Of a DNA stretch of 64,000 bases, positions 1 through 64,000 are shown in pieces. The stretch's first letter is position 1; each line of letters starts with the position of its first letter. This DNA comes from Microbacterium paulum (lineage in GTDB: Bacteria > Actinomycetota > Actinomycetes > Actinomycetales > Microbacteriaceae). The notes beneath the pieces are model-generated. The model was not told where the DNA came from, made no database searches, and saw nothing but the letters and a program-made list of their open reading frames with translations. A program made the translations under genes and the position numbers. The stretch lies in contig NZ_JAAGRY010000004.1 of assembly GCF_015707995.1 (NCBI RefSeq), positions 1 through 64,000 on the forward strand. The letters run 5' to 3'.

Positions 1-295
1 GCGCCCGTTCCTGACCGTCTACGAACCCGCCTGCGGCGCCGGCGCCATGATGATCGCGATGACCCAAGCGCTCGCGGCGCAGGGCATCGAGTATCAGACG
101 AAGGTGCACGTGACCGCCGACGACATCAGCGCGATCGCCGTGCACATGAGCTATGTGCAGCTGTCGCTGCTCGGAGTGCCGGCAGTGGTCAATCGACGCA
201 ACTCCCTGACGCTGGAGCACTTCGACACATGGCCGACTCCGGCGCACGTTCTCGACGGCTGGGCTCGGAAGCTCGAACTCACTGGGTCGGCTTGA
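1..295 (+). CDS. DNA N6-adenine methyltransferase, C-terminal fragment
   Basis: The open frame enters the window at base 2 and stops at 295, so only the last ~98 residues are present. They begin with YEPACGAGAMMIA, a typical motif I (DPACGSG-like) of SAM-dependent N6-adenine DNA methylases. Next comes the stretch DISAIAVHMSYVQLSLLG, which in plasmid and phage methylases of this kind follows the SAM-binding loop. The catalytic (D/N)PPY motif is not in this fragment; either the family lacks it here or the protein is a degenerate antirestriction-type methylase. Family is reasonably clear; specificity cannot be told. Confidence 0.75.
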   Translation, partial: RPFLTVYEPACGAGAMMIAMTQALAAQGIEYQTKVHVTADDISAIAVHMSYVQLSLLGVPAVVNRRNSLTLEHFDTWPTPAHVLDGWARKLELTGSA

Positions 296-304
296 GCGCG
301 GCCC

Positions 305-676
305 TCAGCGGGGCAGGACGAGCCCGCGACTGTCCCACTCGTCGAAGTCCAACGCCCAGTGGCCGCCCTCACGCGAGCTCTCCACGAACCGATGACCGAG
401 CGCGGTCCGATCCGTGCCCCAATCCTCAATGATCCGGATCGGAGTGCCGCTCTTGTACCAGCGCTCGTCGATCGCGGCGGCTATGCGCTCCGAGGCATTC
501 ATGAGACTTGTTCCACCGTTCTCGCGAACGATCACGACCGTCTCCCCGTCTGTCAACGACCACGCCTCGGTGTAGTAGCGGCCATTGTGCGCAGTCGCGA
601 CGTAGTCCGCGCCGAGGAAGATCGGCCGCCGCCCCTGTGGTGCATCGTTGGCGTCGACGGTCACTGCATCAACCAT
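305..676 (-). CDS. hypothetical protein downstream of hicB
   Basis: A 123-residue soluble protein I do not recognise, acidic and rich in short beta-like stretches (for example IFLGADYVATAHNGRYYTEAW). The ATG at 676 is preceded on the minus strand by AAGGGGTG at good spacing. It lies 17 bases after hicB in the same direction, so it is probably a third gene of the hicAB transcript. No motif ties it to toxin-antitoxin function. Confidence 0.6.
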   Translation of the reverse strand: MVDAVTVDANDAPQGRRPIFLGADYVATAHNGRYYTEAWSLTDGETVVIVRENGGTSLMNASERIAAAIDERWYKSGTPIRIIEDWGTDRTALGHRFVESSREGGHWALDFDEWDSRGLVLPR

Positions 677-693
677 GGTTCACCCCTTGATCC

Positions 694-1062
694 TCAGCCC
701 GCGATGAGCTGTGAAACGCGCCCGCGGGAGACTCGAAGAATGGCCGCGGAGTCGGTCACGGAGAACCCGGCTTCGCGGAGGTGGCGTGCCGCGGCGCGCG
801 CCTGAGCGGCCGCCTGTACGCTCGCCGCCGTGGCTTCCTCCGTTGCCTGCCTGGCCGCCGAAACCTCGTCATAGAGCGCCCCGATGTCAGGGACGACCGT
901 GATCGTCCAGTCGCTGTGGTCGATGCGGGGGTCGATGCTGTCGAGGTAGTCGCGTACCTGCTGCTCGGCCTTATCGAGCGTTGCAACCTGAGTGGCGGCG
1001 TTGCCGTCGATGTGCAGTTCCCAGCCGCGCTCCCACTTGTGAGCCGTTGCGGTGATGTTCAT
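694..1062 (-). CDS. hicB: HicB-like antitoxin with C-terminal HTH
   Basis: 122 residues. The N-terminal ~65 residues resemble the HicB partial RNase-H fold (MNITATAHKWERGWELHI ... VRDYLDSI). The middle is an alanine-rich helix, and the C-terminal ~30 residues (HLREAGFSVTDSAAILRVS) form a helix-turn-helix. HicB proteins neutralise the HicA mRNA interferase and usually repress their own promoter through such a DNA-binding tail. The start codon overlaps the hicA stop by 4 bases (ATGA), the normal order toxin-antitoxin for this family. Assignment rests on size, neighbour and fold pattern. Confidence 0.75.
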   Translation of the reverse strand: MNITATAHKWERGWELHIDGNAATQVATLDKAEQQVRDYLDSIDPRIDHSDWTITVVPDIGALYDEVSAARQATEEATAASVQAAAQARAAARHLREAGFSVTDSAAILRVSRGRVSQLIAG

Positions 1063-1265
1063 GAGTCCTGATCCTCCTTCTTGGATGCCTCGATCGCCTT
1101 CAGCACGTTACGAACCAGCCCCGGCGACACGTCGCGCGTCTGGGTGATCACGACCTGCTGGGAACCCTTCGACCACACCTCGTGATCGCCCTTGCCCTGC
1201 CTCGAAGAGAACCCGGCCTCCCGCAGCAATGCGACGAGCGATCGGTATCTCATCGGCTTGACCAT
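1059..1265 (-). CDS. hicA: HicA mRNA interferase toxin
   Basis: 68 residues, the usual length of HicA. It has the double-stranded-RNA-binding-like pattern LVALLREAGFSSRQGKGDHEVW, in which the GKGDH histidine is the conserved catalytic residue of HicA toxins, followed by a VVITQT strand and a helix. HicA cleaves mRNA and is held inactive by HicB. A second in-frame ATG four codons in (MRYRS) is an alternative start. It is the first gene of a leftward transcript with hicB and one unknown gene. Confidence 0.85.
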   Translation of the reverse strand: MVKPMRYRSLVALLREAGFSSRQGKGDHEVWSKGSQQVVITQTRDVSPGLVRNVLKAIEASKKEDQDS

Positions 1266-1271
1266 AAGACT

Positions 1272-1301
1272 AGTTTAGGGGGGCTAGATACTCAATGTCA
1301 A
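1272..1301 (-). promoter_or_regulatory. hicAB promoter overlapped by an inverted repeat
   Basis: On the minus strand TTGACA (1301-1296) and TAAACT (1277-1272) are 18 bases apart, a good sigma-70 promoter ending 7 bases before the hicA start. The promoter is framed by TAGGGGGG (1276-1283 on the plus strand) and its inverse CCCCCCTA (1303-1310), a likely HicB operator. Confidence 0.65.
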
Positions 1302-1421
1302 TCCCCCCTAGATACCTCTGGATCCCGAGCTCACTGAGGTGGCGAAGTGTCTGGCTCTCTGAATCCGGGATTGCTCTCGCGAGACGTTCGTTCGCGATCC
1401 TTCAATGTCTGACCCCCCTAG
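1292..1421. repeat. Pair of 20-bp direct repeats in the hicA/1466 intergenic region
   Basis: Two imperfect copies of a 20-bp motif, TCAATGTC followed by a few bases and CCCCCCTAG, lie at 1292-1311 and 1402-1421 with about three differences. The first covers the hicAB -35 box; the second sits just before the leader element of the next rightward gene. Probably binding sites for one repressor acting on both directions. Confidence 0.5.
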
Positions 1422-1451
1422 TAGTTTGTAACTGTCAGGGATACCAGTTAC
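1422..1451 (+). promoter_or_regulatory. Leader element A1 (GTAACTGTCAGGGATAC family)
   Basis: A possible -10 box TAGTTT (1422-1427) is followed by GTAACTG (1428-1434) and its inverse CAGTTAC (1445-1451), with GTCAGGGATACC between. The element ends against the ribosome site AGGAGG of the gene at 1466. Related copies lie at 8442, 18549, 20054 and, reversed, 18260. Confidence 0.55.
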
Positions 1452-1465
1452 TAGGAGGATCAGAA

Positions 1466-1576
1466 ATGGCCACCACAACCCCCGCCCAAACGGTCGCCGA
1501 CTACTACGCGACCACCTACGGAGCCGAGTTCGCAGAGCTCGCCCTCGCCAGCACCCACGACTACTTCGACCTGTGA
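1466..1576 (+). CDS. 36-residue small protein
   Basis: A very small gene, MATTTPAQTVADYYATTYG and so on, ending ASTHDYFDL. The start is set by a strong AGGAGG eight bases upstream and by the conserved leader element directly before it. It ends 11 bases before the start of the MoxR-type ATPase, so it leads that operon. No function recognised; could be a leader or regulatory peptide. Confidence 0.6.
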   Translation: MATTTPAQTVADYYATTYGAEFAELALASTHDYFDL

Positions 1577-1587
1577 GGAGACCCACG

Positions 1588-2718
1588 ATGACCACCGCAC
1601 TCCCCACCCTCAACCGCCAGTCCAACCCCCTGCTGACCGTCATGCGCGCAGCGGGCCGCGCCGGGGTCGCCGTGCTCCTGTGGGGCAAGCCCGGCATCGG
1701 CAAGTCGTCGCTGTTGCAGGCGCTCGCCGACGCCGAGGGCATCCCCATGGAAACCGTGATCGCGTCCCTCCGCGAACCCGCCGACTTCGCGGGCCTGCCC
1801 GTCGTGCAGGACACCGGCGTCGAACTGGCCGCGCCCGCCTGGGCGGTCCGCCTCGCCGGGGTCGATGACGGCTACCTGTTCCTCGACGAGTTGACCACCG
1901 CACCGCCCGCCGTGCAGGCCGCAGCGCTCCGCGTCGTCCTCGACCGGGTGGTCGGCGATCTCACCCTCCCGCGAGGCGTGCGCATCGTCGCCGCCGCGAA
2001 CCCGCCCGAGCAAGCCGCCGACGGCTGGGACTTGGCCGCACCCATGGCCAACCGGTTCCTCCACATCGACCACGAACCCGCCACCGACGACTGGATCGAC
2101 GGCATGACCACCGGCTTCCGGGTGCCCGCGTCCGGTCGAGTACTCGACTACTCACCCCTGCTCCGCGCCGCGAGCCGCGCTCAGGTCGCATCCTTCATCC
2201 GCACCCGCCCCGACCTTCTCCACGCCCTGCCCCGCGACGACGCCGCCAGCGGACGCGCCTGGCCCTCGCACCGCACCTGGACGATGACCGCCGACGTGCT
2301 CGCGTTCCTCGACCCGGGCGACACCCCCGCCAACCTCCTCGCCGCCAGCGGCTTGGTCGGCGAGGGCGCGGCCACCGAGTTCATCGCCTGGCGCTCCCTG
2401 AACGACCTCCCCGACCCCGCCGACGTGCTGGCAGACCCCGAGTCCGTCCCGTGGGCCACCCTCGAACCCTCCCGCGCGTGGGCCACCCTCACCGCCGTCA
2501 CCGCCTACGCGACCGCAGACGGCACCAAGACCGGCTGGACAGCCGCATGGGCACCCCTCGCCGCCGCCGCCAACGCGGGACTGCAAGACGTCGCCGCCGC
2601 CAACGCCCGCGCCCTCCTCAAGTCCCGCCCCACCGGAACCCGCCCCCCGGCGAGCGCCCGCGCGTTCCTCGCGATCCTCACCGACGCCGGACTGATCCCC
2701 CAGGAGGCCGCAGCATGA
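1588..2718 (+). CDS. MoxR-family AAA+ ATPase
   Basis: 376 residues. Walker A is GKPGIGKSS (residues ~33-41), Walker B YLFLDE (~95-101), sensor 1 AAANPPE, and an arginine-finger-like ANRF follows; this is the MoxR-type arrangement. MoxR ATPases work with VWA-domain proteins as chaperones that insert metals or remodel complexes. The next gene encodes exactly such a VWA partner, overlapping by 4 bases (ATGA). The ATG at 1588 is chosen over an earlier in-frame one because GAGGAG precedes it and the earlier start overlaps the small upstream gene. Actual substrate unknown. Confidence 0.85.
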   Translation: MTTALPTLNRQSNPLLTVMRAAGRAGVAVLLWGKPGIGKSSLLQALADAEGIPMETVIASLREPADFAGLPVVQDTGVELAAPAWAVRLAGVDDGYLFLDELTTAPPAVQAAALRVVLDRVVGDLTLPRGVRIVAAANPPEQAADGWDLAAPMANRFLHIDHEPATDDWIDGMTTGFRVPASGRVLDYSPLLRAASRAQVASFIRTRPDLLHALPRDDAASGRAWPSHRTWTMTADVLAFLDPGDTPANLLAASGLVGEGAATEFIAWRSLNDLPDPADVLADPESVPWATLEPSRAWATLTAVTAYATADGTKTGWTAAWAPLAAAANAGLQDVAAANARALLKSRPTGTRPPASARAFLAILTDAGLIPQEAAA

Positions 2719-3920
2719 ACCCCACCATCCGCCCCCTCACCGACGACGAACGGCGAGCGCTCGCCGCAGCGCGTCTGGTTGCCGTCGAGTCTGCTCCCTA
2801 CCTCGCCCATGCGCTGTTCTCGGTGCGGCCTCTTGCAGCGGTCGGGCTGGCCACGTTCGCCGTGGACGCGCACTGGCGGCTGTACGTCGACCCGGCGACC
2901 CTGGCCGAGTGGGGTCCGCAGGTGTCGGGTGCCGTTCTCGTGCACGAGGTGTTCCACCTGGTGCGCGACCACGCGGGCCGCGCCGCGGCGTTGCCGGGGC
3001 CGGTGGATCACGCGCGGTGGAACATCGCCGCGGATGCCGCGATCAATGACGATCTGCTCTCTGCGGGCCTGCCGCTGCCGGAGTGGGTTGTCACACCGGC
3101 AAGCCTCGGTTTGCCCGCTCAGGGCGTCGAGGAGGCCTACTACGCCGCGATCTCGCCCCAGCCGCCGCAGAGCGAGGTCGGGTGCGGGTCGGGTGCGGGT
3201 GACCCTCGGCAACCGTGGGAACCGGCACCCGATGCTCCCGGGATGCCGGGGTTGGACGACGGTCAGGTGACGATCACGCGCCGCAAGGTCGCGCACGACG
3301 TGCGCGACCTTGCGGCGACGGGGCGCGGCACCGTCCCGGCTGGGCTGTCGCGCTGGGCGGGTGAAGAACTGGCCGCGCCTACGGTGCCGTGGCGGAAGAT
3401 GCTCGCCGGTATGGTGCGTCGCGCGGCCTCGCTCACCACGGGTCGGATCACATACACATACACGCGGCCCGGGCGCCGCCGCCTCCCCCAGATCATCACC
3501 CCCGCGATGCGCGCGCCGCGCGTGACGGCGGCGGTGGTCATCGACACGTCGGGGAGCATGACCCGTGCCGACCTCGATACCGCGCTCAGCGAGATTGGCG
3601 GCGTCGTCAAAGCGGTTGGAGGCTCGGTCAAGGTGATCGCGTGCGACGCCCGCGCCACCCGCGCTCGCAATGTGCGGCACGCGCGCGATGTCCGGCTGAT
3701 CGGCGGCGGTGGGACCGACATGACGGTCGGGATCGCGGCTGCCGAATCACTGACGCCCAGCCCCGATGTAATCATCGTCCTGACCGATGGGGACACTCCC
3801 TGGCCGTCGCACCCGACCCGTGCCCGCCTCATCGCTGTGCTCACTCGCGAGCGCGGCATGAGCAGGCTCCCCGCATGGGCGCGCGGCCTCCACGTCCCCG
3901 CCGTCACTGCCGAGAATTAG
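2715..3920 (+). CDS. VWA-like (DUF2201-type) putative metallopeptidase, MoxR partner
   Basis: 401 residues. The N-terminal half carries a zinc-protease-like HEVFHLVRDH (HExxH at residues 77-81). The C-terminal third is a von Willebrand A-like domain with the metal-ion-dependent adhesion motif DTSGSM (~277-282), a GGGGTD threonine loop, and VLTDGDTPW. That combination is the DUF2201 family, generally paired with a MoxR ATPase as here. The pair probably assembles or remodels a protein target; on a plasmid the target is unknown. The stop overlaps the opposing membrane gene by 4 bases. Confidence 0.85.
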   Translation: MNPTIRPLTDDERRALAAARLVAVESAPYLAHALFSVRPLAAVGLATFAVDAHWRLYVDPATLAEWGPQVSGAVLVHEVFHLVRDHAGRAAALPGPVDHARWNIAADAAINDDLLSAGLPLPEWVVTPASLGLPAQGVEEAYYAAISPQPPQSEVGCGSGAGDPRQPWEPAPDAPGMPGLDDGQVTITRRKVAHDVRDLAATGRGTVPAGLSRWAGEELAAPTVPWRKMLAGMVRRAASLTTGRITYTYTRPGRRRLPQIITPAMRAPRVTAAVVIDTSGSMTRADLDTALSEIGGVVKAVGGSVKVIACDARATRARNVRHARDVRLIGGGGTDMTVGIAAAESLTPSPDVIIVLTDGDTPWPSHPTRARLIAVLTRERGMSRLPAWARGLHVPAVTAEN

Positions 3921-4348
3921 CGCCTCGCCCTCACGGAGCGACGAAATAGGGCCACCCCCCAGACGAACAGGAATAGGGCAATTCCGAGTACAGACCATAT
4001 GACCACTGCGATCGCTACGCCCATGTTGGCGTCCGTGCCATTCAGGGCATTGAAAGTGACAAAGAAGAGGGTCGAGCTCCAGCCGATGAGACTCAGAACC
4101 TTCCCGACACCGTCCATCAACGCCATGAACGTTCCGCGCTGCGCGCCGTGCACGCCCGCGCGGATCGACATACCGGCACCGTTGACGATCACACCGATCA
4201 CGAGGATCCAGGCTGCAGCGGTTGCCGGATCGGGCAGCTCCGGAACGGTCCACAGCGGCACTACTAGCGCCACAACCAGCGCGATCGCAGAAACGATCAA
4301 CCACCATCCGCGTGTAGGAGAGTCTGCCGCTTGCGTGTCACGTGTCAT
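3917..4348 (-). CDS. Four-TM membrane protein of unknown function
   Basis: 143 residues with four hydrophobic segments (WLIVSAIALVVALVVPLW, AAAWILVIGVIVNGAGM, SLIGWSSTLFFVTFNA and VAIAVVIWSVLGIALFLFVW). A short charged N-terminus (MTRDTQAADSPTRG) and a basic C-tail RRSVRARR suggest both ends are cytoplasmic. The ATG at 4348 is preferred to longer readings because the extension upstream lacks coding character. Convergent with the MoxR operon. No family recognised. Confidence 0.65.
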   Translation of the reverse strand: MTRDTQAADSPTRGWWLIVSAIALVVALVVPLWTVPELPDPATAAAWILVIGVIVNGAGMSIRAGVHGAQRGTFMALMDGVGKVLSLIGWSSTLFFVTFNALNGTDANMGVAIAVVIWSVLGIALFLFVWGVALFRRSVRARR

Positions 4349-4493
4349 TGCTACATCATGCCCTGCGTTCAGCGATGCGCCGGGTGCTCCTACGGGAAGG
4401 GCCTCGAGCTCGCCTGATCGATGAGGGCCTTCTCTGCGGGACTCGACAAGGCAACGGCGCCCGTCGATGCCTCTTGGCTCATTGTTCACCGGA

Positions 4494-4533
4494 TGTGTCT
4501 AGTTCTGCCGGTGTCGGTGCCCCTCGGTACATT
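4494..4533 (+). promoter_or_regulatory. Conjugation-regulon promoter element B1
   Basis: TGTGTCTAG (4494-4502), 19 bases, then CCTCGGTACATT (4522-4533). This is the most diverged of eight copies of TTTGTCGAC-N19-CCCTTGTAGRT, but the spacing is exact. It lies 24 bases before the ATG at 4558; TACATT could serve as a -10 box. Confidence 0.55.
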
Positions 4534-4557
4534 GGAAGTAGACAGAGAGAGGACACC

Positions 4558-4761
4558 ATGACCTCAGCAACACCACCCATCGACTCCGCACTCATACGGC
4601 TGGGAGACCGCATCTGCGAGGCTGCGGGCACCGACCTCCGCACGGTGCTCGACGATCTGACAAGCGGTTCAGGCGGCTCCTGCACGCCTCCCGCGATCCG
4701 CTCCGGCTGGCAGGTGTCCGACACGGCCCTCCCCACCCCAGACGGGACGGTGGCCCCGTGA
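4558..4761 (+). CDS. Small hypothetical protein (67 aa)
   Basis: Reads MTSATPPIDSALIRLGDRI and onwards to PTPDGTVAP. GAGAGAGGAC just upstream acts as ribosome site, and regulon element B1 lies before it. Its stop overlaps the GTG start of the next gene (GTGA), so the two are translationally coupled. The N-terminal helix resembles an amphipathic dimerisation or docking segment; function unknown. Confidence 0.65.
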   Translation: MTSATPPIDSALIRLGDRICEAAGTDLRTVLDDLTSGSGGSCTPPAIRSGWQVSDTALPTPDGTVAP

Positions 4762-5915
4762 GCCGCGCACAGTTCGACCTCGGCGCTCGGCTCCGCGCGG
4801 CGCACACCTCCGCCCCGGTCCCCACCGCCGCGTATGCACCCGCGATCCCGCCCACGGGCGGCATCGCCGTGACCGTGGATACCGACGGCGATCACGTCTA
4901 CCTCGCCGCCACAGACGACAACACCGGTCGCGTGCTCACCGGCACCGACCGGGCAGGCCTCGACGCCCTCGCCTCACTCGGAGCCACCCTCACCGCCCCG
5001 CGCCGCCCCGTCGTCGTCGGCACCTCACGCGACCTCGCCACCCTCACAGCGCTCGCACGCGCCTACCCCGACGCCGCTGCATCCCCTGTGATCGGCTGGT
5101 GGGACGACCGTCTCGACTACCCCGGCACCGACGCCGTGCACGTCGTCGCCGACGCCGCACGGCTGCGCTGGACCCTCGGCGTCCACCCCGACCGCGAGCG
5201 GGAGGTCGACACCTGGGCGCACTGGCTCGGCGTCACCATCACAGGCCCGCAGCGACTCCTCGACCTCGCACGCCGCACGACCTCCGGCCCCCTCCTTCCG
5301 GGCATCCTCCACGCCAGCATCCTCGACACCGCCTCCTGGGAGCGGTACACGAAGCGTCTGGCGGCAGGACGCCCCTGGTGGACCAAAGACACCCGCATCG
5401 ACGCCGCGCTCGGACTGATCGGCCGCTCTCACGCGGCAGAGTGGTACGAGTCCCTGCGACTGTCGGACCCCCTCGTCGCCCTAGCCGCCTCGCACGACGG
5501 AACCCTCGTCCCGGGCCACGTGATCGCCCGCGCCGACGATGCCGCCGTGATCGCCGCCGACCGTCCGCTGAGCAGGCTCCGCGTCGGGACGAGGGTCAGC
5601 GGCTGGGCAGGCGACCCCGCGAACGCAGGCGCAGTCGAATGCATCACCGGGACCGTCACCGCCGCCACCATCGACACCGCCGCGCAACTGACGATCACCG
5701 TGAACGGCATTCCTCGCCGCCACCGCGAGGTCAAGATCGGCGACCGGGTCACCCTCCGTCCCGCACGGGTCGATCCGAACATGCAGGCCACCGCACGCCA
5801 ACTCGCATCCGCGGGATACCGACGCGGCACCAACTGGATCGCCGGGAGAGGCAAGCCCGTTCCCCGCCGCGGCGACGTTCCTCTCGACGTCATCGTCGCC
5901 GCGGCTGGCACCTAA
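4758..5915 (+). CDS. Hypothetical protein, 385 aa, coupled upstream of SF1 helicase
   Basis: GTG start inside the upstream stop codon. I do not recognise the family. The first ~250 residues alternate helices and strands without nucleotide-binding or nuclease motifs. Residues ~255-345 are beta-rich (RLRVGTRVSGWAGD, ITGTVTAATID, AQLTITVNGIPRRHREVKIG), suggesting an OB- or SH3-like barrel, and the C-terminus is basic. It lies 46 bases before a helicase gene that has its own regulon promoter, so a joint DNA or RNA processing role is plausible but unproven. Confidence 0.7.
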   Translation: MSRAQFDLGARLRAAHTSAPVPTAAYAPAIPPTGGIAVTVDTDGDHVYLAATDDNTGRVLTGTDRAGLDALASLGATLTAPRRPVVVGTSRDLATLTALARAYPDAAASPVIGWWDDRLDYPGTDAVHVVADAARLRWTLGVHPDREREVDTWAHWLGVTITGPQRLLDLARRTTSGPLLPGILHASILDTASWERYTKRLAAGRPWWTKDTRIDAALGLIGRSHAAEWYESLRLSDPLVALAASHDGTLVPGHVIARADDAAVIAADRPLSRLRVGTRVSGWAGDPANAGAVECITGTVTAATIDTAAQLTITVNGIPRRHREVKIGDRVTLRPARVDPNMQATARQLASAGYRRGTNWIAGRGKPVPRRGDVPLDVIVAAAGT

Positions 5916-5955
5916 ACTGTCTACTTATCCCGGTGTCGGTGGCCCCTTGTAGATT
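5916..5955 (+). promoter_or_regulatory. Conjugation-regulon promoter element B2
   Basis: ACTGTCTAC (5916-5924), 19 bases, CCCTTGTAGATT (5944-5955). Only six bases separate TAGATT from the ATG at 5962, so if TAGATT is the -10 box the helicase mRNA would be leaderless. In that case GTCTAC lies near -43 to -38, where an activator or unusual sigma contact would be. Confidence 0.6.
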
Positions 5956-5961
5956 GAAACC

Positions 5962-7239
5962 ATGAGGAAAGCACCCGCCGCAACCACCCAAGCCCCACCC
6001 GCCACCACGGCCTCCCCCACCACGGCGAGCGCGACGGATCACCTGCGCAATCCCACGCTCGCACAAGCACTGTTCTCCGTATGGAGCGGCGACCCCGCAG
6101 TCGTCATCGACTCCCCTCCCGGAGCAGGCAAGACCCACCTCATCACCCGACTCGCCCACCAACTGCACACCCGCGCCGGGATGACCGTCGCCGTCGCCGC
6201 ACAGACCCGCGCACAAGCCGTAGACGTCGCCAACCGCACCGCCGCGACCGGCGCACCCACGATCCTCCACGTTGACGCCGAGAAGGAACGCCCCCGCACC
6301 CTCAACCCCGGCGTCACCCTCACCAACTCCCGCACGCTCCGCCCCGGCAACGGCGTCATCGTCGCCACCACCGCCCGCTGGCTCTGGGTTCCCGGCAACC
6401 GCAGCGTCCACTTCGACGTCCTCCTCATCGACGAGGCCTACCAACTCACCTTCGCCGACCTCGGAGCGCTCGGCGCGCTCGCCGATCAGTTTGTGCTCGT
6501 CGGCGACCCGGGCCAGATCGACCCTGTGGTTACCGGGATAACGCGGCGCTGGGACGCGCAGAGCACCGGCCCGCATGTCCCTGCTCCCCAGGCGCTCGTC
6601 GCGGCGCACGGCGACGATGTGGCGCGGTTGAGGCTGCCGCAGACGTGGCGGTTCGGCCAGGACACCGCCGACCTTCTCGCGCCGCTGTATCCGGCGCTCC
6701 CGTTCACGTCCGCTCGGCCGCCTCGGCACCTGACGCTCGACGGCGACACTCTTCCTGAGTACAGGGCGATGCCTGTGCCCGCGACGGGTGGCACCGCCGA
6801 TCCGCACGTGATTCTCACCGCGACAGGGGCTGTCCGAGACCTCATCGCCCGGGCTGCGGTCACGACCCCGGACGGCACCCGCCCCATCGGTGCGGCCGAC
6901 GTGGCCGTGATCGCGCCTCACGTGGAGCAGGCGGCGCTTGCGGCGGCGGGGCTGGCTGATCTGCCTGACGTGTTCGTGGGGACGATCAATCAGGCGCAGG
7001 GGCTTCAGCGGGAGGCTGTGGTCGCGATCCACCCGCTGCTCGGTCATGACGTGGGCGAGAGCTTCGCTCTCGACCTGGGCCGGTTGTGCGTGGCTCTCTC
7101 GCGGCACCGCGCGCACGTGTCGGTGGTGTCCGATGAGCGCTCGCCCGATCTTCTCGCTACGGCGCTGGCCGAGCACCCTCAGTCGGGTCGGATCGCTGTT
7201 CAAGAGCAGTTGCTTGGCCGCCTCATCGCCGCGGGATGA
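5962..7239 (+). CDS. Superfamily 1 DNA/RNA helicase-like ATPase
   Basis: 425 residues. Motifs in order: Walker A SPPGAGKT (51-58), Walker B DVLLIDEAYQL (~153-163), motif III LVGDPGQIDPV, motif V-like VGTINQAQGLQREAVV, and motif VI CVALSRHRAHVSVV. This is the compact SF1 (Upf1/Dna2-like) helicase core. The first ~30 residues are a disordered AT/P-rich tail. A helicase in a transfer regulon could process plasmid DNA, or with the unknown 385-aa upstream protein it could be a defence pair. No relaxase or nuclease domain is fused to it. Confidence 0.85.
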   Translation: MRKAPAATTQAPPATTASPTTASATDHLRNPTLAQALFSVWSGDPAVVIDSPPGAGKTHLITRLAHQLHTRAGMTVAVAAQTRAQAVDVANRTAATGAPTILHVDAEKERPRTLNPGVTLTNSRTLRPGNGVIVATTARWLWVPGNRSVHFDVLLIDEAYQLTFADLGALGALADQFVLVGDPGQIDPVVTGITRRWDAQSTGPHVPAPQALVAAHGDDVARLRLPQTWRFGQDTADLLAPLYPALPFTSARPPRHLTLDGDTLPEYRAMPVPATGGTADPHVILTATGAVRDLIARAAVTTPDGTRPIGAADVAVIAPHVEQAALAAAGLADLPDVFVGTINQAQGLQREAVVAIHPLLGHDVGESFALDLGRLCVALSRHRAHVSVVSDERSPDLLATALAEHPQSGRIAVQEQLLGRLIAAG

Positions 7240-7258
7240 GACCTGCGCCCGGCGCCGG

Positions 7259-7939
7259 TCACCCCTCGGCAGGTCCTCGTCGCGTCGGCGGGGACCAGTC
7301 CCATCCTGGGACCGCGTCGAGCGCGGCCACTTCCGTGTCGCTCAGCAGGCCGGCGGCGTGCCGCTCGCGCCAGTAGGCGGCGCGGCGGCCGAGGGGGATG
7401 CTACGGCGGCCCATGCGGTGTGTGTCCGCGTACCGCAGGCTGCCGGCGTCTCGCTCGGGCTCTGTGGAGATCCAGGACAGCAGCGCTGTGATGAAGTCCC
7501 CCTGGCGCGTCTTGCGCTCCTCGAGGGCACCGGGGATCCGCGTGAGCTCACGTCGCTGCGATGGCGTCAGCGGCTCGTTGCGCTGCTGCCGGAGCCATCG
7601 TGAGAGCGGCGCGTCGGCGCGCTCCAGCCCGTCGAGCGTCCCGCGCTCGGTCGCATATGCCTGAAGCCGCGAGAGGTGCTTCGACCAGACTTTCGTCGAC
7701 CGGGCCGAGTATCCATCCCACGACCATCCCGCTCTGCCTGCGAGCTCGGCGATCTGGGAGGCGCTGAGCGCGTCGGCACGGTAGCGAATGCGCACGTTCT
7801 TCACCCGCTGGCCGAGGGGATAGTCGACGCCGCCGGCGCAGCTCGTGGCCGCCTGCGGAACGCGGGCATCTCCGTGGCGCGCGATCCACCAGTCGAGCTG
7901 CTCGAGGAACGCGGACCAATCCGCGGGTCTCATGCTCAT
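7259..7939 (-). CDS. Helicase-associated-domain (HA repeat) protein
   Basis: 226 residues with at least two copies of the HA-type pattern: tryptophan, ~30 residues, glycine, then LGQRVKNVRIRYRADALSAS, then L-x-x-x-GWSWDGY. A second copy has IPLGRRAAYWRERHAAGLLS followed by GWDWSP. HA repeats are small helical DNA-binding modules often attached to helicases. The start at 7939 is chosen because ATG overlaps the stop of the upstream gene (ATGA). It converges on the SF1 helicase gene 19 bases away. Confidence 0.7.
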   Translation of the reverse strand: MSMRPADWSAFLEQLDWWIARHGDARVPQAATSCAGGVDYPLGQRVKNVRIRYRADALSASQIAELAGRAGWSWDGYSARSTKVWSKHLSRLQAYATERGTLDGLERADAPLSRWLRQQRNEPLTPSQRRELTRIPGALEERKTRQGDFITALLSWISTEPERDAGSLRYADTHRMGRRSIPLGRRAAYWRERHAAGLLSDTEVAALDAVPGWDWSPPTRRGPAEG

Positions 7940-8172
7940 TGTTCGGGCCCTTCTGCAGCCGCCGTGGATGGCCTCGGCACCATGTCTGCCTTGCCGACCA
8001 TCCATCCCCGGCATCTCGTGCGCGGGGCGATGTTATGCGGCGCTAGTAGGTAGGTGGACGCCATGCGCAGGGCGGTCATATCGGCGTTCCACATCGCTGC
8101 GGTGTTGCGGCCGCACTCGGGGCAGATGGCGCGCTCTGCGCGGCTGCGGACGGCGCCGCGCCGGCCGCTCAT
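7936..8172 (-). CDS. Small protein with single CxxC
   Basis: 78 residues, MSGRRGAVRSRAERAICPEC and so on, with one CPEC pair and a following GRNTAAMW; a possible half zinc site needing dimerisation. Coupled by ATGA overlaps to genes on both sides, which supports it being real. Function unknown. Confidence 0.5.
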   Translation of the reverse strand: MSGRRGAVRSRAERAICPECGRNTAAMWNADMTALRMASTYLLAPHNIAPRTRCRGWMVGKADMVPRPSTAAAEGPEQ

Positions 8173-8426
8173 GAACGCCCACTTTCGGTATCGACGCGCT
8201 TCACGCGAGTGACGCTGTCGAGCTTCCGCTCGATGTGAACGAACGCTCTCTGCAGGCAGGATTCTCGCCCTCTGGCGGCTCCGCGCTGTTGCTCGTTCAT
8301 CGGCACTTCCATTCGCGCGCTTAGGACGTTGACATCGGAATAACTAGACACCCTATCGTCGTCCACCGACAGTCCCGGCGGCGATACACGCTCCCGAACA
8401 CCATCCTCCTGCTTCTGTACCTTCAT
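8169..8426 (-). CDS. Hypothetical protein (85 aa)
   Basis: Begins MKVQKQEDGVRERVSPPG at 8426; a later ATG (MEVPMNEQQ) is also possible. Charged, helical C-terminal half (LQRAFVHIERKLDSVTRVKR). First gene of a three-gene leftward set ending in the HA-repeat protein, divergent from the gene at 8479. Weak codon and family support. Confidence 0.4.
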   Translation of the reverse strand: MKVQKQEDGVRERVSPPGLSVDDDRVSSYSDVNVLSARMEVPMNEQQRGAARGRESCLQRAFVHIERKLDSVTRVKRVDTESGRS

Positions 8427-8441
8427 GTCCGAAGTAGATGC

Positions 8442-8470
8442 TACTTTGTACCTGTCAGGGATACGAACAG
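8442..8470 (+). promoter_or_regulatory. Leader element A2 (GTAACTGTCAGGGATAC family)
   Basis: TACTTTGTACCTGTCAGGG followed by ATACGAACAG, ending at the GGAG ribosome site of the gene at 8479. It shares GT-ACCTGTCAGGGATAC with the copies at 1422 and 20054. The inverted arm is weaker here (GTACCTGT / GAACAGG). Confidence 0.5.
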
Positions 8471-8478
8471 GAGTGATC

Positions 8479-8685
8479 ATGCGTCGAGCCAGTATCGGAA
8501 GCATCCGCACCACAGTCAGCACTGCCGCCGACACCCAGTACGAGAGCAACCAAGCACTCGCCCGCCGCGAGGAGGAGCTCGATGGCTACGCCGCCGACGG
8601 GTACACGCTCGTCAGCACCATCTCAATCACTGCAGCCGACCGCGCGATCATCGTCGACACCCTGCAGCGCATCACGGAAGGCTGA
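8479..8685 (+). CDS. Small hypothetical protein (68 aa)
   Basis: MRRASIGSIRTTVSTAADTQ and on to VDTLQRITEG; a helical, mixed-charge protein. The ATG at 8479 follows ACAGGAG and leader element A2, so earlier in-frame starts are rejected. It ends 3 bases before the GTG of the Mom-like gene and should be cotranscribed. In phage Mu, mom has a small companion (Com) that controls translation, but no Com-type zinc motif is visible here. Confidence 0.6.
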   Translation: MRRASIGSIRTTVSTAADTQYESNQALARREEELDGYAADGYTLVSTISITAADRAIIVDTLQRITEG

Positions 8686-8688
8686 GCC

Positions 8689-9720
8689 GTGGCGGCCACT
8701 TGGGGCGGAGTCACAACCGTGCAGCCACCGCCTTTGACGAACCCGTCAAGCCCCTACTGCCAGCGGTGGGCAGGTGGTCGGCACAGTTGGCGGCACGTGA
8801 GCGAAGGAGGGTTCGATGCCTCACAGTTCGAGGTGCGACCGATTCCCGAATCCCTCGCCCGCTTGATTGTCGCCAGGCACCACTACGCCGGAACGCTGCC
8901 GGCAACACGGTTCTCCTGGGGGATGCTCACCCGAGACGAACGTCTGATCGATGACTCCACGCCACAGGTCGACGGCCTGGGGCTAGTCGGCGTCGCCTGC
9001 TTGAGCGTGCCCATGGCCGCATCCGTTCTGTCCAACGTTTTCCCGCAGCTGGAGCCCTTCACAGAGTCGCTCGAGCTCGGCCGACTCGTCCTCACCGACC
9101 CCGTTCCTGCCAATGCCGAGAGCTGGTTCCTAACCCGGGTGTGGCAGCAAGCGGCCGCGACAGGCCTGCGCGGCATCGTCTCCTTCGCTGATCCCCTCCC
9201 TCGCCACCGCGTGGCCGCAGTCACCCTGCCAGATGGAAGCGTGACCGAGTCGGTCGAGATCTTGAGTCCCGGCCATGTGGGCTCGTGCTACCAGGGCGCC
9301 GGCGCGATCGCCTGTGGCCGATCCACCGCACGCACCCTCATCTACCTCCCCCGCTACGGCACCGTGCTGTCCGAGCGAACGCTGTCGAAGATCCGCCAAC
9401 AGGAGAGCGGCAGCGCAGCGGCGGAGAAGCGGCTGGTCAGCCTCGGCGCCTCTCCGAGACGCCGAGGCCAGGATCCTCTGACCTGGCTGCGGTCCGCACT
9501 GGACGACGTCGGCGCGACACGTCTACGCCATCCGGGAAATTTCCGATACGCGTGGCCCATCGGGCCCCGCCGACAGCAACAGCGATCAGCGATCGCCATT
9601 GCCACCACCCCCTACCCGAAGGCCGCCACCCACCGGCTCGCTTCACCACTCAGCAGCTCGCTTCACCACTCAGCAGCTCGCTCACCACTCAGCAGCTCGC
9701 TCACCACTCGTCACCACTGA
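8689..9720 (+). CDS. Mom-like DNA adenine modification protein (GNAT-related)
   Basis: 343 residues from a GTG. Diagnostic stretches are ARHHYAGTLPATRFSWGM, GLVGVACLSVP, LELGRLVLTDPVPANAESWF, GIVSFADPLPR, GHVGSCYQGAGA, and RHPGNFRYAWPIG. This order matches the actinobacterial Mom-type family, GNAT-fold proteins that in phage Mu convert adenine in DNA to a carbamoylmethyl form and block many restriction enzymes. The last ~30 residues are encoded by a tandem repeat and look like a recent read-through tail after YPKAATHR. Family call is from remembered motif order; modification chemistry here is untested. Confidence 0.75.
   Translation: MAATWGGVTTVQPPPLTNPSSPYCQRWAGGRHSWRHVSEGGFDASQFEVRPIPESLARLIVARHHYAGTLPATRFSWGMLTRDERLIDDSTPQVDGLGLVGVACLSVPMAASVLSNVFPQLEPFTESLELGRLVLTDPVPANAESWFLTRVWQQAAATGLRGIVSFADPLPRHRVAAVTLPDGSVTESVEILSPGHVGSCYQGAGAIACGRSTARTLIYLPRYGTVLSERTLSKIRQQESGSAAAEKRLVSLGASPRRRGQDPLTWLRSALDDVGATRLRHPGNFRYAWPIGPRRQQQRSAIAIATTPYPKAATHRLASPLSSSLHHSAARSPLSSSLTTRHH
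9637..9715 (+). repeat. Four tandem ~20-bp repeats at the 3' end of the Mom-like gene
   Basis: Units of CTCGCTTCACCACTCAGCAG start at 9637 and 9657. A 19-bp variant missing one T starts at 9677, and a truncated unit starts at 9696. They encode the serine-rich tail of the Mom-like protein up to its stop. The one-base deletion in the later units changes reading frame within the array, typical of slippage. Confidence 0.8.
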
Positions 9721-9761
9721 TCGGCGCCGACCATGCGCTGGCATCACCGGACGCAGGGTCT

Positions 9762-9800
9762 TTTGTCGACCGACACCATCCAGTTCCACCCCTTGTTGGT
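9762..9800 (+). promoter_or_regulatory. Conjugation-regulon promoter element B3
   Basis: TTTGTCGAC (9762-9770), 19 bases, then CCCTTGTTGGT (9790-9800). It lies 71 bases before the ATG at 9872, in the 150-base gap after the Mom-like gene. It matches the consensus upstream box perfectly. Confidence 0.65.
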
Positions 9801-9871
9801 AGAGGCAGCCGCCCATCGAAACCCGAAGCGACCGACCCGTGCTCGGCCCACACGAACGGTAGGAGTCTGTG

Positions 9872-10324
9872 ATGGAGAAGGACGATCTGCTGAAGCTGAC
9901 GGCGTGGCCGGAGCGTGAGGAGGACGCTACGGCCGATGCCCTGATCGTGCACGGCGCGCGCCTCGCGATGGGGTGGTCCGCCGAGACACGACCGCTCTCA
10001 GCGCGCGTCTTCCGGATGTCGAAGGACGACCCGGAGTACCAGGACGCGATGCGCCGCTACCTCGACGCCATGACAGCGATGATCGCTGAGGCGCAGGTCA
10101 CGGCGGCGCTCGTCGCGATCCAGGAGGTGTCGCGCGAGCAGGCGAACGACGTCGCACGCCGACTCTGGCACTTCACCGAGGACGGCGGTCTGCTGCACGA
10201 GCTGATGTTCGACTACCTCGACGCTCGCGGCATCCCGTCTGAGCAGGTGTGGGAAGCGGCAGAGGCCTTCACCGCGTCGGAGCACGGTTCGGTCGATCCG
10301 TCGCCGGTGGATCCCGAGCACTGA
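9872..10324 (+). CDS. Hypothetical helical protein (150 aa)
   Basis: MEKDDLLKLTAWPEREEDAT onward; largely helical and acidic, with EVSREQANDVARRLWHFTED in the middle. The ATG at 9872 has TAGGAG seven bases upstream; an overlapping GTG at 9869 would add one residue. Preceded by regulon element B3 and followed after 19 bases by the repeat-coded gene. Family not recognised. Confidence 0.65.
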   Translation: MEKDDLLKLTAWPEREEDATADALIVHGARLAMGWSAETRPLSARVFRMSKDDPEYQDAMRRYLDAMTAMIAEAQVTAALVAIQEVSREQANDVARRLWHFTEDGGLLHELMFDYLDARGIPSEQVWEAAEAFTASEHGSVDPSPVDPEH

Positions 10325-10343
10325 CAGACAAAGGAGACTAGAG

Positions 10344-10853
10344 ATGACCATCGACGAAAAGACCACGTACACGGCGACTTCTCTGCCGGGCGCCCAGCCG
10401 CGTGAAACCCGCGAGGAGGCTGAAGCGGACGAGGCCCGCGGCGTCGAGCTGGCGGAGTACCTGGCCGTCCTCCCGACACTCACCGAAGAGCAGTGGGCGC
10501 GGGGTGCGGTGTGGGTTGAGGCGCGGGGTGCGGCGTGGGTTGAGGCGTGGGATGCGGCGCGGGATGCGGCGCGGGTTGAGGCGCGGGTTGAGGCGTGGGA
10601 TGCGGCGCGGGTTGAGGTGCGGGATACGGCGCGGGATACGGCGTGGGATACGGCGCGGGATACGGCGCGGGTTGAGGCGTGGGATGCGGCGTGGCGTGCG
10701 GGTGCGGCGTGGGATGCGGCGTGGGATGCGGCGTGCGCGATCATCGCCCGCGACCTCATCACTCCCGTCCAGTTCGATACCCTCACCGCGCCGATGCGTG
10801 CCGCCGGGGTCAACTTTGACGCGCTCGCAAACCACGAGGACGGGAGTAAGTGA
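10344..10853 (+). CDS. Tetrapeptide-repeat protein (AWDA/ARVE/ARDT)
   Basis: 169 residues. Residues ~52-131 are a run of four-residue units A-(W/R)-(D/V)-(A/T/E), encoded by 12-bp DNA units. The flanks are unique: an N-terminal region MTIDEKTTYTATSLPGAQPR and a C-terminal AIIARDLITPVQFDTLTAPM that looks globular. The repeat would form a long alternating hydrophobic/charged helix. AAGGAG precedes the ATG. Similar AWDAA-rich proteins occur in actinophages without known role. Its stop overlaps the next start (TGATG). Confidence 0.7.
   Translation: MTIDEKTTYTATSLPGAQPRETREEAEADEARGVELAEYLAVLPTLTEEQWARGAVWVEARGAAWVEAWDAARDAARVEARVEAWDAARVEVRDTARDTAWDTARDTARVEAWDAAWRAGAAWDAAWDAACAIIARDLITPVQFDTLTAPMRAAGVNFDALANHEDGSK
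10497..10735 (+). repeat. Array of ~20 tandem 12-bp coding repeats
   Basis: Units such as GCGTGGGATGCG, GCGCGGGTTGAG and GCGCGGGATACG follow each other in frame, each coding four residues. Sub-blocks (for example the GATACG units at about 10,620-10,670) indicate local duplication. Length variation by unequal exchange is expected. Confidence 0.9.
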
Positions 10854-11149
10854 TGCCCGCACGGCCTATCGAGACGTTCCAGAGTGAGGGCTGGTATCGC
10901 CCCAGTGGCGCGCGGTCGGAGCACTACTTCCGCCCTTCCGACCGCATGAGCGCACGTCTTGGCACGCCGTCGCTTGAAGCGATCTGCGCGCCGAAGAACG
11001 GGTTGGGTTACGGCAGCGGCGAGGGCATCCGGCCGTGGCTGGAATCCACCGCGAGGGGCCGCGTGTGCAAGCAGTGCGCGCAGATTCAGGAGGCCGCACT
11101 GTTCGCCGAAGGTGACTGGTTCGGTTCGGGAGGTTCGGAGCATGCCTGA
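10853..11149 (+). CDS. Hypothetical protein (98 aa) with one CxxC
   Basis: MPARPIETFQSEGWYRPSGA and on, with VCKQCAQIQEAALF near the C-terminus; a single CxxC. Start overlaps the upstream stop (TGATG) and its stop is overlapped by the next gene, so it belongs to the operon running from 9872 to the C5 methyltransferase. No family recognised. Confidence 0.6.
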   Translation: MPARPIETFQSEGWYRPSGARSEHYFRPSDRMSARLGTPSLEAICAPKNGLGYGSGEGIRPWLESTARGRVCKQCAQIQEAALFAEGDWFGSGGSEHA

Positions 11150-11744
11150 CGGAAGCCCCATCGACCAGTGGTGGAAGTCTCACCGACCGGCGCGCTCGAC
11201 CTCGGCGTCGAAGCGCGTGTGCGCAGCGAACCGCTACGGCGTCGCCTACTGCGGCACGAGCCGCAACGCGGGCATCTCCACCAACCCCACATCCGTGACG
11301 TGCGCCGACTGCCAGGCCGCGATCGCCGCGGATCAGAGTTCGGCCGCTCCGTCGCCCCCCCAACACCGTCGGGAACGAGTGATGCCGATCACCCAACCGA
11401 TCCCTCGCCCGACAACGCGGGCCGAGTACGAGGCCGCGAAGCCGTCCATGATCGACACCCACGGCCGCCCCCTCGTGATCACCATGTGCAGCGCCTGCAA
11501 GGTCGAGCACTTCACGGTTGAGCCATGCCTGTCCATGGTGCCGTGCCCGCGCTGCGGATCCACTCGGTCACGCTGCTTGCGACCGTCCGAGCACGAAGCC
11601 GCAGAGTGGCACGCGGAGCGCATCGAAGCCTTCGACCAGCTGCGCGATCGCCTCGAGGACCAAGGGATCGCACAAGTCGCCAAGTGGGCTGAGCACGCAT
11701 CACTCGCGATCGCCGCATGCGGTGGCGCGGAGGGGCAATCATGA
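11142..11744 (+). CDS. Putative zinc-binding protein (200 aa)
   Basis: Contains two cysteine clusters. The first, ~residues 23-52, has CAANRYGVAYC and CADC. The second, ~115-142, has CSACKVEHFTVEPC and CPRCGSTRSRC. Both look like small zinc ribbons. A long acidic helix follows (HEAAEWHAERIEAFDQLRDR). The ATG at 11142 lies inside the upstream stop region. An internal ATG at 11381 (MPITQPIPRPTT) could mark a second domain or start. Lies directly before the C5 methyltransferase with ATGA overlap. Function unknown; nucleic-acid binding is plausible. Confidence 0.6.
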   Translation: MPDGSPIDQWWKSHRPARSTSASKRVCAANRYGVAYCGTSRNAGISTNPTSVTCADCQAAIAADQSSAAPSPPQHRRERVMPITQPIPRPTTRAEYEAAKPSMIDTHGRPLVITMCSACKVEHFTVEPCLSMVPCPRCGSTRSRCLRPSEHEAAEWHAERIEAFDQLRDRLEDQGIAQVAKWAEHASLAIAACGGAEGQS

Positions 11745-13510
11745 CGCCGCGGATCGGCACGTCAGAGCCCACGATGAGCGACTTCTATTGCGGGGCGGGG
11801 GGCTCGTCGACGGGTGGCGTCGCAGCAGGGGTGCGAGTGCGCATGGCAGTGAACCACTGGGATCTCGCAATCGAGACGCACAACACGAACCACCCGGACA
11901 CGGATCACGACAAGGCCGACGTCAACAAGGCCGACCCGCGCCGCTACCCACGCACGACGATCGGCTGGTTCTCCCCGGAGTGCACCTACTGGTCGCAGGC
12001 GCGCGGCGAGAAGCTCCCCGACGGGCAGCTCGCGTGGGACTTCTTCGGCGACTCGCTCCCGAACGAGGCGGCAGACCGCTCCCGGATGGGCATGTGGGAC
12101 GTCCCGAGGTTCGCCGCGCACCACCTCTACGACATCGTGATCGTCGAGAACGTGCCCCGCGTCGTGAAGGGCGTGCACTGGAACCGCTGGCTGACGTCGA
12201 TGCACGACCTCGGCTACCTGCACGAGGTGGTCTGGCTGAACTCGATGCACGCCCAGGCCCTCGGGGACGGCGCCCCGCAGTCCCGCGACCGCGTCTACAT
12301 CGTGTTCTGGCGCGCCGGTAACCCGCGCCCCGCGTTCGAGAAGTGGCTGCGCCCCGCGGCGATCTGCCCTGAGCACGGCCTGATCCAATCCGTGCAGGTC
12401 TTCAAGCCGAAGGGCTCCCCGATGAAGACGTACGGCGCGCAGTACACGCTGCGCTGCCCGCACCCGTCTTGCAACACCGAAGTGTTCCCCACGGTGGCCG
12501 GCGCGGACACGATCATCGACTGGTCGCGCCGCGGCACCCGCATCGGCGACCGGAAGGCGCTCGGGATGCGGGAGCTCGAGGAGAAGACGATGCTCCGCAC
12601 CTTCCACGGCGTCAAGCGGCACTGGGCGCCGATGGTGATCGAAGCCGCCGGCAACACGTACGACGCGGCGTCGCCCCGCCACCCCCAGCACGGCAACCCC
12701 GACGCCTACTACCGGGCGTGGCCCGTCGACGAGCCACTGCGCACCCTCCACACAACCGCGTCGAAGGGCCTCATTGTCCGAGGTGAAGGGAACACCACAC
12801 CGGCCCGGCCAACGGACTGCCCGATCGGGTCGATCACCGCCGCCGGGTCGCAGTTCCTCGCGACGCCGCCGCTGATCGTGAACAACGTCTCGGGGGCGGA
12901 CCTGTCCCGCACGCGCCGGGCGTCGGACCCGCTGCCCTCGCTGGTCGCCGGCGGGAACCACGCCGCGCTGCTCGTGCCGGTCGAGGGCCGTGACGGGAAG
13001 ACTGCTCGCCGGGCCGCGGACCCGCTGCGTACCCAGTCGACGCGCAACGAGACGGGCATCCTGGTGCCGCTGCGGAACCACGGAGTCGCGAAGTCCACGA
13101 GATCGCCGATCGACACGGTCGCGGCATCCGGTAACCACCACGCGCTGCTGATGCGAAACAACGGCGGACCGGAGAAGTCCGCGTGGCAGACGACCCCCGC
13201 ATCCGAGCCGCTGCGTACTCTCACGACCGCGGGACACCAATCTCTCATCGAGACCGATGCGCTGCCCGAACCTGCATCGACGCTCACCGATGACGAGATC
13301 TGGCAGATGGTCTACGACGCCGAGTTCCGGATGCTCGAACCGGACGAGGTGAAGTGCGGGATGGCGTTCCCGACGTCGTATGTCCTCCTCGGCAACAAGC
13401 GGGAGCGGGTCCGCCTGGCCGGGAACGCGGTCACCCCGAACGCCGCGCGCGACATCATCGCCGCGTGCATGGAATCTCTCGGGTACGACAGCTGGGCGCT
13501 CGCGGCTTGA
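11741..13510 (+). CDS. DNA (cytosine-5) methyltransferase
   Basis: 589 residues with the ordered C5-methylase motifs. Motif I is SDFYCGAGGSSTGG (13-26); motif IV SPECTYWSQ has catalytic Cys81; motif VI is ENVPR (~136-140); motif VIII is QSRDRVYIVF (~178). Motif IX/X is LLGNKRERVRLAGNAVTPN near the end. The ~330 residues between VIII and IX are unusually long and hold at least four related segments (DEPLRTLHTTA, ASDPLPSLVAGGNHAAL, AADPLRTQSTRNE, ASEPLRTLTTAG), as in actinophage methylases. No restriction endonuclease is adjacent, so it probably protects plasmid DNA as an orphan. Confidence 0.9.
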   Translation: MTPRIGTSEPTMSDFYCGAGGSSTGGVAAGVRVRMAVNHWDLAIETHNTNHPDTDHDKADVNKADPRRYPRTTIGWFSPECTYWSQARGEKLPDGQLAWDFFGDSLPNEAADRSRMGMWDVPRFAAHHLYDIVIVENVPRVVKGVHWNRWLTSMHDLGYLHEVVWLNSMHAQALGDGAPQSRDRVYIVFWRAGNPRPAFEKWLRPAAICPEHGLIQSVQVFKPKGSPMKTYGAQYTLRCPHPSCNTEVFPTVAGADTIIDWSRRGTRIGDRKALGMRELEEKTMLRTFHGVKRHWAPMVIEAAGNTYDAASPRHPQHGNPDAYYRAWPVDEPLRTLHTTASKGLIVRGEGNTTPARPTDCPIGSITAAGSQFLATPPLIVNNVSGADLSRTRRASDPLPSLVAGGNHAALLVPVEGRDGKTARRAADPLRTQSTRNETGILVPLRNHGVAKSTRSPIDTVAASGNHHALLMRNNGGPEKSAWQTTPASEPLRTLTTAGHQSLIETDALPEPASTLTDDEIWQMVYDAEFRMLEPDEVKCGMAFPTSYVLLGNKRERVRLAGNAVTPNAARDIIAACMESLGYDSWALAA

Positions 13511-13516
13511 TCTCGA

Positions 13517-13708
13517 TCAACGAGACGGAGCGGTCTCGTCAGCGGATGCTTGGTGGCTAACGCGCCGGATGATGAGGTAGGCGATGCCGAGAAGGGTGCT
13601 CAGGAACAGGCCGACGTAGACGAGCCTGAGCGTCCCGCCCTCGTCGTCTTGACGCATCCGCAGAGGGATGCCGACCCCGATCATGATGGCTCCGGCGAGG
13701 GCGATCAC
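13517..13708 (-). CDS. Small two-TM membrane protein
   Basis: 63 residues from a GTG at 13708: hydrophobic IALAGAIMIGVGIPL, a charged turn RMRQDDEGGTLRL, hydrophobic VYVGLFLSTLLGIAYLII, and a basic tail. Last gene of the leftward operon that starts at 18,221, converging on the methyltransferase six bases away. No ATG is available in frame before the upstream stop. Function unknown. Confidence 0.5.
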   Translation of the reverse strand: MIALAGAIMIGVGIPLRMRQDDEGGTLRLVYVGLFLSTLLGIAYLIIRRVSHQASADETAPSR

Positions 13709-13750
13709 GATCGGCGCGATCGCGGCCAGTTGAGCATTGAGGTCTACGTG

Positions 13751-14068
13751 TCAGACGACCTCGAGGTCGAGGTCGATCAACCTGACCTCTAGGTCAGGAA
13801 TCGTCTGCGCGGGGTGGCATCGGGTCGCGCGCACCGCCGTCACGGTGACGGTGTCTCCCTTGCGCACGGCGACCCGGATCAGCTCTGCTTGCGAGCCGGA
13901 GGCGTGGACGTTGTAGGCGCCGTCCGGACCGTCGATGCGAAAGCTGACTCGCGCGGTGCGATCAGAGATGCGTCGAGTCAGCGTGAGAGGCGAGCGCACG
14001 GTTCCCGTGACGGTCACCGAGGCGGACTCTTCAGCGTCTGGGGCAGGCGCGGTCTGGGTGGTGTTCAT
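13751..14068 (-). CDS. OB-fold-like (SSB-like) protein, 105 aa
   Basis: After a flexible acidic N-terminus (MNTTQTAPAPDAEESA) the protein is a run of strands: VTVTGTVRSPLTLT, RTARVSFRIDG, YNVHASG, then a helix and GDTVTVTAVRATRC. This pattern fits a small OB barrel of the single-strand-binding kind, though key aromatic residues cannot be assigned with confidence. The ATG at 14068 has GGAGGAG upstream on the minus strand and overlaps the previous gene's stop. Cotranscribed with the 935-aa protein. Confidence 0.6.
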   Translation of the reverse strand: MNTTQTAPAPDAEESASVTVTGTVRSPLTLTRRISDRTARVSFRIDGPDGAYNVHASGSQAELIRVAVRKGDTVTVTAVRATRCHPAQTIPDLEVRLIDLDLEVV

Positions 14069-14421
14069 TTCTCCTCCTGATACCGATCGGCTGGCGCGCC
14101 GAGTAGAGCGCGCCGGAGCACGAGGTCGGCGTCGACGGCGCATCCGGCGCCGAGGTGGTCTCCGACCATCGCTGCCGCGCAGCAGAGCTCGCCCTCGTCG
14201 TGCAGCGCGGCGAGCGCGGCGAGGATGTTGGTGAAGGTGATCGTGGTGGTGCCTTCGGTTTCGTCGGGGCGGTGGAGGTAGTGCGTCACCGTGACGTGTT
14301 CGTGGTCGAGGTCGGTTTCGGTGGCGATCAGCCACGGCGAGGTGCGCCCGTCGAGAAGGTCGATGAGGTCGACGATCTGGTCGTCGGAGATCTGCTTGGT
14401 GAAGGTCAGGGGGTAGTTCAT
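14065..14421 (-). CDS. Hypothetical protein (118 aa)
   Basis: MNYPLTFTKQISDDQIVDLI and on: an N-terminal helix-strand region with a DLLDGRTSPWLIATETDLD segment, then a beta pair HVTVTHYLHR / GTTTITFTNIL, then a helix. Resembles small actinophage proteins of unknown role. ATGA overlaps at both ends place it firmly in the operon. Confidence 0.65.
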   Translation of the reverse strand: MNYPLTFTKQISDDQIVDLIDLLDGRTSPWLIATETDLDHEHVTVTHYLHRPDETEGTTTITFTNILAALAALHDEGELCCAAAMVGDHLGAGCAVDADLVLRRALLGAPADRYQEEK

Positions 14422-17225
14422 GGCTCGCTGGTCTCTTCGCTGGGCGGGTTGGGGACGGTGAGGGAGTCGAATCCGTTGAGGTCGACGCGGTGGCTTCTGG
14501 GTGTGACGCCGGCGATGTAGGTGGGGTGCCATTCGAAGCCGGGGGCGTTTCCATGCTCGGAGGCGTAGTCCGCGAGCTCGCCGAGGGTTCTTCCGATGAC
14601 AGGCCGGTCGGCGCGCAGCGAGATCGCGATGATGCCTTGCACGGTGCGGGGGTGGAGGAGTTGCCGTTCGAGGTTCAGCGTTTTCAGGTGAGCGGGCCAC
14701 AGATCTTCGGCGTTGGGGCCGTAGTCCTCGACGAATCTCGCGTGAGCGGCGTCGGTGACCTGCTGTCGGATGAGGTCGACGACGGGGCCGGTGTAGCGGT
14801 TCGCTTCAGCGGCGAAGGCGGCGCGTTCGTCGTCTGCGGCTTTCTGTGCGAGGCGGCATGCTGTTCGCCACTGGGTCAGTTCGTCGAGGAGCTGTTCGTC
14901 GGCCCAGGCGAGCGTGGGGCGTGTGTCGCCGTAGTCGCGCGCGTCGGCGGGCCACCAGGGGGTGTGGCCCCAGCGGGAGCCTCCCGAGTAGGTCGAGAAC
15001 GCGTGTGGGGCTTCTCCGTAGTCGGTGGTCGGTGTCAGTGAGACGGCGCCGTTCAGCCGGGTGATGTCCCAGCCGTGGGAGCGGACGACTGGGTCGGCTT
15101 GGTGGTGCCAGGAGAGCGGGTCGTGGTCGGGCGTGATCTGGGCGTCGGCGGGTGTTCCTTCTCTCGCCCAGGCGTAGGTGAAGAGCTTGCGTGAGGCGGG
15201 GCGGCGCGGGTCCCATAGTTCGGTGACGCAGAGCGCAGTTCCTGGCGTGCGTTCGATCGCGGCCGCGATGAGGGACTGCCGTTCGGGTGCGGTCAGGTGG
15301 TGGGACGGGTTCGCGCCGAAGGTCCATGTGTCCCATGCTTCGCTCTTCCAGGCGACGTGGAGCGCGGAGGCGGTTCGTTGCGGGAGGAGCTGCCAGGTCG
15401 ACGTGGTCCCGATCTTCCCGTTGCGGTAGAGCCGTGTCACGTCGAGGTAGATCCGTTCCTTCCGATCGTCGGGTGAGGGCGTGTACGCGAACCATCTGCC
15501 TTGCCGGTCGCGGGCGACGGCGATCGCGCCCGGCAGGGCGCTTCCGAGCTTGATCATCTGCGTGGCGCCGTGGTCGACGGCGCTCGCGCGGCGGGAGCGG
15601 TGCTCGGTAAGGATCTGGTCGGCGGCGCGCTTCTCGTGTGTGCCGCTGCCGTTGAGCGGTTTCGTCCAGGTGTGTGCGAGCTTCCACCAGTGCACGAGCT
15701 CGTCGACGAGTTGCTCGATCGTCTCGGCGTCGGCGCCTTCTGTCACGAGTAGCTGTCCTATGAGGCCGCGGAAGTCGTTCTCCTGCTGCGCTTCGGAGTG
15801 CTTCGCGTCGAGAGCTGCGCGGATGGTGGGCACCATCGAGAGGAAGTGCTTGCTGCGTTCCTCTCTCGAGTAGAGAAATCGTTCGAGTTCGGGGATGCTG
15901 ACCAGGTCGAACGGCAGGACCCAGGAGTCGTCGGGCATGATCACGCACGAGGCGCGGAGTTGCGCCGTCGCCGCGGTCTCGCCGCGGTAGATGTAGCCGG
16001 GTTCGCCGGGGACGGGCATGTTGCGCTTGTAGATCGGCTCGGCGCGCTCGTAGCGGATCACGAACCCGCCGTCGCGGCGCCCTTCGATCAGGTGCGGTAC
16101 GTTCGCGGCCGGGTACTCGGCGTTGCCTGGGTGGAGGCGGGGGTGGTAGCCGCGGGTCCACTTGTCCCCTTCGACGTGGAGGGATCGGAAGTCCCGTACG
16201 CCCCAGTTCCCGATGACGCGCAGCCCGGGGCGGAGCATTTTGTTGAGGCGCCGCTGCCAGCTCTCGAAGCTTTCGCCGCCCTCTCCCAGCTGGATGGAGT
16301 CTTCGTCGTCCTGGATCAGCTGGATCTTGCCGGCGTCCTGGTCGGCGATCGAGAGGAAGCTGACTCCAGCTGGCGGGAGTGGGTGCCACACGGGGGTGCG
16401 GTCGACGAGGCCCTGCAGGACGAGCATGATCCGCATGTAGTGCCGGCGGCGGGCGTCAGCGATCTTCTCGATCTCGAACCATTCTTCGCTGCCCGGTCGG
16501 ACGGGCTCCTTGGCGCCTCGCCCGAAACCGAACAGGCCACGGTCGAAGACCTCGACGAACTCCCGCCTACGTGGGAGCACGCGATCGCGGATCCGGAGCG
16601 CGGGATCGACGGTGAGCAGGTACAGCTTCTCGCCGTTGCGCAGTAGCCAGTAGCTGCGCTGGTTGGCGGCGTCGCGGCCGGCGTCTTCCCACAGGTTCCC
16701 CGATCGCGACTCCACCTTGGTGGGGATCAGCACGACGACGCCCTTGGGCTCCGGGAGGACACGGTCCAGGTGGGCGGCGTCGGAGATGAGCCAGTCGATG
16801 AACTCGGGGATGTTGTCGGCGGTCAGGCCGGTGTGGGTTCCCCCCATCATGATCAGCGATTCCTCGGCCATCACGAGCACCTTCTGGCGGAGCGTGATGG
16901 GGGTCTCCGCGGGCGCCGGCTTGCCGTCGCGGACGAGCTGAAGCTGTTCGTCTCGGCCGAGGTAGAGGTCCACGGTCCACAGCACTTCGGCCATCTGCTC
17001 CAGCTGCTGCTTCAGGGGGGCCATCCGCGCCTCGAGCTCACGACGCGCCTTGTCGAACTGGGCTTCCAGCTCCTTGCGCTGCTTCTCGAGGTCCGCGCGT
17101 TGCCGTTGCTGTTCAGCCTCCATAGACGCGCGCTGGCGGGCGAGTTCGGTCCGCGCGGCTACGAGCGACTCCCGCGTGGAGGCCGCGTCGGAGCCGAGGC
17201 GCGGTGTGAGGTCGCTGCCGGTCAT
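14418..17225 (-). CDS. Large protein of unknown function (935 aa) with N-terminal coiled coil
   Basis: Start at 17225 is fixed by an ATGA overlap with the upstream small gene. Residues ~15-75 form a charged coiled coil (QRASMEAEQQRQRADLEKQR). The rest is globular, rich in W, H and R, with patches such as IGNWGVRDFRSLHVEGDKW, GYIYRGETAATAQLR, and HAFSTYSGGSRWGHTPWW. I see no Walker, nuclease, helicase or relaxase motifs. It is the largest gene in the window without a family. Its neighbours (zinc-DnaJ-like, OB-like) suggest a nucleoprotein complex, but that is inference. Confidence 0.85.
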   Translation of the reverse strand: MTGSDLTPRLGSDAASTRESLVAARTELARQRASMEAEQQRQRADLEKQRKELEAQFDKARRELEARMAPLKQQLEQMAEVLWTVDLYLGRDEQLQLVRDGKPAPAETPITLRQKVLVMAEESLIMMGGTHTGLTADNIPEFIDWLISDAAHLDRVLPEPKGVVVLIPTKVESRSGNLWEDAGRDAANQRSYWLLRNGEKLYLLTVDPALRIRDRVLPRRREFVEVFDRGLFGFGRGAKEPVRPGSEEWFEIEKIADARRRHYMRIMLVLQGLVDRTPVWHPLPPAGVSFLSIADQDAGKIQLIQDDEDSIQLGEGGESFESWQRRLNKMLRPGLRVIGNWGVRDFRSLHVEGDKWTRGYHPRLHPGNAEYPAANVPHLIEGRRDGGFVIRYERAEPIYKRNMPVPGEPGYIYRGETAATAQLRASCVIMPDDSWVLPFDLVSIPELERFLYSREERSKHFLSMVPTIRAALDAKHSEAQQENDFRGLIGQLLVTEGADAETIEQLVDELVHWWKLAHTWTKPLNGSGTHEKRAADQILTEHRSRRASAVDHGATQMIKLGSALPGAIAVARDRQGRWFAYTPSPDDRKERIYLDVTRLYRNGKIGTTSTWQLLPQRTASALHVAWKSEAWDTWTFGANPSHHLTAPERQSLIAAAIERTPGTALCVTELWDPRRPASRKLFTYAWAREGTPADAQITPDHDPLSWHHQADPVVRSHGWDITRLNGAVSLTPTTDYGEAPHAFSTYSGGSRWGHTPWWPADARDYGDTRPTLAWADEQLLDELTQWRTACRLAQKAADDERAAFAAEANRYTGPVVDLIRQQVTDAAHARFVEDYGPNAEDLWPAHLKTLNLERQLLHPRTVQGIIAISLRADRPVIGRTLGELADYASEHGNAPGFEWHPTYIAGVTPRSHRVDLNGFDSLTVPNPPSEETSEP

Positions 17226-17413
17226 GCCTGCTCGACCTCCCATGAGGTGGTGTTGTAGGTGCTGTCACCGTCGGCGCCGATCCCGTAGATGGAGCCCTCG
17301 TCGGCGTTCTCCAGCCACTCGATGATCGCCTCGGCCATCTCATCGCGAGACGCGAACTTCCCCTGCTCGCGTTCGACCTCGACGGTGACGGTGAAGGTGA
17401 AGGTGTGCGCCAT
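17222..17413 (-). CDS. Small acidic protein (63 aa)
   Basis: MAHTFTFTVTVEVEREQGKF then a helix MAEAIIEWLENADEGSI and a final strand; an alpha/beta mini-domain of the kind widely found in actinobacterial phages and plasmids. Overlaps the following large gene by ATGA and starts one base after the previous stop. Role unknown. Confidence 0.7.
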   Translation of the reverse strand: MAHTFTFTVTVEVEREQGKFASRDEMAEAIIEWLENADEGSIYGIGADGDSTYNTTSWEVEQA

Positions 17414-17414
17414 G

Positions 17415-18221
17415 TCAGTCCTCCTCGGAGACAGGTGGGGCGGTGACGATACGCGCCCTGGTGGGGCGCGAGAAGAACCCGAACGCCTCGTCGTCGACGC
17501 TGACTTCGATCGTGGCGGTGAGGGCGACCCGGTGGCCGCGTGCGGGGCGGCCGTTGAAGTCCAGAGATCTCGGAACGGTGCCCCACGCCTTCCACCCGGC
17601 CCCCGAGAGGAGCATCTTCAGCGATCCTCCGTACTTGCTCTCGACCCACTTCGTAGAGAGCACATCGGCCTCGATCTCCACGCGGCCGGTCGGAACTGGA
17701 CGCTTCGCTTCCTCCCGGTTAGCGAGGTCATCGAGAGCAGCTTCAGCTGCTACCCGCCACTCGTCGACGTCGAGATCTCCGGCGTGGGACTCCTCCGCGG
17801 CCTGCAGGAGGAGACCGATGCGGCCGCGGATCGGGTCGGTGTGCCGGAGCAGCGCGTGCTTCTCCGCGAGCGCTTCGTGGACGGCGCCGTGGCTGGCCAT
17901 GAACGCCGCTCGCGCCCGGGCGATCCGCGCGGCTGTTCGACGCGTGCGGTCAGCCTCCTGGGCGCGACGTCGCGCGGTCTGGCGGGCGGAGGAGACGAGG
18001 AAGGACCGAGCGCCGGTGCCGGCGCAGGAGAAGCATCCGGTCGTGACGTCATGAACGGCCGAGGTGTAGAAGGTGATCTTGCTGGGGGCGCTGTATACGC
18101 CGGTCCCGCCGCAGGATCCGCACGTCTCGACGATGCGTTCGCGGCCCTTCCTGCCCGGGTACGGGTCGACGTAGGAGCTGGTGAGTTCCAGCTCCTCAGC
18201 AGTCATTTGACCGGTCATCAC
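17415..18221 (-). CDS. DnaJ-type zinc-motif protein (268 aa)
   Basis: Two CxxCxGxG repeats, CGSCGGTG (~34-41) and CFSCAGTG (~63-70), form a DnaJ-like zinc centre without a J domain. An arginine/alanine-rich helical segment of ~80 residues follows. The C-terminal ~110 residues are beta-rich (VPTGRVEIEADVLSTKWVES, RGHRVALTATIEVSVDDE), OB- or single-strand-binding-like. First gene of the leftward operon 18,221-13,517. Start is the first of two adjacent ATGs, preceded by GGGGGAGTG. It may bind nucleic acid; a true chaperone role is doubtful without a J domain. Confidence 0.7.
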   Translation of the reverse strand: MMTGQMTAEELELTSSYVDPYPGRKGRERIVETCGSCGGTGVYSAPSKITFYTSAVHDVTTGCFSCAGTGARSFLVSSARQTARRRAQEADRTRRTAARIARARAAFMASHGAVHEALAEKHALLRHTDPIRGRIGLLLQAAEESHAGDLDVDEWRVAAEAALDDLANREEAKRPVPTGRVEIEADVLSTKWVESKYGGSLKMLLSGAGWKAWGTVPRSLDFNGRPARGHRVALTATIEVSVDDEAFGFFSRPTRARIVTAPPVSEED

Positions 18222-18237
18222 TCCCCCGCTCTTATTC

Positions 18238-18260
18238 GTACCTTTGTTAGTTTCATACTA
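18238..18260 (-). promoter_or_regulatory. Leader element A5 (reverse copy)
   Basis: Read on the minus strand, TAGTATGAAACTAACAAAG then GTAC (18260-18238) matches about 16 of 23 positions of the A1 element (TAGTTTGTAACTGTCAGGG then ATAC). It lies 17 bases before the start of the leftward operon at 18,221. Confidence 0.4.
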
Positions 18261-18350
18261 GGCAGCTTTCGACGCCGCTCGCAAGCTTCTCGCGTGCACA
18301 CCCATCGTCCGCCCACACCCCGACAGGGGGGCCTGTCCCGACTGACGCAT

Positions 18351-18551
18351 ATGCTCGCCGACATGCCCGATCGCGACACCTGGCCATCCGTCGAATGGGC
18401 AGAGGTCTGCCGCTGGGTCGACGAGAACCGACCCGATCTCCGCGCCCGTCTCGGGCCGCCCGTGGAGCCCGTCGCGCCTAGAGGTGACGACCCCACCGAG
18501 GACGAGCGGCCGCGTCAATCGGGGCGCGCAACGCACGACGAACTACGCTAG
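18351..18551 (+). CDS. Possible small protein (66 aa)
   Basis: MLADMPDRDTWPSVEWAEVC and on to RATHDELR; acidic, tryptophan-containing, plausible as protein, but the ribosome site is poor. It fills the gap between the leftward operon at 18,221 and the gene at 18,590. The motif WAEVCRWVDENRPDLRARL looks like a real helix pair. Confidence 0.4.
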   Translation: MLADMPDRDTWPSVEWAEVCRWVDENRPDLRARLGPPVEPVAPRGDDPTEDERPRQSGRATHDELR

Positions 18552-18575
18552 AATGTAACTGACAGAGATAGTTAC
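18549..18575 (+). promoter_or_regulatory. Leader element A3
   Basis: TAGAAT (18549-18554, a good -10) followed by GTAACTGACAGAGATA and GTTAC (18571-18575), then AGGAGG. The inverted arms GTAACT/AGTTAC are perfect over five bases. It ends 14 bases before the ATG at 18590. Confidence 0.55.
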
Positions 18576-18589
18576 TAGGAGGCGATGAG

Positions 18590-18880
18590 ATGGCGAACGA
18601 ATCCGCGATGCAGGCGATGAAGGTACTGCACAAGCAAGCCAACCCCGCCGCCACAGTGCGCGCGGCTCCCGAGATCGAGGCACGCCGCCTGGAGAAGTCT
18701 CGCCTGCTGGCGCTGAACAACGCCGCCGCGCTCGTCGTGCAGATCAATCGCGCCGCAGGAGGGACGGATGATGCCCTTGTTCAGCGACTGACCGACGACG
18801 CTCAGATCATGCTCGCCGCAGCGGCGGGATTCCAGGAACTCATCGACGACATCCCCAACGGTCGGCAGCTCGCCGCATGA
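18590..18880 (+). CDS. Hypothetical helical protein (96 aa)
   Basis: MANESAMQAMKVLHKQANPA and on; almost entirely helical. The start is fixed by the strong AGGAGG in element A3. The stop overlaps the start of the DUF1524 nuclease (ATGA). If the two act together it could be an intracellular partner of the exported enzyme, but it lacks recognisable immunity-protein features. Confidence 0.65.
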   Translation: MANESAMQAMKVLHKQANPAATVRAAPEIEARRLEKSRLLALNNAAALVVQINRAAGGTDDALVQRLTDDAQIMLAAAAGFQELIDDIPNGRQLAA

Positions 18881-19617
18881 AACGCGTCCAACGACGTGCA
18901 CTCACGTTTGCGTTCGGAGTCGCTGCAGCGGCGGCCGCGGTCGCGATCGCCATCACACAGTTCACCCCGAAGGTCCACCAGGTTGTGCCCACCCCCGACC
19001 TTCACGCTCTGGTCGCCGCCGGCTACGTGACGGTCACCGATGGTGTCCCCTCCTACGACACCCTGGCCATCAATGCCGCACTCGACCAGCTCCCCGAGGA
19101 CACCACCACCGACACCACACGCCCGTATGACCGGGCCTTCTTCGGACAGCGATGGGCCGATGTCGATCGCAACGGCTGCGACACCCGCAACCAAGAGCTC
19201 GCAGCGTGGATGAGTTCCATCACCTTCAAGCCCCGGACCAACGACTGCGTCGTCCTCCACGGCACGCTCGATGACCCCTACACCGGCAGGACGATCACCT
19301 TCACCCGGGGGCAGGGGACCAGTGAAGCTGTCCAGATCGATCACCTCTGGCCCCTGGCTGCGGCATGGCAGCGCGGCGCGGACAACTGGAGTGACGAGCA
19401 GCGACTCGAGTTCGCGAACGACCCCCTCAACCTCACCCCCGTCGACGGACCCACGAACCAGTCCAAGAGCTACAGTGGGCCGGAGTGGTTCCCCCCGAAC
19501 CAGAGCTACCGCTGCACCTACGCCGCCCGGCTCGTTCTCGTCGCCGCCACCTACAGGATCGAGCTGACGAAGACCGACCGGTCGGCTCTCCACTCCGCAC
19601 TCGTCAACTGCGGCTGA
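18877..19617 (+). CDS. Exported HNH-type nuclease (DUF1524 family)
   Basis: 246 residues. The N-terminus MKRVQRRALTFAFGVAAAAA is a basic signal or anchor sequence (hydrophobic ~9-27). The C-terminal domain has the DUF1524 signature: IDHLWPLAAAWQRGA with the catalytic His, then FANDPLNLTPVDGPTNQSKS with the Asn, and GPEWFPPNQSYRCTYAARLV. Cysteines at C~110, C~127, C~211 and the final C may form disulfides outside the cell. Such nucleases are common in actinobacteria and probably degrade external DNA. On a transfer plasmid it might also process recipient-surface or competitor DNA. Confidence 0.85.
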   Translation: MKRVQRRALTFAFGVAAAAAAVAIAITQFTPKVHQVVPTPDLHALVAAGYVTVTDGVPSYDTLAINAALDQLPEDTTTDTTRPYDRAFFGQRWADVDRNGCDTRNQELAAWMSSITFKPRTNDCVVLHGTLDDPYTGRTITFTRGQGTSEAVQIDHLWPLAAAWQRGADNWSDEQRLEFANDPLNLTPVDGPTNQSKSYSGPEWFPPNQSYRCTYAARLVLVAATYRIELTKTDRSALHSALVNCG

Positions 19618-20053
19618 GCGCCCGCCTCGCGGCATCCGAGCGGCACCGACTACTCCTTCCGAATCAGCCGAAGCGCAGCCATGCGGGCCCCTCGAGGCCC
19701 CCAACGGCGCTCCGCGACGGCGCGGTGTCTGAAGGGCGCGGTACTGTGCTTGGAAGACGCCCGGTCGGGTGTGGCGGTTGAGAAGTGATTCCCTGACACG
19801 AACGCTCCTCTCATCTCCCGCCACTCCACCCGGGCGTCTTTCATGTTGCCCCCGGCTGCGTCGCTACCGGGCGTGCGCGCGAGCTCGTTGCTCGCCTTCA
19901 GTCGCGCTCGGAACCGTCCTGCGAGAGCGGACTGCGCGAGCTCCTCGAGTCGTCCCCGACAAGGCCGCTCAGTTGGCTGATCACCTCAGGACGCATCCAC
20001 GAGGAGCAGCCAGCGAAGACGAGGAGCTTGTCGAGCCTCCCATTCCGAGATAC
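19618..20053. other. Gene-free 436-base stretch
   Basis: No convincing coding frame. It contains the nested inverted repeat at 19753-19842 described separately; the rest shows no repeats I can support. Confidence 0.6.
19753..19842. ncRNA. Candidate structured RNA: nested 90-base hairpin
   Basis: Outer arms GAAGACGCCCGG (19753-19764) and CCCGGGCGTCTT (19829-19840) pair almost perfectly. Inner arms GTGGCGG (19771-19777) and CCGCCAC (19818-19824) pair perfectly, and GAGA/TCTC extend it. It lies in a gene-free stretch 135 bases after the nuclease. No poly-T tail follows, so a plain terminator is less likely than a structured RNA or a folded DNA site. Confidence 0.35.
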
Positions 20054-20082
20054 AGTTAGTAACTGTCAGGGATACAGTCTAG
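20054..20082 (+). promoter_or_regulatory. Leader element A4
   Basis: AGTTAGTAACTGTCAGGG followed by ATACAGTCTAG. The core GTAACTGTCAGGGATAC is identical to that of A1. It lies 12 bases before the ATG at 20095, next to GGGAG. Confidence 0.55.
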
Positions 20083-20094
20083 TTGGGAGTGGTC

Positions 20095-20595
20095 ATGAGC
20101 ACAGAGGTCGTCCGCAGCGACACAATCGATCTGCTCGTATCGGCGCTGATGGTCTTGGGATTGAGTCCCGACCCGAAGAAGCCGCTACCGACGGGGGAAC
20201 AGTGCGTCACGCACATCGCCGATGGCGTCGGCCGCGACCTGGCTGAGGCGAACCTCGACGCCGTCAGCCTCTCCGAGGGGTCGAACCCCCCGGAGGCGGC
20301 GTACCGGTGGCGGCCGGTCATGGAAGTCGCGCTGAGGTACACCCTGTCGCCGGCGGTGGCTGTTCAGGTGGAAGCGGCGCGACGCCATGTGGTCCGCAAC
20401 TGCGCAGCACACCCCGGGTGGGAACATTCGCAGGCGCGCCAGATCGCGGCCCGACTTGGGGAGAGCCTGCGGCGGGGACCGCTGCAGCATTGGCCGCGAG
20501 AGACCCACGGCGACTTCCGCGGCATCGCCGCCTGCACTCCTGGGTGGACGCGTGAGGACGGGTTCCCGACGCTGCAGTCGAGGGCAGATGCATGA
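20095..20595 (+). CDS. Hypothetical protein (166 aa)
   Basis: MSTEVVRSDTIDLLVSALMV onward; helical N-terminus with a LGLSPDPKKPLPTGEQCVTH segment, then LSPAVAVQVEAARRHVVRNC and HWPRETHGDFRGI. No family recognised. Element A4 and GGGAG support the ATG at 20095 over an in-frame GTG four codons upstream. First of three rightward genes with an ATGA overlap to the next. Confidence 0.65.
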   Translation: MSTEVVRSDTIDLLVSALMVLGLSPDPKKPLPTGEQCVTHIADGVGRDLAEANLDAVSLSEGSNPPEAAYRWRPVMEVALRYTLSPAVAVQVEAARRHVVRNCAAHPGWEHSQARQIAARLGESLRRGPLQHWPRETHGDFRGIAACTPGWTREDGFPTLQSRADA

Positions 20596-20813
20596 GCACC
20601 GCTTCGCGCCCCGGCCGCTCTCTTCCTGCGGCGCTCCAGCGTCGCCTGCGGCGCCAGTTGACGGTGCTCGTGTCCGCGGCCGCGGTAGGCCTCGCGGCAT
20701 GGCTCGGCGTACTCATGATGCCGGTCCTCGATCGGCTCTTGATGGTGGGGCTGCTGCTGCTCGTGTCCTATGCCTTGACGGTCTCGCTCGTCGACTTCTT
20801 CCGCCGCGAGTAG
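20592..20813 (+). CDS. Small two-TM membrane protein (73 aa)
   Basis: Basic N-terminus MSTASRPGRSLPAALQRRLR followed by two hydrophobic segments, LTVLVSAAAVGLAAWLGVLM and LLMVGLLLLVSYALTVSLV, and an FFRRE end. Both ends probably cytoplasmic. Translationally coupled to the upstream gene. Function unknown. Confidence 0.6.
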   Translation: MSTASRPGRSLPAALQRRLRRQLTVLVSAAAVGLAAWLGVLMMPVLDRLLMVGLLLLVSYALTVSLVDFFRRE

Positions 20814-20823
20814 GTGGGGAGTG

Positions 20824-21060
20824 ATGGCCAGGCAGACGATCACCTGGACGCAGAGTGTGCAGTTCACAACCACCGTCGACGTCGACGAAGGCGAGCTCAC
20901 TCGGTGGGCATCCCGCGCCGACCACGTGCGCACCATCGACGGAGAGGTAGCCCGCTCAGCCGGGAGCGACGATGTGTCACGGATGCTCAAGTCGAATCAG
21001 CACCTGCGCGCAGCTCTGTTGCAATCGTGGGCGGCCGAGACGGCTCAGGAACAGCAGTGA
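20824..21060 (+). CDS. Small hypothetical protein (78 aa)
   Basis: MARQTITWTQSVQFTTTVDV and on: an N-terminal beta hairpin then helices (GSDDVSRMLKSNQHLRAALL). GTGGGGAGTG precedes the ATG; an overlapping GTG at 20821 would add one residue. It ends within a hairpin terminator. Confidence 0.6.
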   Translation: MARQTITWTQSVQFTTTVDVDEGELTRWASRADHVRTIDGEVARSAGSDDVSRMLKSNQHLRAALLQSWAAETAQEQQ

Positions 21061-21084
21061 GGGCGCCCGCGTACGGACGCCCTC
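21059..21084. terminator. Hairpin terminator between convergent genes
   Basis: GAGGGCG (21059-21065) pairs with CGCCCTC (21078-21084) around a 12-base loop, starting inside the stop codon of the rightward gene and 15 bases before the nrdH stop. It can serve both directions; no strong T-run follows. Confidence 0.6.
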
Positions 21085-21098
21085 ACTTGCTGCGGCAC

Positions 21099-21332
21099 TC
21101 AGACGAGTCGGGCCGCGAGCTCGGCGATCTTGTCGGGCCGGAAGCCTGACCAGTGATCCTCGTCGGTGATGACGACGGGGGCCTGCAGATAGCCGAGGGC
21201 CTTGACGCGCTCGAGCGCGTCAGCGTCCTGGCTCATATCCACGACCTCGTAGTCGATGCCCTTCGAGTCCAGCGCTCTGTACGAGGACGAGCATTGAACA
21301 CATGAGGGCTTGCTGTAGACGGTGACAGTCAT
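21099..21332 (-). CDS. nrdH: NrdH-type glutaredoxin
   Basis: 77 residues. MTVTVYSKPSCVQCSSSYRA has the NrdH active-site motif CVQC (residues 11-14). Further on, APVVITDEDHWSGFRPDKI is the NrdH signature (VxxxxxHWSGFRPDK). NrdH supplies electrons to class Ib ribonucleotide reductase. A good GGAGG lies 8-9 bases before the ATG. No nrdI, nrdE or nrdF is nearby, so the protein serves the host enzyme or a general redox role. Phages and plasmids often carry such solitary copies. Confidence 0.9.
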   Translation of the reverse strand: MTVTVYSKPSCVQCSSSYRALDSKGIDYEVVDMSQDADALERVKALGYLQAPVVITDEDHWSGFRPDKIAELAARLV

Positions 21333-21436
21333 GCGGGGGTTACCTCCTCTCTTCGGATCGTAGTGTGCGGTGGACCTCAGACACGCGGGGCAGATAGTCC
21401 TACCCCTGCGCGCGGGGGACGGCCCTTCCCGCCGCA

Positions 21437-21631
21437 TCAGGAGGACCTCTCCTGACGGGGGGTGGTGGAGCGTGCAGCTTTCAGGACGCGGGCGATATGG
21501 GTGTCGTAGCCGGCGAGTGCGCCGCCGGCGCTCGCTGCGGCGCGACCTCGTTCGCCACATCCGCAACCCCAGCGGCCGGGTCCGGCGGGAACGAAGAAGT
21601 GCTCGAAGGCAGGCGGGTTGGCGGAGCTCAC
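21437..21631 (-). CDS. Possible small protein (64 aa)
   Basis: MSSANPPAFEHFFVPAGPGR and on, with a GCGCG turn. Start overlaps the upstream stop (ATGA), the main evidence for reality. Composition is low in hydrophobic residues. Function unknown. Confidence 0.4.
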   Translation of the reverse strand: MSSANPPAFEHFFVPAGPGRWGCGCGERGRAAASAGGALAGYDTHIARVLKAARSTTPRQERSS

Positions 21632-21975
21632 GTGCTGCGGTCCGCGTAGTCATCGGGGCCCGCGGGGGTAACGCGCACAGTGACAGCCGCGACGATGCCC
21701 GGGTGCCTCCAGACGCGTCCGTCGACGAGCATGACAGGGCGTGTCCCAACTGCTGCGGTGGGGTCCGCGGAGATCTCTCGCGCCCAGGTGCCGATGATGC
21801 CGCTGGTGGGGTCCGCGAACCCGAGGAGCTTCGGCAGCACGCGGCGCGGCATCCCAGAGTTGACGACGTGGTCGGCATCGACGAGGAGAGGCGGCGGTTC
21901 GATGATCGCGTCTGCAGGCTGCGTCAGGTACACGGTGTACGCGGTTCGAGCTCTGCGCAGCATCCCGGTGCTCAC
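21628..21975 (-). CDS. Hypothetical protein (115 aa)
   Basis: GTG start at 21975 overlapping the upstream stop (GTGA); MLRRARTAYTVYLTQPADAI a few residues in is an alternative ATG start. It contains LLVDADHVVNSGMPRRVLPK and GIIGTWAREISADPTAA. Beta-rich C-terminus (RPVMLVDGRVWRH, VAAVTVRVTPAG). No family recognised. Confidence 0.55.
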   Translation of the reverse strand: MSTGMLRRARTAYTVYLTQPADAIIEPPPLLVDADHVVNSGMPRRVLPKLLGFADPTSGIIGTWAREISADPTAAVGTRPVMLVDGRVWRHPGIVAAVTVRVTPAGPDDYADRST

Positions 21976-22253
21976 GGGGTGTGCTCTTCCACCTGATGGG
22001 CAGCAGCGACGATCGCGAGGACGCCTTCGAAGTCGGCGCGGCGAGCGAGGCGGATCATGGCGCGGGTGATCTCGACGCTCAGATCGAGCTTGGAGAGCAC
22101 GTAGTGGCGTTGGCGCGCTCTGGCGGCCTCGGCGCAGGTGGTGAGGGTGCGCGAGCCGTGGTTGGGGCATCCGCCGCGGCTCTTGCATCCGTCGAGGAAC
22201 CCCGCCGGCGTGCCATGCTCGACGCGTTCGAGCATGTCGAGGGTCTTGCTCAT
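21972..22253 (-). CDS. Cysteine-containing small protein (93 aa)
   Basis: MSKTLDMLERVEHGTPAGFL then CKSRGGCPNHGS and LTTCAEAARARQRHYVLSKL. The three cysteines plus histidine could bind zinc; the spacing resembles the N-terminal cluster of the neighbouring 312-aa regulator (HKCGCAKCRAANTTRCYER). Start overlaps the regulator's stop by one base (TGATG), so it is cotranscribed with it. Confidence 0.6.
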   Translation of the reverse strand: MSKTLDMLERVEHGTPAGFLDGCKSRGGCPNHGSRTLTTCAEAARARQRHYVLSKLDLSVEITRAMIRLARRADFEGVLAIVAAAHQVEEHTP

Positions 22254-23191
22254 CAGGCGGCCAACTGCACGTCGGGAACGGCGGAGATCTCGGGTACGTG
22301 CAGCACGCGCATGACAGTCCTCGACGTGATGTTGAGCCGCTGCGCCGTTGCCTCGAGGCTGTATCCCCGTTCGCGAGCCAGGTGGATGGCGAGGTGTCGC
22401 TCTTCTTGGGTCAAGCTCACGCGCTCACCGCACAGAGCGAGGTCGATCGCGACGTCGTCGACGACCGATTCCTCGTCGACGAGGGCAGGCTCGTCGTCGG
22501 TGTCGATGTCGTCCCACGCCATGGGGGGCAGCCATCGGCGCGCGCGCGCGTACTCGAGCGCTCCGGTGCGCACGGCCTTGTCGTAGCGAGTGACGTCAGG
22601 GGCGGGGGTCCGCCACAGCTGCTCATACAGCGCCGCTGCAGCGTTGTGCAGCTTGGCCGGGATGTCAGTCTCGCCGGTGAGGATCCTCCCCATCCTCGAT
22701 TGGCTGATGCCGAGCATCCTCGCCAAGCGGGTCTGCGCCCAACCGAGCGTCCCGAGCGCTTGGATGCGTCGACGCATCCCTCGCGACGAGACCTTCACCT
22801 CCGCGGGGAGCGACGCCAGGTCAGGAGTGACAGCGAGGAGCTTCTCTGCCGTGGAGCGATGGATGCGCGCGGGGGACGAACCCCGACCGCTGCCGTCCCT
22901 TTTCTTGCTGCCGAACCAGATCGCACGAACGGTGTCGGCACTCACGTCAGCGGCGGTAGCGATCGCGGTCACTGTCATGCCGTGCCGGAGGAGGAGGCCG
23001 ATGTGGACCTTGACGGGTGATGTCGGCGACATTCCGCAGTCGTACCTGCCGTAGGCGATGAGCTTCTTCCGCTCATAGCAGCGAGTCGTGTTCGCGGCGC
23101 GGCACTTCGCGCATCCGCACTTGTGCACCCGGTAGCAGGTCGGCGTGTTGCCGTGCTTGTGATCGGGCGGGCAGAGCGTCGTCCTATCCAT
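22253..23191 (-). CDS. Multi-HTH transcriptional regulator with N-terminal zinc cluster (312 aa)
   Basis: Residues 1-45 carry a cysteine cluster (CPPDHKHG, CYRVHKCGCAKCRAANT). At least three helix-turn-helix-like segments follow: GMTVTAIATAADVSADTVRA (~70-90), WAQTRLARMLGISQSRMGRI (~150-170) and GYSLEATAQRLNITSRTVMR (~275-295). Proteins of this build are common in actinophages and plasmids as regulators. It is preceded by regulon element B4 and by a perfect palindrome 19 bases before its start, likely its own operator. A role in controlling transfer or lysogeny-like decisions is inference. Confidence 0.75.
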   Translation of the reverse strand: MDRTTLCPPDHKHGNTPTCYRVHKCGCAKCRAANTTRCYERKKLIAYGRYDCGMSPTSPVKVHIGLLLRHGMTVTAIATAADVSADTVRAIWFGSKKRDGSGRGSSPARIHRSTAEKLLAVTPDLASLPAEVKVSSRGMRRRIQALGTLGWAQTRLARMLGISQSRMGRILTGETDIPAKLHNAAAALYEQLWRTPAPDVTRYDKAVRTGALEYARARRWLPPMAWDDIDTDDEPALVDEESVVDDVAIDLALCGERVSLTQEERHLAIHLARERGYSLEATAQRLNITSRTVMRVLHVPEISAVPDVQLAA

Positions 23192-23209
23192 CCTTCACCC
23201 CTCAAAGTT

Positions 23210-23231
23210 GCTTACATTTATGAATGTAAGC
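23210..23231. promoter_or_regulatory. Palindromic operator before the HTH regulator
   Basis: GCTTACATT (23210-23218), TATG, AATGTAAGC (23223-23231): perfect 9-bp arms. Located 19 bases upstream of the regulator's ATG and downstream of promoter element B4, where binding would block its transcription. Confidence 0.6.
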
Positions 23232-23271
23232 CCTCCGTGTTTCCGATGCAACCGGAGAGGCGGTCCCTCCT

Positions 23272-23310
23272 ACCTACAAGGGGTGGGCGCCCGCTGGGAA
23301 AGTCGACAAA
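23272..23310 (-). promoter_or_regulatory. Conjugation-regulon promoter element B4
   Basis: Minus strand: TTTGTCGAC (23310-23302), 19 bases, CCCTTGTAGGT (23282-23272). It drives toward the HTH regulator at 23,191, with an 80-base leader containing the palindromic operator. Confidence 0.65.
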
Positions 23311-23334
23311 CCGCCAGCTTCAGGAAGGGGGGGC

Positions 23335-24447
23335 TCAGCTGCGGGGTTGCGGGCGTCGCCGGTAGAACCCGTCGACGTCGCGACCGTTCCGTTGATGGGG
23401 TGCCACCCAGACCTCGCCCGACGCGCTCTGCGCAGATCCCGAGACTTCATCGATCGAACGCGACGCGGGGCGGGATGGCGCTGCCAGCGGATGCGTCGAC
23501 GCTTCGGCCTGCGTCACCGCCCCACGAAGGGTCCACTTGCGTGACCAGCGGCCGTCGTCCCGCTTCCCTGCGTACTTCTCGACGAGCTCGGGGGCCGCCT
23601 CGGGGCGCTGGACGGTGTACCGCTGGAAGCTGACGACGTTGACGTTGGCGTCGGCCACGCGTTTCGCGATGCCGGCGCAGATGGACTGGTCGTCCTGCTC
23701 GTAGAGGGCGTCGCTGAAGCCCGCGGGCACAGCGCGGCCGCCGAGCCTCTCCACTTCGGTCGCATCGGGCTTCAGGCTCGCCAAGTACTCAGTCCGCCAG
23801 CGGTACTCGGCTCGCGCCTGCGTCACAGCCTTCGGTCCGTCGACGACGACGAGATCGACCGCGTATCCGTTCTCCTGCAGCATCCGCAGCGTGTCGAAGG
23901 CCTTCCTTTCGTTCGCGAGCGTGCCGTCGAGGATCACGTTCTCGCCGCGGAGAACGGCCCGATCTCGCTCCTGCTTCATGAGAAGCGAGGATTCTTCGTG
24001 CACGAGGGACGCGCGCTCACGCGGTGACAGCACCTCGGTCCCCGGAGGGGAGAGCTCGTGCTCGAGGGTCCCGTCCCGCTGAGCGCGTAGGAGCAGATGA
24101 TCTTTGAAGTCGTCGGCGTTCAGATCCCGCCAGTCCTGTTCGGATGAATCGAGATCAGCGATCAGCTTCGCGCGCGCCGAAGACTTCCCCGCGCCGGGGG
24201 GACCCGCGAGAACGATCGCTCGTCGGTCGCGCTTGACGTTCGGTCTCTGAGCGCGGAAAGCGGCCCGGATCTCCCGGTGAGCTGCTCGGCGCTCTGCTGA
24301 CGGGCGGATCCCGTCTCTGAACCAGCCGGAGTTGTGAACGGTCGAGCTGGACGTGTCCGCGGCGAGCGGGCCTCCTGGCGCTCCCAGCTGATCAAGCAGC
24401 TTCTTTCGGGCGTCGAAGTCGACCTGGCGATCAGGGGATGCGTCCAC
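23335..24447 (-). CDS. Zeta-type toxin (UDP-GlcNAc kinase family)
   Basis: 370 residues. Walker A VLAGPPGAGKSSARAKLI (~79-96) is the zeta/PezT P-loop. The expected zeta features follow: LNADDFKDHLL (substrate loop), then helices to NVILDGTLANERKAFDTL and VDLVVVDGPKAVTQARAEYR, and an arginine-rich lid. Zeta toxins phosphorylate UDP-N-acetylglucosamine and block wall synthesis. It is larger than the minimal toxin by a ~70-residue N-terminal helical extension and a C-terminal basic tail. GTG start at 24447 overlaps the small upstream gene, its probable antitoxin. Confidence 0.8.
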   Translation of the reverse strand: MDASPDRQVDFDARKKLLDQLGAPGGPLAADTSSSTVHNSGWFRDGIRPSAERRAAHREIRAAFRAQRPNVKRDRRAIVLAGPPGAGKSSARAKLIADLDSSEQDWRDLNADDFKDHLLLRAQRDGTLEHELSPPGTEVLSPRERASLVHEESSLLMKQERDRAVLRGENVILDGTLANERKAFDTLRMLQENGYAVDLVVVDGPKAVTQARAEYRWRTEYLASLKPDATEVERLGGRAVPAGFSDALYEQDDQSICAGIAKRVADANVNVVSFQRYTVQRPEAAPELVEKYAGKRDDGRWSRKWTLRGAVTQAEASTHPLAAPSRPASRSIDEVSGSAQSASGEVWVAPHQRNGRDVDGFYRRRPQPRS

Positions 24448-24688
24448 CGTTGGCCTCCGTCACGGCATCGGCGATCTCCTCGTAGAGGTCGTCGTCGATG
24501 AAGTCGCATGCAAGCGCAGTGCCAATCTCCTCGAACGAGTTCCTCGTGGTCACCGCAGGGTCGTCGAAGGGTGGGGCGATGTGCTCGCGCGCGGCGAAGG
24601 GGAACGCCCGCAGCGCGGCGATGAGGTCGGCGCGCGAGATCTCCCCGTCGCTGTACTGGCGCGTGAGATCGAGCGGAGTGGTGGTCAT
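24431..24688 (-). CDS. Probable antitoxin of the zeta toxin (85 aa)
   Basis: MTTTPLDLTRQYSDGEISRA, then helical and acidic to DDDLYEEIADAVTEANG. The ATG at 24688 is decided by the excellent AAGGAGGTGATC just upstream; two earlier in-frame ATGs (24712, 24739) lack one. Its end overlaps the zeta start by 17 bases. It does not look like the classical epsilon antitoxin, so the pairing rests on size, charge, order and overlap. Regulon element B5 lies upstream. Confidence 0.65.
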   Translation of the reverse strand: MTTTPLDLTRQYSDGEISRADLIAALRAFPFAAREHIAPPFDDPAVTTRNSFEEIGTALACDFIDDDLYEEIADAVTEANGGRIP

Positions 24689-24791
24689 CCTGATCACCTC
24701 CTTCTCAACCGTCATCTCCATGCCCTCAGCATACGCCACAGATGGTTACATTCGTTAAGGTTCGCTGCATGGGTCATCGGGAGTCCCTTCC

Positions 24792-24830
24792 ATCTACAAG
24801 GGGTGGAAGGGGGGACGCTAGGTCGACAAA
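24792..24830 (-). promoter_or_regulatory. Conjugation-regulon promoter element B5
   Basis: Minus strand: TTTGTCGAC (24830-24822), 19 bases, CCCTTGTAGAT (24802-24792). It starts two bases after the stop codon of the last Tad gene and drives the antitoxin-zeta pair about 100 bases downstream. Confidence 0.65.
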
Positions 24831-24831
24831 G

Positions 24832-25389
24832 TCAGGCGAGGATCCCCGCCGCGGTGACGATCAGCGCGGCGGCCGCGATCGCCGGACCGTGCGCGTGTGC
24901 AGCACGCCCCCGCCCAGCCGCGATGCGCACGAGCCGCTCGCCGGCACTGAGCAGCACGGCGAGTGGCACGAGATAGATGGCGAACCAGCCAGAGAAGACG
25001 CCGGCGAAGAGGGTGACCGCGCCTGCGAACTTCGCGTCTCCGAATCCGAACCAGCCTGCCATGCCCATCATCGCGTAGGCGAGGAAGACCACGGCGGCCG
25101 CGGCGACGGCGATGACGAGGATCCATGGGTCTGCGGTCGAGATGCTCACCGCGGCCGCTTGCAGAGCGCCGGCCAACGCGTAGGGGCCCGTGTACCGGTT
25201 GGGCAACCGCTTCGTGCGAACGTCGACGCCCGCGATCGCGGAGCTGGCGGCGGTGAAGCAGGCCAGGGCGATCCACGGGTATCCCGGGATGCCGGCGAGT
25301 GCCAGGCCTGCGAGAAACGCACCGTCAACGGCAGCGACGACGTACTCGCTTCGCGCGCGAGCGTCGGTCCTCTCTTCGATCACGGTCAT
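24832..25389 (-). CDS. Prepilin peptidase (A24 family, TadV/CpaA-like)
   Basis: 185 residues, six or so hydrophobic segments. The two catalytic aspartates of A24 peptidases are visible: Asp56 in GVDVRTKRLPNR and Asp118 in the GFGDAKF (GxGD) motif. It lacks the N-terminal methylase domain, as in TadV. It cleaves the short leader of Flp-type pilins at the membrane. ATGA overlap with the LysM-SARP gene; last gene of the leftward Tad operon. Confidence 0.85.
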   Translation of the reverse strand: MTVIEERTDARARSEYVVAAVDGAFLAGLALAGIPGYPWIALACFTAASSAIAGVDVRTKRLPNRYTGPYALAGALQAAAVSISTADPWILVIAVAAAAVVFLAYAMMGMAGWFGFGDAKFAGAVTLFAGVFSGWFAIYLVPLAVLLSAGERLVRIAAGRGRAAHAHGPAIAAAALIVTAAGILA

Positions 25390-28300
25390 CGGGCGTTGAC
25401 GAGCTTGGCCGGCGCGGAGTCGATGAGTTGCTGAGTCGCGTCGTCGAGCTCGTAGTCCGGGTCCCCTCCCCCGGGGCGGGCATAGAGCTCGTCAACGACG
25501 CGGGAGAACTCGGCGGGGCTGCCGGCGCGCATGGCGGCCTCGAGCTCGAGGCGCCACCCGGCCTCGTTGAGCGGGTCGGCCGACTGGGCGATGCGTGCGG
25601 CGAACCGGGCCTGGTCGAACTCTCCCCGCCGGAGCGCCCGGTGGGCGAGCTCGTCGGCGGCGTCCAGGACGGCAGCGATCATCGCTTCCTCGGCCGGGGC
25701 ACGCCAGACCCACCACCCCCGTCGATTCGTCGGAGGGGTGAGAGGCTGCCCGCGGACCAGCCTGATCGCCGCGATCAAGTCCTCGTTGGGGGTGGTCTTG
25801 AGATCAGGGCCGATCAGGGAGCGGAAGTCGTCCCAATCGCTCCGAATCGCGGGGTGGATGAGGAAGCCGACTTCCTTCCGTCCCTCGGGGAGGAGCTTGC
25901 GCCCATCGGGGTCTGCGCCCAGGGCATTCCGAAGGTGCTTGGCGAGCTGACGCGCGTTGTTGGCATCCGGGTCGACCTTGTCCGGCCAGAACGCCTTGTG
26001 CAGCTGCGCCCCGGGCACCTGCCCGCCATGCAGGAGCAGGTAGGCCATCATCTCCGCACCGCGACCGGGGAGCTTCTCCTGGACGTTCATGACGTCCACC
26101 GGTCCGAGCATGCGCACGTACGGCGCGGGCCAGTCGGGTGCGCTGACCGTGGCCGAAAGCGTGAGCTCCGGCTCCTCGACTGCGGCCACAGGCTCGTTGG
26201 AGGCGGGTGCCGATTCGATGTCCAGTTCGGAGATCTCGACGGATCCGACCGCCGCCTCGTGCTGAGGCGTGCTCTCGGCGGCGGCGGCGTCGTCAAGAGC
26301 TGTGTGCTCTTCCTCGACCGTCGACGGCTCGATCTCGGGCGCCTCTACGGATGCGAGATCCGCCTCGTCGACGGGAAGCTGAGGTGCGACCTCAACCTCG
26401 TCGTCGAGGGCCCGCTCGTCGACGACGTTCTCCGCCGCCAGATCGGCGATGTGGGATTCCTGAGCTGTGGTGTCGAAGAGGTTCTGGACGAGCTCGAGCT
26501 CTTCGCCGGCGAGCAGCTGGGGGTGGAAAGGGAGCGGCGGCAGTTGGCCTCCGGAGCGGTACTCGGCGGTGGTGCGATCGGTGATGACGACGGTGGATCC
26601 CGCCTCGATCGAGTCGCCGCTGGCGACAGTGGCGATGCCCAGCCGCGGCATGCGCGCGACGAGCTCGGCGAGCTCGGTCCGCTGCGCCTCGGGCGGCTCC
26701 ACGCCGAGGATGACGATGTGCGGCGCCCACGATTCCAGGTCGGTGGCCTTCACGCGTGCCTGGTGCACGTCGTCGACGTCGTACGAGTCCAGCGCGGCGC
26801 GACGGTCCTCCATGTCGGCCCGGAGGTTTCGGATCAGTGCCGGGACGTCGTCGACGTGCTGCACTCGGAACCGTCCGAGGTCGCGGGCGAGTCCGTGGGG
26901 CATCCCGACGAGAGTGACCTGGATCTGATCGGACCAGGGGTTCACAGCCAGCTCGACGGCGATCGCAGTGAGAACACCTCGCGCTGTCTCTTCGTCGCCG
27001 ACGACGTTCAGCGAACCGATCTGCTCGAGGTCGAGGAGGAGAACCCCGCCGGCGTCATCGGTTCCGATAGTCGTGAGCGCAGGGTACGGCGACACGGTCG
27101 GTCGGCTCGGTGGCTGTGCACGTCCAGGCCGCACGATCCAGGCCGTGCGGTCGGGGTGGGCAGCCTCGAACGGCTCGGGTAGATCTGCGGGCTCGGTCAG
27201 GTAGACGGCGATCTCATCGTCGGCCAGACGGACGGCGAGGAGCTCGGGGAGCACCGCTCCGGTGTCCTCGGCCCAGGCCTGCAACCCGCGCAGGGCGTTG
27301 TCGATGTCATCGACACCGATCGGGTTCTCGACCAGACGCAGCTCAAGTTCCAGATCAGCCGCGGCCTCGCTGGGCATTGCGATTCGCTCTCCGGCGAGAC
27401 GCTTCCGGCGTTGCCGTAGTCGCCTCGCCCCAAGCGCGGCGAGTAGACCCGCCACGAGCAGGCCCACTGCACCTCCTGCCGTCGCGAGAGGCACCGAGTA
27501 ACCCGCATCGGAGGACTCTTCCTCCTGCGCGTCGCCGGATGCAGACTCGTCGTGCGTGGCGGTCTGGCTGGCGGAGTCCTCGTGCTTGACGCCCTGATCC
27601 CCTGCAGCATTCCCAACCGCGCCGCCGGATCCCTCTGCGCCGCCCGCGCCGTCGCCGCCTGGCCCGCCGACATCGACGCTCCCGGGTCCGACGGACGCGG
27701 AAGCAGAGTCCGCCGGCGCCGCCGGCGCCGGCGGGTCGGGTGCCGGCGCCGGCGGGGCCTCCTCCACCTGGACGTTCGGCACAGACAACGTCCATCCGGT
27801 GAGGATGAGGTCCTGGTCGCTCAGCGCGCGTCCGTCTGCCTGCGTGACTCCCTGATTCGCATCGAAGATCTCTGGGTATCGCTGCCCGTCCCCGTAGTAC
27901 TTCGCGGCGAGATCCCAAAGGGTGTCTCCGCGGACGACCTGGTGGTCGATGGTGACGTTCGTGGTGGCTGGCGCGACGTCCTGCGTCATCGTGTTCGCGG
28001 GGATGGCCGACGACACGTTCGCAGTCGGCCCAGCGGGGTCCACCACGGAGGCCTGTGACCAGGGTATGGCTGTCGCTGAGACGGGCTCAGCAGCGACCGC
28101 CGGGGTTGCTGTGCCGCCCAGCGCGCCGAATCCCGTGAGCATCACTGCGACGGCCGCGACGAGGGATGCGGCAACGCGCTGCTGTCCGCGGAACGCGCCG
28201 ACCTTCTTCGGAGTCGGGCGCCCAGCGAGTCCCGCGCCGATCTCGAGGAGAAGCGGCCCTGCGAACGCCAGCCACGCAAGCCAGCACAGCAGCGGCAGTA

Positions 28301-28472
28301 CCTTCGTCGTCAGGATGACGTACCCGTAGTCGGGCGTGAGGGAGAAGATCGCCTCCCACTGTGCCGAGGTGGGAAGCGGGTTCCCTGCGATGAACGCAAG
28401 GACAACAGGCACGCCGACGAGGATCGCGCCGATCACGATCAGGGCACCCAGGCCTCGCAACAGTTTCGCCAC
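25386..28472 (-). CDS. Membrane LysM-SARP (BTAD) regulator of the Tad cluster
   Basis: 1028 residues. N-terminus has hydrophobic segments at ~7-28, ~55-80 and ~100-125. Then an extracytoplasmic LysM domain (~174-232, VVRGDTLWDLAAKYYGDG), a proline- and acid-rich linker, and a further TM segment (~330-350, PLATAGGAVGLLVAGLLAAL). A long cytoplasmic part ends in a SARP-type winged-helix plus bacterial transcriptional activation domain (PYVRMLGPVDVMNVQEKLPG, AQLHKAFWPD, then TPR-like helices). LysM-BTAD fusions typically accompany actinobacterial Tad loci and may link wall status to pilus expression. The mechanism is not established. Confidence 0.85.
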   Translation of the reverse strand: MAKLLRGLGALIVIGAILVGVPVVLAFIAGNPLPTSAQWEAIFSLTPDYGYVILTTKVLPLLCWLAWLAFAGPLLLEIGAGLAGRPTPKKVGAFRGQQRVAASLVAAVAVMLTGFGALGGTATPAVAAEPVSATAIPWSQASVVDPAGPTANVSSAIPANTMTQDVAPATTNVTIDHQVVRGDTLWDLAAKYYGDGQRYPEIFDANQGVTQADGRALSDQDLILTGWTLSVPNVQVEEAPPAPAPDPPAPAAPADSASASVGPGSVDVGGPGGDGAGGAEGSGGAVGNAAGDQGVKHEDSASQTATHDESASGDAQEEESSDAGYSVPLATAGGAVGLLVAGLLAALGARRLRQRRKRLAGERIAMPSEAAADLELELRLVENPIGVDDIDNALRGLQAWAEDTGAVLPELLAVRLADDEIAVYLTEPADLPEPFEAAHPDRTAWIVRPGRAQPPSRPTVSPYPALTTIGTDDAGGVLLLDLEQIGSLNVVGDEETARGVLTAIAVELAVNPWSDQIQVTLVGMPHGLARDLGRFRVQHVDDVPALIRNLRADMEDRRAALDSYDVDDVHQARVKATDLESWAPHIVILGVEPPEAQRTELAELVARMPRLGIATVASGDSIEAGSTVVITDRTTAEYRSGGQLPPLPFHPQLLAGEELELVQNLFDTTAQESHIADLAAENVVDERALDDEVEVAPQLPVDEADLASVEAPEIEPSTVEEEHTALDDAAAAESTPQHEAAVGSVEISELDIESAPASNEPVAAVEEPELTLSATVSAPDWPAPYVRMLGPVDVMNVQEKLPGRGAEMMAYLLLHGGQVPGAQLHKAFWPDKVDPDANNARQLAKHLRNALGADPDGRKLLPEGRKEVGFLIHPAIRSDWDDFRSLIGPDLKTTPNEDLIAAIRLVRGQPLTPPTNRRGWWVWRAPAEEAMIAAVLDAADELAHRALRRGEFDQARFAARIAQSADPLNEAGWRLELEAAMRAGSPAEFSRVVDELYARPGGGDPDYELDDATQQLIDSAPAKLVNAR

Positions 28473-28500
28473 GTCGTCGCCTTTCAGTCAGCCAGGCTGT

Positions 28501-29502
28501 TCAGCCACCGTAGTTGGCGGTATTGACAGACTGGAGCTCGCCGACGCGGACCTGGGCCGTCGTGGTCGTAGAGGGCATTGCGATCGTCCCGCTCTCCCCA
28601 CCACCGGTCCACTCGACGACCCACGTCGTCGACGCGGATACGGTGAACGATCCCGAACCCGAGGTCCGCTGGTAACGGAAGCCGCACGTCGGTGAATCGA
28701 CAGCGAGCTGATTCGCCATGGCGGCCGCGTTGAAGGGGGTTCCCACGCCGCAGTTGATCGTCTGGCCGTCGCCGGACGACCACGTCAGTGAGCGAACATT
28801 CGCCGTCGCGGTTACCGTCACTCCCCCGTATGTCGCAGTGCGAGACAGAGGCCCCCAGGTGCTCTCGGAGGTGCCGTCGACCCACAGCCAGACAGGGATC
28901 CCGACCCAGGTGCGTCGATACGCGGCCGTTCCGATCGGGTCATCGGAATGGACCTTGCTTTCCGGGGCCATGCCGATCGTGATCGGCTCCAGCGTGAAGG
29001 TACGCACCAGCATTCCCGCCGCCTGAGCAGGCGTGTACCGGCTGACCCCGGGAGGTGGCGCCAGGAGCCACTGGCCCATTGTGTAGCAGCCGCGGGGGTT
29101 GTTGCACTGGTAGAGGTTGCACGTGTACCAGGCGCCCACCGACGCATCTCGGCCAGCGGGAGGCGCACCCTGGGGGTCGTCCAACGACCAGTAGCACTGC
29201 TTGTCGTTCGACCACCACCCGCCATCACGAGAACACGGAATCTCCTCCGGCCCGCCAGCCCCTCCCTGGTATGTGCACGCAGACGGCCCCGGCGTAAAGC
29301 CAACCGGACCCGTGGAACCCCCACTCGGCTCATACCCGCCAGGCGTACCACCACCCCCAGTACCAACCTCACAGTTCCAGGAGTTGTCGATCGGGTTATA
29401 GGTGCAGTTGTCCGCAGCGGATGCCGCTGTGACTGGGACCAGCACGGCGAGCACCACCGCCAAAATGGCTACGAGGGCGCCTACTGCCCGACGCCTCAGC
29501 AT
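28501..29502 (-). CDS. Exported cysteine-rich protein in the Tad operon (333 aa)
   Basis: Start at 29502 gives a signal peptide MLRRRAVGALVAILAVVLAV with an A-S-A cleavage region (~28-40). The mature part is rich in Cys, Gly, Trp and Tyr (DNCTYNPIDNSWNCEVG, WYTCNLYQCNNPRGCYTMGQ) and ends in immunoglobulin-like strands (YGGVTVTATANVRSLTWSSG, SGSFTVSASTTWVVEW). Probably a surface protein or pilus-associated adhesin. The beginning overlaps the stop of the lipoprotein gene. No named family. Confidence 0.75.
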   Translation of the reverse strand: MLRRRAVGALVAILAVVLAVLVPVTAASAADNCTYNPIDNSWNCEVGTGGGGTPGGYEPSGGSTGPVGFTPGPSACTYQGGAGGPEEIPCSRDGGWWSNDKQCYWSLDDPQGAPPAGRDASVGAWYTCNLYQCNNPRGCYTMGQWLLAPPPGVSRYTPAQAAGMLVRTFTLEPITIGMAPESKVHSDDPIGTAAYRRTWVGIPVWLWVDGTSESTWGPLSRTATYGGVTVTATANVRSLTWSSGDGQTINCGVGTPFNAAAMANQLAVDSPTCGFRYQRTSGSGSFTVSASTTWVVEWTGGGESGTIAMPSTTTTAQVRVGELQSVNTANYGG

Positions 29503-30149
29503 TGCGGCGCTCCTTCCACCACGGTCCCGTCGCGGTTGACGAGCGTCTTGAAGTTGTAGATCAACCAGGCGCCCTGCGACGGTGAGAAGTACACCGAAAA
29601 GACACCCGGTGAGCTGCCCTTCGGAGTGTCGAGGTGCGTCCCCTGCGGGTCGAAGGTCTCGGTATCGGCGTTGCTGGAGCATCCGTAGACGTCGACGTTT
29701 CCGTACTGTGCTGAGGCGCCTGTGCCGTCCTTGATCGGTCCGACGGTGCTCATGGCGGCGTTGGTCGACCACTTCGTCGGGGCGCCTTCCAGGCGGTAGC
29801 CGGACTTGGCGTTCAGCTGCACGAGCTGCTCGATGGGTGCGCCGGGGACGATCAATCCGGTGAGGTAGTCGGCGCCCAGTCCGGCGGTACTCATCATCGT
29901 GAATGTGGCGTCGTAGTACCTCTGCACGGCTTGGGTTGCCTGGTCGACTGCTTCGCTTTCGGACGTTGCCTGCTCGCCGGCGGTCGGCGTGGGCGGTGTC
30001 GTGGGGTTGGCCGTCGGTGTGGGCGAGCTCGTGGGGCTCGGCGTGGCGGTCTGCCAGGCGTTCGGGTCTTCGTTCGGGGTACAGGCCGCCATCGCGATGG
30101 CGGCCGCGACCAGGAGGGTGATCGTGGCGGTCGTCTTGGTGGTCTTCAT
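29496..30149 (-). CDS. Lipoprotein in the Tad operon (217 aa)
   Basis: Signal sequence ITLLVAAAIAMAAC with a lipobox cysteine at residue 22, then a Pro/Thr linker (TPSPTSSPTPTANPTTPPTP) and a globular domain with an NTF2-like feel (VDQATQAVQRYYDATFTMM ... WLIYNFKTL). Anchored outside the membrane. Position between the pseudopilins and the exported cysteine-rich protein suggests a pilus assembly or anchoring role. Confidence 0.75.
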   Translation of the reverse strand: MKTTKTTATITLLVAAAIAMAACTPNEDPNAWQTATPSPTSSPTPTANPTTPPTPTAGEQATSESEAVDQATQAVQRYYDATFTMMSTAGLGADYLTGLIVPGAPIEQLVQLNAKSGYRLEGAPTKWSTNAAMSTVGPIKDGTGASAQYGNVDVYGCSSNADTETFDPQGTHLDTPKGSSPGVFSVYFSPSQGAWLIYNFKTLVNRDGTVVEGAPQC

Positions 30150-30158
30150 GCGATGTCC

Positions 30159-30527
30159 CTAGTTGTCGATGAGTGCGGCGGATCCGGTGGCCTGGACCGG
30201 TAGCGATCCGATCATCCAGAGGATACGTGGGGTGTAGGCCATGTCGACGGTGACGAAGACCTCGTTGCCGGTGACAGTGACGTTGCCGGTGGCGCCGGCG
30301 GAGGTGATGTAGTTCTCCGCGGCTGCGACAGCGGCAGGGATGGAGAGGTCGAAGGCGTCACCGTTGACGGAGGTTCCGGTTGCGGCGTTGGTGCCTGCTC
30401 GAGCTGCCGACTGGGCGACGGTGAGAGCCTGTTGGAAGGTCTGCGTCTTGCCCTGTCCGTCGACGACGATGCCTGCGATGAAGATGAGCGCGACGAAGAA
30501 GCCGAGCCACATGGGGACGAACTTCAT
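30159..30527 (-). CDS. TadG/TadE-like pseudopilin (122 aa)
   Basis: One N-terminal TM segment (WLGFFVALIFIAGIVVDGQG) followed by AQSAARAGTNAATG, the typical TadE/TadG helix that bears small residues, then a beta-rich extracellular domain (NVTVTGNEVFVTVDMAYTPR). Lies 10 bases after the lipoprotein start region in the Tad operon. Probably a minor pilin. Confidence 0.75.
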   Translation of the reverse strand: MKFVPMWLGFFVALIFIAGIVVDGQGKTQTFQQALTVAQSAARAGTNAATGTSVNGDAFDLSIPAAVAAAENYITSAGATGNVTVTGNEVFVTVDMAYTPRILWMIGSLPVQATGSAALIDN

Positions 30528-30531
30528 GAGG

Positions 30532-30972
30532 TCACCTCTCTCGATAGGGGTCGACGGGGCTGCTGGCGGTCTTGGTGATCGTGACCGATCCGGGCATTCC
30601 AGGGAAGGAGATGTCGGAGGTCGCGATGGTGCAGCTCACGGTGGCGGTGACGGTGCCGGTTTGGCCGATGCCGGTGCTGAGACCGTCGCCGCCGATCTTG
30701 ACGTCAAGATCGATGCAGGTGACGTTGCCACCGAGTGCTGTGGTGGCCGCCGCTTGCGCGTGGGGTACAGCGTCGGCGACGGTCCGGGAAATGGATGCGT
30801 CTCGGGCGGCGGCGTATGCGGCGGCTTGGACGGTGTTGGCCGCAGCTCCGCCACGACCGACCCAGATGATCAGGCCGAAGAGTGTCACTGCGGCGAGGGC
30901 GAGGATCGTCCATCCGGGGAGGTCGTCGAGATCTCCGGACTCGTCGTGGATGATGCGGCGGATTGTCTTCAC
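30532..30972 (-). CDS. TadE-like minor pilin (146 aa)
   Basis: The GTG at 30972 overlaps the previous stop (GTGA) and is preferred over an ATG five codons upstream. Sequence KTIRRIIHDESGDLDDLPGW then TM segment ILALAAVTLFGLIIWVG and AAANTVQAAAYAAARDASIS, the TadE-type N-terminal helix; C-terminal strands with two cysteines (CIDLDVKIGGDG, VSCTIATSD). Structural partner of the neighbouring pseudopilins. Confidence 0.75.
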   Translation of the reverse strand: MKTIRRIIHDESGDLDDLPGWTILALAAVTLFGLIIWVGRGGAAANTVQAAAYAAARDASISRTVADAVPHAQAAATTALGGNVTCIDLDVKIGGDGLSTGIGQTGTVTATVSCTIATSDISFPGMPGSVTITKTASSPVDPYRER

Positions 30973-31367
30973 GGTGCTGGCACCCATCGTTCGATCGGTC
31001 CGGTGAGGGTGCGCTCGATGGTCGGGAGGGTGATTCCTGGAATGAGGGAGACGGGCTGTCCGGTGACGGTGACGGAGACGGTGTCGGCGGTGCGGTTGAT
31101 GGTGACGTTCGTGCCGGTGAGGAAGCCGGTTCCGTTGAGTAGCTGGTTGGCGCTGGCGATACCGGCGGCGGAGTTGGATTCGTATGCGCGGGCGACGGTG
31201 TAGCCGGCTTGGGTGGCGACGTTGGCCGCATCGTTGCCGAGATACCAGGTCCCCAGCTGGAGGCCCACCAGAACCAGCAGGACGCTGAGGAAGGCGAGGA
31301 TGGGTGTGGAAGCCATCCCGTCTTCCTTGGCCAGCGTCCTGCTGGTGCGGTGGATCCAGTTGCGCAT
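30969..31367 (-). CDS. TadE-like minor pilin (132 aa)
   Basis: MRNWIHRTSRTLAKEDGMAS then TM segment TPILAFLSVLLVLVGLQLGT and DAANVATQAGYTVARAYE, followed by a beta-rich domain (NVTINRTADTVSVTVTGQPV). The E-D-G before the TM segment is where a prepilin peptidase would cut. Third pseudopilin of the operon. Confidence 0.75.
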   Translation of the reverse strand: MRNWIHRTSRTLAKEDGMASTPILAFLSVLLVLVGLQLGTWYLGNDAANVATQAGYTVARAYESNSAAGIASANQLLNGTGFLTGTNVTINRTADTVSVTVTGQPVSLIPGITLPTIERTLTGPIERWVPAP

Positions 31368-31374
31368 CGTGCGA

Positions 31375-31596
31375 TCAGAACCCGTTGATCCGCGTCTGGA
31401 TGTAGTTCTGGCCCCAGGTGAACAGCATGGTCGCGATCGCGATCGCCGCGGCGCCGCCGACGGTGATCCAGATCGCCTTCCAGGCGGCGTCGTCGAGTCC
31501 CGACTCGGGCTCCTCGGTGAGGCGGTCGATGCCTTCGCGGACCCGGGCCTGGGCGTCGATGACGGTCTTGGTGACCTTGTCGCTGATGGTGCTCAT
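31375..31596 (-). CDS. Probable Flp-type major pilin (73 aa)
   Basis: Short protein with a hydrophilic leader of ~35 residues (TKTVIDAQARVREGIDRL) and one hydrophobic helix, AIWITVGGAAAIAIATMLFT, with few residues after it. Size and location between tadC and tadE fit the pilin, but the canonical Flp G-A-T-A-I-E-Y cleavage motif is absent, so cleavage may be atypical or it may be a small accessory membrane protein. Confidence 0.6.
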   Translation of the reverse strand: MSTISDKVTKTVIDAQARVREGIDRLTEEPESGLDDAAWKAIWITVGGAAAIAIATMLFTWGQNYIQTRINGF

Positions 31597-31624
31597 TGGT
31601 GTTTCCTTCCGGTGTGGGTGGTGC

Positions 31625-32509
31625 TCAGAGGGTGGTCAGTTGGAGAACGGAGGGGACGATCATGAGGGCCATGATCGGGACGAGGGTGCAGAAGACGGGG
31701 ATGTCCATCTTGCTGGTGACTCTCTCGGCAGCATCCTTGTCGCTGGCTGCGACTTGCGCACGGAGCATGTCGCAGGCGGGGAGCAACTGCTCGCGGAGGC
31801 CGACTCGGGCTTCCGAGAGGCGCATCGTTCTCGCCATGTCGATCAGTGCGGGAACTCCGACGCTGACGCCGAGCCTCTCGAGGGCATCCCACTTGCTGGT
31901 GCGGGTGAGTTCGGCCGCCTGATACTCGCGGCGGATGCGGCGGAAGACCCACGAGTCGGAGACGGATGCCGCGGACACCAGCGCGGCGTCAGCGGTGGTG
32001 TTCCCCAGGAGCGCGACGGCGACCAGCTGCAGATAGACGGTCACGAACCGGGTGAACTCGCGGCGAGCCTCCTTCGCCTTGGTGCGCACTCCCGAGTCGG
32101 GGATGATCCAGAACACGAACGCGAGGATGGGGCAGAACAGGAGCGGCAGCGGGAAGCTGATGCCGGCGAGCTGAAGAAGGGCAGCGAACCCGAGCGGGAT
32201 GCAGAATCCGATGGCCGCCATCTTCAGCTTGTCGGCGTAGAACTGCGCGACGGGGATCTCCAGGAGGTCGAGCTCGGCTGTGGGAGCGGTGAAGAAGGGG
32301 ATGCTCGGTGCGCGTCGAGACACCCAGGCGCCGGCCTTATCCCATCCAGCGAGCGCTTTGGAGGGCGCGGCGTTGGGGACAGACACTTCACCGAGCCGGG
32401 TGAGTGCGTCTCCGGCCCGGATGGTGCGGGGTGCGTAGGTCAGGAGCAGCAGTGCCAGACCGGCGCCGGCGATCAGGCCGGGGATGGTGGCGAGGAGGAC
32501 CGGGTTCAT
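31625..32509 (-). CDS. tadC: TadC-like pilus inner-membrane protein
   Basis: 294 residues; hydrophobic segments at the N-terminus (LLATIPGLIAGAGLALLLLT), a central pair (IGFCIPLGFAALLQLAGIS, LPLLFCPILAFVFWII) and a C-terminal one (IPVFCTLVPIMALMIVPSVL). The helical T2SSF-type cytoplasmic region lies between (ARREFTRFVTVYLQLVAVAL, EARVGLREQLLPACDMLRAQ). Forms the platform with TadB. ATGA overlap with tadB. Confidence 0.85.
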   Translation of the reverse strand: MNPVLLATIPGLIAGAGLALLLLTYAPRTIRAGDALTRLGEVSVPNAAPSKALAGWDKAGAWVSRRAPSIPFFTAPTAELDLLEIPVAQFYADKLKMAAIGFCIPLGFAALLQLAGISFPLPLLFCPILAFVFWIIPDSGVRTKAKEARREFTRFVTVYLQLVAVALLGNTTADAALVSAASVSDSWVFRRIRREYQAAELTRTSKWDALERLGVSVGVPALIDMARTMRLSEARVGLREQLLPACDMLRAQVAASDKDAAERVTSKMDIPVFCTLVPIMALMIVPSVLQLTTL

Positions 32510-33381
32510 CGTTCGACCTCCGCTGCGGTGGGGCTGAGCACGATCCGCGGTTCGGGGCGGAATCTGGTCTGGGACTTCGCCCAGATGAGGATGACCACGA
32601 AGATGCCGATGATCACCAGAAGCGCGATCTGCCCCATGGCGGTGCGGTAGAAGGCGATCGTGGGCGTCTGGGAGAACACGACGAGGCCGGCGAGGACGAC
32701 CCCGACGATGCCGGTCATGACCTGCATCGTGCGTCGCGGCTTTTCGCGCTCGTTGAAGATCTCCATGCGCTGCTTCGCCTGGACGGCGAGGGTGTCGGCA
32801 ACTCCGGAAAGCGCGCGAGCCAGGCCTCCGCTGTTGAACTGGGCGGCCTGGATCAGGTAGATCGTGACCTCGTCGACGTAGGCGCTGTCGAGCTCGTCGG
32901 CGAACGCCTTGAAGGCTTCAGCCGCCGACCACGAAGTCGACATGCGCGCGTGAAGGCGGTCGACGGCAGAGCGCAGCTGCGGCGGGGTCGCGCCCCGGGT
33001 GATTCCGATGACTTCGCGGAGGGTGTACTTGCCGGTCTCGGCAGTGGACGCGAGTGAGCGAGCCCAGGCCTCCAGCGCCATGATGAGCTGCTGTTCGCGG
33101 GTGTCCTGCTTGCCAAGCAGCAGCGGGAGTCCGACGATCGCCGCGGGGACGACGACCAGGAGCAGCGGGATCGCGGTGAACAGTGCCGCCACGAGACCAG
33201 CAGCGGAACCGATGAGCAGTCGGAGCCGCGTGGGGCGGCTGACGCGACGCCACCGCTGGGCGAGGGTGGTCTGGTTCTTGGCGCGCTTGGGAGCCTTCTG
33301 CGGCGCGGGCCGGAAGAAGGCGATGAGCATCACGAGGCCGGCGAGCAGGATGGCCCCAGCAATTGCTGCGGGAAGGATCAT
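32506..33381 (-). CDS. tadB: TadB-like pilus inner-membrane protein
   Basis: 291 residues from the ATG at 33381 (TGATG junction with tadA). Two N-terminal TM segments (ILPAAIAGAILLAGLVMLIA, LLIGSAAGLVAALFTAIPLL), a T2SSF domain (ALEAWARSLASTAETGKYTL, FADELDSAYVDEVTIYLIQA) and two C-terminal TM segments (MQVMTGIVGVVLAGLVVF, IALLVIIGIFVVILIWA). Partner of TadC and the TadA ATPase. Confidence 0.85.
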   Translation of the reverse strand: MILPAAIAGAILLAGLVMLIAFFRPAPQKAPKRAKNQTTLAQRWRRVSRPTRLRLLIGSAAGLVAALFTAIPLLLVVVPAAIVGLPLLLGKQDTREQQLIMALEAWARSLASTAETGKYTLREVIGITRGATPPQLRSAVDRLHARMSTSWSAAEAFKAFADELDSAYVDEVTIYLIQAAQFNSGGLARALSGVADTLAVQAKQRMEIFNEREKPRRTMQVMTGIVGVVLAGLVVFSQTPTIAFYRTAMGQIALLVIIGIFVVILIWAKSQTRFRPEPRIVLSPTAAEVER

Positions 33382-35006
33382 CAGAGCTCCCAGGGGATTC
33401 CGTTGACGCGGCTGGCGCGGTCGAGCATGGGCATCAGCTTCAGGGGGCTGGGCTTCTCGGGTTCGACGTAGGTGTCGTGGTCCCAGTCCCACTGGAACAG
33501 CTTCGACGCCATCGGTTCGCCCCTGTCGTTGGAGACGACCTCGGCGACCTCGGACACGATGCGGGTGCGTGTGCCGTCAGGGTTCTCGATGAAGTCGAGG
33601 TAGATGATGACGTCGATGCTGCGGAGGATCTGGCGGAGCGGGACGGTGTCGGCCGCGAGCCCGTATTCGCTCATGAGCATGTCCGCGAAGCGGTGAATGG
33701 CGTCGTCTGCGCTGCGTGCGTGGATGGTGGACACGGATCCGCGGCCGGCCTGCATGGCCTTCATCGCCCATCCAGATTCGGGGCCGCGCATCTCGCCGAA
33801 CAGGATGCGCTGCGCGGAGGAACGCAGGGACTCGTAGAACGCGTCGGCGAGGCTGTAGGAGGCCGTCACGTCGCTGCCGGCGAACATCGCGGGGCTGTAC
33901 TGGAGGTCCTGCACCTGCGAGTGCCGGGGCCCCTTGTTCAGGTAGAGCTCGCGTTCGGTTTCGATGGTGACGATCTTCTCTTCCCAGGGGACGGTCGCCA
34001 TCCATGCGCGCAGGAACGTGGTCTTCCCTGTCCCGGGGTATCCGGCGATGAGTGCGGAGCAGTTGGCTCGTGCGGCGAGGGTAAGGAAGGTCTTCATCTT
34101 CGCGGTGAGCGTGTTCTTGCCGACCATGTCGTCGAGGTCGACGTCGACGAGGTTGTGCTTACGGATGGTGAGGTTGGGGACGCTGGTGTTGGGGACGCCG
34201 GTGGCGGAGAGTCGAGCGCCTCCGATGTCGAGGTCGAGGTGCCCGCCGGGGCGGGAGAAGTTGCGTCCTCGCCAGGAGGCGATGTCGGACACCATCTGCT
34301 CGAGGTCGGATCCGTGCTCCGCAAGTGCCGGGCGTTTTTCGCGGCGTCCTGTGGTCTTGGTGACCATGACGTTGTCGTGGCCGACGACGCTGATGTCTTC
34401 GACGTCGGGTTCGCGCAGATACTGCTGCAGCCGCCCGTATCGGAAGACGTTGTCGAAGACCGCCTGGACGTGCTGGGCGCGTTTGCGGGGACCCCATTCG
34501 TTGTCGCTTCCGAGGGTGACCACCCGCCACTCCGCGTGGCTGTCGACCATCCGGGTCATCTCCCTCAAGGACTGCTCCTCGAAGGCGGTCTCGGGGCCTG
34601 CGGAGGCGGTTGCGACGTCGAACTCAGCACGGGTGCGCCCGGCGCCGTCCTCGTTGACCGTGAGCTTCTTGGTGAGGGTGTCGACCACGGTCCAATCGAC
34701 GTCGTCGAGGAAGGTCTCCACGACGGTCACCGGTGCGACGGTCGCCGCACGTCGGGTCGATGGCACAGGCGCAACAGGCAGCTGGTAGGTGTCGGGGAGG
34801 TTTTCTGCGGTGGGCTCGTTCAGGTGAGGGCGGTCATCGTCGGTGACGCGATGCAGGTGGGCGCGCCCGGTGGCCGCGGCGAACAGGTGCGGGTTCTCTG
34901 CCGCCGAGTTCGATCGTGGAGTGGACTGTGGTGAAGGCGCGGTCAGCATGTTTCCCAGGAAGGGACGGGTGCTGATCTGGACTTCGGGGAGGGACTCGTC
35001 GCTCAT
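33381..35006 (-). CDS. tadA: TadA/CpaF pilus-assembly ATPase
   Basis: 541 residues. A ~130-residue disordered N-terminal extension precedes a VirB11/CpaF core. Core features are SVVGHDNVMV, Walker A AGYPGTGKTTFLRAW (~322-336), the Asp box IVTIETERELYL, Walker B SAQRILFGEMRGPE, and the His box GSVSTIHARSADDAIHRF. It powers Flp pilus extension from the cytoplasmic side of TadB/TadC. The long N-terminal tail is unusual in length. Two bases separate it from tadZ. Confidence 0.9.
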   Translation of the reverse strand: MSDESLPEVQISTRPFLGNMLTAPSPQSTPRSNSAAENPHLFAAATGRAHLHRVTDDDRPHLNEPTAENLPDTYQLPVAPVPSTRRAATVAPVTVVETFLDDVDWTVVDTLTKKLTVNEDGAGRTRAEFDVATASAGPETAFEEQSLREMTRMVDSHAEWRVVTLGSDNEWGPRKRAQHVQAVFDNVFRYGRLQQYLREPDVEDISVVGHDNVMVTKTTGRREKRPALAEHGSDLEQMVSDIASWRGRNFSRPGGHLDLDIGGARLSATGVPNTSVPNLTIRKHNLVDVDLDDMVGKNTLTAKMKTFLTLAARANCSALIAGYPGTGKTTFLRAWMATVPWEEKIVTIETERELYLNKGPRHSQVQDLQYSPAMFAGSDVTASYSLADAFYESLRSSAQRILFGEMRGPESGWAMKAMQAGRGSVSTIHARSADDAIHRFADMLMSEYGLAADTVPLRQILRSIDVIIYLDFIENPDGTRTRIVSEVAEVVSNDRGEPMASKLFQWDWDHDTYVEPEKPSPLKLMPMLDRASRVNGIPWEL

Positions 35007-35007
35007 G

Positions 35008-35850
35008 TCAGCTGGCGCTCCGATCGAGGTCGCTGTATCCGATGATGGTGCCCAGTCCAGCGATGACGCTGCGGATCTTCTGCCTGTAGGTGTTGCGGTT
35101 GGGCTTGGGGTCGGGGCGCCCGACTGAGAAGGTCGCCGCTCCTTGCGGGTCGAACGGGAGCATCGCGAGGACGGGGAGCGTGTTGTTGGCGAAGTCGACC
35201 GCCGGGATCTGCTCTGCCGGCACCTCGTTGAGGAGAAGGAAGAACTTCTCCGCGCTTCCGACGCTCACGCCGACGCGTTGGGTCAGGTCGGGCCCTTCGA
35301 GACGGCGGTAGACGCGGTTCAGGTCGACCATGGTCGCGTTCGCGCATATCAGGACCTGATCGGAGGTGTCGATCAGGGGCATCCGGACGTCGTCGCGGCC
35401 GAGGCGGCCGAGGTCGATGATGACGTCGATGCCTGCCTCGGATAGGGAACGGAGCAGCTCGGGCAGCCGAACCCAGAGTCCGCTCACTCCGTCGGCGATG
35501 CCGAGGTGGAAGAACCCAGGGACGACCCAGAGCTTGTGCCCGGGAGGGATGGCGGGGATGGGGGCGGACTTGATCGGAGGGAGTTCGTGCACGGCGATCG
35601 CGAGGAACCGTTCGGGGTCGAGGAGGTCCTCGCGGGTGAGGACGCCACGGCTGTATGCCAGCTGCACCTTGTCGATGCCGCCGAGCTCAGGAAGCAGGTT
35701 GGATCGGAAGAAACCGGGCATGGCACTGGTGACGGCGTTCGTGTCCGCCTCGATGACCACGACGGGGCGCGGCCAATGGACGCCGAGGGCGAGGGCAGCG
35801 GTGCTGACCCCTGGGGATCCGCTGACGCTTGTGAGCGTGATGACGGCCAC
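35008..35850 (-). CDS. TadZ/CpaE-like ParA-family protein with altered P-loop
   Basis: 280 residues. MAVITLTSVSGSPGVSTAAL aligns with the ParA/MinD deviant Walker region, but the P-loop reads SGSPGVST: the canonical lysine is missing, as in several TadZ/CpaE proteins. VVVIEADTN and VDVIIDLGRL match the switch I/II strands. TadZ localises the pilus machine at the cell pole or membrane and often binds rather than hydrolyses ATP. Position between CpaB-like and TadA genes supports the call. Confidence 0.8.
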   Translation of the reverse strand: MAVITLTSVSGSPGVSTAALALGVHWPRPVVVIEADTNAVTSAMPGFFRSNLLPELGGIDKVQLAYSRGVLTREDLLDPERFLAIAVHELPPIKSAPIPAIPPGHKLWVVPGFFHLGIADGVSGLWVRLPELLRSLSEAGIDVIIDLGRLGRDDVRMPLIDTSDQVLICANATMVDLNRVYRRLEGPDLTQRVGVSVGSAEKFFLLLNEVPAEQIPAVDFANNTLPVLAMLPFDPQGAATFSVGRPDPKPNRNTYRQKIRSVIAGLGTIIGYSDLDRSAS

Positions 35851-35853
35851 GGG

Positions 35854-36555
35854 TCAGTCTCCGGGGGCGAGGTAGATGGCGACGGCGCCGGCAGCGGCGT
35901 GGCTGGCGACGTTGGCGGCGGAGCGAGACTCGACGTAGACGTCGACGACGACGGTGCCGGTGGTGCCGGTGGTGGGCCGCACCTGGGACACGGTGCCTTG
36001 GACGGTGGTGGAGGGGTCAACGGTGGTGATCCCCCCGGTGGCCGCCTGCGTGGCCACCGGGACGATGACCACCTTGTCGCCGGCGACGAGCGTTTGCGCG
36101 GGCAGTTGGCTGCTCTTGAGCTCAAGGCCGACGAGCGCTTGGCCCGAGGCGACAGGGAGGCTGGTGGTGAGGTCGTTGGCGGTGAGCATGCCGCCGGCGG
36201 CGATGTCGTTGGCGGCGATCTTGCCGAGCACCTCGTCGGCGCGCACGATCGGGATGGCTGCGGTGGTCTGTCCGGCGGCCAGCGCGATCGTCGTCAGGTC
36301 GTCGCGCCCGATGGTGTGCCCTCGCTCGATGGCGTGGGCGCTGACGAATACCTGCTGCGTGTTGCTGGCGGTGGTGTAGAGGAATGCGCCGCTGATCGCG
36401 CCGAGCAGGATGAGTACGATCGCCGCGGCGAGCCACATGCCCGACCGGCGCGTGCGTACCGGCGTGATCTCGGCCTGGGTGGAGGTGTCCTGCCCGCGGG
36501 TGCGGGTCTTGTCCGATTTGGGCTCGGCCGTGGCGGTGCTGGTTGCGGTGCTCAC
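35854..36555 (-). CDS. SAF-domain (CpaB/RcpC-like) pilus protein
   Basis: 233 residues from a GTG. Charged N-terminus, one TM segment (MWLAAAIVLILLGAISGAFL), then a SAF domain: VFVSAHAIERGHTIGRDDLT, AGGMLTANDLTT, GQALVGLELKSSQLPAQTLV and GDKVVIVPV. CpaB/RcpC proteins sit outside the inner membrane and help pilus passage. First gene of the leftward Tad operon, preceded by AAAGGA and regulon element B6. Confidence 0.85.
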   Translation of the reverse strand: MSTATSTATAEPKSDKTRTRGQDTSTQAEITPVRTRRSGMWLAAAIVLILLGAISGAFLYTTASNTQQVFVSAHAIERGHTIGRDDLTTIALAAGQTTAAIPIVRADEVLGKIAANDIAAGGMLTANDLTTSLPVASGQALVGLELKSSQLPAQTLVAGDKVVIVPVATQAATGGITTVDPSTTVQGTVSQVRPTTGTTGTVVVDVYVESRSAANVASHAAAGAVAIYLAPGD

Positions 36556-36577
36556 CGTCGTCCTTTCGCAGGTGTCT

Positions 36578-36616
36578 ACCTACAAGGGGTGGGAGCTGCC
36601 CGACGGAGTCGACATT
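36578..36616 (-). promoter_or_regulatory. Conjugation-regulon promoter element B6 (Tad operon)
   Basis: Minus strand: AATGTCGAC (36616-36608), 19 bases, CCCTTGTAGGT (36588-36578). It lies 23 bases before the GTG of the CpaB-like gene and is the only visible promoter for the ~11.7-kb Tad operon. Confidence 0.7.
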
Positions 36617-36729
36617 CCCGTCGGCCCGCTTTTCGTGACTCCCGCCCCTGAGTCTGTGGGGACACAATAACAGCTTGCGATGCTGGTCGAAGGCTTGACG
36701 GTGGCCGATGGTGGTAACAATTCGGAAGA

Positions 36730-36771
36730 CGAGATCAGGCTGTCCCCCAAACGGGGGACAGCCTGATCTCG
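36730..36771. terminator. Perfect 19-bp hairpin after the ArsR-like gene
   Basis: Arms CGAGATCAGGCTGTCCCCC (36730-36748) and its exact inverse (36753-36771) surround AAAC. It lies 17 bases beyond the stop of the leftward regulator and upstream of promoter B6, so it insulates the Tad promoter. No long T-run, but the stem is exceptionally stable. Confidence 0.75.
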
Positions 36772-36788
36772 TCGAGGATGGGGGCCGG

Positions 36789-37115
36789 TCACTCTCCTGT
36801 GAGCGCGTGCGCGACGTTCCGGAGCAGCTGTTGCAGAGCGTCCTGGTCGACCCTCCAGAGGATCCGGTTGTATCCGGAGGCTGTGCCCGCGCGAGAAGGA
36901 TCGGCCTCAGCAACGAGGATGCCCGCGTCGACGAGGGGCTGAATGTGATGGGTCAACGTGCTGCGGGCGATGCCGAGCTGCTCCATGAGCTGCCCGGCGG
37001 TGACGTGGCCATGTTGATACGTAATCCGGACAATGCCGACACGGGATGGCGATAGTCCGATCGTCTTGACCAGGTCGTCGATGAGCTCGGGGGAAGGCTC
37101 GGGCATGCACGCCAT
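36789..37115 (-). CDS. ArsR-like winged-helix transcriptional regulator
   Basis: 108 residues (start 37115, or 37106 at MPEPSPEL). A helix LIDDLVKTIGLSPSRVGI leads into a winged HTH: ITYQHGHVTAGQLMEQLG, IARSTLTHHIQPLVDAGILV, then the wing YNRILWRVD. This matches ArsR/helix_turn_helix_20-type regulators, with no metal-binding cysteines. Placed between the Tad operon and the sigma-like gene, it is a likely regulator of one of them. Confidence 0.8.
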   Translation of the reverse strand: MACMPEPSPELIDDLVKTIGLSPSRVGIVRITYQHGHVTAGQLMEQLGIARSTLTHHIQPLVDAGILVAEADPSRAGTASGYNRILWRVDQDALQQLLRNVAHALTGE

Positions 37116-37153
37116 TGTGCCAGGCGTGATCACCGACCTCCGGGATGTGGCCG

Positions 37154-37348
37154 TTACAGGTACAGGGATGAGTCGGCGAACTCCGCCGGGGTCGGGTCTG
37201 GGAGGTCGGGATACCGCAGCTCGTTGCGGAGGTCGTCGATGGCGGCTTGGTATTCGTCGGCGAACTGTTCTGGTGTCACGCACAGTGGGTGCTGGGTAGC
37301 GAAGTCGTGCGCCCGGTCCCATGCGTGGCGGTGGTCGTCTGCGCTCAC
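37154..37348 (-). CDS. Small hypothetical protein (64 aa)
   Basis: GTG start at 37348, two bases inside the end of the sigma-like gene region (TGAGGTGAG). ADDHRHAWDRAHDFATQHPL, then CVTPEQFADEYQAAIDDLRN; acidic and helical. Could be an anti-sigma or accessory factor because it is coupled to the sigma-like gene, but nothing in the sequence proves it. Confidence 0.55.
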   Translation of the reverse strand: MSADDHRHAWDRAHDFATQHPLCVTPEQFADEYQAAIDDLRNELRYPDLPDPTPAEFADSSLYL

Positions 37349-37349
37349 C

Positions 37350-38075
37350 TCACAGCCCTTCCTTGGCGGCGCCGGCGATGCGGGCACGGATGCGGTCGGC
37401 GCGCTTGCGAAGGCAGGCGACGGTGATGCCGAGGTCGGCGGCGATCGCGGCGTGCTTCTCGTCGCTGAGTGCGGTACGTGAAAGCAGCGCGATCTCCGCG
37501 GTGGTGACGAGGTTCGTGTCGAGCGCCCAGGTGAACAGCTCGGCAAGACGCTCTTCAGCGGTCGGCTCCGGCGCCACCCAAGCTCCGGCTTCCGCCTCGA
37601 GCACGTCGGTTGCGACGGGCGTGGTGTGGTCGGCGATAATCCGATCGTTGGCGCTCTTCTCGGGCGCGAGGATGCCGAGCATGTTCATGGTCAGGTTCGC
37701 CATGACCCGAGCGCGGAGGTGCAGCTTGTAGCGCTGGATGGATTCCCACGCGGCCCCGATCGCGTACCCGACACGATCGTGACGGTCGAAGTCGTCGAGG
37801 GAGCGCACCCGGTGTGCCATGCGCTGGGCTGCGGGGATCAGTGCCTGCAGGAGGACCCGTTCGGCGTTGCGGTCTCCGGCGTGGGCGAGGGTGACGAGCT
37901 CGTACAGGACACAGTCCTGAGCGGCGTTCCTGCTGCTGCGGATCTTCTCGAGGATGGCTGCCGAGGTGGCAGTTCCGAGAGAGCCGAACTGGTGCTCCTT
38001 CTCGGCGATCAGCTTGGTCCATTCAGTGTTCAAGCGGGTCATCAGCGGCGCCGGCCGCGTGCTGGTGATCGACAT
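37350..38075 (-). CDS. RNA polymerase sigma-factor-like protein (241 aa)
   Basis: Helical protein with a region-2-like stretch (LQALIPAAQRMAHRVRSLDD, VGYAIGAAWESIQRYKLHLR) and a C-terminal region-4-like HTH (TAEIALLSRTALSDEKHAAI, AADLGITVACLRKRADRIRA). These features fit the divergent sigma-70-type factors carried by actinobacterial mobile elements. The ATG at 38075 has CGGGAG upstream; an internal ATG at 38042 is possible. Located exactly between the two large transfer operons, it is a candidate to read the TTTGTCGAC-N19-CCCTTGTAG promoters. Confidence 0.65.
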   Translation of the reverse strand: MSITSTRPAPLMTRLNTEWTKLIAEKEHQFGSLGTATSAAILEKIRSSRNAAQDCVLYELVTLAHAGDRNAERVLLQALIPAAQRMAHRVRSLDDFDRHDRVGYAIGAAWESIQRYKLHLRARVMANLTMNMLGILAPEKSANDRIIADHTTPVATDVLEAEAGAWVAPEPTAEERLAELFTWALDTNLVTTAEIALLSRTALSDEKHAAIAADLGITVACLRKRADRIRARIAGAAKEGL

Positions 38076-38250
38076 GGGGACTCCCGGGTTGAGGGTTGTG
38101 TTCCCACCCGACGGTCCTCACGCGATGTGTACCCGAGCGTGTATCGGGGACAGCTTCGACGTGCTCGTCTGCAGTTCGGTGATCGCGCGATTCCCCGGAA
38201 TGACGCGGAATCCGGGCGTGTATCGAAGAGCCGCAAAAGAATCTGGCGAG

Positions 38251-38289
38251 TTTGTCCACTTCGCGTCGCTGCGCCCACCCCTTGTAGGT
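38251..38289 (+). promoter_or_regulatory. Conjugation-regulon promoter element B7 (T4SS operon)
   Basis: TTTGTCCAC (38251-38259), 19 bases, CCCTTGTAGGT (38279-38289). It lies 47 bases before the first gene of the rightward conjugation operon. The preceding ~175 bases back to the sigma-like start show no other feature I can support. Confidence 0.65.
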
Positions 38290-38336
38290 GAGGGGGCTGA
38301 ACCGCTCCCACGGACCACAGGAACGAGGAGAGCGAG

Positions 38337-38582
38337 ATGAGCTCACGTGAGGGCGAGGACGACGCGGTCATCGGCGCTGATCTGTTGGCACAGCTCCAGG
38401 AGAACGCGACCGTCCTGGGCGTGTTCGACGAGGGGCAGGACATCGCCCTGGACCTGCACGAGGAGCTCTTCTCCCCCACCACCCGCCAGCGGGCCCTCGC
38501 GTTTCTGAACTCCGACCGCTACCAGGACGCGGCCACCAAGTTCCGCCGCCTCAATGGCGGCATCGCCGGGGAGGCATCATGA
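38337..38582 (+). CDS. Small hypothetical protein leading the T4SS operon (81 aa)
   Basis: MSSREGEDDAVIGADLLAQL and on; acidic and helical, no TM segment. GGAGAG precedes the ATG. Stop overlaps the TcpC-like start (ATGA). Function unknown; its position as first gene of the operon suggests a regulatory or chaperone-like role. Confidence 0.65.
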   Translation: MSSREGEDDAVIGADLLAQLQENATVLGVFDEGQDIALDLHEELFSPTTRQRALAFLNSDRYQDAATKFRRLNGGIAGEAS

Positions 38583-39580
38583 GATTTCGTAAGACCGCGG
38601 CGGCGCCCGCCGCGCCGGACGCCGCCGCGCCGAACCCGCAACCGACTGCGCAGGGAAGCAGTTGGTCGCACGGGCGTTCCTTGGGGCAGAAGGCAGTGAC
38701 AGGGCTGCTCTACCTGGGGCTCGCCTGCGGGGTGGTGGCACTGGGGATGCAGTTGCTGCTGCCTCCCTCGAAGCCTGCCGTGGCTGTGGCCGCAACGCAG
38801 ACCGGGCTGACGGTGCAGCAGCAGGAGTCCGGCGCCTACGCGATGTCATTCGTCGGTGCATGGTTGGGGGCCACCCGCCAGCAGCCCGGTGCTCTGCTGG
38901 ATTACGTCGCCGACTCGGCGACGTCGCTGCTCAGCGAACAGGCATGGGCGTACCGAGACTTGGGCGTCGTCTCGATCGACCCGATCGAGAGCACGGGAAC
39001 TGTGTCCGTCGTCATCGCCGCGAACGTCGAAGAGTACGACATGACCTCCGACAAGGGCACGAAGATCTGGCCGCGCAGGTATTTCTCGGTGCCGGTGCGC
39101 GTGAGCGGCGCCGGCCTTACGGTCCTCGCTCTCCCCACCCCTGTGGCAGCGCCGTCCCGCGACTCGTCGACCGTGCAGCTGTCCTACACGAAGACGGTCT
39201 CACCGAATACATCGGCACGGACGACTGTGGAGTCGTTCCTGGGCGCTTACCTCGCGGGCTCCGGTGACATCACCCGGGTGATCTCGCCGGGATCGACCAT
39301 CACCGCGATCGCCCCGGCGCCGTATCAGCAGCTCAAAGTCACCGATGTGCGCAGCGACCTCACCCCTTCCGACAGTCCCGCCAACGGCGACGTGGTTCAC
39401 GTGTTCGCCACTGCGGACGTGTCCAGCGCAACCGGTCAGCGGTTGACCACGACCTACGCCCTCACCCTCACCGCGAGAGATGGGCGTTGGGAGACGACCT
39501 CGGTCGATCCCGCACCACAGGAGCGCTCAACGCGAGCGACCTCCAAGCCCGCCACACCCGCCCCGACCCCCTCGCACTGA
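38579..39580 (+). CDS. tcpC: TcpC-like conjugation protein (VirB8-type NTF2 fold)
   Basis: 333 residues. Disordered A/P-rich N-terminus, one TM segment (~43-62, TGLLYLGLACGVVALGMQLL), then two tandem NTF2-like domains (GAYAMSFVGAWLGATRQQPG at ~85-200 and SARTTVESFLGAYLAGSGDI at ~210-315). TcpC/ConC proteins of Gram-positive transfer systems have this plan and anchor the channel at the membrane. The Pro/Thr C-tail is disordered. Confidence 0.8.
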   Translation: MRFRKTAAAPAAPDAAAPNPQPTAQGSSWSHGRSLGQKAVTGLLYLGLACGVVALGMQLLLPPSKPAVAVAATQTGLTVQQQESGAYAMSFVGAWLGATRQQPGALLDYVADSATSLLSEQAWAYRDLGVVSIDPIESTGTVSVVIAANVEEYDMTSDKGTKIWPRRYFSVPVRVSGAGLTVLALPTPVAAPSRDSSTVQLSYTKTVSPNTSARTTVESFLGAYLAGSGDITRVISPGSTITAIAPAPYQQLKVTDVRSDLTPSDSPANGDVVHVFATADVSSATGQRLTTTYALTLTARDGRWETTSVDPAPQERSTRATSKPATPAPTPSH

Positions 39581-39605
39581 GCGGGCACCTGAAAGGAACA
39601 GCACC

Positions 39606-39914
39606 ATGGACTCTCTCTCCTCCTGGCTCATCAGCCTCTTCGGCACGTGGACGACGGTCGCGCAGACGGCGGTCATCTTCCTCGCGATCGTCGTCGTGAT
39701 CAGCGTTGCGATCGCGACCAATCTCAAGTGGGGCAAGATCATCGTCACCGGTCTCGCGGCCGCGGTGGTCGTGATGCTCGTCAACGGCGGCATCCAGCTC
39801 TTCTCCAGTCGGCTCAACACCGAGGTCAACTCCGCCCCGACATCGCACACGGTTCAGCTCACGGCTGACGCCGGTGTATGGGTGCTCCCGGAGCTGACCG
39901 CGCCGGCGGTGTGA
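39606..39914 (+). CDS. Two-TM membrane protein of the T4SS (102 aa)
   Basis: Segments TVAQTAVIFLAIVVVISVAI and IIVTGLAAAVVVMLVNGGIQ, followed by an external C-terminal ~40 residues. AAAGGA precedes the ATG at 39606. VirB2- or TcpD-like in size and place between TcpC and TcpE, but no specific motif. Confidence 0.65.
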   Translation: MDSLSSWLISLFGTWTTVAQTAVIFLAIVVVISVAIATNLKWGKIIVTGLAAAVVVMLVNGGIQLFSSRLNTEVNSAPTSHTVQLTADAGVWVLPELTAPAV

Positions 39915-39916
39915 CC

Positions 39917-40495
39917 ATGCCGCAGGAGGAGATCGCCCGCTTCTACACGCGATCCCGCCGATTCCCCAAGATGATCGGCCGGATGAACGACGGCAGCCGC
40001 ATTCCCGGCGGCCCCTACACCCTCACCCAGGTGGGGGTCGGCGGGGCCGTACTGCTGGTGATGCTGGTCACCCGCGGCCTGCTGTGGAGCACTGGCGAGA
40101 TCCTCCTCGACCTCCTCATGACGGCAGGTATCGGGTTCGCCGCGACCTGGCTCGTGGGGCGGATACCGATGACGCGACGCAACCTGCTGTTCGCGTTCCT
40201 CGACAGCACGGCAGCCGTCTTCAAGCCGTTCGGGGGGAAGTACCAGGGGCAGGCTATCCGACTCGCCCCACCGCACGCCGCCGGTGGCGGCATGCAGGTG
40301 CTCTCCCCCCGGACGGATCGAACCAGCCCCCCGGTCACCGCTCCATCCCCGACACCGAAGGCGAACCCGGCACCTGCCCCAGACCCTCGGCGCACACGCC
40401 GCGATCCAGTTCCCGCCGCGGCCGAGGTCACGCAGCACCGTCCCGAGACCGGGGTGGAGCGGCTGCTCGCTCAGATCAACTCGACCACCAACTAG
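39917..40495 (+). CDS. TcpE/PrgI-like conjugation membrane protein (192 aa)
   Basis: RRFPKMIGRMNDGSRIPGGP and TLTQVGVGGAVLLVMLVTRG resemble the TcpE/ConD family, with TM segments at ~34-52 and ~60-80 (LLDLLMTAGIGFAATWLVGR). The C-terminal ~80 residues are a proline-rich tail. Located immediately before the VirB4 ATPase, as PrgI/TcpE genes normally are. An in-frame GTG six bases upstream is an alternative start. Confidence 0.75.
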   Translation: MPQEEIARFYTRSRRFPKMIGRMNDGSRIPGGPYTLTQVGVGGAVLLVMLVTRGLLWSTGEILLDLLMTAGIGFAATWLVGRIPMTRRNLLFAFLDSTAAVFKPFGGKYQGQAIRLAPPHAAGGGMQVLSPRTDRTSPPVTAPSPTPKANPAPAPDPRRTRRDPVPAAAEVTQHRPETGVERLLAQINSTTN

Positions 40496-40504
40496 GAGAC
40501 CGTG

Positions 40505-43015
40505 ATGCAGATCCCCACCGCCGCGTTCGCCGGACACCTCACCTGGACTCGCACCGGGACAATCTGGGCGACCTGGCGCCTTCAGGGACTCCCGCACGGC
40601 CTTGGCACCGACGAGATGCTGCAGCTGGTCCTCTCCCAGCATCAGGCACTGTTCCAGTCACTGCGCGGCGAGGCGCTCCTGCTGGGCTACTGCGCTGCCA
40701 CGGATCCCGTGGACATCGTCGACAAGATGCTCGCCGGCGTCGACATCCGCGACACACCCGCGTGGGCTGAGGAGTGCGCTCTCACGCTTGACTCGCTGGA
40801 GGAGATCCCGCTCGGGGAGCGGGTCTACTGGCTGTCGATCCCTCTCGCTGCCGGGAACTGGCGCACCCGCTTACGAGCGGCGTGGCGCGCTGGCTCCGAC
40901 CAGTTCCGTGAGCAACTGGCGCTGCCTCGCCGCGTCCCCACCAAAGGTGAGGTCTCGGCGGCGATGGCCGCGGCGACCCAGCTCGAGCACCGCATCCCCG
41001 CCGGCTTCCAGGCCCGCCCCGCCACCGTCGCCGAGCAGGTCTGGATCGCGATGCGCTCGCAGCACCGCGGACTGGTCGCCGACGGTGCTGCACCCGACGA
41101 GGTCGCTGGAATCGACGAAGTGCCTGCGACCCAGCTGCCGACGGCCATGCCGCGGCCATGGCTGGATGAGGGAGGTCAGTCCGACCTCTCCCCCAGTGAG
41201 CTCAAGAGGTTCCTCCCGTTCAACAGGCGCTACCTCAAGGTGCAGAGCCCCCACTCCGAGCTACCCAGCTACCAGGTGATGCAGGCCGTAGTCGCCGGCC
41301 CCAAGGGTGGGTGGCTGATGCCCGGCGTGGAATGGATCAGCAGGGTCGAGCAGTACGAGATCGACGTCGATTGGGCAATCCGCCTGACGGTGTCCCCCGC
41401 CGAGGCTGTCAAGCGTCGCAACAAGCGTGCGGAGGAGCAGCTCATCGACCAGGTGCAGCAGCAGTCCGGCACCAACGCCATCACCGGCAGCGGTTCAGAC
41501 CTCGTCGAGATTGGGGAGACGCTGGCGGCCTACCACGCGTCGTTGAACGTCTCCGACAAGGAAGTCGAGGTCGAGGCCACCGTGATCTTCGCGGTCGGCG
41601 GGGAAACGGCCGACATCGCCCAGGCGCGGGCCCGTTACCTGGCAGCGGACTTCAAGGCCAGCGACTTCCTCCTCGAGACGCCGCTCGGAGGGCAGGAGGA
41701 ACTGTGGTGGGCGATGCAGCCGGGAACTCCCACCTCGAGGATCGTCCGCGACCTCGCGCAGATCACGACCGGGAGGGAATTCGCCTCCGGTCTCCCGATC
41801 GTCAGCTGCTCCCTCGGCGATGACCGGGGCATCCGCCTCGGGGACAACATCACCACCGGACGTCACACGCCGATCCTGATCGATCTGCACGGCAACATCC
41901 GCGCGGACTCTTCAGGATCCTTCGGGGTCGTCGCCGAGCTCGGCGCCGGGAAAAGCGTCCTGCTGAAGGCGATCGCTGGGGATGTCCTGGATCGTGGCGG
42001 CCGCATCGTCGCCATCGACCGCACGGACTCGCGCGAGTACGCCACGTTCGCCCAGTCGCTGACGGGCAAGCAGGTGCGCGTCGTGGACATCCTCGAACCG
42101 GAGTGGTCGCTGGACCCCATCCGCGTCCTCGGCCCCGAGAGGGGCTCTCGCATGGTGCAGTCCCTGTTCGCACTCATGCTGAACGTCGACCCGGTCGAGC
42201 CGCGCGGTGTCGAGCTGTCCCGCCTGTTGGAAGCCGAGTACATGGCCAAGAACGGGATCAGGAGCCTCGGCTCGCTGATGACACATCTCGCCGAGCTCAC
42301 CGACAACACAATCGCCACCGAGCTGCTCCACCTTATCCGCGTCGTGGCGACCAAGGACTTCGGAGCGGTCCTGTTCGACGAGACCATCCCCGCGCTGGAT
42401 CTGAGCGCGGACGCCATCGTGTTCACCACCCGCGGACTGCCGCTGCCGGATCGCGGTGAGGTCGAGAAGGAGCACCTGTTCAAGCAGCTGCCGCTGGAGA
42501 AGAAGTTCGGCCGGGCCATGTACGCGGTGCTCACGCAGCTGACCCGGGAGGCGTGCTTCATGGACATCTACCAACTTGCCCTGGCGGTGTTCGACGAGGC
42601 ACACCACATCACCGCAAGCCGCGACGGTGAGGCGGAGCTGCAGACATTCTTCCGCGACGGCCGCAAGCACGGCGCGGCCGCCGCGGTGGGCTCCCACGAC
42701 CCGGCCGACTTCGGCGACGAGGTGACCCGCGGTCTGATCAAGATCCGATTCGTGATGCGCCAGACCGACGAGAACCTCGCACGGCGCGCCCTGGAATGGC
42801 TCGGCCTGCCGGTCACAGTCGACACGATCCGTGAGGTGACGAAGAACCTCAGCCCGATGGGGGCGGGCCGTGAAGTCGCGCCGGAGCGTCGCGGTGAAGG
42901 GATCATGCGGGACATCCGCGGCCGGTACGGCAAGTTCCGCAAGACCCTGCCTGCTCGTCCAGAGCGTCGCAAGGCGGTCATGTCCACCCCCTCGGCCCCG
43001 GTGGAGTCCCGGTGA
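40505..43015 (+). CDS. VirB4-like conjugation ATPase (TcpF/ConE)
   Basis: 836 residues. Walker A ELGAGKSVLLKAI (GAGKS at 480-484) and Walker B LAVFDEAHHIT (~692-702) with the VirB4-type surroundings (IVAIDRTDSREYATFAQSL, MRQTDENLARRALEWLGL). The N-terminal ~460 residues contain the VirB4 barrel and linker regions. It energises assembly of and transport through the type IV channel. The ATG at 40505 follows GGAG; an in-frame GTG at 40502 is equivalent. Confidence 0.9.
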   Translation: MQIPTAAFAGHLTWTRTGTIWATWRLQGLPHGLGTDEMLQLVLSQHQALFQSLRGEALLLGYCAATDPVDIVDKMLAGVDIRDTPAWAEECALTLDSLEEIPLGERVYWLSIPLAAGNWRTRLRAAWRAGSDQFREQLALPRRVPTKGEVSAAMAAATQLEHRIPAGFQARPATVAEQVWIAMRSQHRGLVADGAAPDEVAGIDEVPATQLPTAMPRPWLDEGGQSDLSPSELKRFLPFNRRYLKVQSPHSELPSYQVMQAVVAGPKGGWLMPGVEWISRVEQYEIDVDWAIRLTVSPAEAVKRRNKRAEEQLIDQVQQQSGTNAITGSGSDLVEIGETLAAYHASLNVSDKEVEVEATVIFAVGGETADIAQARARYLAADFKASDFLLETPLGGQEELWWAMQPGTPTSRIVRDLAQITTGREFASGLPIVSCSLGDDRGIRLGDNITTGRHTPILIDLHGNIRADSSGSFGVVAELGAGKSVLLKAIAGDVLDRGGRIVAIDRTDSREYATFAQSLTGKQVRVVDILEPEWSLDPIRVLGPERGSRMVQSLFALMLNVDPVEPRGVELSRLLEAEYMAKNGIRSLGSLMTHLAELTDNTIATELLHLIRVVATKDFGAVLFDETIPALDLSADAIVFTTRGLPLPDRGEVEKEHLFKQLPLEKKFGRAMYAVLTQLTREACFMDIYQLALAVFDEAHHITASRDGEAELQTFFRDGRKHGAAAAVGSHDPADFGDEVTRGLIKIRFVMRQTDENLARRALEWLGLPVTVDTIREVTKNLSPMGAGREVAPERRGEGIMRDIRGRYGKFRKTLPARPERRKAVMSTPSAPVESR

Positions 43016-44973
43016 TCTCCTTCTACGCCTCCTCGTTCCACACGCTGTCGTCGTGGGCGCTGCGCGCACGCGTATGGGCGCACCTGAACCCTCGGAAGAC
43101 CAAGGTGCTGGTGACGGTGATGCTGGTGATCTACTTCACCAGCATCACAGCGCAAGCAGCGCACGCCTCCTGGCTCCTCCCGGAAGGCACCGAGTTCACC
43201 GACAGTCATGGCGTCCCCATCGAACGGTTCGCGGCGATCAACGTCAACGCCGGCGACATCTGGACGCCGGCGAAGGTGATCGCCAACTTCATCGTGCAGC
43301 TGGTCTGGGTCATCCAGTACTACGTCGCCACAGCGATCATCTGGCTGTTCAGCTTCATGCTGTCCTTCGAGTGGGTGTCCTGGCTGGCGACACCGTTCAA
43401 CGCTCTCGCCTCCTGGATGCAAGGCGAGCTGTCCGGCATCGGCTGGATCCCGTTCGCACTGACCATCGCCGCGCTGGTGGGCGGTGCGGCCATCCTGTTC
43501 GGGAAGACCTCCGCAGGCATCTGGGAGATCGTCGTCGCCCTCGTGATGTCCGTCCTCGCCGTGGGCATCCTCGCCAACCCCGTCGCGACGCTGACGGCAA
43601 CCGGAGGGATGCTCGACAAGGCGCAGGAGTGGGGCGGATCGCTGGCCGGGGCCATCGTCGTCGACGACACGCAAACCTCCACCGACGTTGACACGATGTC
43701 TGCAGCCGTGACCTCACAGCTCGTGGACGTCTTCATCCGCGTCCCGCACCAGGTGATCTCCTACGGCATGGTGCTCCCCGACAACTGCCAGGAGCCCTAT
43801 ACGCAGGCGATGAGCGTCTCCGACCCGGTCACCGGGATCTTCTCCGGCACATACGCAACGCTCTCCAACTGCCTGCCCGACTTCGCGAAGTCCGTCTCGG
43901 ACAACCCCGGCGGGCTGAACATCATGTTCGCCTTCATCAACGCCGGCGGCGTTTTCACCCTCCTGATCTTCGCCCTGGCAATCACCGCGCTGCTGATGGT
44001 GTCGGTGTTCTTCTTCCTGGTCGCCGCAGTGAAGTCGATGTTCCTCGTCTACCTCGCGATCCTCCCGGTCAACCGCGAGCCCCTGTGGCGCTCGATCAGC
44101 GACTCCATCATGGGGCTCATCAGCCTGATCGTGATGACCTGCCTGCTGTCGCTGTACCTCAAGCTGACCACCTGGATCATGACCGCCAGCGGCGGGATCC
44201 CCCACAACTTCCGCATGCTCCTGCTATCGATCCTGCTGACCATCATGGTCGTGCTGATCTGGCGCGCGCGGAAAGCGACGCTCAAGGCCGGCCGGATGGC
44301 CGCCGGGCCGCTGAGTCGTCTCGGCCTCGGCATGAAGAGCGCACCCAAGGACTCCAACGCCCTCCTGAAGATGGGCGCGGTCACCAGCATGGCGAAGAAC
44401 GCCTACGACCTCTTCCACAAGGACGGGAAGAAGACCCCCGCCGTGCAAGGTCCCGCCCCGGATCTGCCCGAGCCGGACCCGATGGTGCTTCGGCAAGTTC
44501 GCGACCCGCAGCGCGCGGCAACATCGCGCTCCGCACTCACGACCGGCAGTGGGTCCTCGACCGGGTCGAGCGCGGCTCCCACCGGCGGCCCCGGACCGCG
44601 TCCTCACGGGGGCTCCGCAGCGAAGAAGGCGATCGGAGCGGGCCGAGTCACCGTCAACGTCGCCAAGGGCGCCGCCAGCGGCGGCGTCGCCGGCGCGGCC
44701 GCCGCAGCGGGTGTTGAGGTGGCCAAGGGCGTCACCGGGAAGGCGGCCCGGGCCGGCGCCGATCTGGGCGAGCTGAAAGTGATGAGGGTTCAGGAGTCTC
44801 CGAGCCGGATCGAGGTCGACAAGAACGGCGTCGCAACTGCCCGCCGGCGCCCCGCCACGCCGGTGCATGACGTGTCCTCGATGCCGCCCCGCCCGGCTGC
44901 CGTGTCCCCGCGCGCTGAGGCGCGACGTCGCGAGCTCGAAGCGTTCCGACCGAAGGAACTGGCGTCGCGATGA
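43012..44973 (+). CDS. VirB6/TrbL-like polytopic channel protein (653 aa)
   Basis: GTG start overlapping the VirB4 stop. Leader-like N-terminus with A-H-A-S after ~50 residues, then at least six TM segments between ~85 and ~405 (for example VIQYYVATAIIWLFSFMLSF, LTIAALVGGAAILFG, LLIFALAITALLMVSVFFFL, LLLSILLTIMVVLIW). The C-terminal ~230 residues are soluble and Gly/Ala/Ser-rich. This is the TcpH/ConG-type counterpart of VirB6 that lines the inner-membrane channel. Confidence 0.8.
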   Translation: MISFYASSFHTLSSWALRARVWAHLNPRKTKVLVTVMLVIYFTSITAQAAHASWLLPEGTEFTDSHGVPIERFAAINVNAGDIWTPAKVIANFIVQLVWVIQYYVATAIIWLFSFMLSFEWVSWLATPFNALASWMQGELSGIGWIPFALTIAALVGGAAILFGKTSAGIWEIVVALVMSVLAVGILANPVATLTATGGMLDKAQEWGGSLAGAIVVDDTQTSTDVDTMSAAVTSQLVDVFIRVPHQVISYGMVLPDNCQEPYTQAMSVSDPVTGIFSGTYATLSNCLPDFAKSVSDNPGGLNIMFAFINAGGVFTLLIFALAITALLMVSVFFFLVAAVKSMFLVYLAILPVNREPLWRSISDSIMGLISLIVMTCLLSLYLKLTTWIMTASGGIPHNFRMLLLSILLTIMVVLIWRARKATLKAGRMAAGPLSRLGLGMKSAPKDSNALLKMGAVTSMAKNAYDLFHKDGKKTPAVQGPAPDLPEPDPMVLRQVRDPQRAATSRSALTTGSGSSTGSSAAPTGGPGPRPHGGSAAKKAIGAGRVTVNVAKGAASGGVAGAAAAAGVEVAKGVTGKAARAGADLGELKVMRVQESPSRIEVDKNGVATARRRPATPVHDVSSMPPRPAAVSPRAEARRRELEAFRPKELASR

Positions 44974-46262
44974 AGAAGCTCGCACTTATCGCCGGTGCGC
45001 TCGTCGTTGTCCTCGTTCTGGGGTTCGGCGGGTTTGTCGTTGTCGCGATGGGTGCGCTGTCCTCCTCGGCTGCGGCCTCCGGCAGCGGGTCGGGCGGGTG
45101 CGTCCCGGCGGCGATCTCCTCCACCAGGCCGACCACATCCGCGACGAGAGCTTCGGCACCGCCGCCTCCACCCGCGAAGGGCGCCGCGGCCGCGACTTCG
45201 TCGACGACGTCGACGAAGTCGGCGCCGGACTCGCTGGAGATCTCGCGCGGCGACGGCACCGTGACGCTGAACAGCAAGCAGCTGGCGATCGCCACGGCGA
45301 TCATCACCGTTGGCCGGCAGCTCGGCATCTCCGATAAGGGCGTGAAGGTCGCGTTGATGACGGCCTTGCAGGAGTCGGTGCTGCGCATGTACGCCAACAG
45401 CACCGTCCCCGAGTCGCTCAACTACGACCACGACGCGGTGGGCAGCGACCACGACAGCGTCAATCCCTTCCAGCAGCGCGCCGGCTGGGGCTCGGTCAAG
45501 GAGCGGATGAACCTCGACTACTCGATCAAAGCGTTCTACGGCGGTGCCGATGGCCCGAACCATGGCTCTCCGCGCGGCCTGCGCGACATCGACGGCTGGG
45601 AGAGCATGACCCCAGGCGTCGCCGCGCAGACCGTTCAGGTCAGCGCCTACCCCGACGCGTACGACAAGTGGGAAGCCGGCGCAGAGCAGCTGATCAGCAC
45701 CCTCGGCAATGGGATCTCCGCCGGGTGCGGCTCGGGAACGATCAGCGGCCAGATGGCGCTCCCTCTCGATCAGCCCTACCAGATGACCAGCGGTTACGGA
45801 CCCCGTGACATCGACGTCGAGGGGGCCTCGACCTGGCATGTGGCGATCGACCTGCAGAACTGGCCAGGCAACTGCGGCGCCCCCGTGTACGCGATTCTTC
45901 CTGGCACGGTCACGCTCAGCAGCCCCCTCTGGCTCTCGATCAAGCACGCCGACGGCTTCGTCGTGTCCTACCTCCACATGTACATGTCCGACCGGCGCGT
46001 CAACGTCGGCGACCAGGTGGTCGCGGGGCAGCAGATCGGGAAAACCGGGAACGTGCCTCCCAGTGGTGGCTGCCACCTCGATCTGCGGATCAACGTGGCC
46101 GAGAACACCAACGCGCAGGTCGCGCAGCTCACCCTCTCGCAGAACGAGACGCGGATGGCGGGGGCGACCCGCCCCGAGCATCAGAACTTCGTCGACCCAG
46201 AGCAATTTATGCGCCTGTGGGGTGTCGAGGTATGCCCGGACGACTGGTGCAAGCGGCTATGA
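44970..46262 (+). CDS. Cell-wall hydrolase: SLT-like plus M23 peptidase domains
   Basis: 430 residues. TM anchor ~5-29, low-complexity A/S/T/P linker to ~88, then a lysozyme-like domain with catalytic-type Glu135 in MTALQESVLRMY and SVNPFQQRAGWG. The C-terminal M23/LytM domain (~245-400) has GYGPRDIDVEG, zinc ligands His290 and Asp294 in WHVAIDLQNW, and GGCHLDLRI (His ~369). It opens peptidoglycan for the conjugation channel, the VirB1/TcpG role. ATGA overlap with the VirB6-like gene. Confidence 0.85.
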   Translation: MKKLALIAGALVVVLVLGFGGFVVVAMGALSSSAAASGSGSGGCVPAAISSTRPTTSATRASAPPPPPAKGAAAATSSTTSTKSAPDSLEISRGDGTVTLNSKQLAIATAIITVGRQLGISDKGVKVALMTALQESVLRMYANSTVPESLNYDHDAVGSDHDSVNPFQQRAGWGSVKERMNLDYSIKAFYGGADGPNHGSPRGLRDIDGWESMTPGVAAQTVQVSAYPDAYDKWEAGAEQLISTLGNGISAGCGSGTISGQMALPLDQPYQMTSGYGPRDIDVEGASTWHVAIDLQNWPGNCGAPVYAILPGTVTLSSPLWLSIKHADGFVVSYLHMYMSDRRVNVGDQVVAGQQIGKTGNVPPSGGCHLDLRINVAENTNAQVAQLTLSQNETRMAGATRPEHQNFVDPEQFMRLWGVEVCPDDWCKRL

Positions 46263-46273
46263 GCGGCAACGGG

Positions 46274-46312
46274 TTTGTCGACTCTCCGACTCAGACCAGA
46301 CCCCTTATGGAG
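46274..46312 (+). promoter_or_regulatory. Conjugation-regulon promoter element B8
   Basis: TTTGTCGAC (46274-46282), 19 bases, CCCTTATGGAG (46302-46312). It begins 11 bases after the wall-hydrolase stop and precedes the small membrane gene and the coupling ATPase. The downstream half is diverged but the spacing is exact. Confidence 0.6.
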
Positions 46313-46344
46313 TGAACGCGCATGCGCACAGCAAGGAGCACCAC

Positions 46345-46632
46345 ATGAACACCGACGACGACCGCACAATGCTGATCCTCACCCTCCCGATCCTCCTGCT
46401 CTTGATCGGTCCGGGGATCCTCGCCTCGTTCCTTCCCGACGTGCGCGGGGCGCTGCTGCAGGCTCGCCTGCTCGTCGACGAGAACGTGCTGATCCCGATC
46501 GCTGACGGGATCGGTCTGGATCTCGCACGTGTCATGATCCTGGCGGGCTTGCTGGTGGGGGTACTCACTCTTGGCGCGTGGGCGATCAAGCGACACCACG
46601 CCGCACGCGATGAGAAGGCGGGATCCCGCTGA
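46345..46632 (+). CDS. Two-TM membrane protein preceding the coupling ATPase (95 aa)
   Basis: MNTDDDRTMLILTLPILLLL gives TM1 (~8-25); TM2 is VMILAGLLVGVLTLGAWAI (~63-81), ending KRHHAARDEKAG. AAGGAG lies before the ATG. ATGA-type overlap with the next gene. Possibly an adaptor of the coupling protein; no family recognised. Confidence 0.65.
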   Translation: MNTDDDRTMLILTLPILLLLIGPGILASFLPDVRGALLQARLLVDENVLIPIADGIGLDLARVMILAGLLVGVLTLGAWAIKRHHAARDEKAGSR

Positions 46633-48749
46633 TGTCGTCCCGGGCCGCGGCAGCCGCGCTCCCCCGCATCAACCCACCGATCCTGGCGGTCGGGTCGCTC
46701 CTGGCCGCCGCGCTCGTGATCGTCGGTGTCGGCGCAATCCTCGAGGTGGCCGCCGGCCTCGTCGTGCTCGCGGCCACGGCAATGGTGCTGATAGCCGCGG
46801 CCGTCATCACGACCCATGTTCGGTCCTCGCGCCGTCAGGAGGCGATGGATCTGTGCATCCTGCGGATCTATGGCGCCCTGGGATGGCCTGTGCCGGCACG
46901 AGAGCATCTGGTGGCGTCTCGGTGGCGTGGAGGTTGGTTCGGGCGCCCGACGCGCGTGCTGGTGCGCTACAACCCCGTCTCCGACGAGTCGTTCCCCGAG
47001 ATCCTCGGGGAGACCAAGCGAGTCATGGAGCGGGCGTTCGACACCCGATACAAGCTCGGCAAGCACAAGCCCCGCAAGGGGTGGTTCCTGCTGACCGTGA
47101 ACCTGGCGGTCGAGGACACCAGCAAAGACGCCCAGATCGAACGGGTCAACACGGTGATCGCGAAGACCTTCAGTGGAGATGCGAAGGCGAGCGCGAAGTT
47201 CGTCGAGGAGAAGCTGCGCGAGATCACCGTCCGCTACGAGGTGACCCCCCGGCTCTCCTCCAACGCGCTGCGCGCGCGCATCGAGTCGCAGATCTCCGCG
47301 GTGCTCGACGGTCGGTGGCGGGCGTTCTGGGACCTGCAGCATGACACCGTCCGCTTCGAAGTGCGCCCCAACCTGTCAGGGGTCATCTTCAACCCCAACA
47401 TCGCGCCGACCACGGTCGACCCTCTCGCGACCTACGACGACCTCAAGGTGCCATTCGCTGTCGACGAAGACGGCAACACCATCTACTGGCGACCCAAGCG
47501 CGACCCGCACGGACTGATCACCGGCAAGACCGGTGCTGGCAAGACCGTCGCGATGCTCGGCATCATCCAGTACCTCGCGGCACAGGGCTGGGAGATCTGG
47601 GGAATCGACGGCAAGCGCATCGAACTGCTCGGCCTGCGCTCATGGCCGAACGTGCGCCTGATCGCTGGTCGCATCGACCACCAGGCGCGAGTCGCCCACG
47701 AGGTGTTCCGCATCATGCAGCAGCGCTTCGAGGACTACGAGAGCGGCCGCGTTCGCCTCGAGGACTTCACACCGGTGCTGTTCCCCATCGACGAGTTCAA
47801 GACGTTCAAGAACGCCGCCACTCGCTGGTATCGCACCGTCAAGCCCAAGGGCCCGGGCACGCAGCCTCCTGTGCTCGAGGAGATCAGCGACTTCATGTCC
47901 CTGGCCCGCAAGGTGCGTATGCACGCTCTCGTTGGCCTGCAGCGGCCCGACACAGAGTTCCTCACCGGCGACATGCGCGACAACTTCGGGTTCCGCGCCT
48001 CGTTCGGGCGCCTCTCCCCCGACGGCGCCCAGATGATGTGGAACTCGTACTCCATCGGCGTCACCGTGCCCGTCAACGCCAAGGGCCGCGGCATCGCCTA
48101 CGACGACCACGGCGTGCCCGTCGAGATCCAGGCGTACTGGACTCCGGACCCCTACCAGACCGAAGCAGACCACCCCGAGAACTGGGTGTTCCCCGACGAC
48201 ATGAAACTCGTCGAGCAGATCACTCCCAAGCACACCATCCACCAGCTGATGGCCGTCGTTGACCCCGAAGACCAACCCGACCTCGATGGAACCGGCGCCG
48301 AGGGGAACCCTGACTACAACGACTACATGGCAGCGAGGATCGTCGAGGCCGGCCGAGCGGCCGAGCTGCAACGGAAAGCCGCCGGCATCTTCACCGGTCT
48401 CGACGACGACGACGCCGGCAAGCGCGTCGCCGAGCTCGAGCGCATCCAGCGCGAAGAGGCCGAGCCCGAGCTCGACGACACCGAGGAGCTGTTCCAGGGC
48501 TATGCGCAACCCGACGAGCTCGTCGTGGAAGAAGTACTCGACGATGAAGGGGGCCTCGCCCGGCAAGGCCTCCTCGCCCTCGTCGACCCCGACACCAACA
48601 CCTGGGGCCTCGTCGAGTCCGCCGAGTACGACGAACTCGACGAGGGATACATCGCCTTCACCTACCGCGACTACGAGACCGGAGAACCCGGCACCCTCGC
48701 CCTCCCCACCGACGGCACCATCACCGTCCGCGCACCAGAAACGGCGTGA
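46632..48749 (+). CDS. tcpA: FtsK/SpoIIIE-type coupling ATPase (TcpA-like)
   Basis: 705 residues. Two N-terminal TM segments (LAVGSLLAAALVIVGVGAIL, AAGLVVLAATAMVLIAAAVI), a ~200-residue middle domain, and an FtsK-type motor. The motor has Walker A GLITGKTGAGKTVAMLG (GKTGAGKT 298-305), Walker B VLFPIDEFKTF and sensor region ALVGLQRPDTEF. TcpA proteins select and pump DNA in Gram-positive conjugation. The last ~170 residues are very acidic (EEAEPELDDTEELFQGYA) and may contact the relaxosome. No relaxase gene follows. Confidence 0.85.
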   Translation: MSSRAAAAALPRINPPILAVGSLLAAALVIVGVGAILEVAAGLVVLAATAMVLIAAAVITTHVRSSRRQEAMDLCILRIYGALGWPVPAREHLVASRWRGGWFGRPTRVLVRYNPVSDESFPEILGETKRVMERAFDTRYKLGKHKPRKGWFLLTVNLAVEDTSKDAQIERVNTVIAKTFSGDAKASAKFVEEKLREITVRYEVTPRLSSNALRARIESQISAVLDGRWRAFWDLQHDTVRFEVRPNLSGVIFNPNIAPTTVDPLATYDDLKVPFAVDEDGNTIYWRPKRDPHGLITGKTGAGKTVAMLGIIQYLAAQGWEIWGIDGKRIELLGLRSWPNVRLIAGRIDHQARVAHEVFRIMQQRFEDYESGRVRLEDFTPVLFPIDEFKTFKNAATRWYRTVKPKGPGTQPPVLEEISDFMSLARKVRMHALVGLQRPDTEFLTGDMRDNFGFRASFGRLSPDGAQMMWNSYSIGVTVPVNAKGRGIAYDDHGVPVEIQAYWTPDPYQTEADHPENWVFPDDMKLVEQITPKHTIHQLMAVVDPEDQPDLDGTGAEGNPDYNDYMAARIVEAGRAAELQRKAAGIFTGLDDDDAGKRVAELERIQREEAEPELDDTEELFQGYAQPDELVVEEVLDDEGGLARQGLLALVDPDTNTWGLVESAEYDELDEGYIAFTYRDYETGEPGTLALPTDGTITVRAPETA

Positions 48750-48804
48750 CTGACCGATGTCCAGTCTTCGAGTGGGACGACACGCTAGTCCCAAATGTCT
48801 AGGC

Positions 48805-48828
48805 GTAGTGCTACCGCTACCGCTACGC
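48805..48828 (+). repeat. Tandem CTACCG repeats at the RHH-gene promoter
   Basis: GTAGTG (48805-48810) then CTACCG, CTACCG, CTACGC (48811-48828), seven bases before the ATG of the ribbon-helix-helix gene. A related GCTACAGCTACCG lies at 49269-49281 beyond the gene. RHH repressors commonly bind such short tandem boxes. Confidence 0.5.
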
Positions 48829-48835
48829 TGGCGGC

Positions 48836-49072
48836 ATGGCCGAGGCTCAAGCCCGCAGGAAGCGGGGCACAATGATCGACCCTGTTCCCGTCGGGTACAA
48901 GATCGAGCGCTCACGCCGTTCCCGCGTCGAACAGCTTGCCAAGAACGCAGGCGTGTCTGGCGCAGTCATGCTCGAGTTCATCATCGACCAGATCCAGGTC
49001 ACCGATCAGGATCTCCCTGTCGGTTGGCCAGAGAACAGTCGCGACGAGGAGTTGCCTATCGAGATGGCCTAA
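48836..49072 (+). CDS. Ribbon-helix-helix-like DNA-binding protein (78 aa)
   Basis: MAEAQARRKRGTMIDPVPVG then helices RSRRSRVEQLAKNAGVSGAV and MLEFIIDQIQVTDQDL: a strand followed by two helices in RHH order. Acidic C-terminus. Probably a repressor of its own promoter and perhaps a copy-control or mobilisation accessory protein, since it lies between the coupling ATPase and the replication gene and is followed by a strong terminator. Confidence 0.65.
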   Translation: MAEAQARRKRGTMIDPVPVGYKIERSRRSRVEQLAKNAGVSGAVMLEFIIDQIQVTDQDLPVGWPENSRDEELPIEMA

Positions 49073-49078
49073 AAGCAA

Positions 49079-49104
49079 GGTCCCCCCGCCGAAGCGAGGG
49101 GACC
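49079..49104 (+). terminator. Hairpin terminator after the RHH gene
   Basis: GGTCCCC (49079-49085) pairs with GGGGACC (49098-49104); the loop is CCGCCGAAGCGA. Preceded by AAAAGCAA. It closes the RHH transcript eight bases after the stop. Confidence 0.75.
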
Positions 49105-49574
49105 TGGTGTCAGTGGTTTCGAACTGAAGTGTTTGGCGACGCGCAGTTCGAACTAGTTCCTTCAAGATCCGCGACTTGCAGGTCGCATCTCTTGTCGTAT
49201 GCGCCGGGAGGCAACCCGGGCCTTTGTTGCGCCCTCAACCAGCAGGAGGAGGTGACCCCATCGTAACTGCTACAGCTACCGTTTTCCAGCATCCGCGGCC
49301 GAAATCTGCAAGCAGTTTGCAAGAAAAATGCAAGCAGATTTCGCCTGAGAGCTCGTCTCTTGCTGGGGTGGCCCCTCAGCCCGTTTCATCTAGCGCGCCT
49401 GATGGGCTCTGCACCTGCCTGAGCAGACCCGCACGGAATCGCTCTAGCGCAGCTCCCCTGCCGTCGCCGTGCGTCGCTGGTGTGCACAGGTGGCGGCGTC
49501 CTCTGGCCTCGACCACGCCGGCCACAGGGCGTGGGTCGGGTTCGTCGGATGCTCCCTCGTCCCGGTCCTGGTCT
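49105..49574. other. Upstream region of the replication gene (~470 bases)
   Basis: No convincing gene. Contains the palindrome AGTTCGAACT (49145-49154) with a related TTTCGAACT at 49118-49126, the CTACCG-type site at 49269-49281 and the 42-bp element at 49301-49342. Likely origin or control region. Confidence 0.5.
49301..49342. repeat. 42-bp phased-repeat element, copy 1
   Basis: Bounded by GAAATCTGC (49301-49309) and its inverse GCAGATTTC (49334-49342). Inside, TGCAAG starts at 49307, 49318 and 49329, exactly 11 bp apart. A second 42-bp copy (53435-53476) and a shortened copy (53276-53306) lie on the other side of the rep-par-SRAP genes. Candidate origin iterons or partition site. Confidence 0.75.
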
Positions 49575-50927
49575 TTGCCCGTCGCAGACGGCGCCTACAG
49601 CCGAATCGTGGCTTGGCATTCGGCGACGTCGTGGCTGGCGCTGGTCCGCCGGATACTCTCATCGACGCGTGGAGAGCAGCTTCGGGGGCGAGTGAAGATC
49701 TCGGCCGACACAGTCCTCCGCGTCGCGCAGATGGACGCGCAGTGCGCCGACCGACTCACTGGCAGAGGCGTCACCACCTCGCACGCGTCTGTCGCCCACC
49801 AGCTAGGCATGTCGGACCGCACCGTTGGAGCAGCTCGCCGGCTGCTCGAGAAGCTCGGGCTCGCCGTCACCGTCGTGATGGGCAGGCACCTCTCCCCCGC
49901 CGAGCGCCGGCAGGCGAAGCGTTCCCACGGCGGTTACCAGGAAGCGGCAGCCTCCGTGCGTGCCATGACCATCCCCGAATCCGCGCGACCTGTGGAGAGT
50001 TTCCACCTACCGCGTAGCGGTTCAGTTCTTGAGGAACCTCACGATCAAAGGTGGTCACCAACGCGCGCCGGAGCGCACGGGACGGCCGCTCCGCGGCCGA
50101 AGCTGAGACGAAAGAGTCAATCTCGCCCCCAGTCCCCCAGATCGCCCCGCCCAATCGCACTGCAGGAGTTCGCCTGGAGGATCGCTCGCAACTACGGCCT
50201 GCACTCCCCCGGCCCCGCAACGACACCAGGAGCGCTCTTCGGCGGCCGGCACATCGGCCACCTGTGCAACATCCTCGAGCGCTACCACGTCACCCCTGAC
50301 CGCTACACCCTCGAGACGCTGCGCGCCGAGCTCGACGAGGCGCTGAGCGCGGCCCGGATCCGGCCACTCGAGAACGCAGACAAGCACGACCGGCTCGCGC
50401 ACTTCGCCTGGATGCTCGGGAAGCTCCAGGCGGCCACGAAGGGACAGACCCGCAGGGAGAAGCAGCTCCAAGACCACGAGAACCGGGTCAGGGCTCGGGC
50501 CGCGGCCGCGGAACAAGCACGGGCCCGTGCCGAAGAGGAAGCAGCAGTACTCGAGGAAGCCGAGACGGCGCGCGCAGCGTTCTTCGCCGAGCACCACCGC
50601 TCAGCACCCCGCCGGTCGAGCACGTCCCAGGCGGCTCGCGCCGCTGCCACCAAGGCGCTCGTGACCGCGCTCGTGGGATCGATCCCCCTCCACCAGCACA
50701 CCAGAGCTCTTCAGCAGCTGGTGGGCGACATCACGCTCCTCGAGAGAGCTCTCGTCGACGCCGACTGGACTCCCGCGCACGATCAGGTCGAACGCCGGGC
50801 GTGCTGGGAGCACGATGGCCAGTCGATCACGATCGAACTGTACGGCGAGCAGGCGAAGGTCATTACGACACCTCTCGCGATTCCCGAACCTGTCGCGGAG
50901 CTCCTCCTCCTTATCCAAATCCGCTAA
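49575..50927 (+). CDS. Putative plasmid replication protein with winged HTH
   Basis: The coding signal begins around DGAYSRIVAWHSATSWLALV. A TTG at 49575 or GTG at 49608 (or 49482) are possible starts, none with a clear ribosome site, so the start is uncertain. Key segment: TSHASVAHQLGMSDRTVGAA, then RRLLEKLGLAVTVVMGRHLS and PAERRQAKRSHGGYQ, the signature of a Microbacteriaceae-type plasmid Rep-like family. The C-terminal half holds an alanine-rich coiled coil (NRVRARAAAAEQARARAEEE). Position next to parAB and the phased repeats supports an initiator role. Confidence 0.65.
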   Translation: MPVADGAYSRIVAWHSATSWLALVRRILSSTRGEQLRGRVKISADTVLRVAQMDAQCADRLTGRGVTTSHASVAHQLGMSDRTVGAARRLLEKLGLAVTVVMGRHLSPAERRQAKRSHGGYQEAAASVRAMTIPESARPVESFHLPRSGSVLEEPHDQRWSPTRAGAHGTAAPRPKLRRKSQSRPQSPRSPRPIALQEFAWRIARNYGLHSPGPATTPGALFGGRHIGHLCNILERYHVTPDRYTLETLRAELDEALSAARIRPLENADKHDRLAHFAWMLGKLQAATKGQTRREKQLQDHENRVRARAAAAEQARARAEEEAAVLEEAETARAAFFAEHHRSAPRRSSTSQAARAAATKALVTALVGSIPLHQHTRALQQLVGDITLLERALVDADWTPAHDQVERRACWEHDGQSITIELYGEQAKVITTPLAIPEPVAELLLLIQIR

Positions 50928-50938
50928 TAACGTGATTA

Positions 50939-51059
50939 GCGGGAAGAACGGAAGACACGGTAATGCCGTGTATTGCGGGAAGAACGGAATACACGTTATA
51001 TTCGTTAAGCACGTTGATACGTGTATTGCCGGAAACGACGGTAATCCCGTCATTAACAC
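50939..51059. repeat. Partition-region repeats and hairpins upstream of parA
   Basis: GCGGGAAGAACGGAA occurs at 50939 and 50975 (36 bp apart), with a third related GCCGGAAACGACGG at 51028. Small inverted repeats: ACACGG-TAATG-CCGTGT (50955-50971), TACACGT...ACGTGTA (50990-51025) and GACGG-TAATC-CCGTC (51037-51051). TTGCGG (50973) and TATATT (50997) could form the parA promoter. Likely the centromere-like site bound by the RHH ParB-like protein. Confidence 0.6.
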
Positions 51060-51071
51060 TGGAGGATGAGA

Positions 51072-52070
51072 GTGGCTGCTCAAGGACATCTGATCGACCA
51101 CGCAGTGCTCAGCAGAGTCATCGCAGTCGAGAGCCTCAAGGGTGGCGTCGGTAAGACGACGCTCGTCGCAAACGTCGGCGGCTACTTCGCTCTCAACGAC
51201 AGGCGCGTGCTTCTCGTCGACCTGGACCCGCAGGGAAACCTCGAGGACGACCTCGGCTACTCCGGGGATGAACGCAACGACGAGGGGGAGTCGCTCGCCA
51301 AGGCGCTCATGTTCAGTGGGACCGTCGACGCGATCACCGAAGTGAGGCCGAACCTCGATGTGTGGGCCGGCGGGGGAGCATTACACAACGTGACCGCCGC
51401 GCTCAGCGCGGAGATGGGCCGCAACCCCGCGGCCGCGAAGCTCGCGCTGGCGCGCATTCTCGCTCCCGTCGCCGACGACTACGACTACATCTTCCTCGAC
51501 TGCCCCCCTGGCGATGGGGTTCTGCAGCTGGCCGCACTGTCGGCCGCGCGCTGGGTCCTGGTGCCGAGCAAGACCGATATGTCCAGCATCAAGGGCGTCG
51601 CGAAGGTCGCCGAGCGCATCGACCAGGTCCTCGACGTGAACCGGGGCATCGACCTCCTCGGCGTCGTCCTCACCGACGTCGGAACCGCCACCGCACGAAA
51701 GGACGGCACCGTAGTCGTCCGCAACGCGGAGAAGGACGCCCGTCACGCTCTCGACGAGATGTTCGGCGTCGGAGACGAAGACGGTATCGGCCGAGACATC
51801 GTCTTCCAGCGGACAGTCCGCCACAGCGAGGCCGTCGCCAGCCAGGCCCGCAACGCGGGCCTCCTGGCCTACGAGCTCGACGACCGCGCCAAGGAGGAGA
51901 CCAAGGCCGGCATCGCCTGGTGGAAGATCCGCAGCGGCGAGCTCAAGAACAAGCAGCTCACGAGCTCGACCGCCGGATCCGTCGCCGACGATCTGCACGC
52001 GATCGCCCTCGAAATCAACGCCCGCCTCGTCGAAGCCGAAGCAACGCAGCTGGAAGGAGCACACGCATGA
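51072..52070 (+). CDS. parA: ParA plasmid-partition ATPase
   Basis: 332 residues from the GTG at 51072; the ATG two codons earlier abuts GGAGG with no spacing, whereas the GTG has six bases, so the GTG is preferred. Deviant Walker A SLKGGVGKTTLVAN (~21-34), Walker A' VLLVDLDPQGN, Walker B YIFLDCPPGDG. N-terminal extension is short (type Ib-like). Segregates plasmid copies together with the RHH protein downstream, with which it overlaps by ATGA. Confidence 0.9.
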   Translation: MAAQGHLIDHAVLSRVIAVESLKGGVGKTTLVANVGGYFALNDRRVLLVDLDPQGNLEDDLGYSGDERNDEGESLAKALMFSGTVDAITEVRPNLDVWAGGGALHNVTAALSAEMGRNPAAAKLALARILAPVADDYDYIFLDCPPGDGVLQLAALSAARWVLVPSKTDMSSIKGVAKVAERIDQVLDVNRGIDLLGVVLTDVGTATARKDGTVVVRNAEKDARHALDEMFGVGDEDGIGRDIVFQRTVRHSEAVASQARNAGLLAYELDDRAKEETKAGIAWWKIRSGELKNKQLTSSTAGSVADDLHAIALEINARLVEAEATQLEGAHA

Positions 52071-52501
52071 GCGACGACAGCCGACGCACCATCCCCGGGC
52101 TCGCCCCCCGGAAGGTGAGCCCGAAGACCATGATCGCCCGCAACCGCCCCGCGCCGCCTATCGGGGCCGCCCCCGCGGAAGGCATCGAGGGGGCACCCAC
52201 CGCCTCTGAGCGCCCCACGGTCGCACCGGAAGCACCTCGGCGTGCCACGGCGCCCAGGAAGCCCGCCACAGCCCTCAAGAGCGAGCAGGGGCGTGTCAAC
52301 ACGTACATCGACGCCGACACTCGCTCCCGCGTCGTCGCGACGTACAAGGCGACCGCGCACCTCGAGGGAGACGAGTCCTTCAGCGCGTTCGTCGAGACCG
52401 CGCTGCTGAACGAGACCATCCGCCGCGAGCAGCTGCACAACGACGGAGAACCGTTCGCCGCCAGCGGCAAACTGCAGCGCGGTCGCCCCATGCGCGGCTG
52501 A
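52067..52501 (+). CDS. ParB-like centromere-binding protein (RHH type)
   Basis: 144 residues. N-terminal ~75 are disordered, basic and proline/alanine-rich (the expected ParA-contacting tail). The C-terminal ~65 form a ribbon-helix-helix: GRVNTYIDADTRSRVVATYK, then SFSAFVETALLNETIRREQL. Small RHH ParB proteins pair with short ParA types and bind repeats upstream of parA, as present here at 50,939-51,059. Confidence 0.8.
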   Translation: MSDDSRRTIPGLAPRKVSPKTMIARNRPAPPIGAAPAEGIEGAPTASERPTVAPEAPRRATAPRKPATALKSEQGRVNTYIDADTRSRVVATYKATAHLEGDESFSAFVETALLNETIRREQLHNDGEPFAASGKLQRGRPMRG

Positions 52502-52502
52502 G

Positions 52503-52538
52503 TACACGCACCAGCGAGCGTGTATCCGTGGGGGATAC
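52503..52538. promoter_or_regulatory. Overlapping inverted repeats before the SRAP gene
   Basis: TACACG (52503-52508) with CGTGTA (52519-52524), and GTATCC (52522-52527) with GGATAC (52533-52538). They share bases and end ten bases before the SRAP ATG, so they probably form an operator or the promoter region for that gene. Confidence 0.45.
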
Positions 52539-52547
52539 CCTCGCAGC

Positions 52548-53288
52548 ATGTGCGGCCGATACGCCCTGAGCTCAACGACCAACGAGCTGATCACAGCCTT
52601 CGTCGCCGCCGGCGGCCGCGCGGCAGACTGGCGCCCCACCTACTCGATCGCCCCGACAACGTCGGCGCCGATCGTGCGGACCGGCACGGACCAGGACCGC
52701 GACCCACGTGAGCTCACGCTGGCGCGATGGGACTGGCCCAAGCCCCCGAACAGACCGGCCGGTGGACCGATCATCAACGCGCGCATCGAGAAGCTCACGA
52801 GCCGCTTCTGGGTCGGTGCGTTCTCGCGGAGCCGATGCCTCGTGCCGATGTCTCCCGGGTACATCGAGTGGACGGGGCCCGCCGGCGACAAGCAGCCTCA
52901 CCTGATCTCCGGCGACGGCCTGTTGGCCGCGGCCGGGCTCACGTGGACGACGGAGATCTCCGGTGCCCGCGCGCGTGTGTTCGTCGTCGTCACCCGAGAA
53001 GCGCGCGACGCCTCCGGAGAAGTCCACGACCGGATGCCGGCGTTCGTCACACCAGACCTCTGGGATGCCTGGCTCGACCCGACCCCGCTCACCGTCGACG
53101 GCGATGCACGCGCCTCCGCCGGCAACCGGGAAGAACTGCTCGAGCTGCTCGATCACAGCTCGCAGGCCGTCGCCCGTACGATGCGAACCCGCCTGGTGAA
53201 CCGCAGCCTGAACAACAGCCGCACCGTCGACAAGCATGACGCGCGGATCCTCGATCCGATCACCGAGCCCACCGCGAAACCTGCTTGA
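52548..53288 (+). CDS. SRAP-family protein (YedK/HMCES-like)
   Basis: 246 residues. Begins MCGRYALS, so Met removal exposes the catalytic Cys2 of the SRAP family. Also present are PTYSIAPTTSAPIV, INARIEKLTSRFW, the GYIEW variant of GFYEW, and HDRMPAFVTPDLW with the conserved histidine. These proteins form a covalent thiazolidine crosslink with abasic sites in single-stranded DNA. On a conjugative plasmid it may shield transferred ssDNA. It lies right after parAB and its end overlaps a short phased-repeat element. Confidence 0.9.
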   Translation: MCGRYALSSTTNELITAFVAAGGRAADWRPTYSIAPTTSAPIVRTGTDQDRDPRELTLARWDWPKPPNRPAGGPIINARIEKLTSRFWVGAFSRSRCLVPMSPGYIEWTGPAGDKQPHLISGDGLLAAAGLTWTTEISGARARVFVVVTREARDASGEVHDRMPAFVTPDLWDAWLDPTPLTVDGDARASAGNREELLELLDHSSQAVARTMRTRLVNRSLNNSRTVDKHDARILDPITEPTAKPA

Positions 53289-53306
53289 AAAATGCAAGCA
53301 GCTCCC
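53276..53306. repeat. Phased-repeat element, shortened copy
   Basis: GAAACCTGC (53276-53284), then TGCTTGAAAAA (from 53282) and TGCAAGCAGCT (from 53293), 11 bp apart. One 11-bp unit shorter than the 42-bp elements, without the inverted right border. It overlaps the last codons of the SRAP gene. Confidence 0.6.
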
Positions 53307-53434
53307 GCCCCCGGATCGCGCACGGCTTGTGCGCGGAACGTGTACCGGGGGAGAGGGCCTGTTGGTCTGAGCCTCCGCATCTCTCTCGCGCCATAGCGCG
53401 GATCGAAGCTGCGGCTCAGCCTAACACGGGCGGC

Positions 53435-53476
53435 GAAACCTGCATGCAAAATACACGCAATTTGCAAGCACGTTTC
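53435..53476. repeat. 42-bp phased-repeat element, copy 2, abutting the transposon
   Basis: Left border GAAACCTGC (53435-53443), right border GCACGTTTC (53468-53476). The 11-bp units TGCATGCAAAA, TACACGCAATT and TGCAAGCACGT start at 53441, 53452 and 53463. Same total length and register as the element at 49301. Its last five bases are the transposon's target duplication GTTTC. Confidence 0.7.
53472..53476. repeat. Target-site duplication, left copy (GTTTC)
   Basis: Five bases directly before the left TGT end of the transposon; identical to 61594-61598 after the right end. Five-base duplications are the rule for Tn7-like and Tn5053/Tn402-type elements. Confidence 0.9.
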
Positions 53477-53571
53477 TGTCCGATGACAACGCATCTGTAG
53501 TTTCTGCCATCGATTCTGTGGTTGTGACAACCGACCTGTAGTTTCTGCCAATCCATCTGTAGTTTCTGCGG
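53477..53571 (+). repeat. Transposon left end: three TnsB-type binding repeats
   Basis: ATCTGTAGTTTCTGCCA at 53493-53509, ACCTGTAGTTTCTGCCA at 53534-53550, and ATCTGTAGTTTCTGCG at 53555-53570, all in the same orientation. The first belongs to the 33-bp terminal repeat starting TGTCC at 53477. Confidence 0.85.
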
Positions 53572-53682
53572 GCCCGTCGTCTGTCTGCGGGCGTGTCTCG
53601 TCGCCTGCGTGCCTGGTCGGTCGTACTCTGGCGGCGTCAGAGGACTCTCCAACTGAACAATCTCGTCGAGATCGGAGAGCAG

Positions 53683-54417
53683 ATGTCGTTGAAGCGCTGG
53701 GAACCCGCGGCTACGGTGAACGCGCCGCACGCTCAGATTGAGTACGTGCTTCGGGGCGTGGATCATCGCCGGGATTCTGTTGACGTGGTCGATGTGCAGT
53801 TCGAGGCCGTCGACAAGGTCCGGACCCCGAAGTCGTGGAAGCACAAGAAGAACTACATGGGCCAGTACTGGGCCGCCACGACCGGCGGGCATGTCTGGTT
53901 CGAGTCCTTGTATGAACGGGTCGCCCTCATGCAGATGGACCGTGACCCTGCTGTCGCTGCGATCGCGTCTCAGCCGATGTGGATTGACTGGGCGGGAACG
54001 CCTCGACGCCACGCGCCCGACTTCTTCGTCCGCTTCCGCAATGGATCGGCGGCGGTGATCGATGTGAAGCCTCTGCTGCGCATCAAGCCGGATGACGTCG
54101 AAGCATTCGATTGGACTTCGGCCCTGTGTGGCGAGCTGGGGTGGGACTACTTCGTTGTGCACGACATCAGTGAGAGCGAGGGCCGCAATCTTCGCTTCCT
54201 GTCCGGCTACCGGTATGACCGGTGGCGCGATTCGGCGAGTTTGGATGTGATGCGTGCCCACTCCGGTGAGTCCGCGCGGTTGTCGGAGTGGGCGAGCCTG
54301 CTGGAGGGTGTAGCGCCTCAGCCGCTGGGTGCGGTCTACTCGGCGTTGTGGTGGCGGGATCTGATCTTCGACTCGTCGCGGCGTTTGTCGTTAACGACGG
54401 TCGCGAAGGCGGCGTGA
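53683..54417 (+). CDS. tnsA: TnsA-like transposase endonuclease subunit
   Basis: 244 residues. The nuclease core reads WFESLYERVALMQMDRDPAV then IASQPMWIDW, HAPDFFVRFRNGSAAVIDVK. Catalytic-type residues are Glu74/Glu78, Asp113 (PDFF) and Lys129 (DVK), as in TnsA. TnsA cuts the 5' strands so that the element leaves by cut-and-paste. The ATG at 53683 has GGAGAG upstream and is preferred over an earlier GTG/ATG reading that would run into the end repeats. Presence of TnsA separates this element from copy-in Tn402-type relatives. Confidence 0.85.
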   Translation: MSLKRWEPAATVNAPHAQIEYVLRGVDHRRDSVDVVDVQFEAVDKVRTPKSWKHKKNYMGQYWAATTGGHVWFESLYERVALMQMDRDPAVAAIASQPMWIDWAGTPRRHAPDFFVRFRNGSAAVIDVKPLLRIKPDDVEAFDWTSALCGELGWDYFVVHDISESEGRNLRFLSGYRYDRWRDSASLDVMRAHSGESARLSEWASLLEGVAPQPLGAVYSALWWRDLIFDSSRRLSLTTVAKAA

Positions 54418-56405
54418 TCGTGCGGGTCGGCATCGGTGTGACGCTGACCTGGGATGAGGAGCGGTTCGTGATCATCGCGGCTGACTACCGGCATGTCACT
54501 CTCCGCTCTCTGGAGGGTGACTTCACGCGGATGGTCGATGCCGATGAGCTGGTCAGGTTGCCGAATGTCACCTGGCATGCGGACCGCACGGATTCGGCGA
54601 CAGGCTCCGCGGCCCGCGTCCTGGACGGACTCGACGATCACGAGAGACGCATTGTCGATGCGTGGGCTGAGCAGTTGGCTGTGGTCAAGGCCGCGGTCGA
54701 CGATGGACAACCGGCGAAGGTGTTCTTCGAGGACGTGCGCACGGCGATGTCGAAACTGACCTCCGTGACCTCGCTGGAGACGGTCCGCCGTAAGTTCCAC
54801 CGTTACTGCGCGGAAGGGGTCCTCGGTTTGGTGGACGCGCGGCACCTCAACCGAGGCAAGCGAGACATCGACTCTCGCATCGGCATGGCGCTGAGCGAAC
54901 TCGGCGAGAACGGGACGACGCGATCGTCGGGCACGACGAGCCGGACGCTCGACCGACTGCGTTGGATGCTGGAGGAGGACCACGGCGATGCCATCGACAT
55001 TCCCAGTCAGCGCACGCTGTACCGGATGGTCGCGGCCCATCCCACGGCCCGAAAGCTGAACGGCTCAGCGAAGTCACGTCAGTCGTCCGCCAACAAGCCC
55101 GGTAGGGCGTTCGGTGTGCACGGTTCGCTGCGACCGGGGGAGCACGTGCAGATCGATTCCACGGTGATCGACGTGCCATCGCGGCTGCTGGACGGTCGGC
55201 TGAACCGTGCGGAGCTGACGGTCATCCACGACGTCTCGTGCCGCTCCATCCTCGCGGGAGTCGTGCGGGCAGTCGCAACGAACTCCGCAGATCTCGCGGG
55301 CGTGCTCGCGCGGGCGTTGACTCCCTACGAGTTGCGGCCGCCCGGTGCCCGGGAGCAGCGGGAGCGGGTTGCGGCGACCTGGACTGGGCGGTTCATGATC
55401 GACCAGGAGCGACTGGACCACCACCGGCTCGCGCAGCCGTACATTTTCCCCGAGACGATCACGACTGACAATGGCAAGATCTACCGTTCCGAGGCATTCC
55501 GCCGGGGCTGTGAGCGAGCCGGGATCTCGCTCATCCATGCGGCGCACGAGACTGGCACCGACAAACCGCATGTCGAGAGCGGCTTCGACGCGATCAAAGA
55601 TGGCTTCGTGCAGTACTTGGAGGGCTTCACCGGTGGCAGCGTCGAGCGTCGCGGCAGAGACGAACCGACCGATAAGGCACTCGCTCTCGACCAGCTGCAG
55701 GAGTTGCTCGAGGACTGGATCGCGATCGAGTGGCAGAACCGACCGCACGCTGGTCTGTCCGATCCGATGCTGCCGGGTCGGGCGCTCACACCGAACGAGA
55801 TGTTCCGCGCCTACCGGCGGATCGCACCCGAGCTCCATGTCCCGTTCGGGCTGGACGAGTTCATCGGGTTCCTTCCTGCCAAGCGCTGCACGCTGCAGGA
55901 CTACGGCATCAACCATGCGCGGCGCGTGTACCGCTCGAACCGCCTCACCGAGCTCCGTGCTGCTGGAGCGGGCGGAGAGGGCGCCACCCGACCTTGCGTG
56001 GTCCGCTTCGACCCGCACAATCCACTGTTCGTGTGGGTGGAGCACGGTGACGAGTTCGTGCCCTTCCGGTGTGTTGGCGATCTCCTCGACGAGCCGATGG
56101 GCGGCGAGATCTGGCAAGCGGCCCACGCTGTTGACACGGCCGCGGACACGGCGACCCGTGAAGAGGCCGCATACCTTGCAGACCGGATGAAGCGCGCCCA
56201 GTGGGTGAGACCTGGCAAAGAGCGCAATCGCGCGGTCCGCGCGGCCGAGGTCGACCGCGATCCCATGCACATGACAGGTGTCTCGAAGACGATCGCCCGG
56301 GAGACGCCAACGACCGAGCCTGACGGAGACGAGGTCATCTGGGAACGCGGCGGCGGCTTCTCGCTGCTCACTGATGACGACGGAGTGTGGGAGCGGCTGA
56401 CATGA
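54414..56405 (+). CDS. tnsB: TnsB-like DDE transposase
   Basis: 663 residues from a GTG that overlaps the tnsA stop (GTGA). Helical N-terminal DNA-binding domains (VRRKFHRYCAEGVLGLVDAR, PSQRTLYRMVAAHP) precede the rve core with Asp248 (HVQIDSTVID), Asp352 (TTDNGKIYRS) and Glu388 (HVESGFDAI). The last pair is spaced 35 residues apart, the classic DD35E pattern. A Mu-type beta barrel follows (VRFDPHNPLFVWVEHGDEFV). Joins the 3' ends to target DNA. Confidence 0.92.
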   Translation: MIVRVGIGVTLTWDEERFVIIAADYRHVTLRSLEGDFTRMVDADELVRLPNVTWHADRTDSATGSAARVLDGLDDHERRIVDAWAEQLAVVKAAVDDGQPAKVFFEDVRTAMSKLTSVTSLETVRRKFHRYCAEGVLGLVDARHLNRGKRDIDSRIGMALSELGENGTTRSSGTTSRTLDRLRWMLEEDHGDAIDIPSQRTLYRMVAAHPTARKLNGSAKSRQSSANKPGRAFGVHGSLRPGEHVQIDSTVIDVPSRLLDGRLNRAELTVIHDVSCRSILAGVVRAVATNSADLAGVLARALTPYELRPPGAREQRERVAATWTGRFMIDQERLDHHRLAQPYIFPETITTDNGKIYRSEAFRRGCERAGISLIHAAHETGTDKPHVESGFDAIKDGFVQYLEGFTGGSVERRGRDEPTDKALALDQLQELLEDWIAIEWQNRPHAGLSDPMLPGRALTPNEMFRAYRRIAPELHVPFGLDEFIGFLPAKRCTLQDYGINHARRVYRSNRLTELRAAGAGGEGATRPCVVRFDPHNPLFVWVEHGDEFVPFRCVGDLLDEPMGGEIWQAAHAVDTAADTATREEAAYLADRMKRAQWVRPGKERNRAVRAAEVDRDPMHMTGVSKTIARETPTTEPDGDEVIWERGGGFSLLTDDDGVWERLT

Positions 56406-57391
56406 CGCAGGCCATCAGTACGCGGGAGGGTTGGTCCGCGTTCGTCAGCGAAAGCTTGGATAGGCCGCTTCCGATCACGCGCGCCGAGCTGGATGCGATG
56501 TCGCCGGGCGACCGTGCGATGAACCGTGAAGCGCGCAAGCAGTTCATGATTCGCGGCCCGGTGGTCAACACGGCACAGTTCGCGGCGATCGAGACGGAGA
56601 TCCTGCGACGGTTGATGCTCAATCAGTACAAGTCGCACGGCAAGCTCGGCGTGATCGTGTCGGGGGAGCCGAACATCGGCAAGACCACCACTGTCTCGCA
56701 CATTGCTCGCAGGTTCGAACGCCGCCGACGCGACATCGGACGGGCCAGCGGCGGCAACTCGATCCCGGTGATCTACGTGTCAGTGCCACCGTCGTGCACC
56801 CCGAAACTGATGCTCGGAGAGTTCGCCCACTTCCTCGGCCTCCCGGTCCGCGCGCACTACAACACGGGAGAGCTTATGAACACCGTCGCCAGCGTGATCG
56901 CAGCCTGCGGGACCGAGCTGATCATCGTCGATGAGATCCACAACATCAACCAGAAGTACAAGCAGATGGGCGAAGCGTCCGACACACTCAAACAACTGTC
57001 AGAGAAGTGCCCCGGCACGTTCGTCTACGCCGGAGTCGACGTCGAAGCCAGCGGGCTGCTCGACGGCACCCGCGGACGGCAGATCAGCAGCCGATTCGAC
57101 ATCCTGAACCTGCACAAGTTCGAGAACACCGGCAGAGGCGAGGCGGGATGGGCCGATCTCCTCGTCGCGGTCGAGAGCTCCCTCGGACTCATCGACCAGC
57201 ATCCCGAGGCGATTCTGCGCCACGTGAGCCATCTCCACGCCGCGACGGGTGGCGTGATCGGAGACCTCACTGGGATGGTGCACATGCTCGCGATGGAGGC
57301 CATCGATAATGGCACCGAACGCCTCGACTTGGACACCGTCTTCGGCACTGTTCCGGTTGCCGCCCCTGACATGGTGCCCGTGGCGACGTGA
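56402..57391 (+). CDS. tnsC: TnsC/TniB-like AAA+ transposition regulator
   Basis: 329 residues. Walker A SGEPNIGKTTT (87-97), Walker B TELIIVDEIHNI, sensor-1-like GTFVYAGVDVEASGLLDGT and an arginine pair RGRQISSRFD. TnsC couples target selection by TniQ to TnsAB activation by forming ATP-dependent filaments on DNA. Start overlaps tnsB by ATGA. Confidence 0.9.
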   Translation: MTQAISTREGWSAFVSESLDRPLPITRAELDAMSPGDRAMNREARKQFMIRGPVVNTAQFAAIETEILRRLMLNQYKSHGKLGVIVSGEPNIGKTTTVSHIARRFERRRRDIGRASGGNSIPVIYVSVPPSCTPKLMLGEFAHFLGLPVRAHYNTGELMNTVASVIAACGTELIIVDEIHNINQKYKQMGEASDTLKQLSEKCPGTFVYAGVDVEASGLLDGTRGRQISSRFDILNLHKFENTGRGEAGWADLLVAVESSLGLIDQHPEAILRHVSHLHAATGGVIGDLTGMVHMLAMEAIDNGTERLDLDTVFGTVPVAAPDMVPVAT

Positions 57392-58452
57392 AGACGCCGA
57401 CGCCGGCGGGGAACGTGCGCCGGCTACCAGTGATGGTGCAGCCACTCGCCGCCGAGACGATCACGGGATTCCTCGGCAGGCTCGCCACCGCGAACGCGCT
57501 CACTCCCCGCGATCTTCGGCTCCACGTCACGGACCTCGCTGGAATGTCGCCCTCGCATCCCAACCTCGAGCGCGCTGCAACGTGGGCGGAACGGCTCGGC
57601 GGTCTCAAACCCGGGCACTTCGCGGACGATGCCCGCAGGAACGCGATGTACGTCCGCTGCCAGCACTACGCCTGGCAACCCACGCTCTGCAGGCGATGCG
57701 GGTATAACCAGGCGGCGCGAACTGCCTGCCTGCGGTGCGCGAGAGGTGAGCAGTCGTCGGTGTGCAGCAGGGGTGGCGCGGTCTGCAACCGCCATCAGCG
57801 CTGGCACATCGGTGGCGCCGATATCGACCTCACACCGTTCCAGGAGTACGCCCAGGCTGAGCGTTGCCTGTCCGGCACGCTTTGGAAGCGCGGCATCGGA
57901 CTCACTACCGGCGAGCTGCAACTGGCCGCTTCTCTCATTCGGTACTGGTCGATCGAGGAGCGCGCAGAGGGGAGAATCGCCGATCGAATGGCAACGATCG
58001 GGATCGACTCGCTCGATGCCGACAGCGTGTTCCTCGTGGCCTACCCCGAGATCGTGCGCTTGACCACGATCCTCACGGACCTGTCCTTCGCGAGCTATTT
58101 GCTGAGCCCTCGATTCAGCCTTGCGGAGCAGGTGTGGGCTCTTGAGGCCGCGGTTGTCACCGTCATGAACGGCTGCGCGACTCCACGGCTTCATCAGGTC
58201 GCGGAACGGATCGTGGCGCGAGGGAAGATGGCTGTGGAGACCGCGTTCGGCATGCGCCAGAACGCGAGCAACAACCGCCCCGCGACCCTCGAGAAGTCAC
58301 TCGTCGCATCGTCCCAGCGCCACCGAAGCTGCCTACTCAGACACCTAAGCACCGTCAGGATTCAGATCCTCCCCTACGAGCCCGGAGTCGCCGCGCCGCG
58401 GAACCGCGTCCTGGTGCGCCGGCATCCTCTGCCGGATGTCGTCGAGGTATAG
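57388..58452 (+). CDS. tniQ: TniQ/TnsD-like target-selection protein
   Basis: 354 residues from a GTG overlapping tnsC. LPVMVQPLAAETITGFLGRL is the TniQ opening, with the zinc region CRRCGYNQAARTACLRC and GGAVCNRHQRWH. The C-terminal ~150 residues are helical and would contact the target. It is the only target selector in the element, so it alone should set insertion preference; the present insertion lies at the edge of a plasmid repeat element. Confidence 0.88.
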   Translation: MKTPTPAGNVRRLPVMVQPLAAETITGFLGRLATANALTPRDLRLHVTDLAGMSPSHPNLERAATWAERLGGLKPGHFADDARRNAMYVRCQHYAWQPTLCRRCGYNQAARTACLRCARGEQSSVCSRGGAVCNRHQRWHIGGADIDLTPFQEYAQAERCLSGTLWKRGIGLTTGELQLAASLIRYWSIEERAEGRIADRMATIGIDSLDADSVFLVAYPEIVRLTTILTDLSFASYLLSPRFSLAEQVWALEAAVVTVMNGCATPRLHQVAERIVARGKMAVETAFGMRQNASNNRPATLEKSLVASSQRHRSCLLRHLSTVRIQILPYEPGVAAPRNRVLVRRHPLPDVVEV

Positions 58453-58516
58453 GTGACGCGTAGGCAAGTCGTGGACGGCCAGCGGCGCCCACGCCAAGCG
58501 ATGGTTGAATTGCCGA

Positions 58517-59566
58517 ATGGTTCAGCAGACGCCGACGACTCGCCTTCGGAAGCTTGCGCCGGGGGACCGGGTGGCGGTGCTGTCGCCGTCCTTCGCGGCG
58601 CCCGGCTTCGCTCCGGCCGTGCATGAGCAGGCCATGCGGAGGATTCAGACTGATCTGGGCCTCATCCCGGTCGAGTTCCCGACGACACGTGAGTTAGGGG
58701 CATCGCCCGAGGCTCGAGCTGCCGACCTCAACGCCGCGTTCGCAGATCGGACCATCAGCGCGATCTTTGCGAGCGTCGGCGGTGACGACCAGATCACCGT
58801 GATCCCTCACCTCGATCCGGGGGTGGTGATCGAGAACCCGAAGCCGTTCTTCGGCTACAGCGACAATACGAACATCCTCAACTGGTTGTGGCAGCTGGGT
58901 GTTCCGGGGTTCTACGGCGGGTCCACCCAGGTCCATCTCGGTCCCGGGCCGGGCATCGACCCAGTCCATTCGGCAAGCCTGCGCGCCGCGCTCTTCGACG
59001 GCCGGGAGGTCGAGATCACCGAGCCGGGGGAATCGGAGGACTTCGGACCCGACTGGCTCTCGCCGGCAGCTCTCCTGGAGTTCGGTCGGCGCGAGCCCAC
59101 GGCGCCGTGGGTCTGGGCTGGCCCGCACCGTGTGGTCGAGGGAAGAACCTGGGGCGGATGCTTCGAGGTCGTGGATCAAATCACGGTCGCAGGGAGGGTG
59201 CCCTCGCTGGACGCGCTTCGCGGTGGGGTTCTGATCCTCGAGTCCAGCGAGGAAGTTCCGCCCGCGGTTCTGATCGGGCGCTGGCTGCGTGCCCTAGGCG
59301 AGCGTGGTGTGCTGGGCGCCGTCGATGCGGTGGTCGTTGCCCGACCGCCGGTGAGCTCGCACGAGTTGGTTCCCGACGATGCAACCCGTGACCGTCTGCG
59401 TCGGGAGCAACGAGAGGTGGTCATCGCCGAGGTCGGCCGATACAACCCTGAGGCGGTGGTGTGCGTGGGGCCACCGTTCGGTCACACCCGACCCCAATGG
59501 ATCATCCCGTACGGCGGTCTGATGCGACTCGACTCGACGGCACGGACAGTCACGGCGGTGTACTGA
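58517..59566 (+). CDS. MccF-type serine peptidase (S66 family)
   Basis: 349 residues. Opening LAPGDRVAVLSPSFAAPG, nucleophile Ser115 in FFGYSDNTNIL, acid in LILESSEEVPP (~240-250), and histidine in VGPPFGHTRPQWIIPYG (~325). S66 includes LD-carboxypeptidases and MccF, which cleaves microcin C-like peptide-nucleotides; the W-rich substrate loop (APWVWAGPHRVVEGRTWGG) fits MccF better. The ATG at 58517 is chosen over an upstream TTG. First cargo gene; a self-immunity or resistance role is likely. Confidence 0.85.
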   Translation: MVQQTPTTRLRKLAPGDRVAVLSPSFAAPGFAPAVHEQAMRRIQTDLGLIPVEFPTTRELGASPEARAADLNAAFADRTISAIFASVGGDDQITVIPHLDPGVVIENPKPFFGYSDNTNILNWLWQLGVPGFYGGSTQVHLGPGPGIDPVHSASLRAALFDGREVEITEPGESEDFGPDWLSPAALLEFGRREPTAPWVWAGPHRVVEGRTWGGCFEVVDQITVAGRVPSLDALRGGVLILESSEEVPPAVLIGRWLRALGERGVLGAVDAVVVARPPVSSHELVPDDATRDRLRREQREVVIAEVGRYNPEAVVCVGPPFGHTRPQWIIPYGGLMRLDSTARTVTAVY

Positions 59567-59569
59567 GGC

Positions 59570-60532
59570 ATGGCGAGGGAAGAAGCGCCGACTCGACGTT
59601 ACGTCGTCGCCGCGATGTTCAGCGAGATGACCGTTGGCGCTGAGATCGACCGCAAGCAATGGCCGGCGCATGTCACAGTCGTGTCGAACTTCACCACTGA
59701 CGTGCCTGTCGAAACGCTCGCGGCTGGAATGCGCCGCGTTCTCGCCGTAGAACGGCCCCTACCGTTCGAGTTCGGTGACAGCGCGCTGTTCGGTCCGAAT
59801 CGAGATATTCCAGTCAGGTTGGTGCGATCGGAGTCGATGGCGAAGCTGCACGACGAGTTGGTCACCGAACTGACTTCGGTTGGAGTCGTGGCTGACGAGC
59901 CCGCGTACTGGCTCACGGGCTACCGACCTCATGTGACTCTCGCGCCATCGGTTGGGGCGGACCTCACCCCGCTCCGATACTTTCGTAGCATCGTGATCGC
60001 TCGCTTGGATGGCGGGCGCGCAACTGTTGTAGACATCGTGAAGATTCTCGCCGACGCCCCGGCGCCGACGGATGTCGATGTGCGCCGCGCGACCCTCGGT
60101 GATGCTGCCGGCCTGGCGCAGCTCAAGGTCGAGTGGGCCAACCTCGATCAATCGCCGAGCAGCCTGGCGATGGATGAGTTCGGAACCGCCCTCGCGAACT
60201 GGATCCGCCGTCAGGGTGATTCCCTGGTGGTGGAAGTCGCCGTCGCTGACGAGCGTGTCGTCGGAATGGCGTGGATGGTGCTTTTCGAGCGAGTGCCCGA
60301 CTTTTCCGATCGCCAAAGGCTGACGGCCGACATCCAGAGCGTCTACGTCAGTCCTGCCCATCGGGGTCGGGGCGTCGGACGTCGCCTCGTGGATGCGCTT
60401 TGCGCCGCCGCGGACACGCGAGGGGTGGCGAGGACGCTTGTGGCGGCCAGCGCTCGATCTCTATCTCTGTACAACCGTTCGGGCTTCGAAGAGTCGCCGC
60501 TCTTGCTCCAGCGGCGATCGGATCGCGCATAG
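59570..60532 (+). CDS. 2H phosphoesterase-GNAT acetyltransferase fusion
   Basis: 320 residues in two domains. Residues 1-155 form a 2',5' RNA ligase-like 2H fold with the two required motifs, His34-Val-Thr36 (WPAHVTVVSN) and His121-Val-Thr123 (GYRPHVTLAP). Residues ~165-320 are a GNAT acetyltransferase with the acetyl-CoA loop SVYVSPAHRGRGVGRRLVDA. The fusion would join hydrolysis of a phosphodiester or cyclic phosphate to N-acetylation. Three bases after the MccF-type gene. GNAT enzymes (MccE type) inactivate aminoacyl-nucleotide toxins, so the pair may detoxify one compound. Confidence 0.85.
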   Translation: MAREEAPTRRYVVAAMFSEMTVGAEIDRKQWPAHVTVVSNFTTDVPVETLAAGMRRVLAVERPLPFEFGDSALFGPNRDIPVRLVRSESMAKLHDELVTELTSVGVVADEPAYWLTGYRPHVTLAPSVGADLTPLRYFRSIVIARLDGGRATVVDIVKILADAPAPTDVDVRRATLGDAAGLAQLKVEWANLDQSPSSLAMDEFGTALANWIRRQGDSLVVEVAVADERVVGMAWMVLFERVPDFSDRQRLTADIQSVYVSPAHRGRGVGRRLVDALCAAADTRGVARTLVAASARSLSLYNRSGFEESPLLLQRRSDRA

Positions 60533-60561
60533 CTCAGAGCACGCCGATCGGAGACTTAACT

Positions 60562-61428
60562 GTGCTCAACCGTCCTGAAGTCGTCTGCATCTGTGGCTCG
60601 GCGCGGTTCGTCGCGGAAATGCGCAAGGCGAACGGTGAGCTGACACTTAGCGGCATCATCGTCCTCGCGCCGGGTGAGATGAACGGAACCGTTGGCGACG
60701 ATCAGAAGGCAGTGCTCGACGCGCTCCACCTACGCAAGATCGACCTGTCTGATCGCGTGCTCGTGGTCAATCCCGGCGGCTACATCGGCGAATCCACGAG
60801 CAGGGAGATCGACTACGCTCGCGCCACCGGAAAGCCGGTCTCGTTCACCGATTCCGCCTGGCGGTGGCAGGATGGCGGGATGAACGAGCAGATCATCGAG
60901 GCAGGTGCGCGCCTTGTCGGAATGCCTGTCCCAGCACTTGAGTTCGCGGCGACGACTGGCGGCACTGTCGACCTTGGTCGGGACGAGATCGGCGACTTCG
61001 TGCTGTTCATCTACCCACGCACGGGCCGTCCCGATCAGTTGGAGCCTGATGACTGGGCACTCATTCCGGGTGCGAAGGGGTGCACGGCAGAGTCGTGTGA
61101 GTTTCGTGACCTCGCCGCCGAGTTCTCCCGAGTTGGCCTGTCGATCTACGGGTTGTCGACGCAAGACACTGTGTATCAGCAGGAGGCCGTTGAGCGCTTA
61201 CACCTGCCCTACCCTTTGCTGTCCGATCCGAACGTGCAACTCGGGCGAGCGCTTGGGATCGAGACGTTCAAGTATTCCGGCACGGAACTCTACAAGCGAT
61301 GCACCCTCGTCGTGCGCGACCGGGTCATCGTCATGGCGCAACTCGAGATCGCCGATGCGGCGTCGCACCCCCGCGAACTCCTCGCGGCTCTCAGCACGCC
61401 TACCGGGCACCCGCATCGGAGTGCCTAG
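60562..61428 (+). CDS. Deoxyribosyltransferase-like domain fused to peroxiredoxin
   Basis: 288 residues from a GTG with GGAGAC upstream. Residues 1-~105 resemble nucleoside 2-deoxyribosyltransferase/DUF4406 folds (VVCICGSARFVAEMRKANGE, RVLVVNPGGYIGESTSREID). Residues ~125-285 form a thioredoxin-fold peroxiredoxin with GAKGCTAESCEFRDLAAEFS, where the first Cys is in the peroxidatic position of BCP/AhpC-type enzymes, then YPLLSDPNVQLGRALGIETF. Last gene of the cargo. The combination is unusual; a role in nucleotide-analogue or oxidative detoxification is inference. Confidence 0.75.
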   Translation: MLNRPEVVCICGSARFVAEMRKANGELTLSGIIVLAPGEMNGTVGDDQKAVLDALHLRKIDLSDRVLVVNPGGYIGESTSREIDYARATGKPVSFTDSAWRWQDGGMNEQIIEAGARLVGMPVPALEFAATTGGTVDLGRDEIGDFVLFIYPRTGRPDQLEPDDWALIPGAKGCTAESCEFRDLAAEFSRVGLSIYGLSTQDTVYQQEAVERLHLPYPLLSDPNVQLGRALGIETFKYSGTELYKRCTLVVRDRVIVMAQLEIADAASHPRELLAALSTPTGHPHRSA

Positions 61429-61461
61429 AGGCAAGCGCATCGGCGCCATAGGGGACACAAC

Positions 61462-61593
61462 TGCGGCGAACTACAGGTGACCTGGCAAACCGCTGCCGAC
61501 CGAACGGGCTTCGCCGCAATCGCACCCGCGACTTCGTCGGGCTTACGACCTCAACATCGCTGGCAGAAACTACAGATGCGGTGTCATCGGACA
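61462..61593 (-). repeat. Transposon right end: two TnsB-type binding repeats
   Basis: TGGCAGAAACTACAGATG (61561-61578), the inverse of the left repeat, lies in the 33-bp terminal repeat that ends ...CATCGGACA at 61593. A diverged copy TGCGGCGAACTACAGGTG lies at 61462-61479. Three sites left and two right give the asymmetry usual for Tn7-like ends. Confidence 0.8.
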
Positions 61594-61598
61594 GTTTC
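61594..61598. repeat. Target-site duplication, right copy (GTTTC)
   Basis: Directly follows the right transposon end and matches 53472-53476. Removing the transposon and one copy rejoins the 42-bp element's border to GCGCCCCGTGG. Confidence 0.9.
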
Positions 61599-61629
61599 GC
61601 GCCCCGTGGTGCTGACTCAGTGGCCGACT

Positions 61630-61669
61630 CCGCTACGCGCGGGCACCCGTCGGAGCCCGCGCGTAGCGG
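61630..61669. terminator. Perfect 15-bp hairpin between transposon and the 61681 gene
   Basis: CCGCTACGCGCGGGC (61630-61644) and its exact inverse GCCCGCGCGTAGCGG (61655-61669) around a ten-base loop. It lies 11 bases beyond the stop of the leftward gene; probably its terminator, although no T-run follows. Confidence 0.65.
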
Positions 61670-61680
61670 TCGAAATGTCG

Positions 61681-62325
61681 TCATCCTTGACCGGGGTCGA
61701 CGTCGTCAACGACAAGGGCCTCGTCGACGTTCGCGATCGTGGGGATGCCGTTCCTGAGGTACTCGATGAAGATGAGCTCACCCGCGGGGTGCTTGTCGAT
61801 GATCTGGCACGGGTAGATCTCTCCGTCGGGGGAGAGATACTGCAGGGGGTGGTGGTCTGCTCGCGCCGGCGGCAAGACGATGACCGTTCCCCCGGCGGGG
61901 GGGATCACGTTGGCTCTGCCATTGCCGTCGACGACGAGGGTGTAACCGCCGACGATCGCGCGCGAGTAGTTGCCGCCTCCCTCAGGAGACACGTCACCGT
62001 GTCTCACATAGTCGCTGTGGAGGTAGCGAATGGGGCGGCCTTGACCCTTCACCCAGGGGCCGACGGGGCTGGGCTGCCCCACCAGGTAGGCGAACTCGGC
62101 GGACGGCCGCACGGAGAAGGTGATCAGTCCGGCCTCGTCGCGCGTGTGACCGGTGATGTCGAACGCGGAGACGACCTCGTCGCCGACGACGCCGACGATG
62201 GTGTCGCCGTACTCCTCGACCGCATCATCGGTGATCGCTGTCCAGTTGCCACGGGTGGCGTCCTCAAGGGTGAGCTCGCCGTTGAGGACTCGGCGGTGGG
62301 ATCTCCTGATGTTGACGATGATCAT
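61681..62325 (-). CDS. Hypothetical protein (214 aa)
   Basis: MIIVNIRRSHRRVLNGELTL, then an EVE/ASCH-like mixture of strands (TIVGVVGDEVVSAFDITGHT, GLITFSVRPSAEFAYLVGQP), a glycine-rich stretch GDVSPEGGGNYSRAIVGGYT and a second strand-rich half (ANVIPPAGGTVIVLPPARAD). No family recognised with confidence. Possibly two small domains, one similar to post-segregational or sensor proteins. Upstream palindrome 62400-62415 suggests its own regulation. Confidence 0.7.
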   Translation of the reverse strand: MIIVNIRRSHRRVLNGELTLEDATRGNWTAITDDAVEEYGDTIVGVVGDEVVSAFDITGHTRDEAGLITFSVRPSAEFAYLVGQPSPVGPWVKGQGRPIRYLHSDYVRHGDVSPEGGGNYSRAIVGGYTLVVDGNGRANVIPPAGGTVIVLPPARADHHPLQYLSPDGEIYPCQIIDKHPAGELIFIEYLRNGIPTIANVDEALVVDDVDPGQG

Positions 62326-62399
62326 GCTCGTCGCACCTTCTCTCGGTAGTGAGTTCTTGTGCGTCAGAGGCTACATCGAAGTAATCATCACTTACAAAC

Positions 62400-62415
62400 A
62401 AGTGTCGCGACACTT
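62400..62415. promoter_or_regulatory. 16-bp perfect palindrome
   Basis: AAGTGTCGCGACACTT, preceded by CTTACAAAC and followed by ACTCG, in the 172-base gap between two leftward genes (62,325 and 62,498). It lies 75 bases before the ATG of the 61681 gene. Operator-like; the rest of the gap shows nothing else. Confidence 0.6.
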
Positions 62416-62497
62416 ACTCGGGAATGCGTCTCGGGGCGACCGAAGTCGTGCGCCTGCGATCACCGAGTATCGACGTGGTGGCCCCGGCCGTGAGAGG

Positions 62498-62842
62498 TCA
62501 GCGCCGACGCCGGCTGCCCCCGTAGTAGTGGCGGATGGCGGCGGTGACGGCATCGTCCTTCGTCAGACGGACCCCGCTCTCCGCAGCCTCTTCGCGGGCA
62601 TTGTCGATCAGCTCGAGCACATCAGGCGGCAGGCGGAACGTGGCCGGCTTCTTGTCGACCTTCTTCACGTTGTACGGGCCGCGGGGCTTTCCCTGTCTGG
62701 GGGACTTGGCCGCCGCCGCCGTCGTCGGCGTCGTGGTCTCCGTCTCCTCGTCAGGGACGGCTTCCAGCGACCGAGGAGCTGTCTCGGGCTTGCTGAAGGC
62801 GGCGCTCCAGTCCGTCTTCTTCTGCGACCTCGGCTGTGTCAT
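62498..62842 (-). CDS. RHH ParB-like protein, second partition pair (114 aa)
   Basis: N-terminal ~65 residues disordered (TETTTPTTAAAAKSPRQGKP). The C-terminal ribbon-helix-helix reads KKPATFRLPPDVLELIDNAR then EEAAESGVRLTKDDAVTAAI and a basic end. Same plan as the protein at 52,067 though not closely similar. ATGA overlap with the upstream ParA-like gene. Confidence 0.75.
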   Translation of the reverse strand: MTQPRSQKKTDWSAAFSKPETAPRSLEAVPDEETETTTPTTAAAAKSPRQGKPRGPYNVKKVDKKPATFRLPPDVLELIDNAREEAAESGVRLTKDDAVTAAIRHYYGGSRRRR

Positions 62843-63498
62843 CGCGAGCCTCCAGTAAGGATCTCTTCGAGGACATCCGGGTAGACGCCGAGATTCGTGG
62901 GGGCCGTGCCGAACGCCTGTGAGTAGAGGAGCTGGAAGGGCACGTTGACGTCGAGCACGTGCAGCCCCTCAACATCGCCCTCCATCTGCTTGAGCTGCTC
63001 CCAGGCCTCCCGGAAGCTGATCGTGTTCGGCTTGGTGCGGGTGAAGAGGATCGACAGCTGGACCGGCTTGATGCTCGCCACCTCGGCCGCGGCTTGCAGC
63101 GTCGGAGTCAGCCGAGTCGCCTCCGACGGGGTCGCCCCGATCGGCATCAGCAGGTGGTCGGTAACCATCAGCGCCTGGCGAAGCGTGGTCGAGTCGTTGC
63201 CGGTGTCGATGATCAGGTGGCCCTCGAATTGCATCTCACGGACGCGCTTGGCCAGCAGCTGGGAGGGCAGGTAGACGACGTTCACCTCGGCCGGCCACAC
63301 CTCGCCGGCATACTCCGACCACTCGAAGCTGGTTCCGTTCGCGCTGTCCGCGTCGACGAGCAGGACCCGCTGCCCCGTGCGCTGCACCAACGCCAACGCC
63401 AACATGATCGAGGTCGTGGACCGCGCGACCCCGCCCTTGAGGTTTCCCACCGTCAGTCGCAACGGCGTCTGCAACGGCGTCTTCTTCTCAGTCATCAT
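62839..63498 (-). CDS. ParA-family ATPase with altered P-loop, second partition pair
   Basis: 219 residues. LTVGNLKGGVARSTTSIMLA (~15-34) keeps the ParA signature lysine (KGG) but the P-loop G-K-T is replaced by A-R-S. Walker A' VLLVDADSANG and Walker B-like HLIIDTGNDS are present. MMTEKKTP at 63498 follows GGAGCGAAAG. The loss of the P-loop lysine suggests weak or regulated ATP hydrolysis. Works with the RHH protein downstream, separate from the parAB at 51-52.5 kb. Confidence 0.8.
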   Translation of the reverse strand: MMTEKKTPLQTPLRLTVGNLKGGVARSTTSIMLALALVQRTGQRVLLVDADSANGTSFEWSEYAGEVWPAEVNVVYLPSQLLAKRVREMQFEGHLIIDTGNDSTTLRQALMVTDHLLMPIGATPSEATRLTPTLQAAAEVASIKPVQLSILFTRTKPNTISFREAWEQLKQMEGDVEGLHVLDVNVPFQLLYSQAFGTAPTNLGVYPDVLEEILTGGSR

Positions 63499-63511
63499 CT
63501 TTCGCTCCTCG

Positions 63512-63991
63512 CTACGACCTGCGGCCGCCGCGTCGACGTCGTTCATCCGCGAGCCGTTGCTTCTCTGCTGCGCGTCTCTGCTCGGCCGGGCTCAAGGCTC
63601 TAGTCCTCCGGGTGCGGCCGCTGTTCTTGTTCTGCTCGTACTCGGGTGTCTTTGCTTCGGAAGTGACGGTGAGCACCACGCCGGTGATCGATTCACGGTC
63701 GACATCGAGGTTCAGATACCGGTTCTTCGACTCTGTGCGCAGCCAGTCCAGGGCGCTGCCGCCGGCCTCGTTCACGCGCTGCAGCATGGTGGAGGCGTTG
63801 TAGGTGTTGACCTCCATCACCCGACCGTTGGCGAATGTCAAGGTGGCGCGCACCTTCTTCTGGCTGTCTCTGGCCTGCCCCTTCGCAGCATTGCGGATCT
63901 GCTTCACGATCTCCGCATCCGCCAGGGACCGGCCCTTGGCGGTCTTCCCCTTCGGCAGTCGCAGCTCGATCTGGCGACCGCCCTCGGCCAT
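63512..63991 (-). CDS. Hypothetical basic protein (159 aa, possibly incomplete at the 5' end)
   Basis: MAEGGRQIELRLPKGKTAKG then a DUF-like domain with strands (VRATLTFANGRVMEVNTYNA, RYLNLDVDRESITGVVLTVT) and a very basic C-tail (SPAEQRRAAEKQRLADERRR). It lies 13 bases upstream of the second ParA and may form one operon with it. The start at 63991 is 10 bases from the window end, so a ribosome site or longer N-terminus cannot be checked. Confidence 0.6.
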   Translation of the reverse strand: MAEGGRQIELRLPKGKTAKGRSLADAEIVKQIRNAAKGQARDSQKKVRATLTFANGRVMEVNTYNASTMLQRVNEAGGSALDWLRTESKNRYLNLDVDRESITGVVLTVTSEAKTPEYEQNKNSGRTRRTRALSPAEQRRAAEKQRLADERRRRGGRRS

Positions 63992-64000
63992 GTATGTCGT

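Follow-up and report, generated by a model that had tools for sequence, protein, structure and literature searches.

The window analysed here comprises the first 64,000 nucleotides of an 85,120-base contig (NZ_JAAGRY010000004.1, hereafter C4) of Microbacterium paulum and contains two 42-bp elements with 11-bp phased repeats in the midst of plasmid maintenance genes, which raises the question of what protein recognizes these elements and to what end. The original prediction was that they form an origin iteron set or a partition site bound cooperatively by one protein, with Rep, the ParB-like protein and an RHH protein encoded at 48,836 as the candidate binders. The comparisons described below lead us to a different candidate: with a probability of about 60%, the elements would be part of a group of arrays distributed over the plasmid and recognized by RHH114, a small RHH-like protein encoded some distance away.

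The 42-bp elements and their surroundings

On re-reading, the two 42-bp elements and an accompanying short copy proved to be correctly described in their existence, coordinates and letters. The repeat unit is TGCNNGCA, with a period of 11 bp. Element E1 (49301..49342, + strand) and element E2 (53435..53476, + strand) each consist of three units, of which the middle one is degenerate, with GAAA and TTTC as borders. The exact hexamer TGCAAG occurs three times in E1, at 49307, 49318 and 49329; the units of E2 read TGCATGCA, TACACGCA and TGCAAGCA, hence the degeneracy of its middle unit. The short copy, E3 (53276..53306, + strand), has two units and overlaps the stop codon of the SRAP gene.

The predicted 11-bp phasing of E1 and E2 lies well beyond chance: the lag-11 self-match reaches z 7.5 in E1 and z 6.1 in E2, compared with 95th percentiles of the best z of 3.0 and 3.1, respectively, among mononucleotide shuffles, which served as the reference in all lag tests. 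With lags that are multiples of 3 set aside, z of at least 6 occurred in 0-2 of 150 random control windows of 45-170 bp drawn from three plasmids. Among the windows that reach this value, some in Clavibacter pCSL1 and in Curtobacterium do so at lags 11 and 8 and may themselves be arrays. A combined pattern derived post hoc from E1 and E2 matches just these two sites at up to 3 mismatches and has no match in 100 dinucleotide shuffles.

The maintenance genes next to E1 and between E1 and E2 are all on the + strand. The gene for RHH78 (P0004; 48836..49072), a protein that is RHH-like by eye and belongs to no Pfam family, is the neighbour of a rep-like gene (49260..50927) that probably starts with the ATC codon at 49260, following an SD sequence; a Clavibacter relative is annotated 'replication protein'. 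E1 begins 41 bp past the probable ATC, its first unit being located at +47 from the first base of that codon. Upstream of parA1 is a tract of repeats with a 9-bp period (50926..51060, + strand; z 8.3 at lag 9 and 9.7 at lag 18), probably the ParB1 site. ParA1 (51066..52070) is followed by ParB1 (52067..52501), a member of the Pfam family CB_ParB_C, a centromere-binding family built on the ParB of plasmid pCXC100, and by a SRAP-domain protein (52548..53288). A conserved hairpin (53364..53427, strand unassigned) lies between E3 and E2. An Rfam search of positions 46000-64000 of the window yielded nothing at the elements or the hairpin; its two matches up to E 1 (50681-50733 and 48402-48435) were both under the gathering score.

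The outer copies had been thought to bracket the rep-parAB-SRAP block. E2 is indeed beyond the SRAP gene, but E1 is part of the very beginning of the rep coding sequence, so the copies are not outside the whole block, and there are more array matches elsewhere on C4 (65999-66021 and 75189-75220) as well as on contig C113. The plasmid carries a larger group of such sites at intervals, and E1 and E2 are two of them.

Three recurring places of the arrays in related plasmids

Conservation of the 11-bp register in related plasmids, on which the original prediction staked its refutation, was observed: arrays occur in five other lineages (G241, G273, G077, G089 and G182), with E1 of G273 and E2 of G089 being degenerate. 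Among nine loci fetched around ParA1 homologues, three (G241, G089 and G077) contain arrays and six do not; the ParA1 of G294 (50%) is closer than that of G077 (40%), yet G294 lacks an array. A sequence-only profile of the array, R1 (33 positions, 14 sequences), matches 15 of the 295 genomes of the genus at E up to 0.01 under strict filters, a threshold that over 295 genomes admits approximately three chance genomes. An initial crude matrix had also beaten its three shuffles at loci L043-L046, where TGC-rich repeats of another kind are present (best scores 10.3 to 19.5); neither the unit scan nor R1 (best E 0.31) found arrays at these loci.

In the relatives, the arrays occupy three places: the early part of rep, the promoter of another operon, and the vicinity of the conserved hairpin. 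The operon in question is P0011-P0010-(ParA2)-RHH114, the parentheses denoting a variable member. On C4, it consists of P0011 (64326-65975 of the contig), P0010 (HTH-like, - strand; 63512..64000 of the window and on to 64333 of the contig), ParA2 (a Walker ATPase; 62839..63546, - strand) and RHH114 (P0012; 62498..62842, - strand). An array match upstream of P0011 is found in six lineages; as read by eye, the array overlaps a TTGCAA -35 element that is followed by a TAATAT -10 element. On C4, this array (65999-66021 of the contig), which consists of one unit and a half, is weak on its own at lag 11 (z 2.0). The same operon-promoter match is present in 9 of the 15 array genomes, namely, G089 and eight genomes with look-alike stretches; in G182, a match at the operon promoter accompanies the units within rep. 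In the first codons of rep, units start at +47 and +69 in C4 and G182, at +69 in G077, at +47 and +58 in G089 and, counted by eye, at +47 in G241.

At the third place, arrays lie on either side of the hairpin downstream of parAB. Hairpin pairing is retained in 92.9% of 85 cells across five plasmids, compared with 14-43% when slid, and two pairs are changed on both sides. The covariation is suggestive only, because, with five sequences, 24 of 500 shuffles score at least as high.

The fixed place of E1 in rep, together with the iteron-like phasing and the presence of Rep homologues (40-50% identity) in the array plasmids G241, G273, G089 and G077, is what would be expected if Rep bound the arrays as iterons to start and limit replication, with the extra copies titrating Rep. 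We nevertheless consider this rather unlikely because arrays also occur near accessory genes and at a promoter some 16 kb distant from rep. The G273 plasmid argues in the same direction: it has an altered rep leader and a degraded E1, and RHH78 was not found, yet it retains E3, E2 and the array at the operon promoter. Of the two alternatives originally offered, a cooperative array of the partition-site type, bound by one protein, fits the findings, whereas origin iterons are the less likely part.

RHH114 as the probable binder of the arrays

RHH114 is encoded in 16 of the 295 genus genomes, arrays are present in 15, and 14 genomes have both. After nine near-identical copies were collapsed to one, the counts are 6 with both, 1 with the array only and 2 with RHH114 only. 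An array-like match without RHH114 occurs in G215; G175 contains RHH114-like remnants, with no array in the stretches searched. Beyond the genus, RHH114 was detected in one genome besides the window's own in a family sample of 299 genomes and in 3 records of a plasmid collection.

The assignment of RHH114 to the RHH-like proteins was made by eye, from a PATFRLP pattern and two predicted helices in the sequence. In the AlphaFold model, an extended stretch precedes two helices; the mean pLDDT is 68 overall, and block means are 72 at residues 61-70 and 79-90 over residues 71-110. Pfam searches gave weak VapB matches in 2 of 6 family members (best E 0.024) and a BrnA match at E 0.6 in 1 of 6; Foldseek found no match at E 0.001 and VIA-align no Z above 2.8.

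Two of the originally nominated binders fare poorly in this comparison, and the likely binder is a fourth protein, RHH114. RHH78 is a small RHH-like protein encoded beside E1 and occurs in five array genomes, a co-occurrence above chance (collapsed p 4e-5), so it could have been the cognate protein. However, 18 of the 23 genomes (out of 295) in which RHH78 was found have no array match, and just 5 of the 15 array genomes encode it; furthermore, in the surroundings of its Curtobacterium relative (L047; 57% identity), the profile has no match at E up to 1 and the unit scan gives only a GC-rich two-unit match. Binding of the arrays by RHH78 is accordingly highly improbable. The proximity of the arrays to parAB1 and the membership of ParB1 in a centromere-binding family could, likewise, imply that the arrays are the parS of the adjacent ParAB1 pair. 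This possibility appears very unlikely, considering that G089 and G077 keep arrays with no clear ParB1 relative found and that parA1 has repeats of its own, with the 9-bp period here and an 8-bp period in M. sediminis.

A closer competitor for RHH114 is encoded in the same operon. P0010 is found in 15 genus genomes, 14 of which have arrays, and its gene adjoins the array-bearing promoter; because both proteins come from one operon, co-occurrence (14 of the 15 array genomes for each) cannot tell P0010 from RHH114. The distinction comes from plasmids in which the repeat type differs.

Repeat type and the small DNA-binding protein

In the Curtobacterium plasmids p1 and pC1b, P0010 is kept at 57% identity and RHH114 was not found, its place being taken by another small ParB-like protein with ITDNTLIRVAVDLL that is also RHH-like by eye. 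The repeats in these plasmids have a period of 8 bp and lie at the same places: in p1, at the promoter (z 10.3), in rep (z 6.3) and at the hairpin flank (z 12.3), and in pC1b, at the two places tested, the promoter (z 7.8) and the hairpin flank (z 12.4). The HTH stretch of P0010 differs by only two conservative changes between these plasmids and those with 11-bp repeats, which makes array binding by P0010 quite improbable. In M. sediminis, ParB1 is, as judged by eye, of the other ParB-like type and 8-bp repeats (z 13.2) are located upstream of parA1, whereas RHH114 and 11-bp arrays are kept elsewhere. That 8-bp repeats track the other ParB-like type, even at this location away from the rep start, also weighs against binding by Rep. 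Conversely, Clavibacter pCSL1 encodes a distant relative of RHH114 (32-36%) and has 11-bp GCAA/TTGC repeats in rep (z 8.1), at the promoter (z 6.9) and on the left (z 8.7) and right (z 4.3) flanks of the hairpin.

In view of the repeats of C4, p1 and pC1b, M. sediminis and pCSL1, the period and sequence of the repeats follow the small DNA-binding protein at any place. The occurrence of 8-bp repeats at the same places in p1 and pC1b, which have a different ParB-like protein, favours the view that the 11-bp arrays are sites of RHH114, probably serving as its operators or centromeres.

Proposed roles in regulation and partition

If RHH114 is the binder, one dimer would probably occupy each TGCNNGCA unit, and adjacent dimers, spaced by 11 bp, would lie on the same side of the helix, allowing joint binding. 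The array over the -35 element of the P0011-P0010-ParA2-RHH114 operon suggests that RHH114 represses its own synthesis, and by binding to the array just past the rep start, RHH114 could hold down rep expression; two further arrays flank the hairpin that follows the parAB-SRAP genes. In plasmids with ParA2, the occupied arrays would double as centromere sites. ParA2, which matches AAA_31 as does the neighbouring ATPase ParA1, is present in C4, G241, G273 and pCSL1; in G089 and G077, no ParA2 was found beside RHH114, nor was it found in the G182 stretches searched, so the partition role would not be general, and regulation of the operon and of rep appears to be the better-supported role, with partition the weaker one. 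Most likely, the 42-bp elements are sites at which a single small regulator encoded by the plasmid docks, and this regulator would tie plasmid inheritance to copying.

A more elaborate scenario, which we find rather unlikely, would have one RHH protein coordinate partition, rep expression and a structured DNA or RNA element via the three fixed array places, with plasmid evolution having exchanged the protein and all three site sets as a unit (the 11-bp for the 8-bp type); in this case, the hairpin would represent an RHH-controlled start of replication or of a transcript.

The Tn7-like transposon adjoining E2

RHH114 and its operon are separated from E2 by an 8.1-kb Tn7-like transposon (53477..61593, + strand) with TGTCCGATGACA ends that encodes TnsA-like and TnsB-like proteins, TniB and a weak TniQ match. 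The end of E2 is the exact start of the transposon, and the target duplication GTTTC, at 53472-53476 and 61594-61598, coincides with the last 5 bp of E2. This exact junction could suggest that E2 is a transposon end or a target site rather than a plasmid element, an interpretation that is extremely unlikely inasmuch as G241 and G273 retain an intact E2 without the transposon and two related transposons are found elsewhere. In the latter two, both ends could be read, with the duplication GAGGC in G148 and no duplication seen in pYJNG; for G165 and G173, the two ends were not both found. Targeting of par-like arrays by the transposon was considered and rejected because both related transposons whose two ends could be read sit at other locations, and with n=1 we claim no targeting preference.

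Relationships to known partition and copy-control systems

The arrangement proposed for RHH114 resembles that of the omega protein of plasmid pSM19035, which controls both partition and copy number via arrays at several promoters (PMC9499535). In both cases, one RHH protein would act on separate repeat arrays over promoters, in pSM19035 those of its own partition genes and a copy-number gene (PMC9499535), with binding on C4 predicted. The differences are considerable: the omega sites on the Streptococcus plasmid are 7-bp WATCACW repeats, 7-10 in a row, whereas the C4 arrays, with a period of 11, lack such contiguous 7-bp repeats and consist of two or three TGCNNGCA units, one array being located within rep and two next to the hairpin. 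By analogy, C4 would employ a new protein and a new site. The repeat array at the operon promoter, a feature of type Ib (RHH) ParABS systems, was found in six lineages, the -35 overlap being read by eye.

Other systems share single features with the C4 plasmid. The ParB of pCXC100 from Leifsonia is a type Ib centromere-binding protein whose site consists of direct repeats only, upstream of the par operon (PMC5016525); it would correspond to ParB1 with its 9-bp repeats, not to the 42-bp elements. In the ParR/parC system of plasmid R1, ParR, typically an RHH protein, requires at least two 11-bp repeats (PMC9426499). R1, however, employs the actin-like ParM, unlike the C4-type plasmids, which have a Walker ParA neighbour or none. 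The Streptomyces linear plasmid SCP1 has a dual ParABS and is, like C4, an actinobacterial plasmid with two partition systems (PMC13245405); the SCP1 ParBs are HTH CTPases with 13- and 19-bp inverted repeats, unlike the situation on C4.

A literature search of open-licence PMC papers found no report of the array set. For a family of actinobacterial plasmids, the arrays offer a sequence-level connection, open to testing, between partition and the control of replication. They also suggest that a regulator may be replaceable together with its scattered sites, which bears on how plasmid incompatibility changes. Some plasmids of this family are recorded as linear; at the tips of the C4 contig, the sole terminal-repeat match spans 27 bp at 89%.

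Transposon and array surroundings

The outer border of E2, the array of 11-bp-spaced units at 53435-53476, is the exact insertion point of a Tn7-like transposon (window 53477-61593) that encodes TnsA-like and TnsB-like proteins, TniB and a weak match to TniQ; possible cargo ORFs lie at 58505-60532. Further arrays are located upstream of accessory-looking genes in L120 (1450-1517, contig C113 of genome G000), L119 (144-221, contig C21 of G182) and L073 (7188-7220). A CTGACAGTTACAAACTA-like sequence, recognized by eye, is common to the surroundings of these three, and C113 carries two arrays in tandem.

Plasmid context

Relatives of P0011 and P0010 (contig C4 63512-65975), products of the RHH114 operon, are carried by plasmids whose database records give a linear form (CP064874, CP088078, NC_022599); other relatives reside on plasmids recorded as circular (CP045853, NC_010408). 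An identical inverted repeat of 692 bp is present near the ends of contig C2 of G089. The plasmid family with P0011/P0010 may be partly linear. Together with two RHH114-like genes, P0011 and P0010 form a near-identical plasmid region in several Microbacterium genomes (L109-L114, L116, L117, L074); in G154, this region sits within a 3.1-Mb contig.

Rep region

Read by eye, the intergenic region between the gene for RHH78, a small RHH-like protein, and rep (window 49073-49260) contains, in order, a terminator-like hairpin, an inverted repeat whose loop is GTTTGGCGAC-like and presumably comparable to IncI-type loops, a second GC hairpin, a Shine-Dalgarno sequence and an ATC/ATA/ATG start, a layout also seen in other plasmids. 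Through this region, rep may be subject to antisense-RNA or leader control. The G273 replicon might have been replaced: within L118 4300-8540 lies a second gene that is Rep-like (24% against an ORF of C4), and the old rep is apparently decaying. GTGCAATCTGGTGGCG repeats and another ParA-like gene, noted by eye, lie near the second Rep-like gene.
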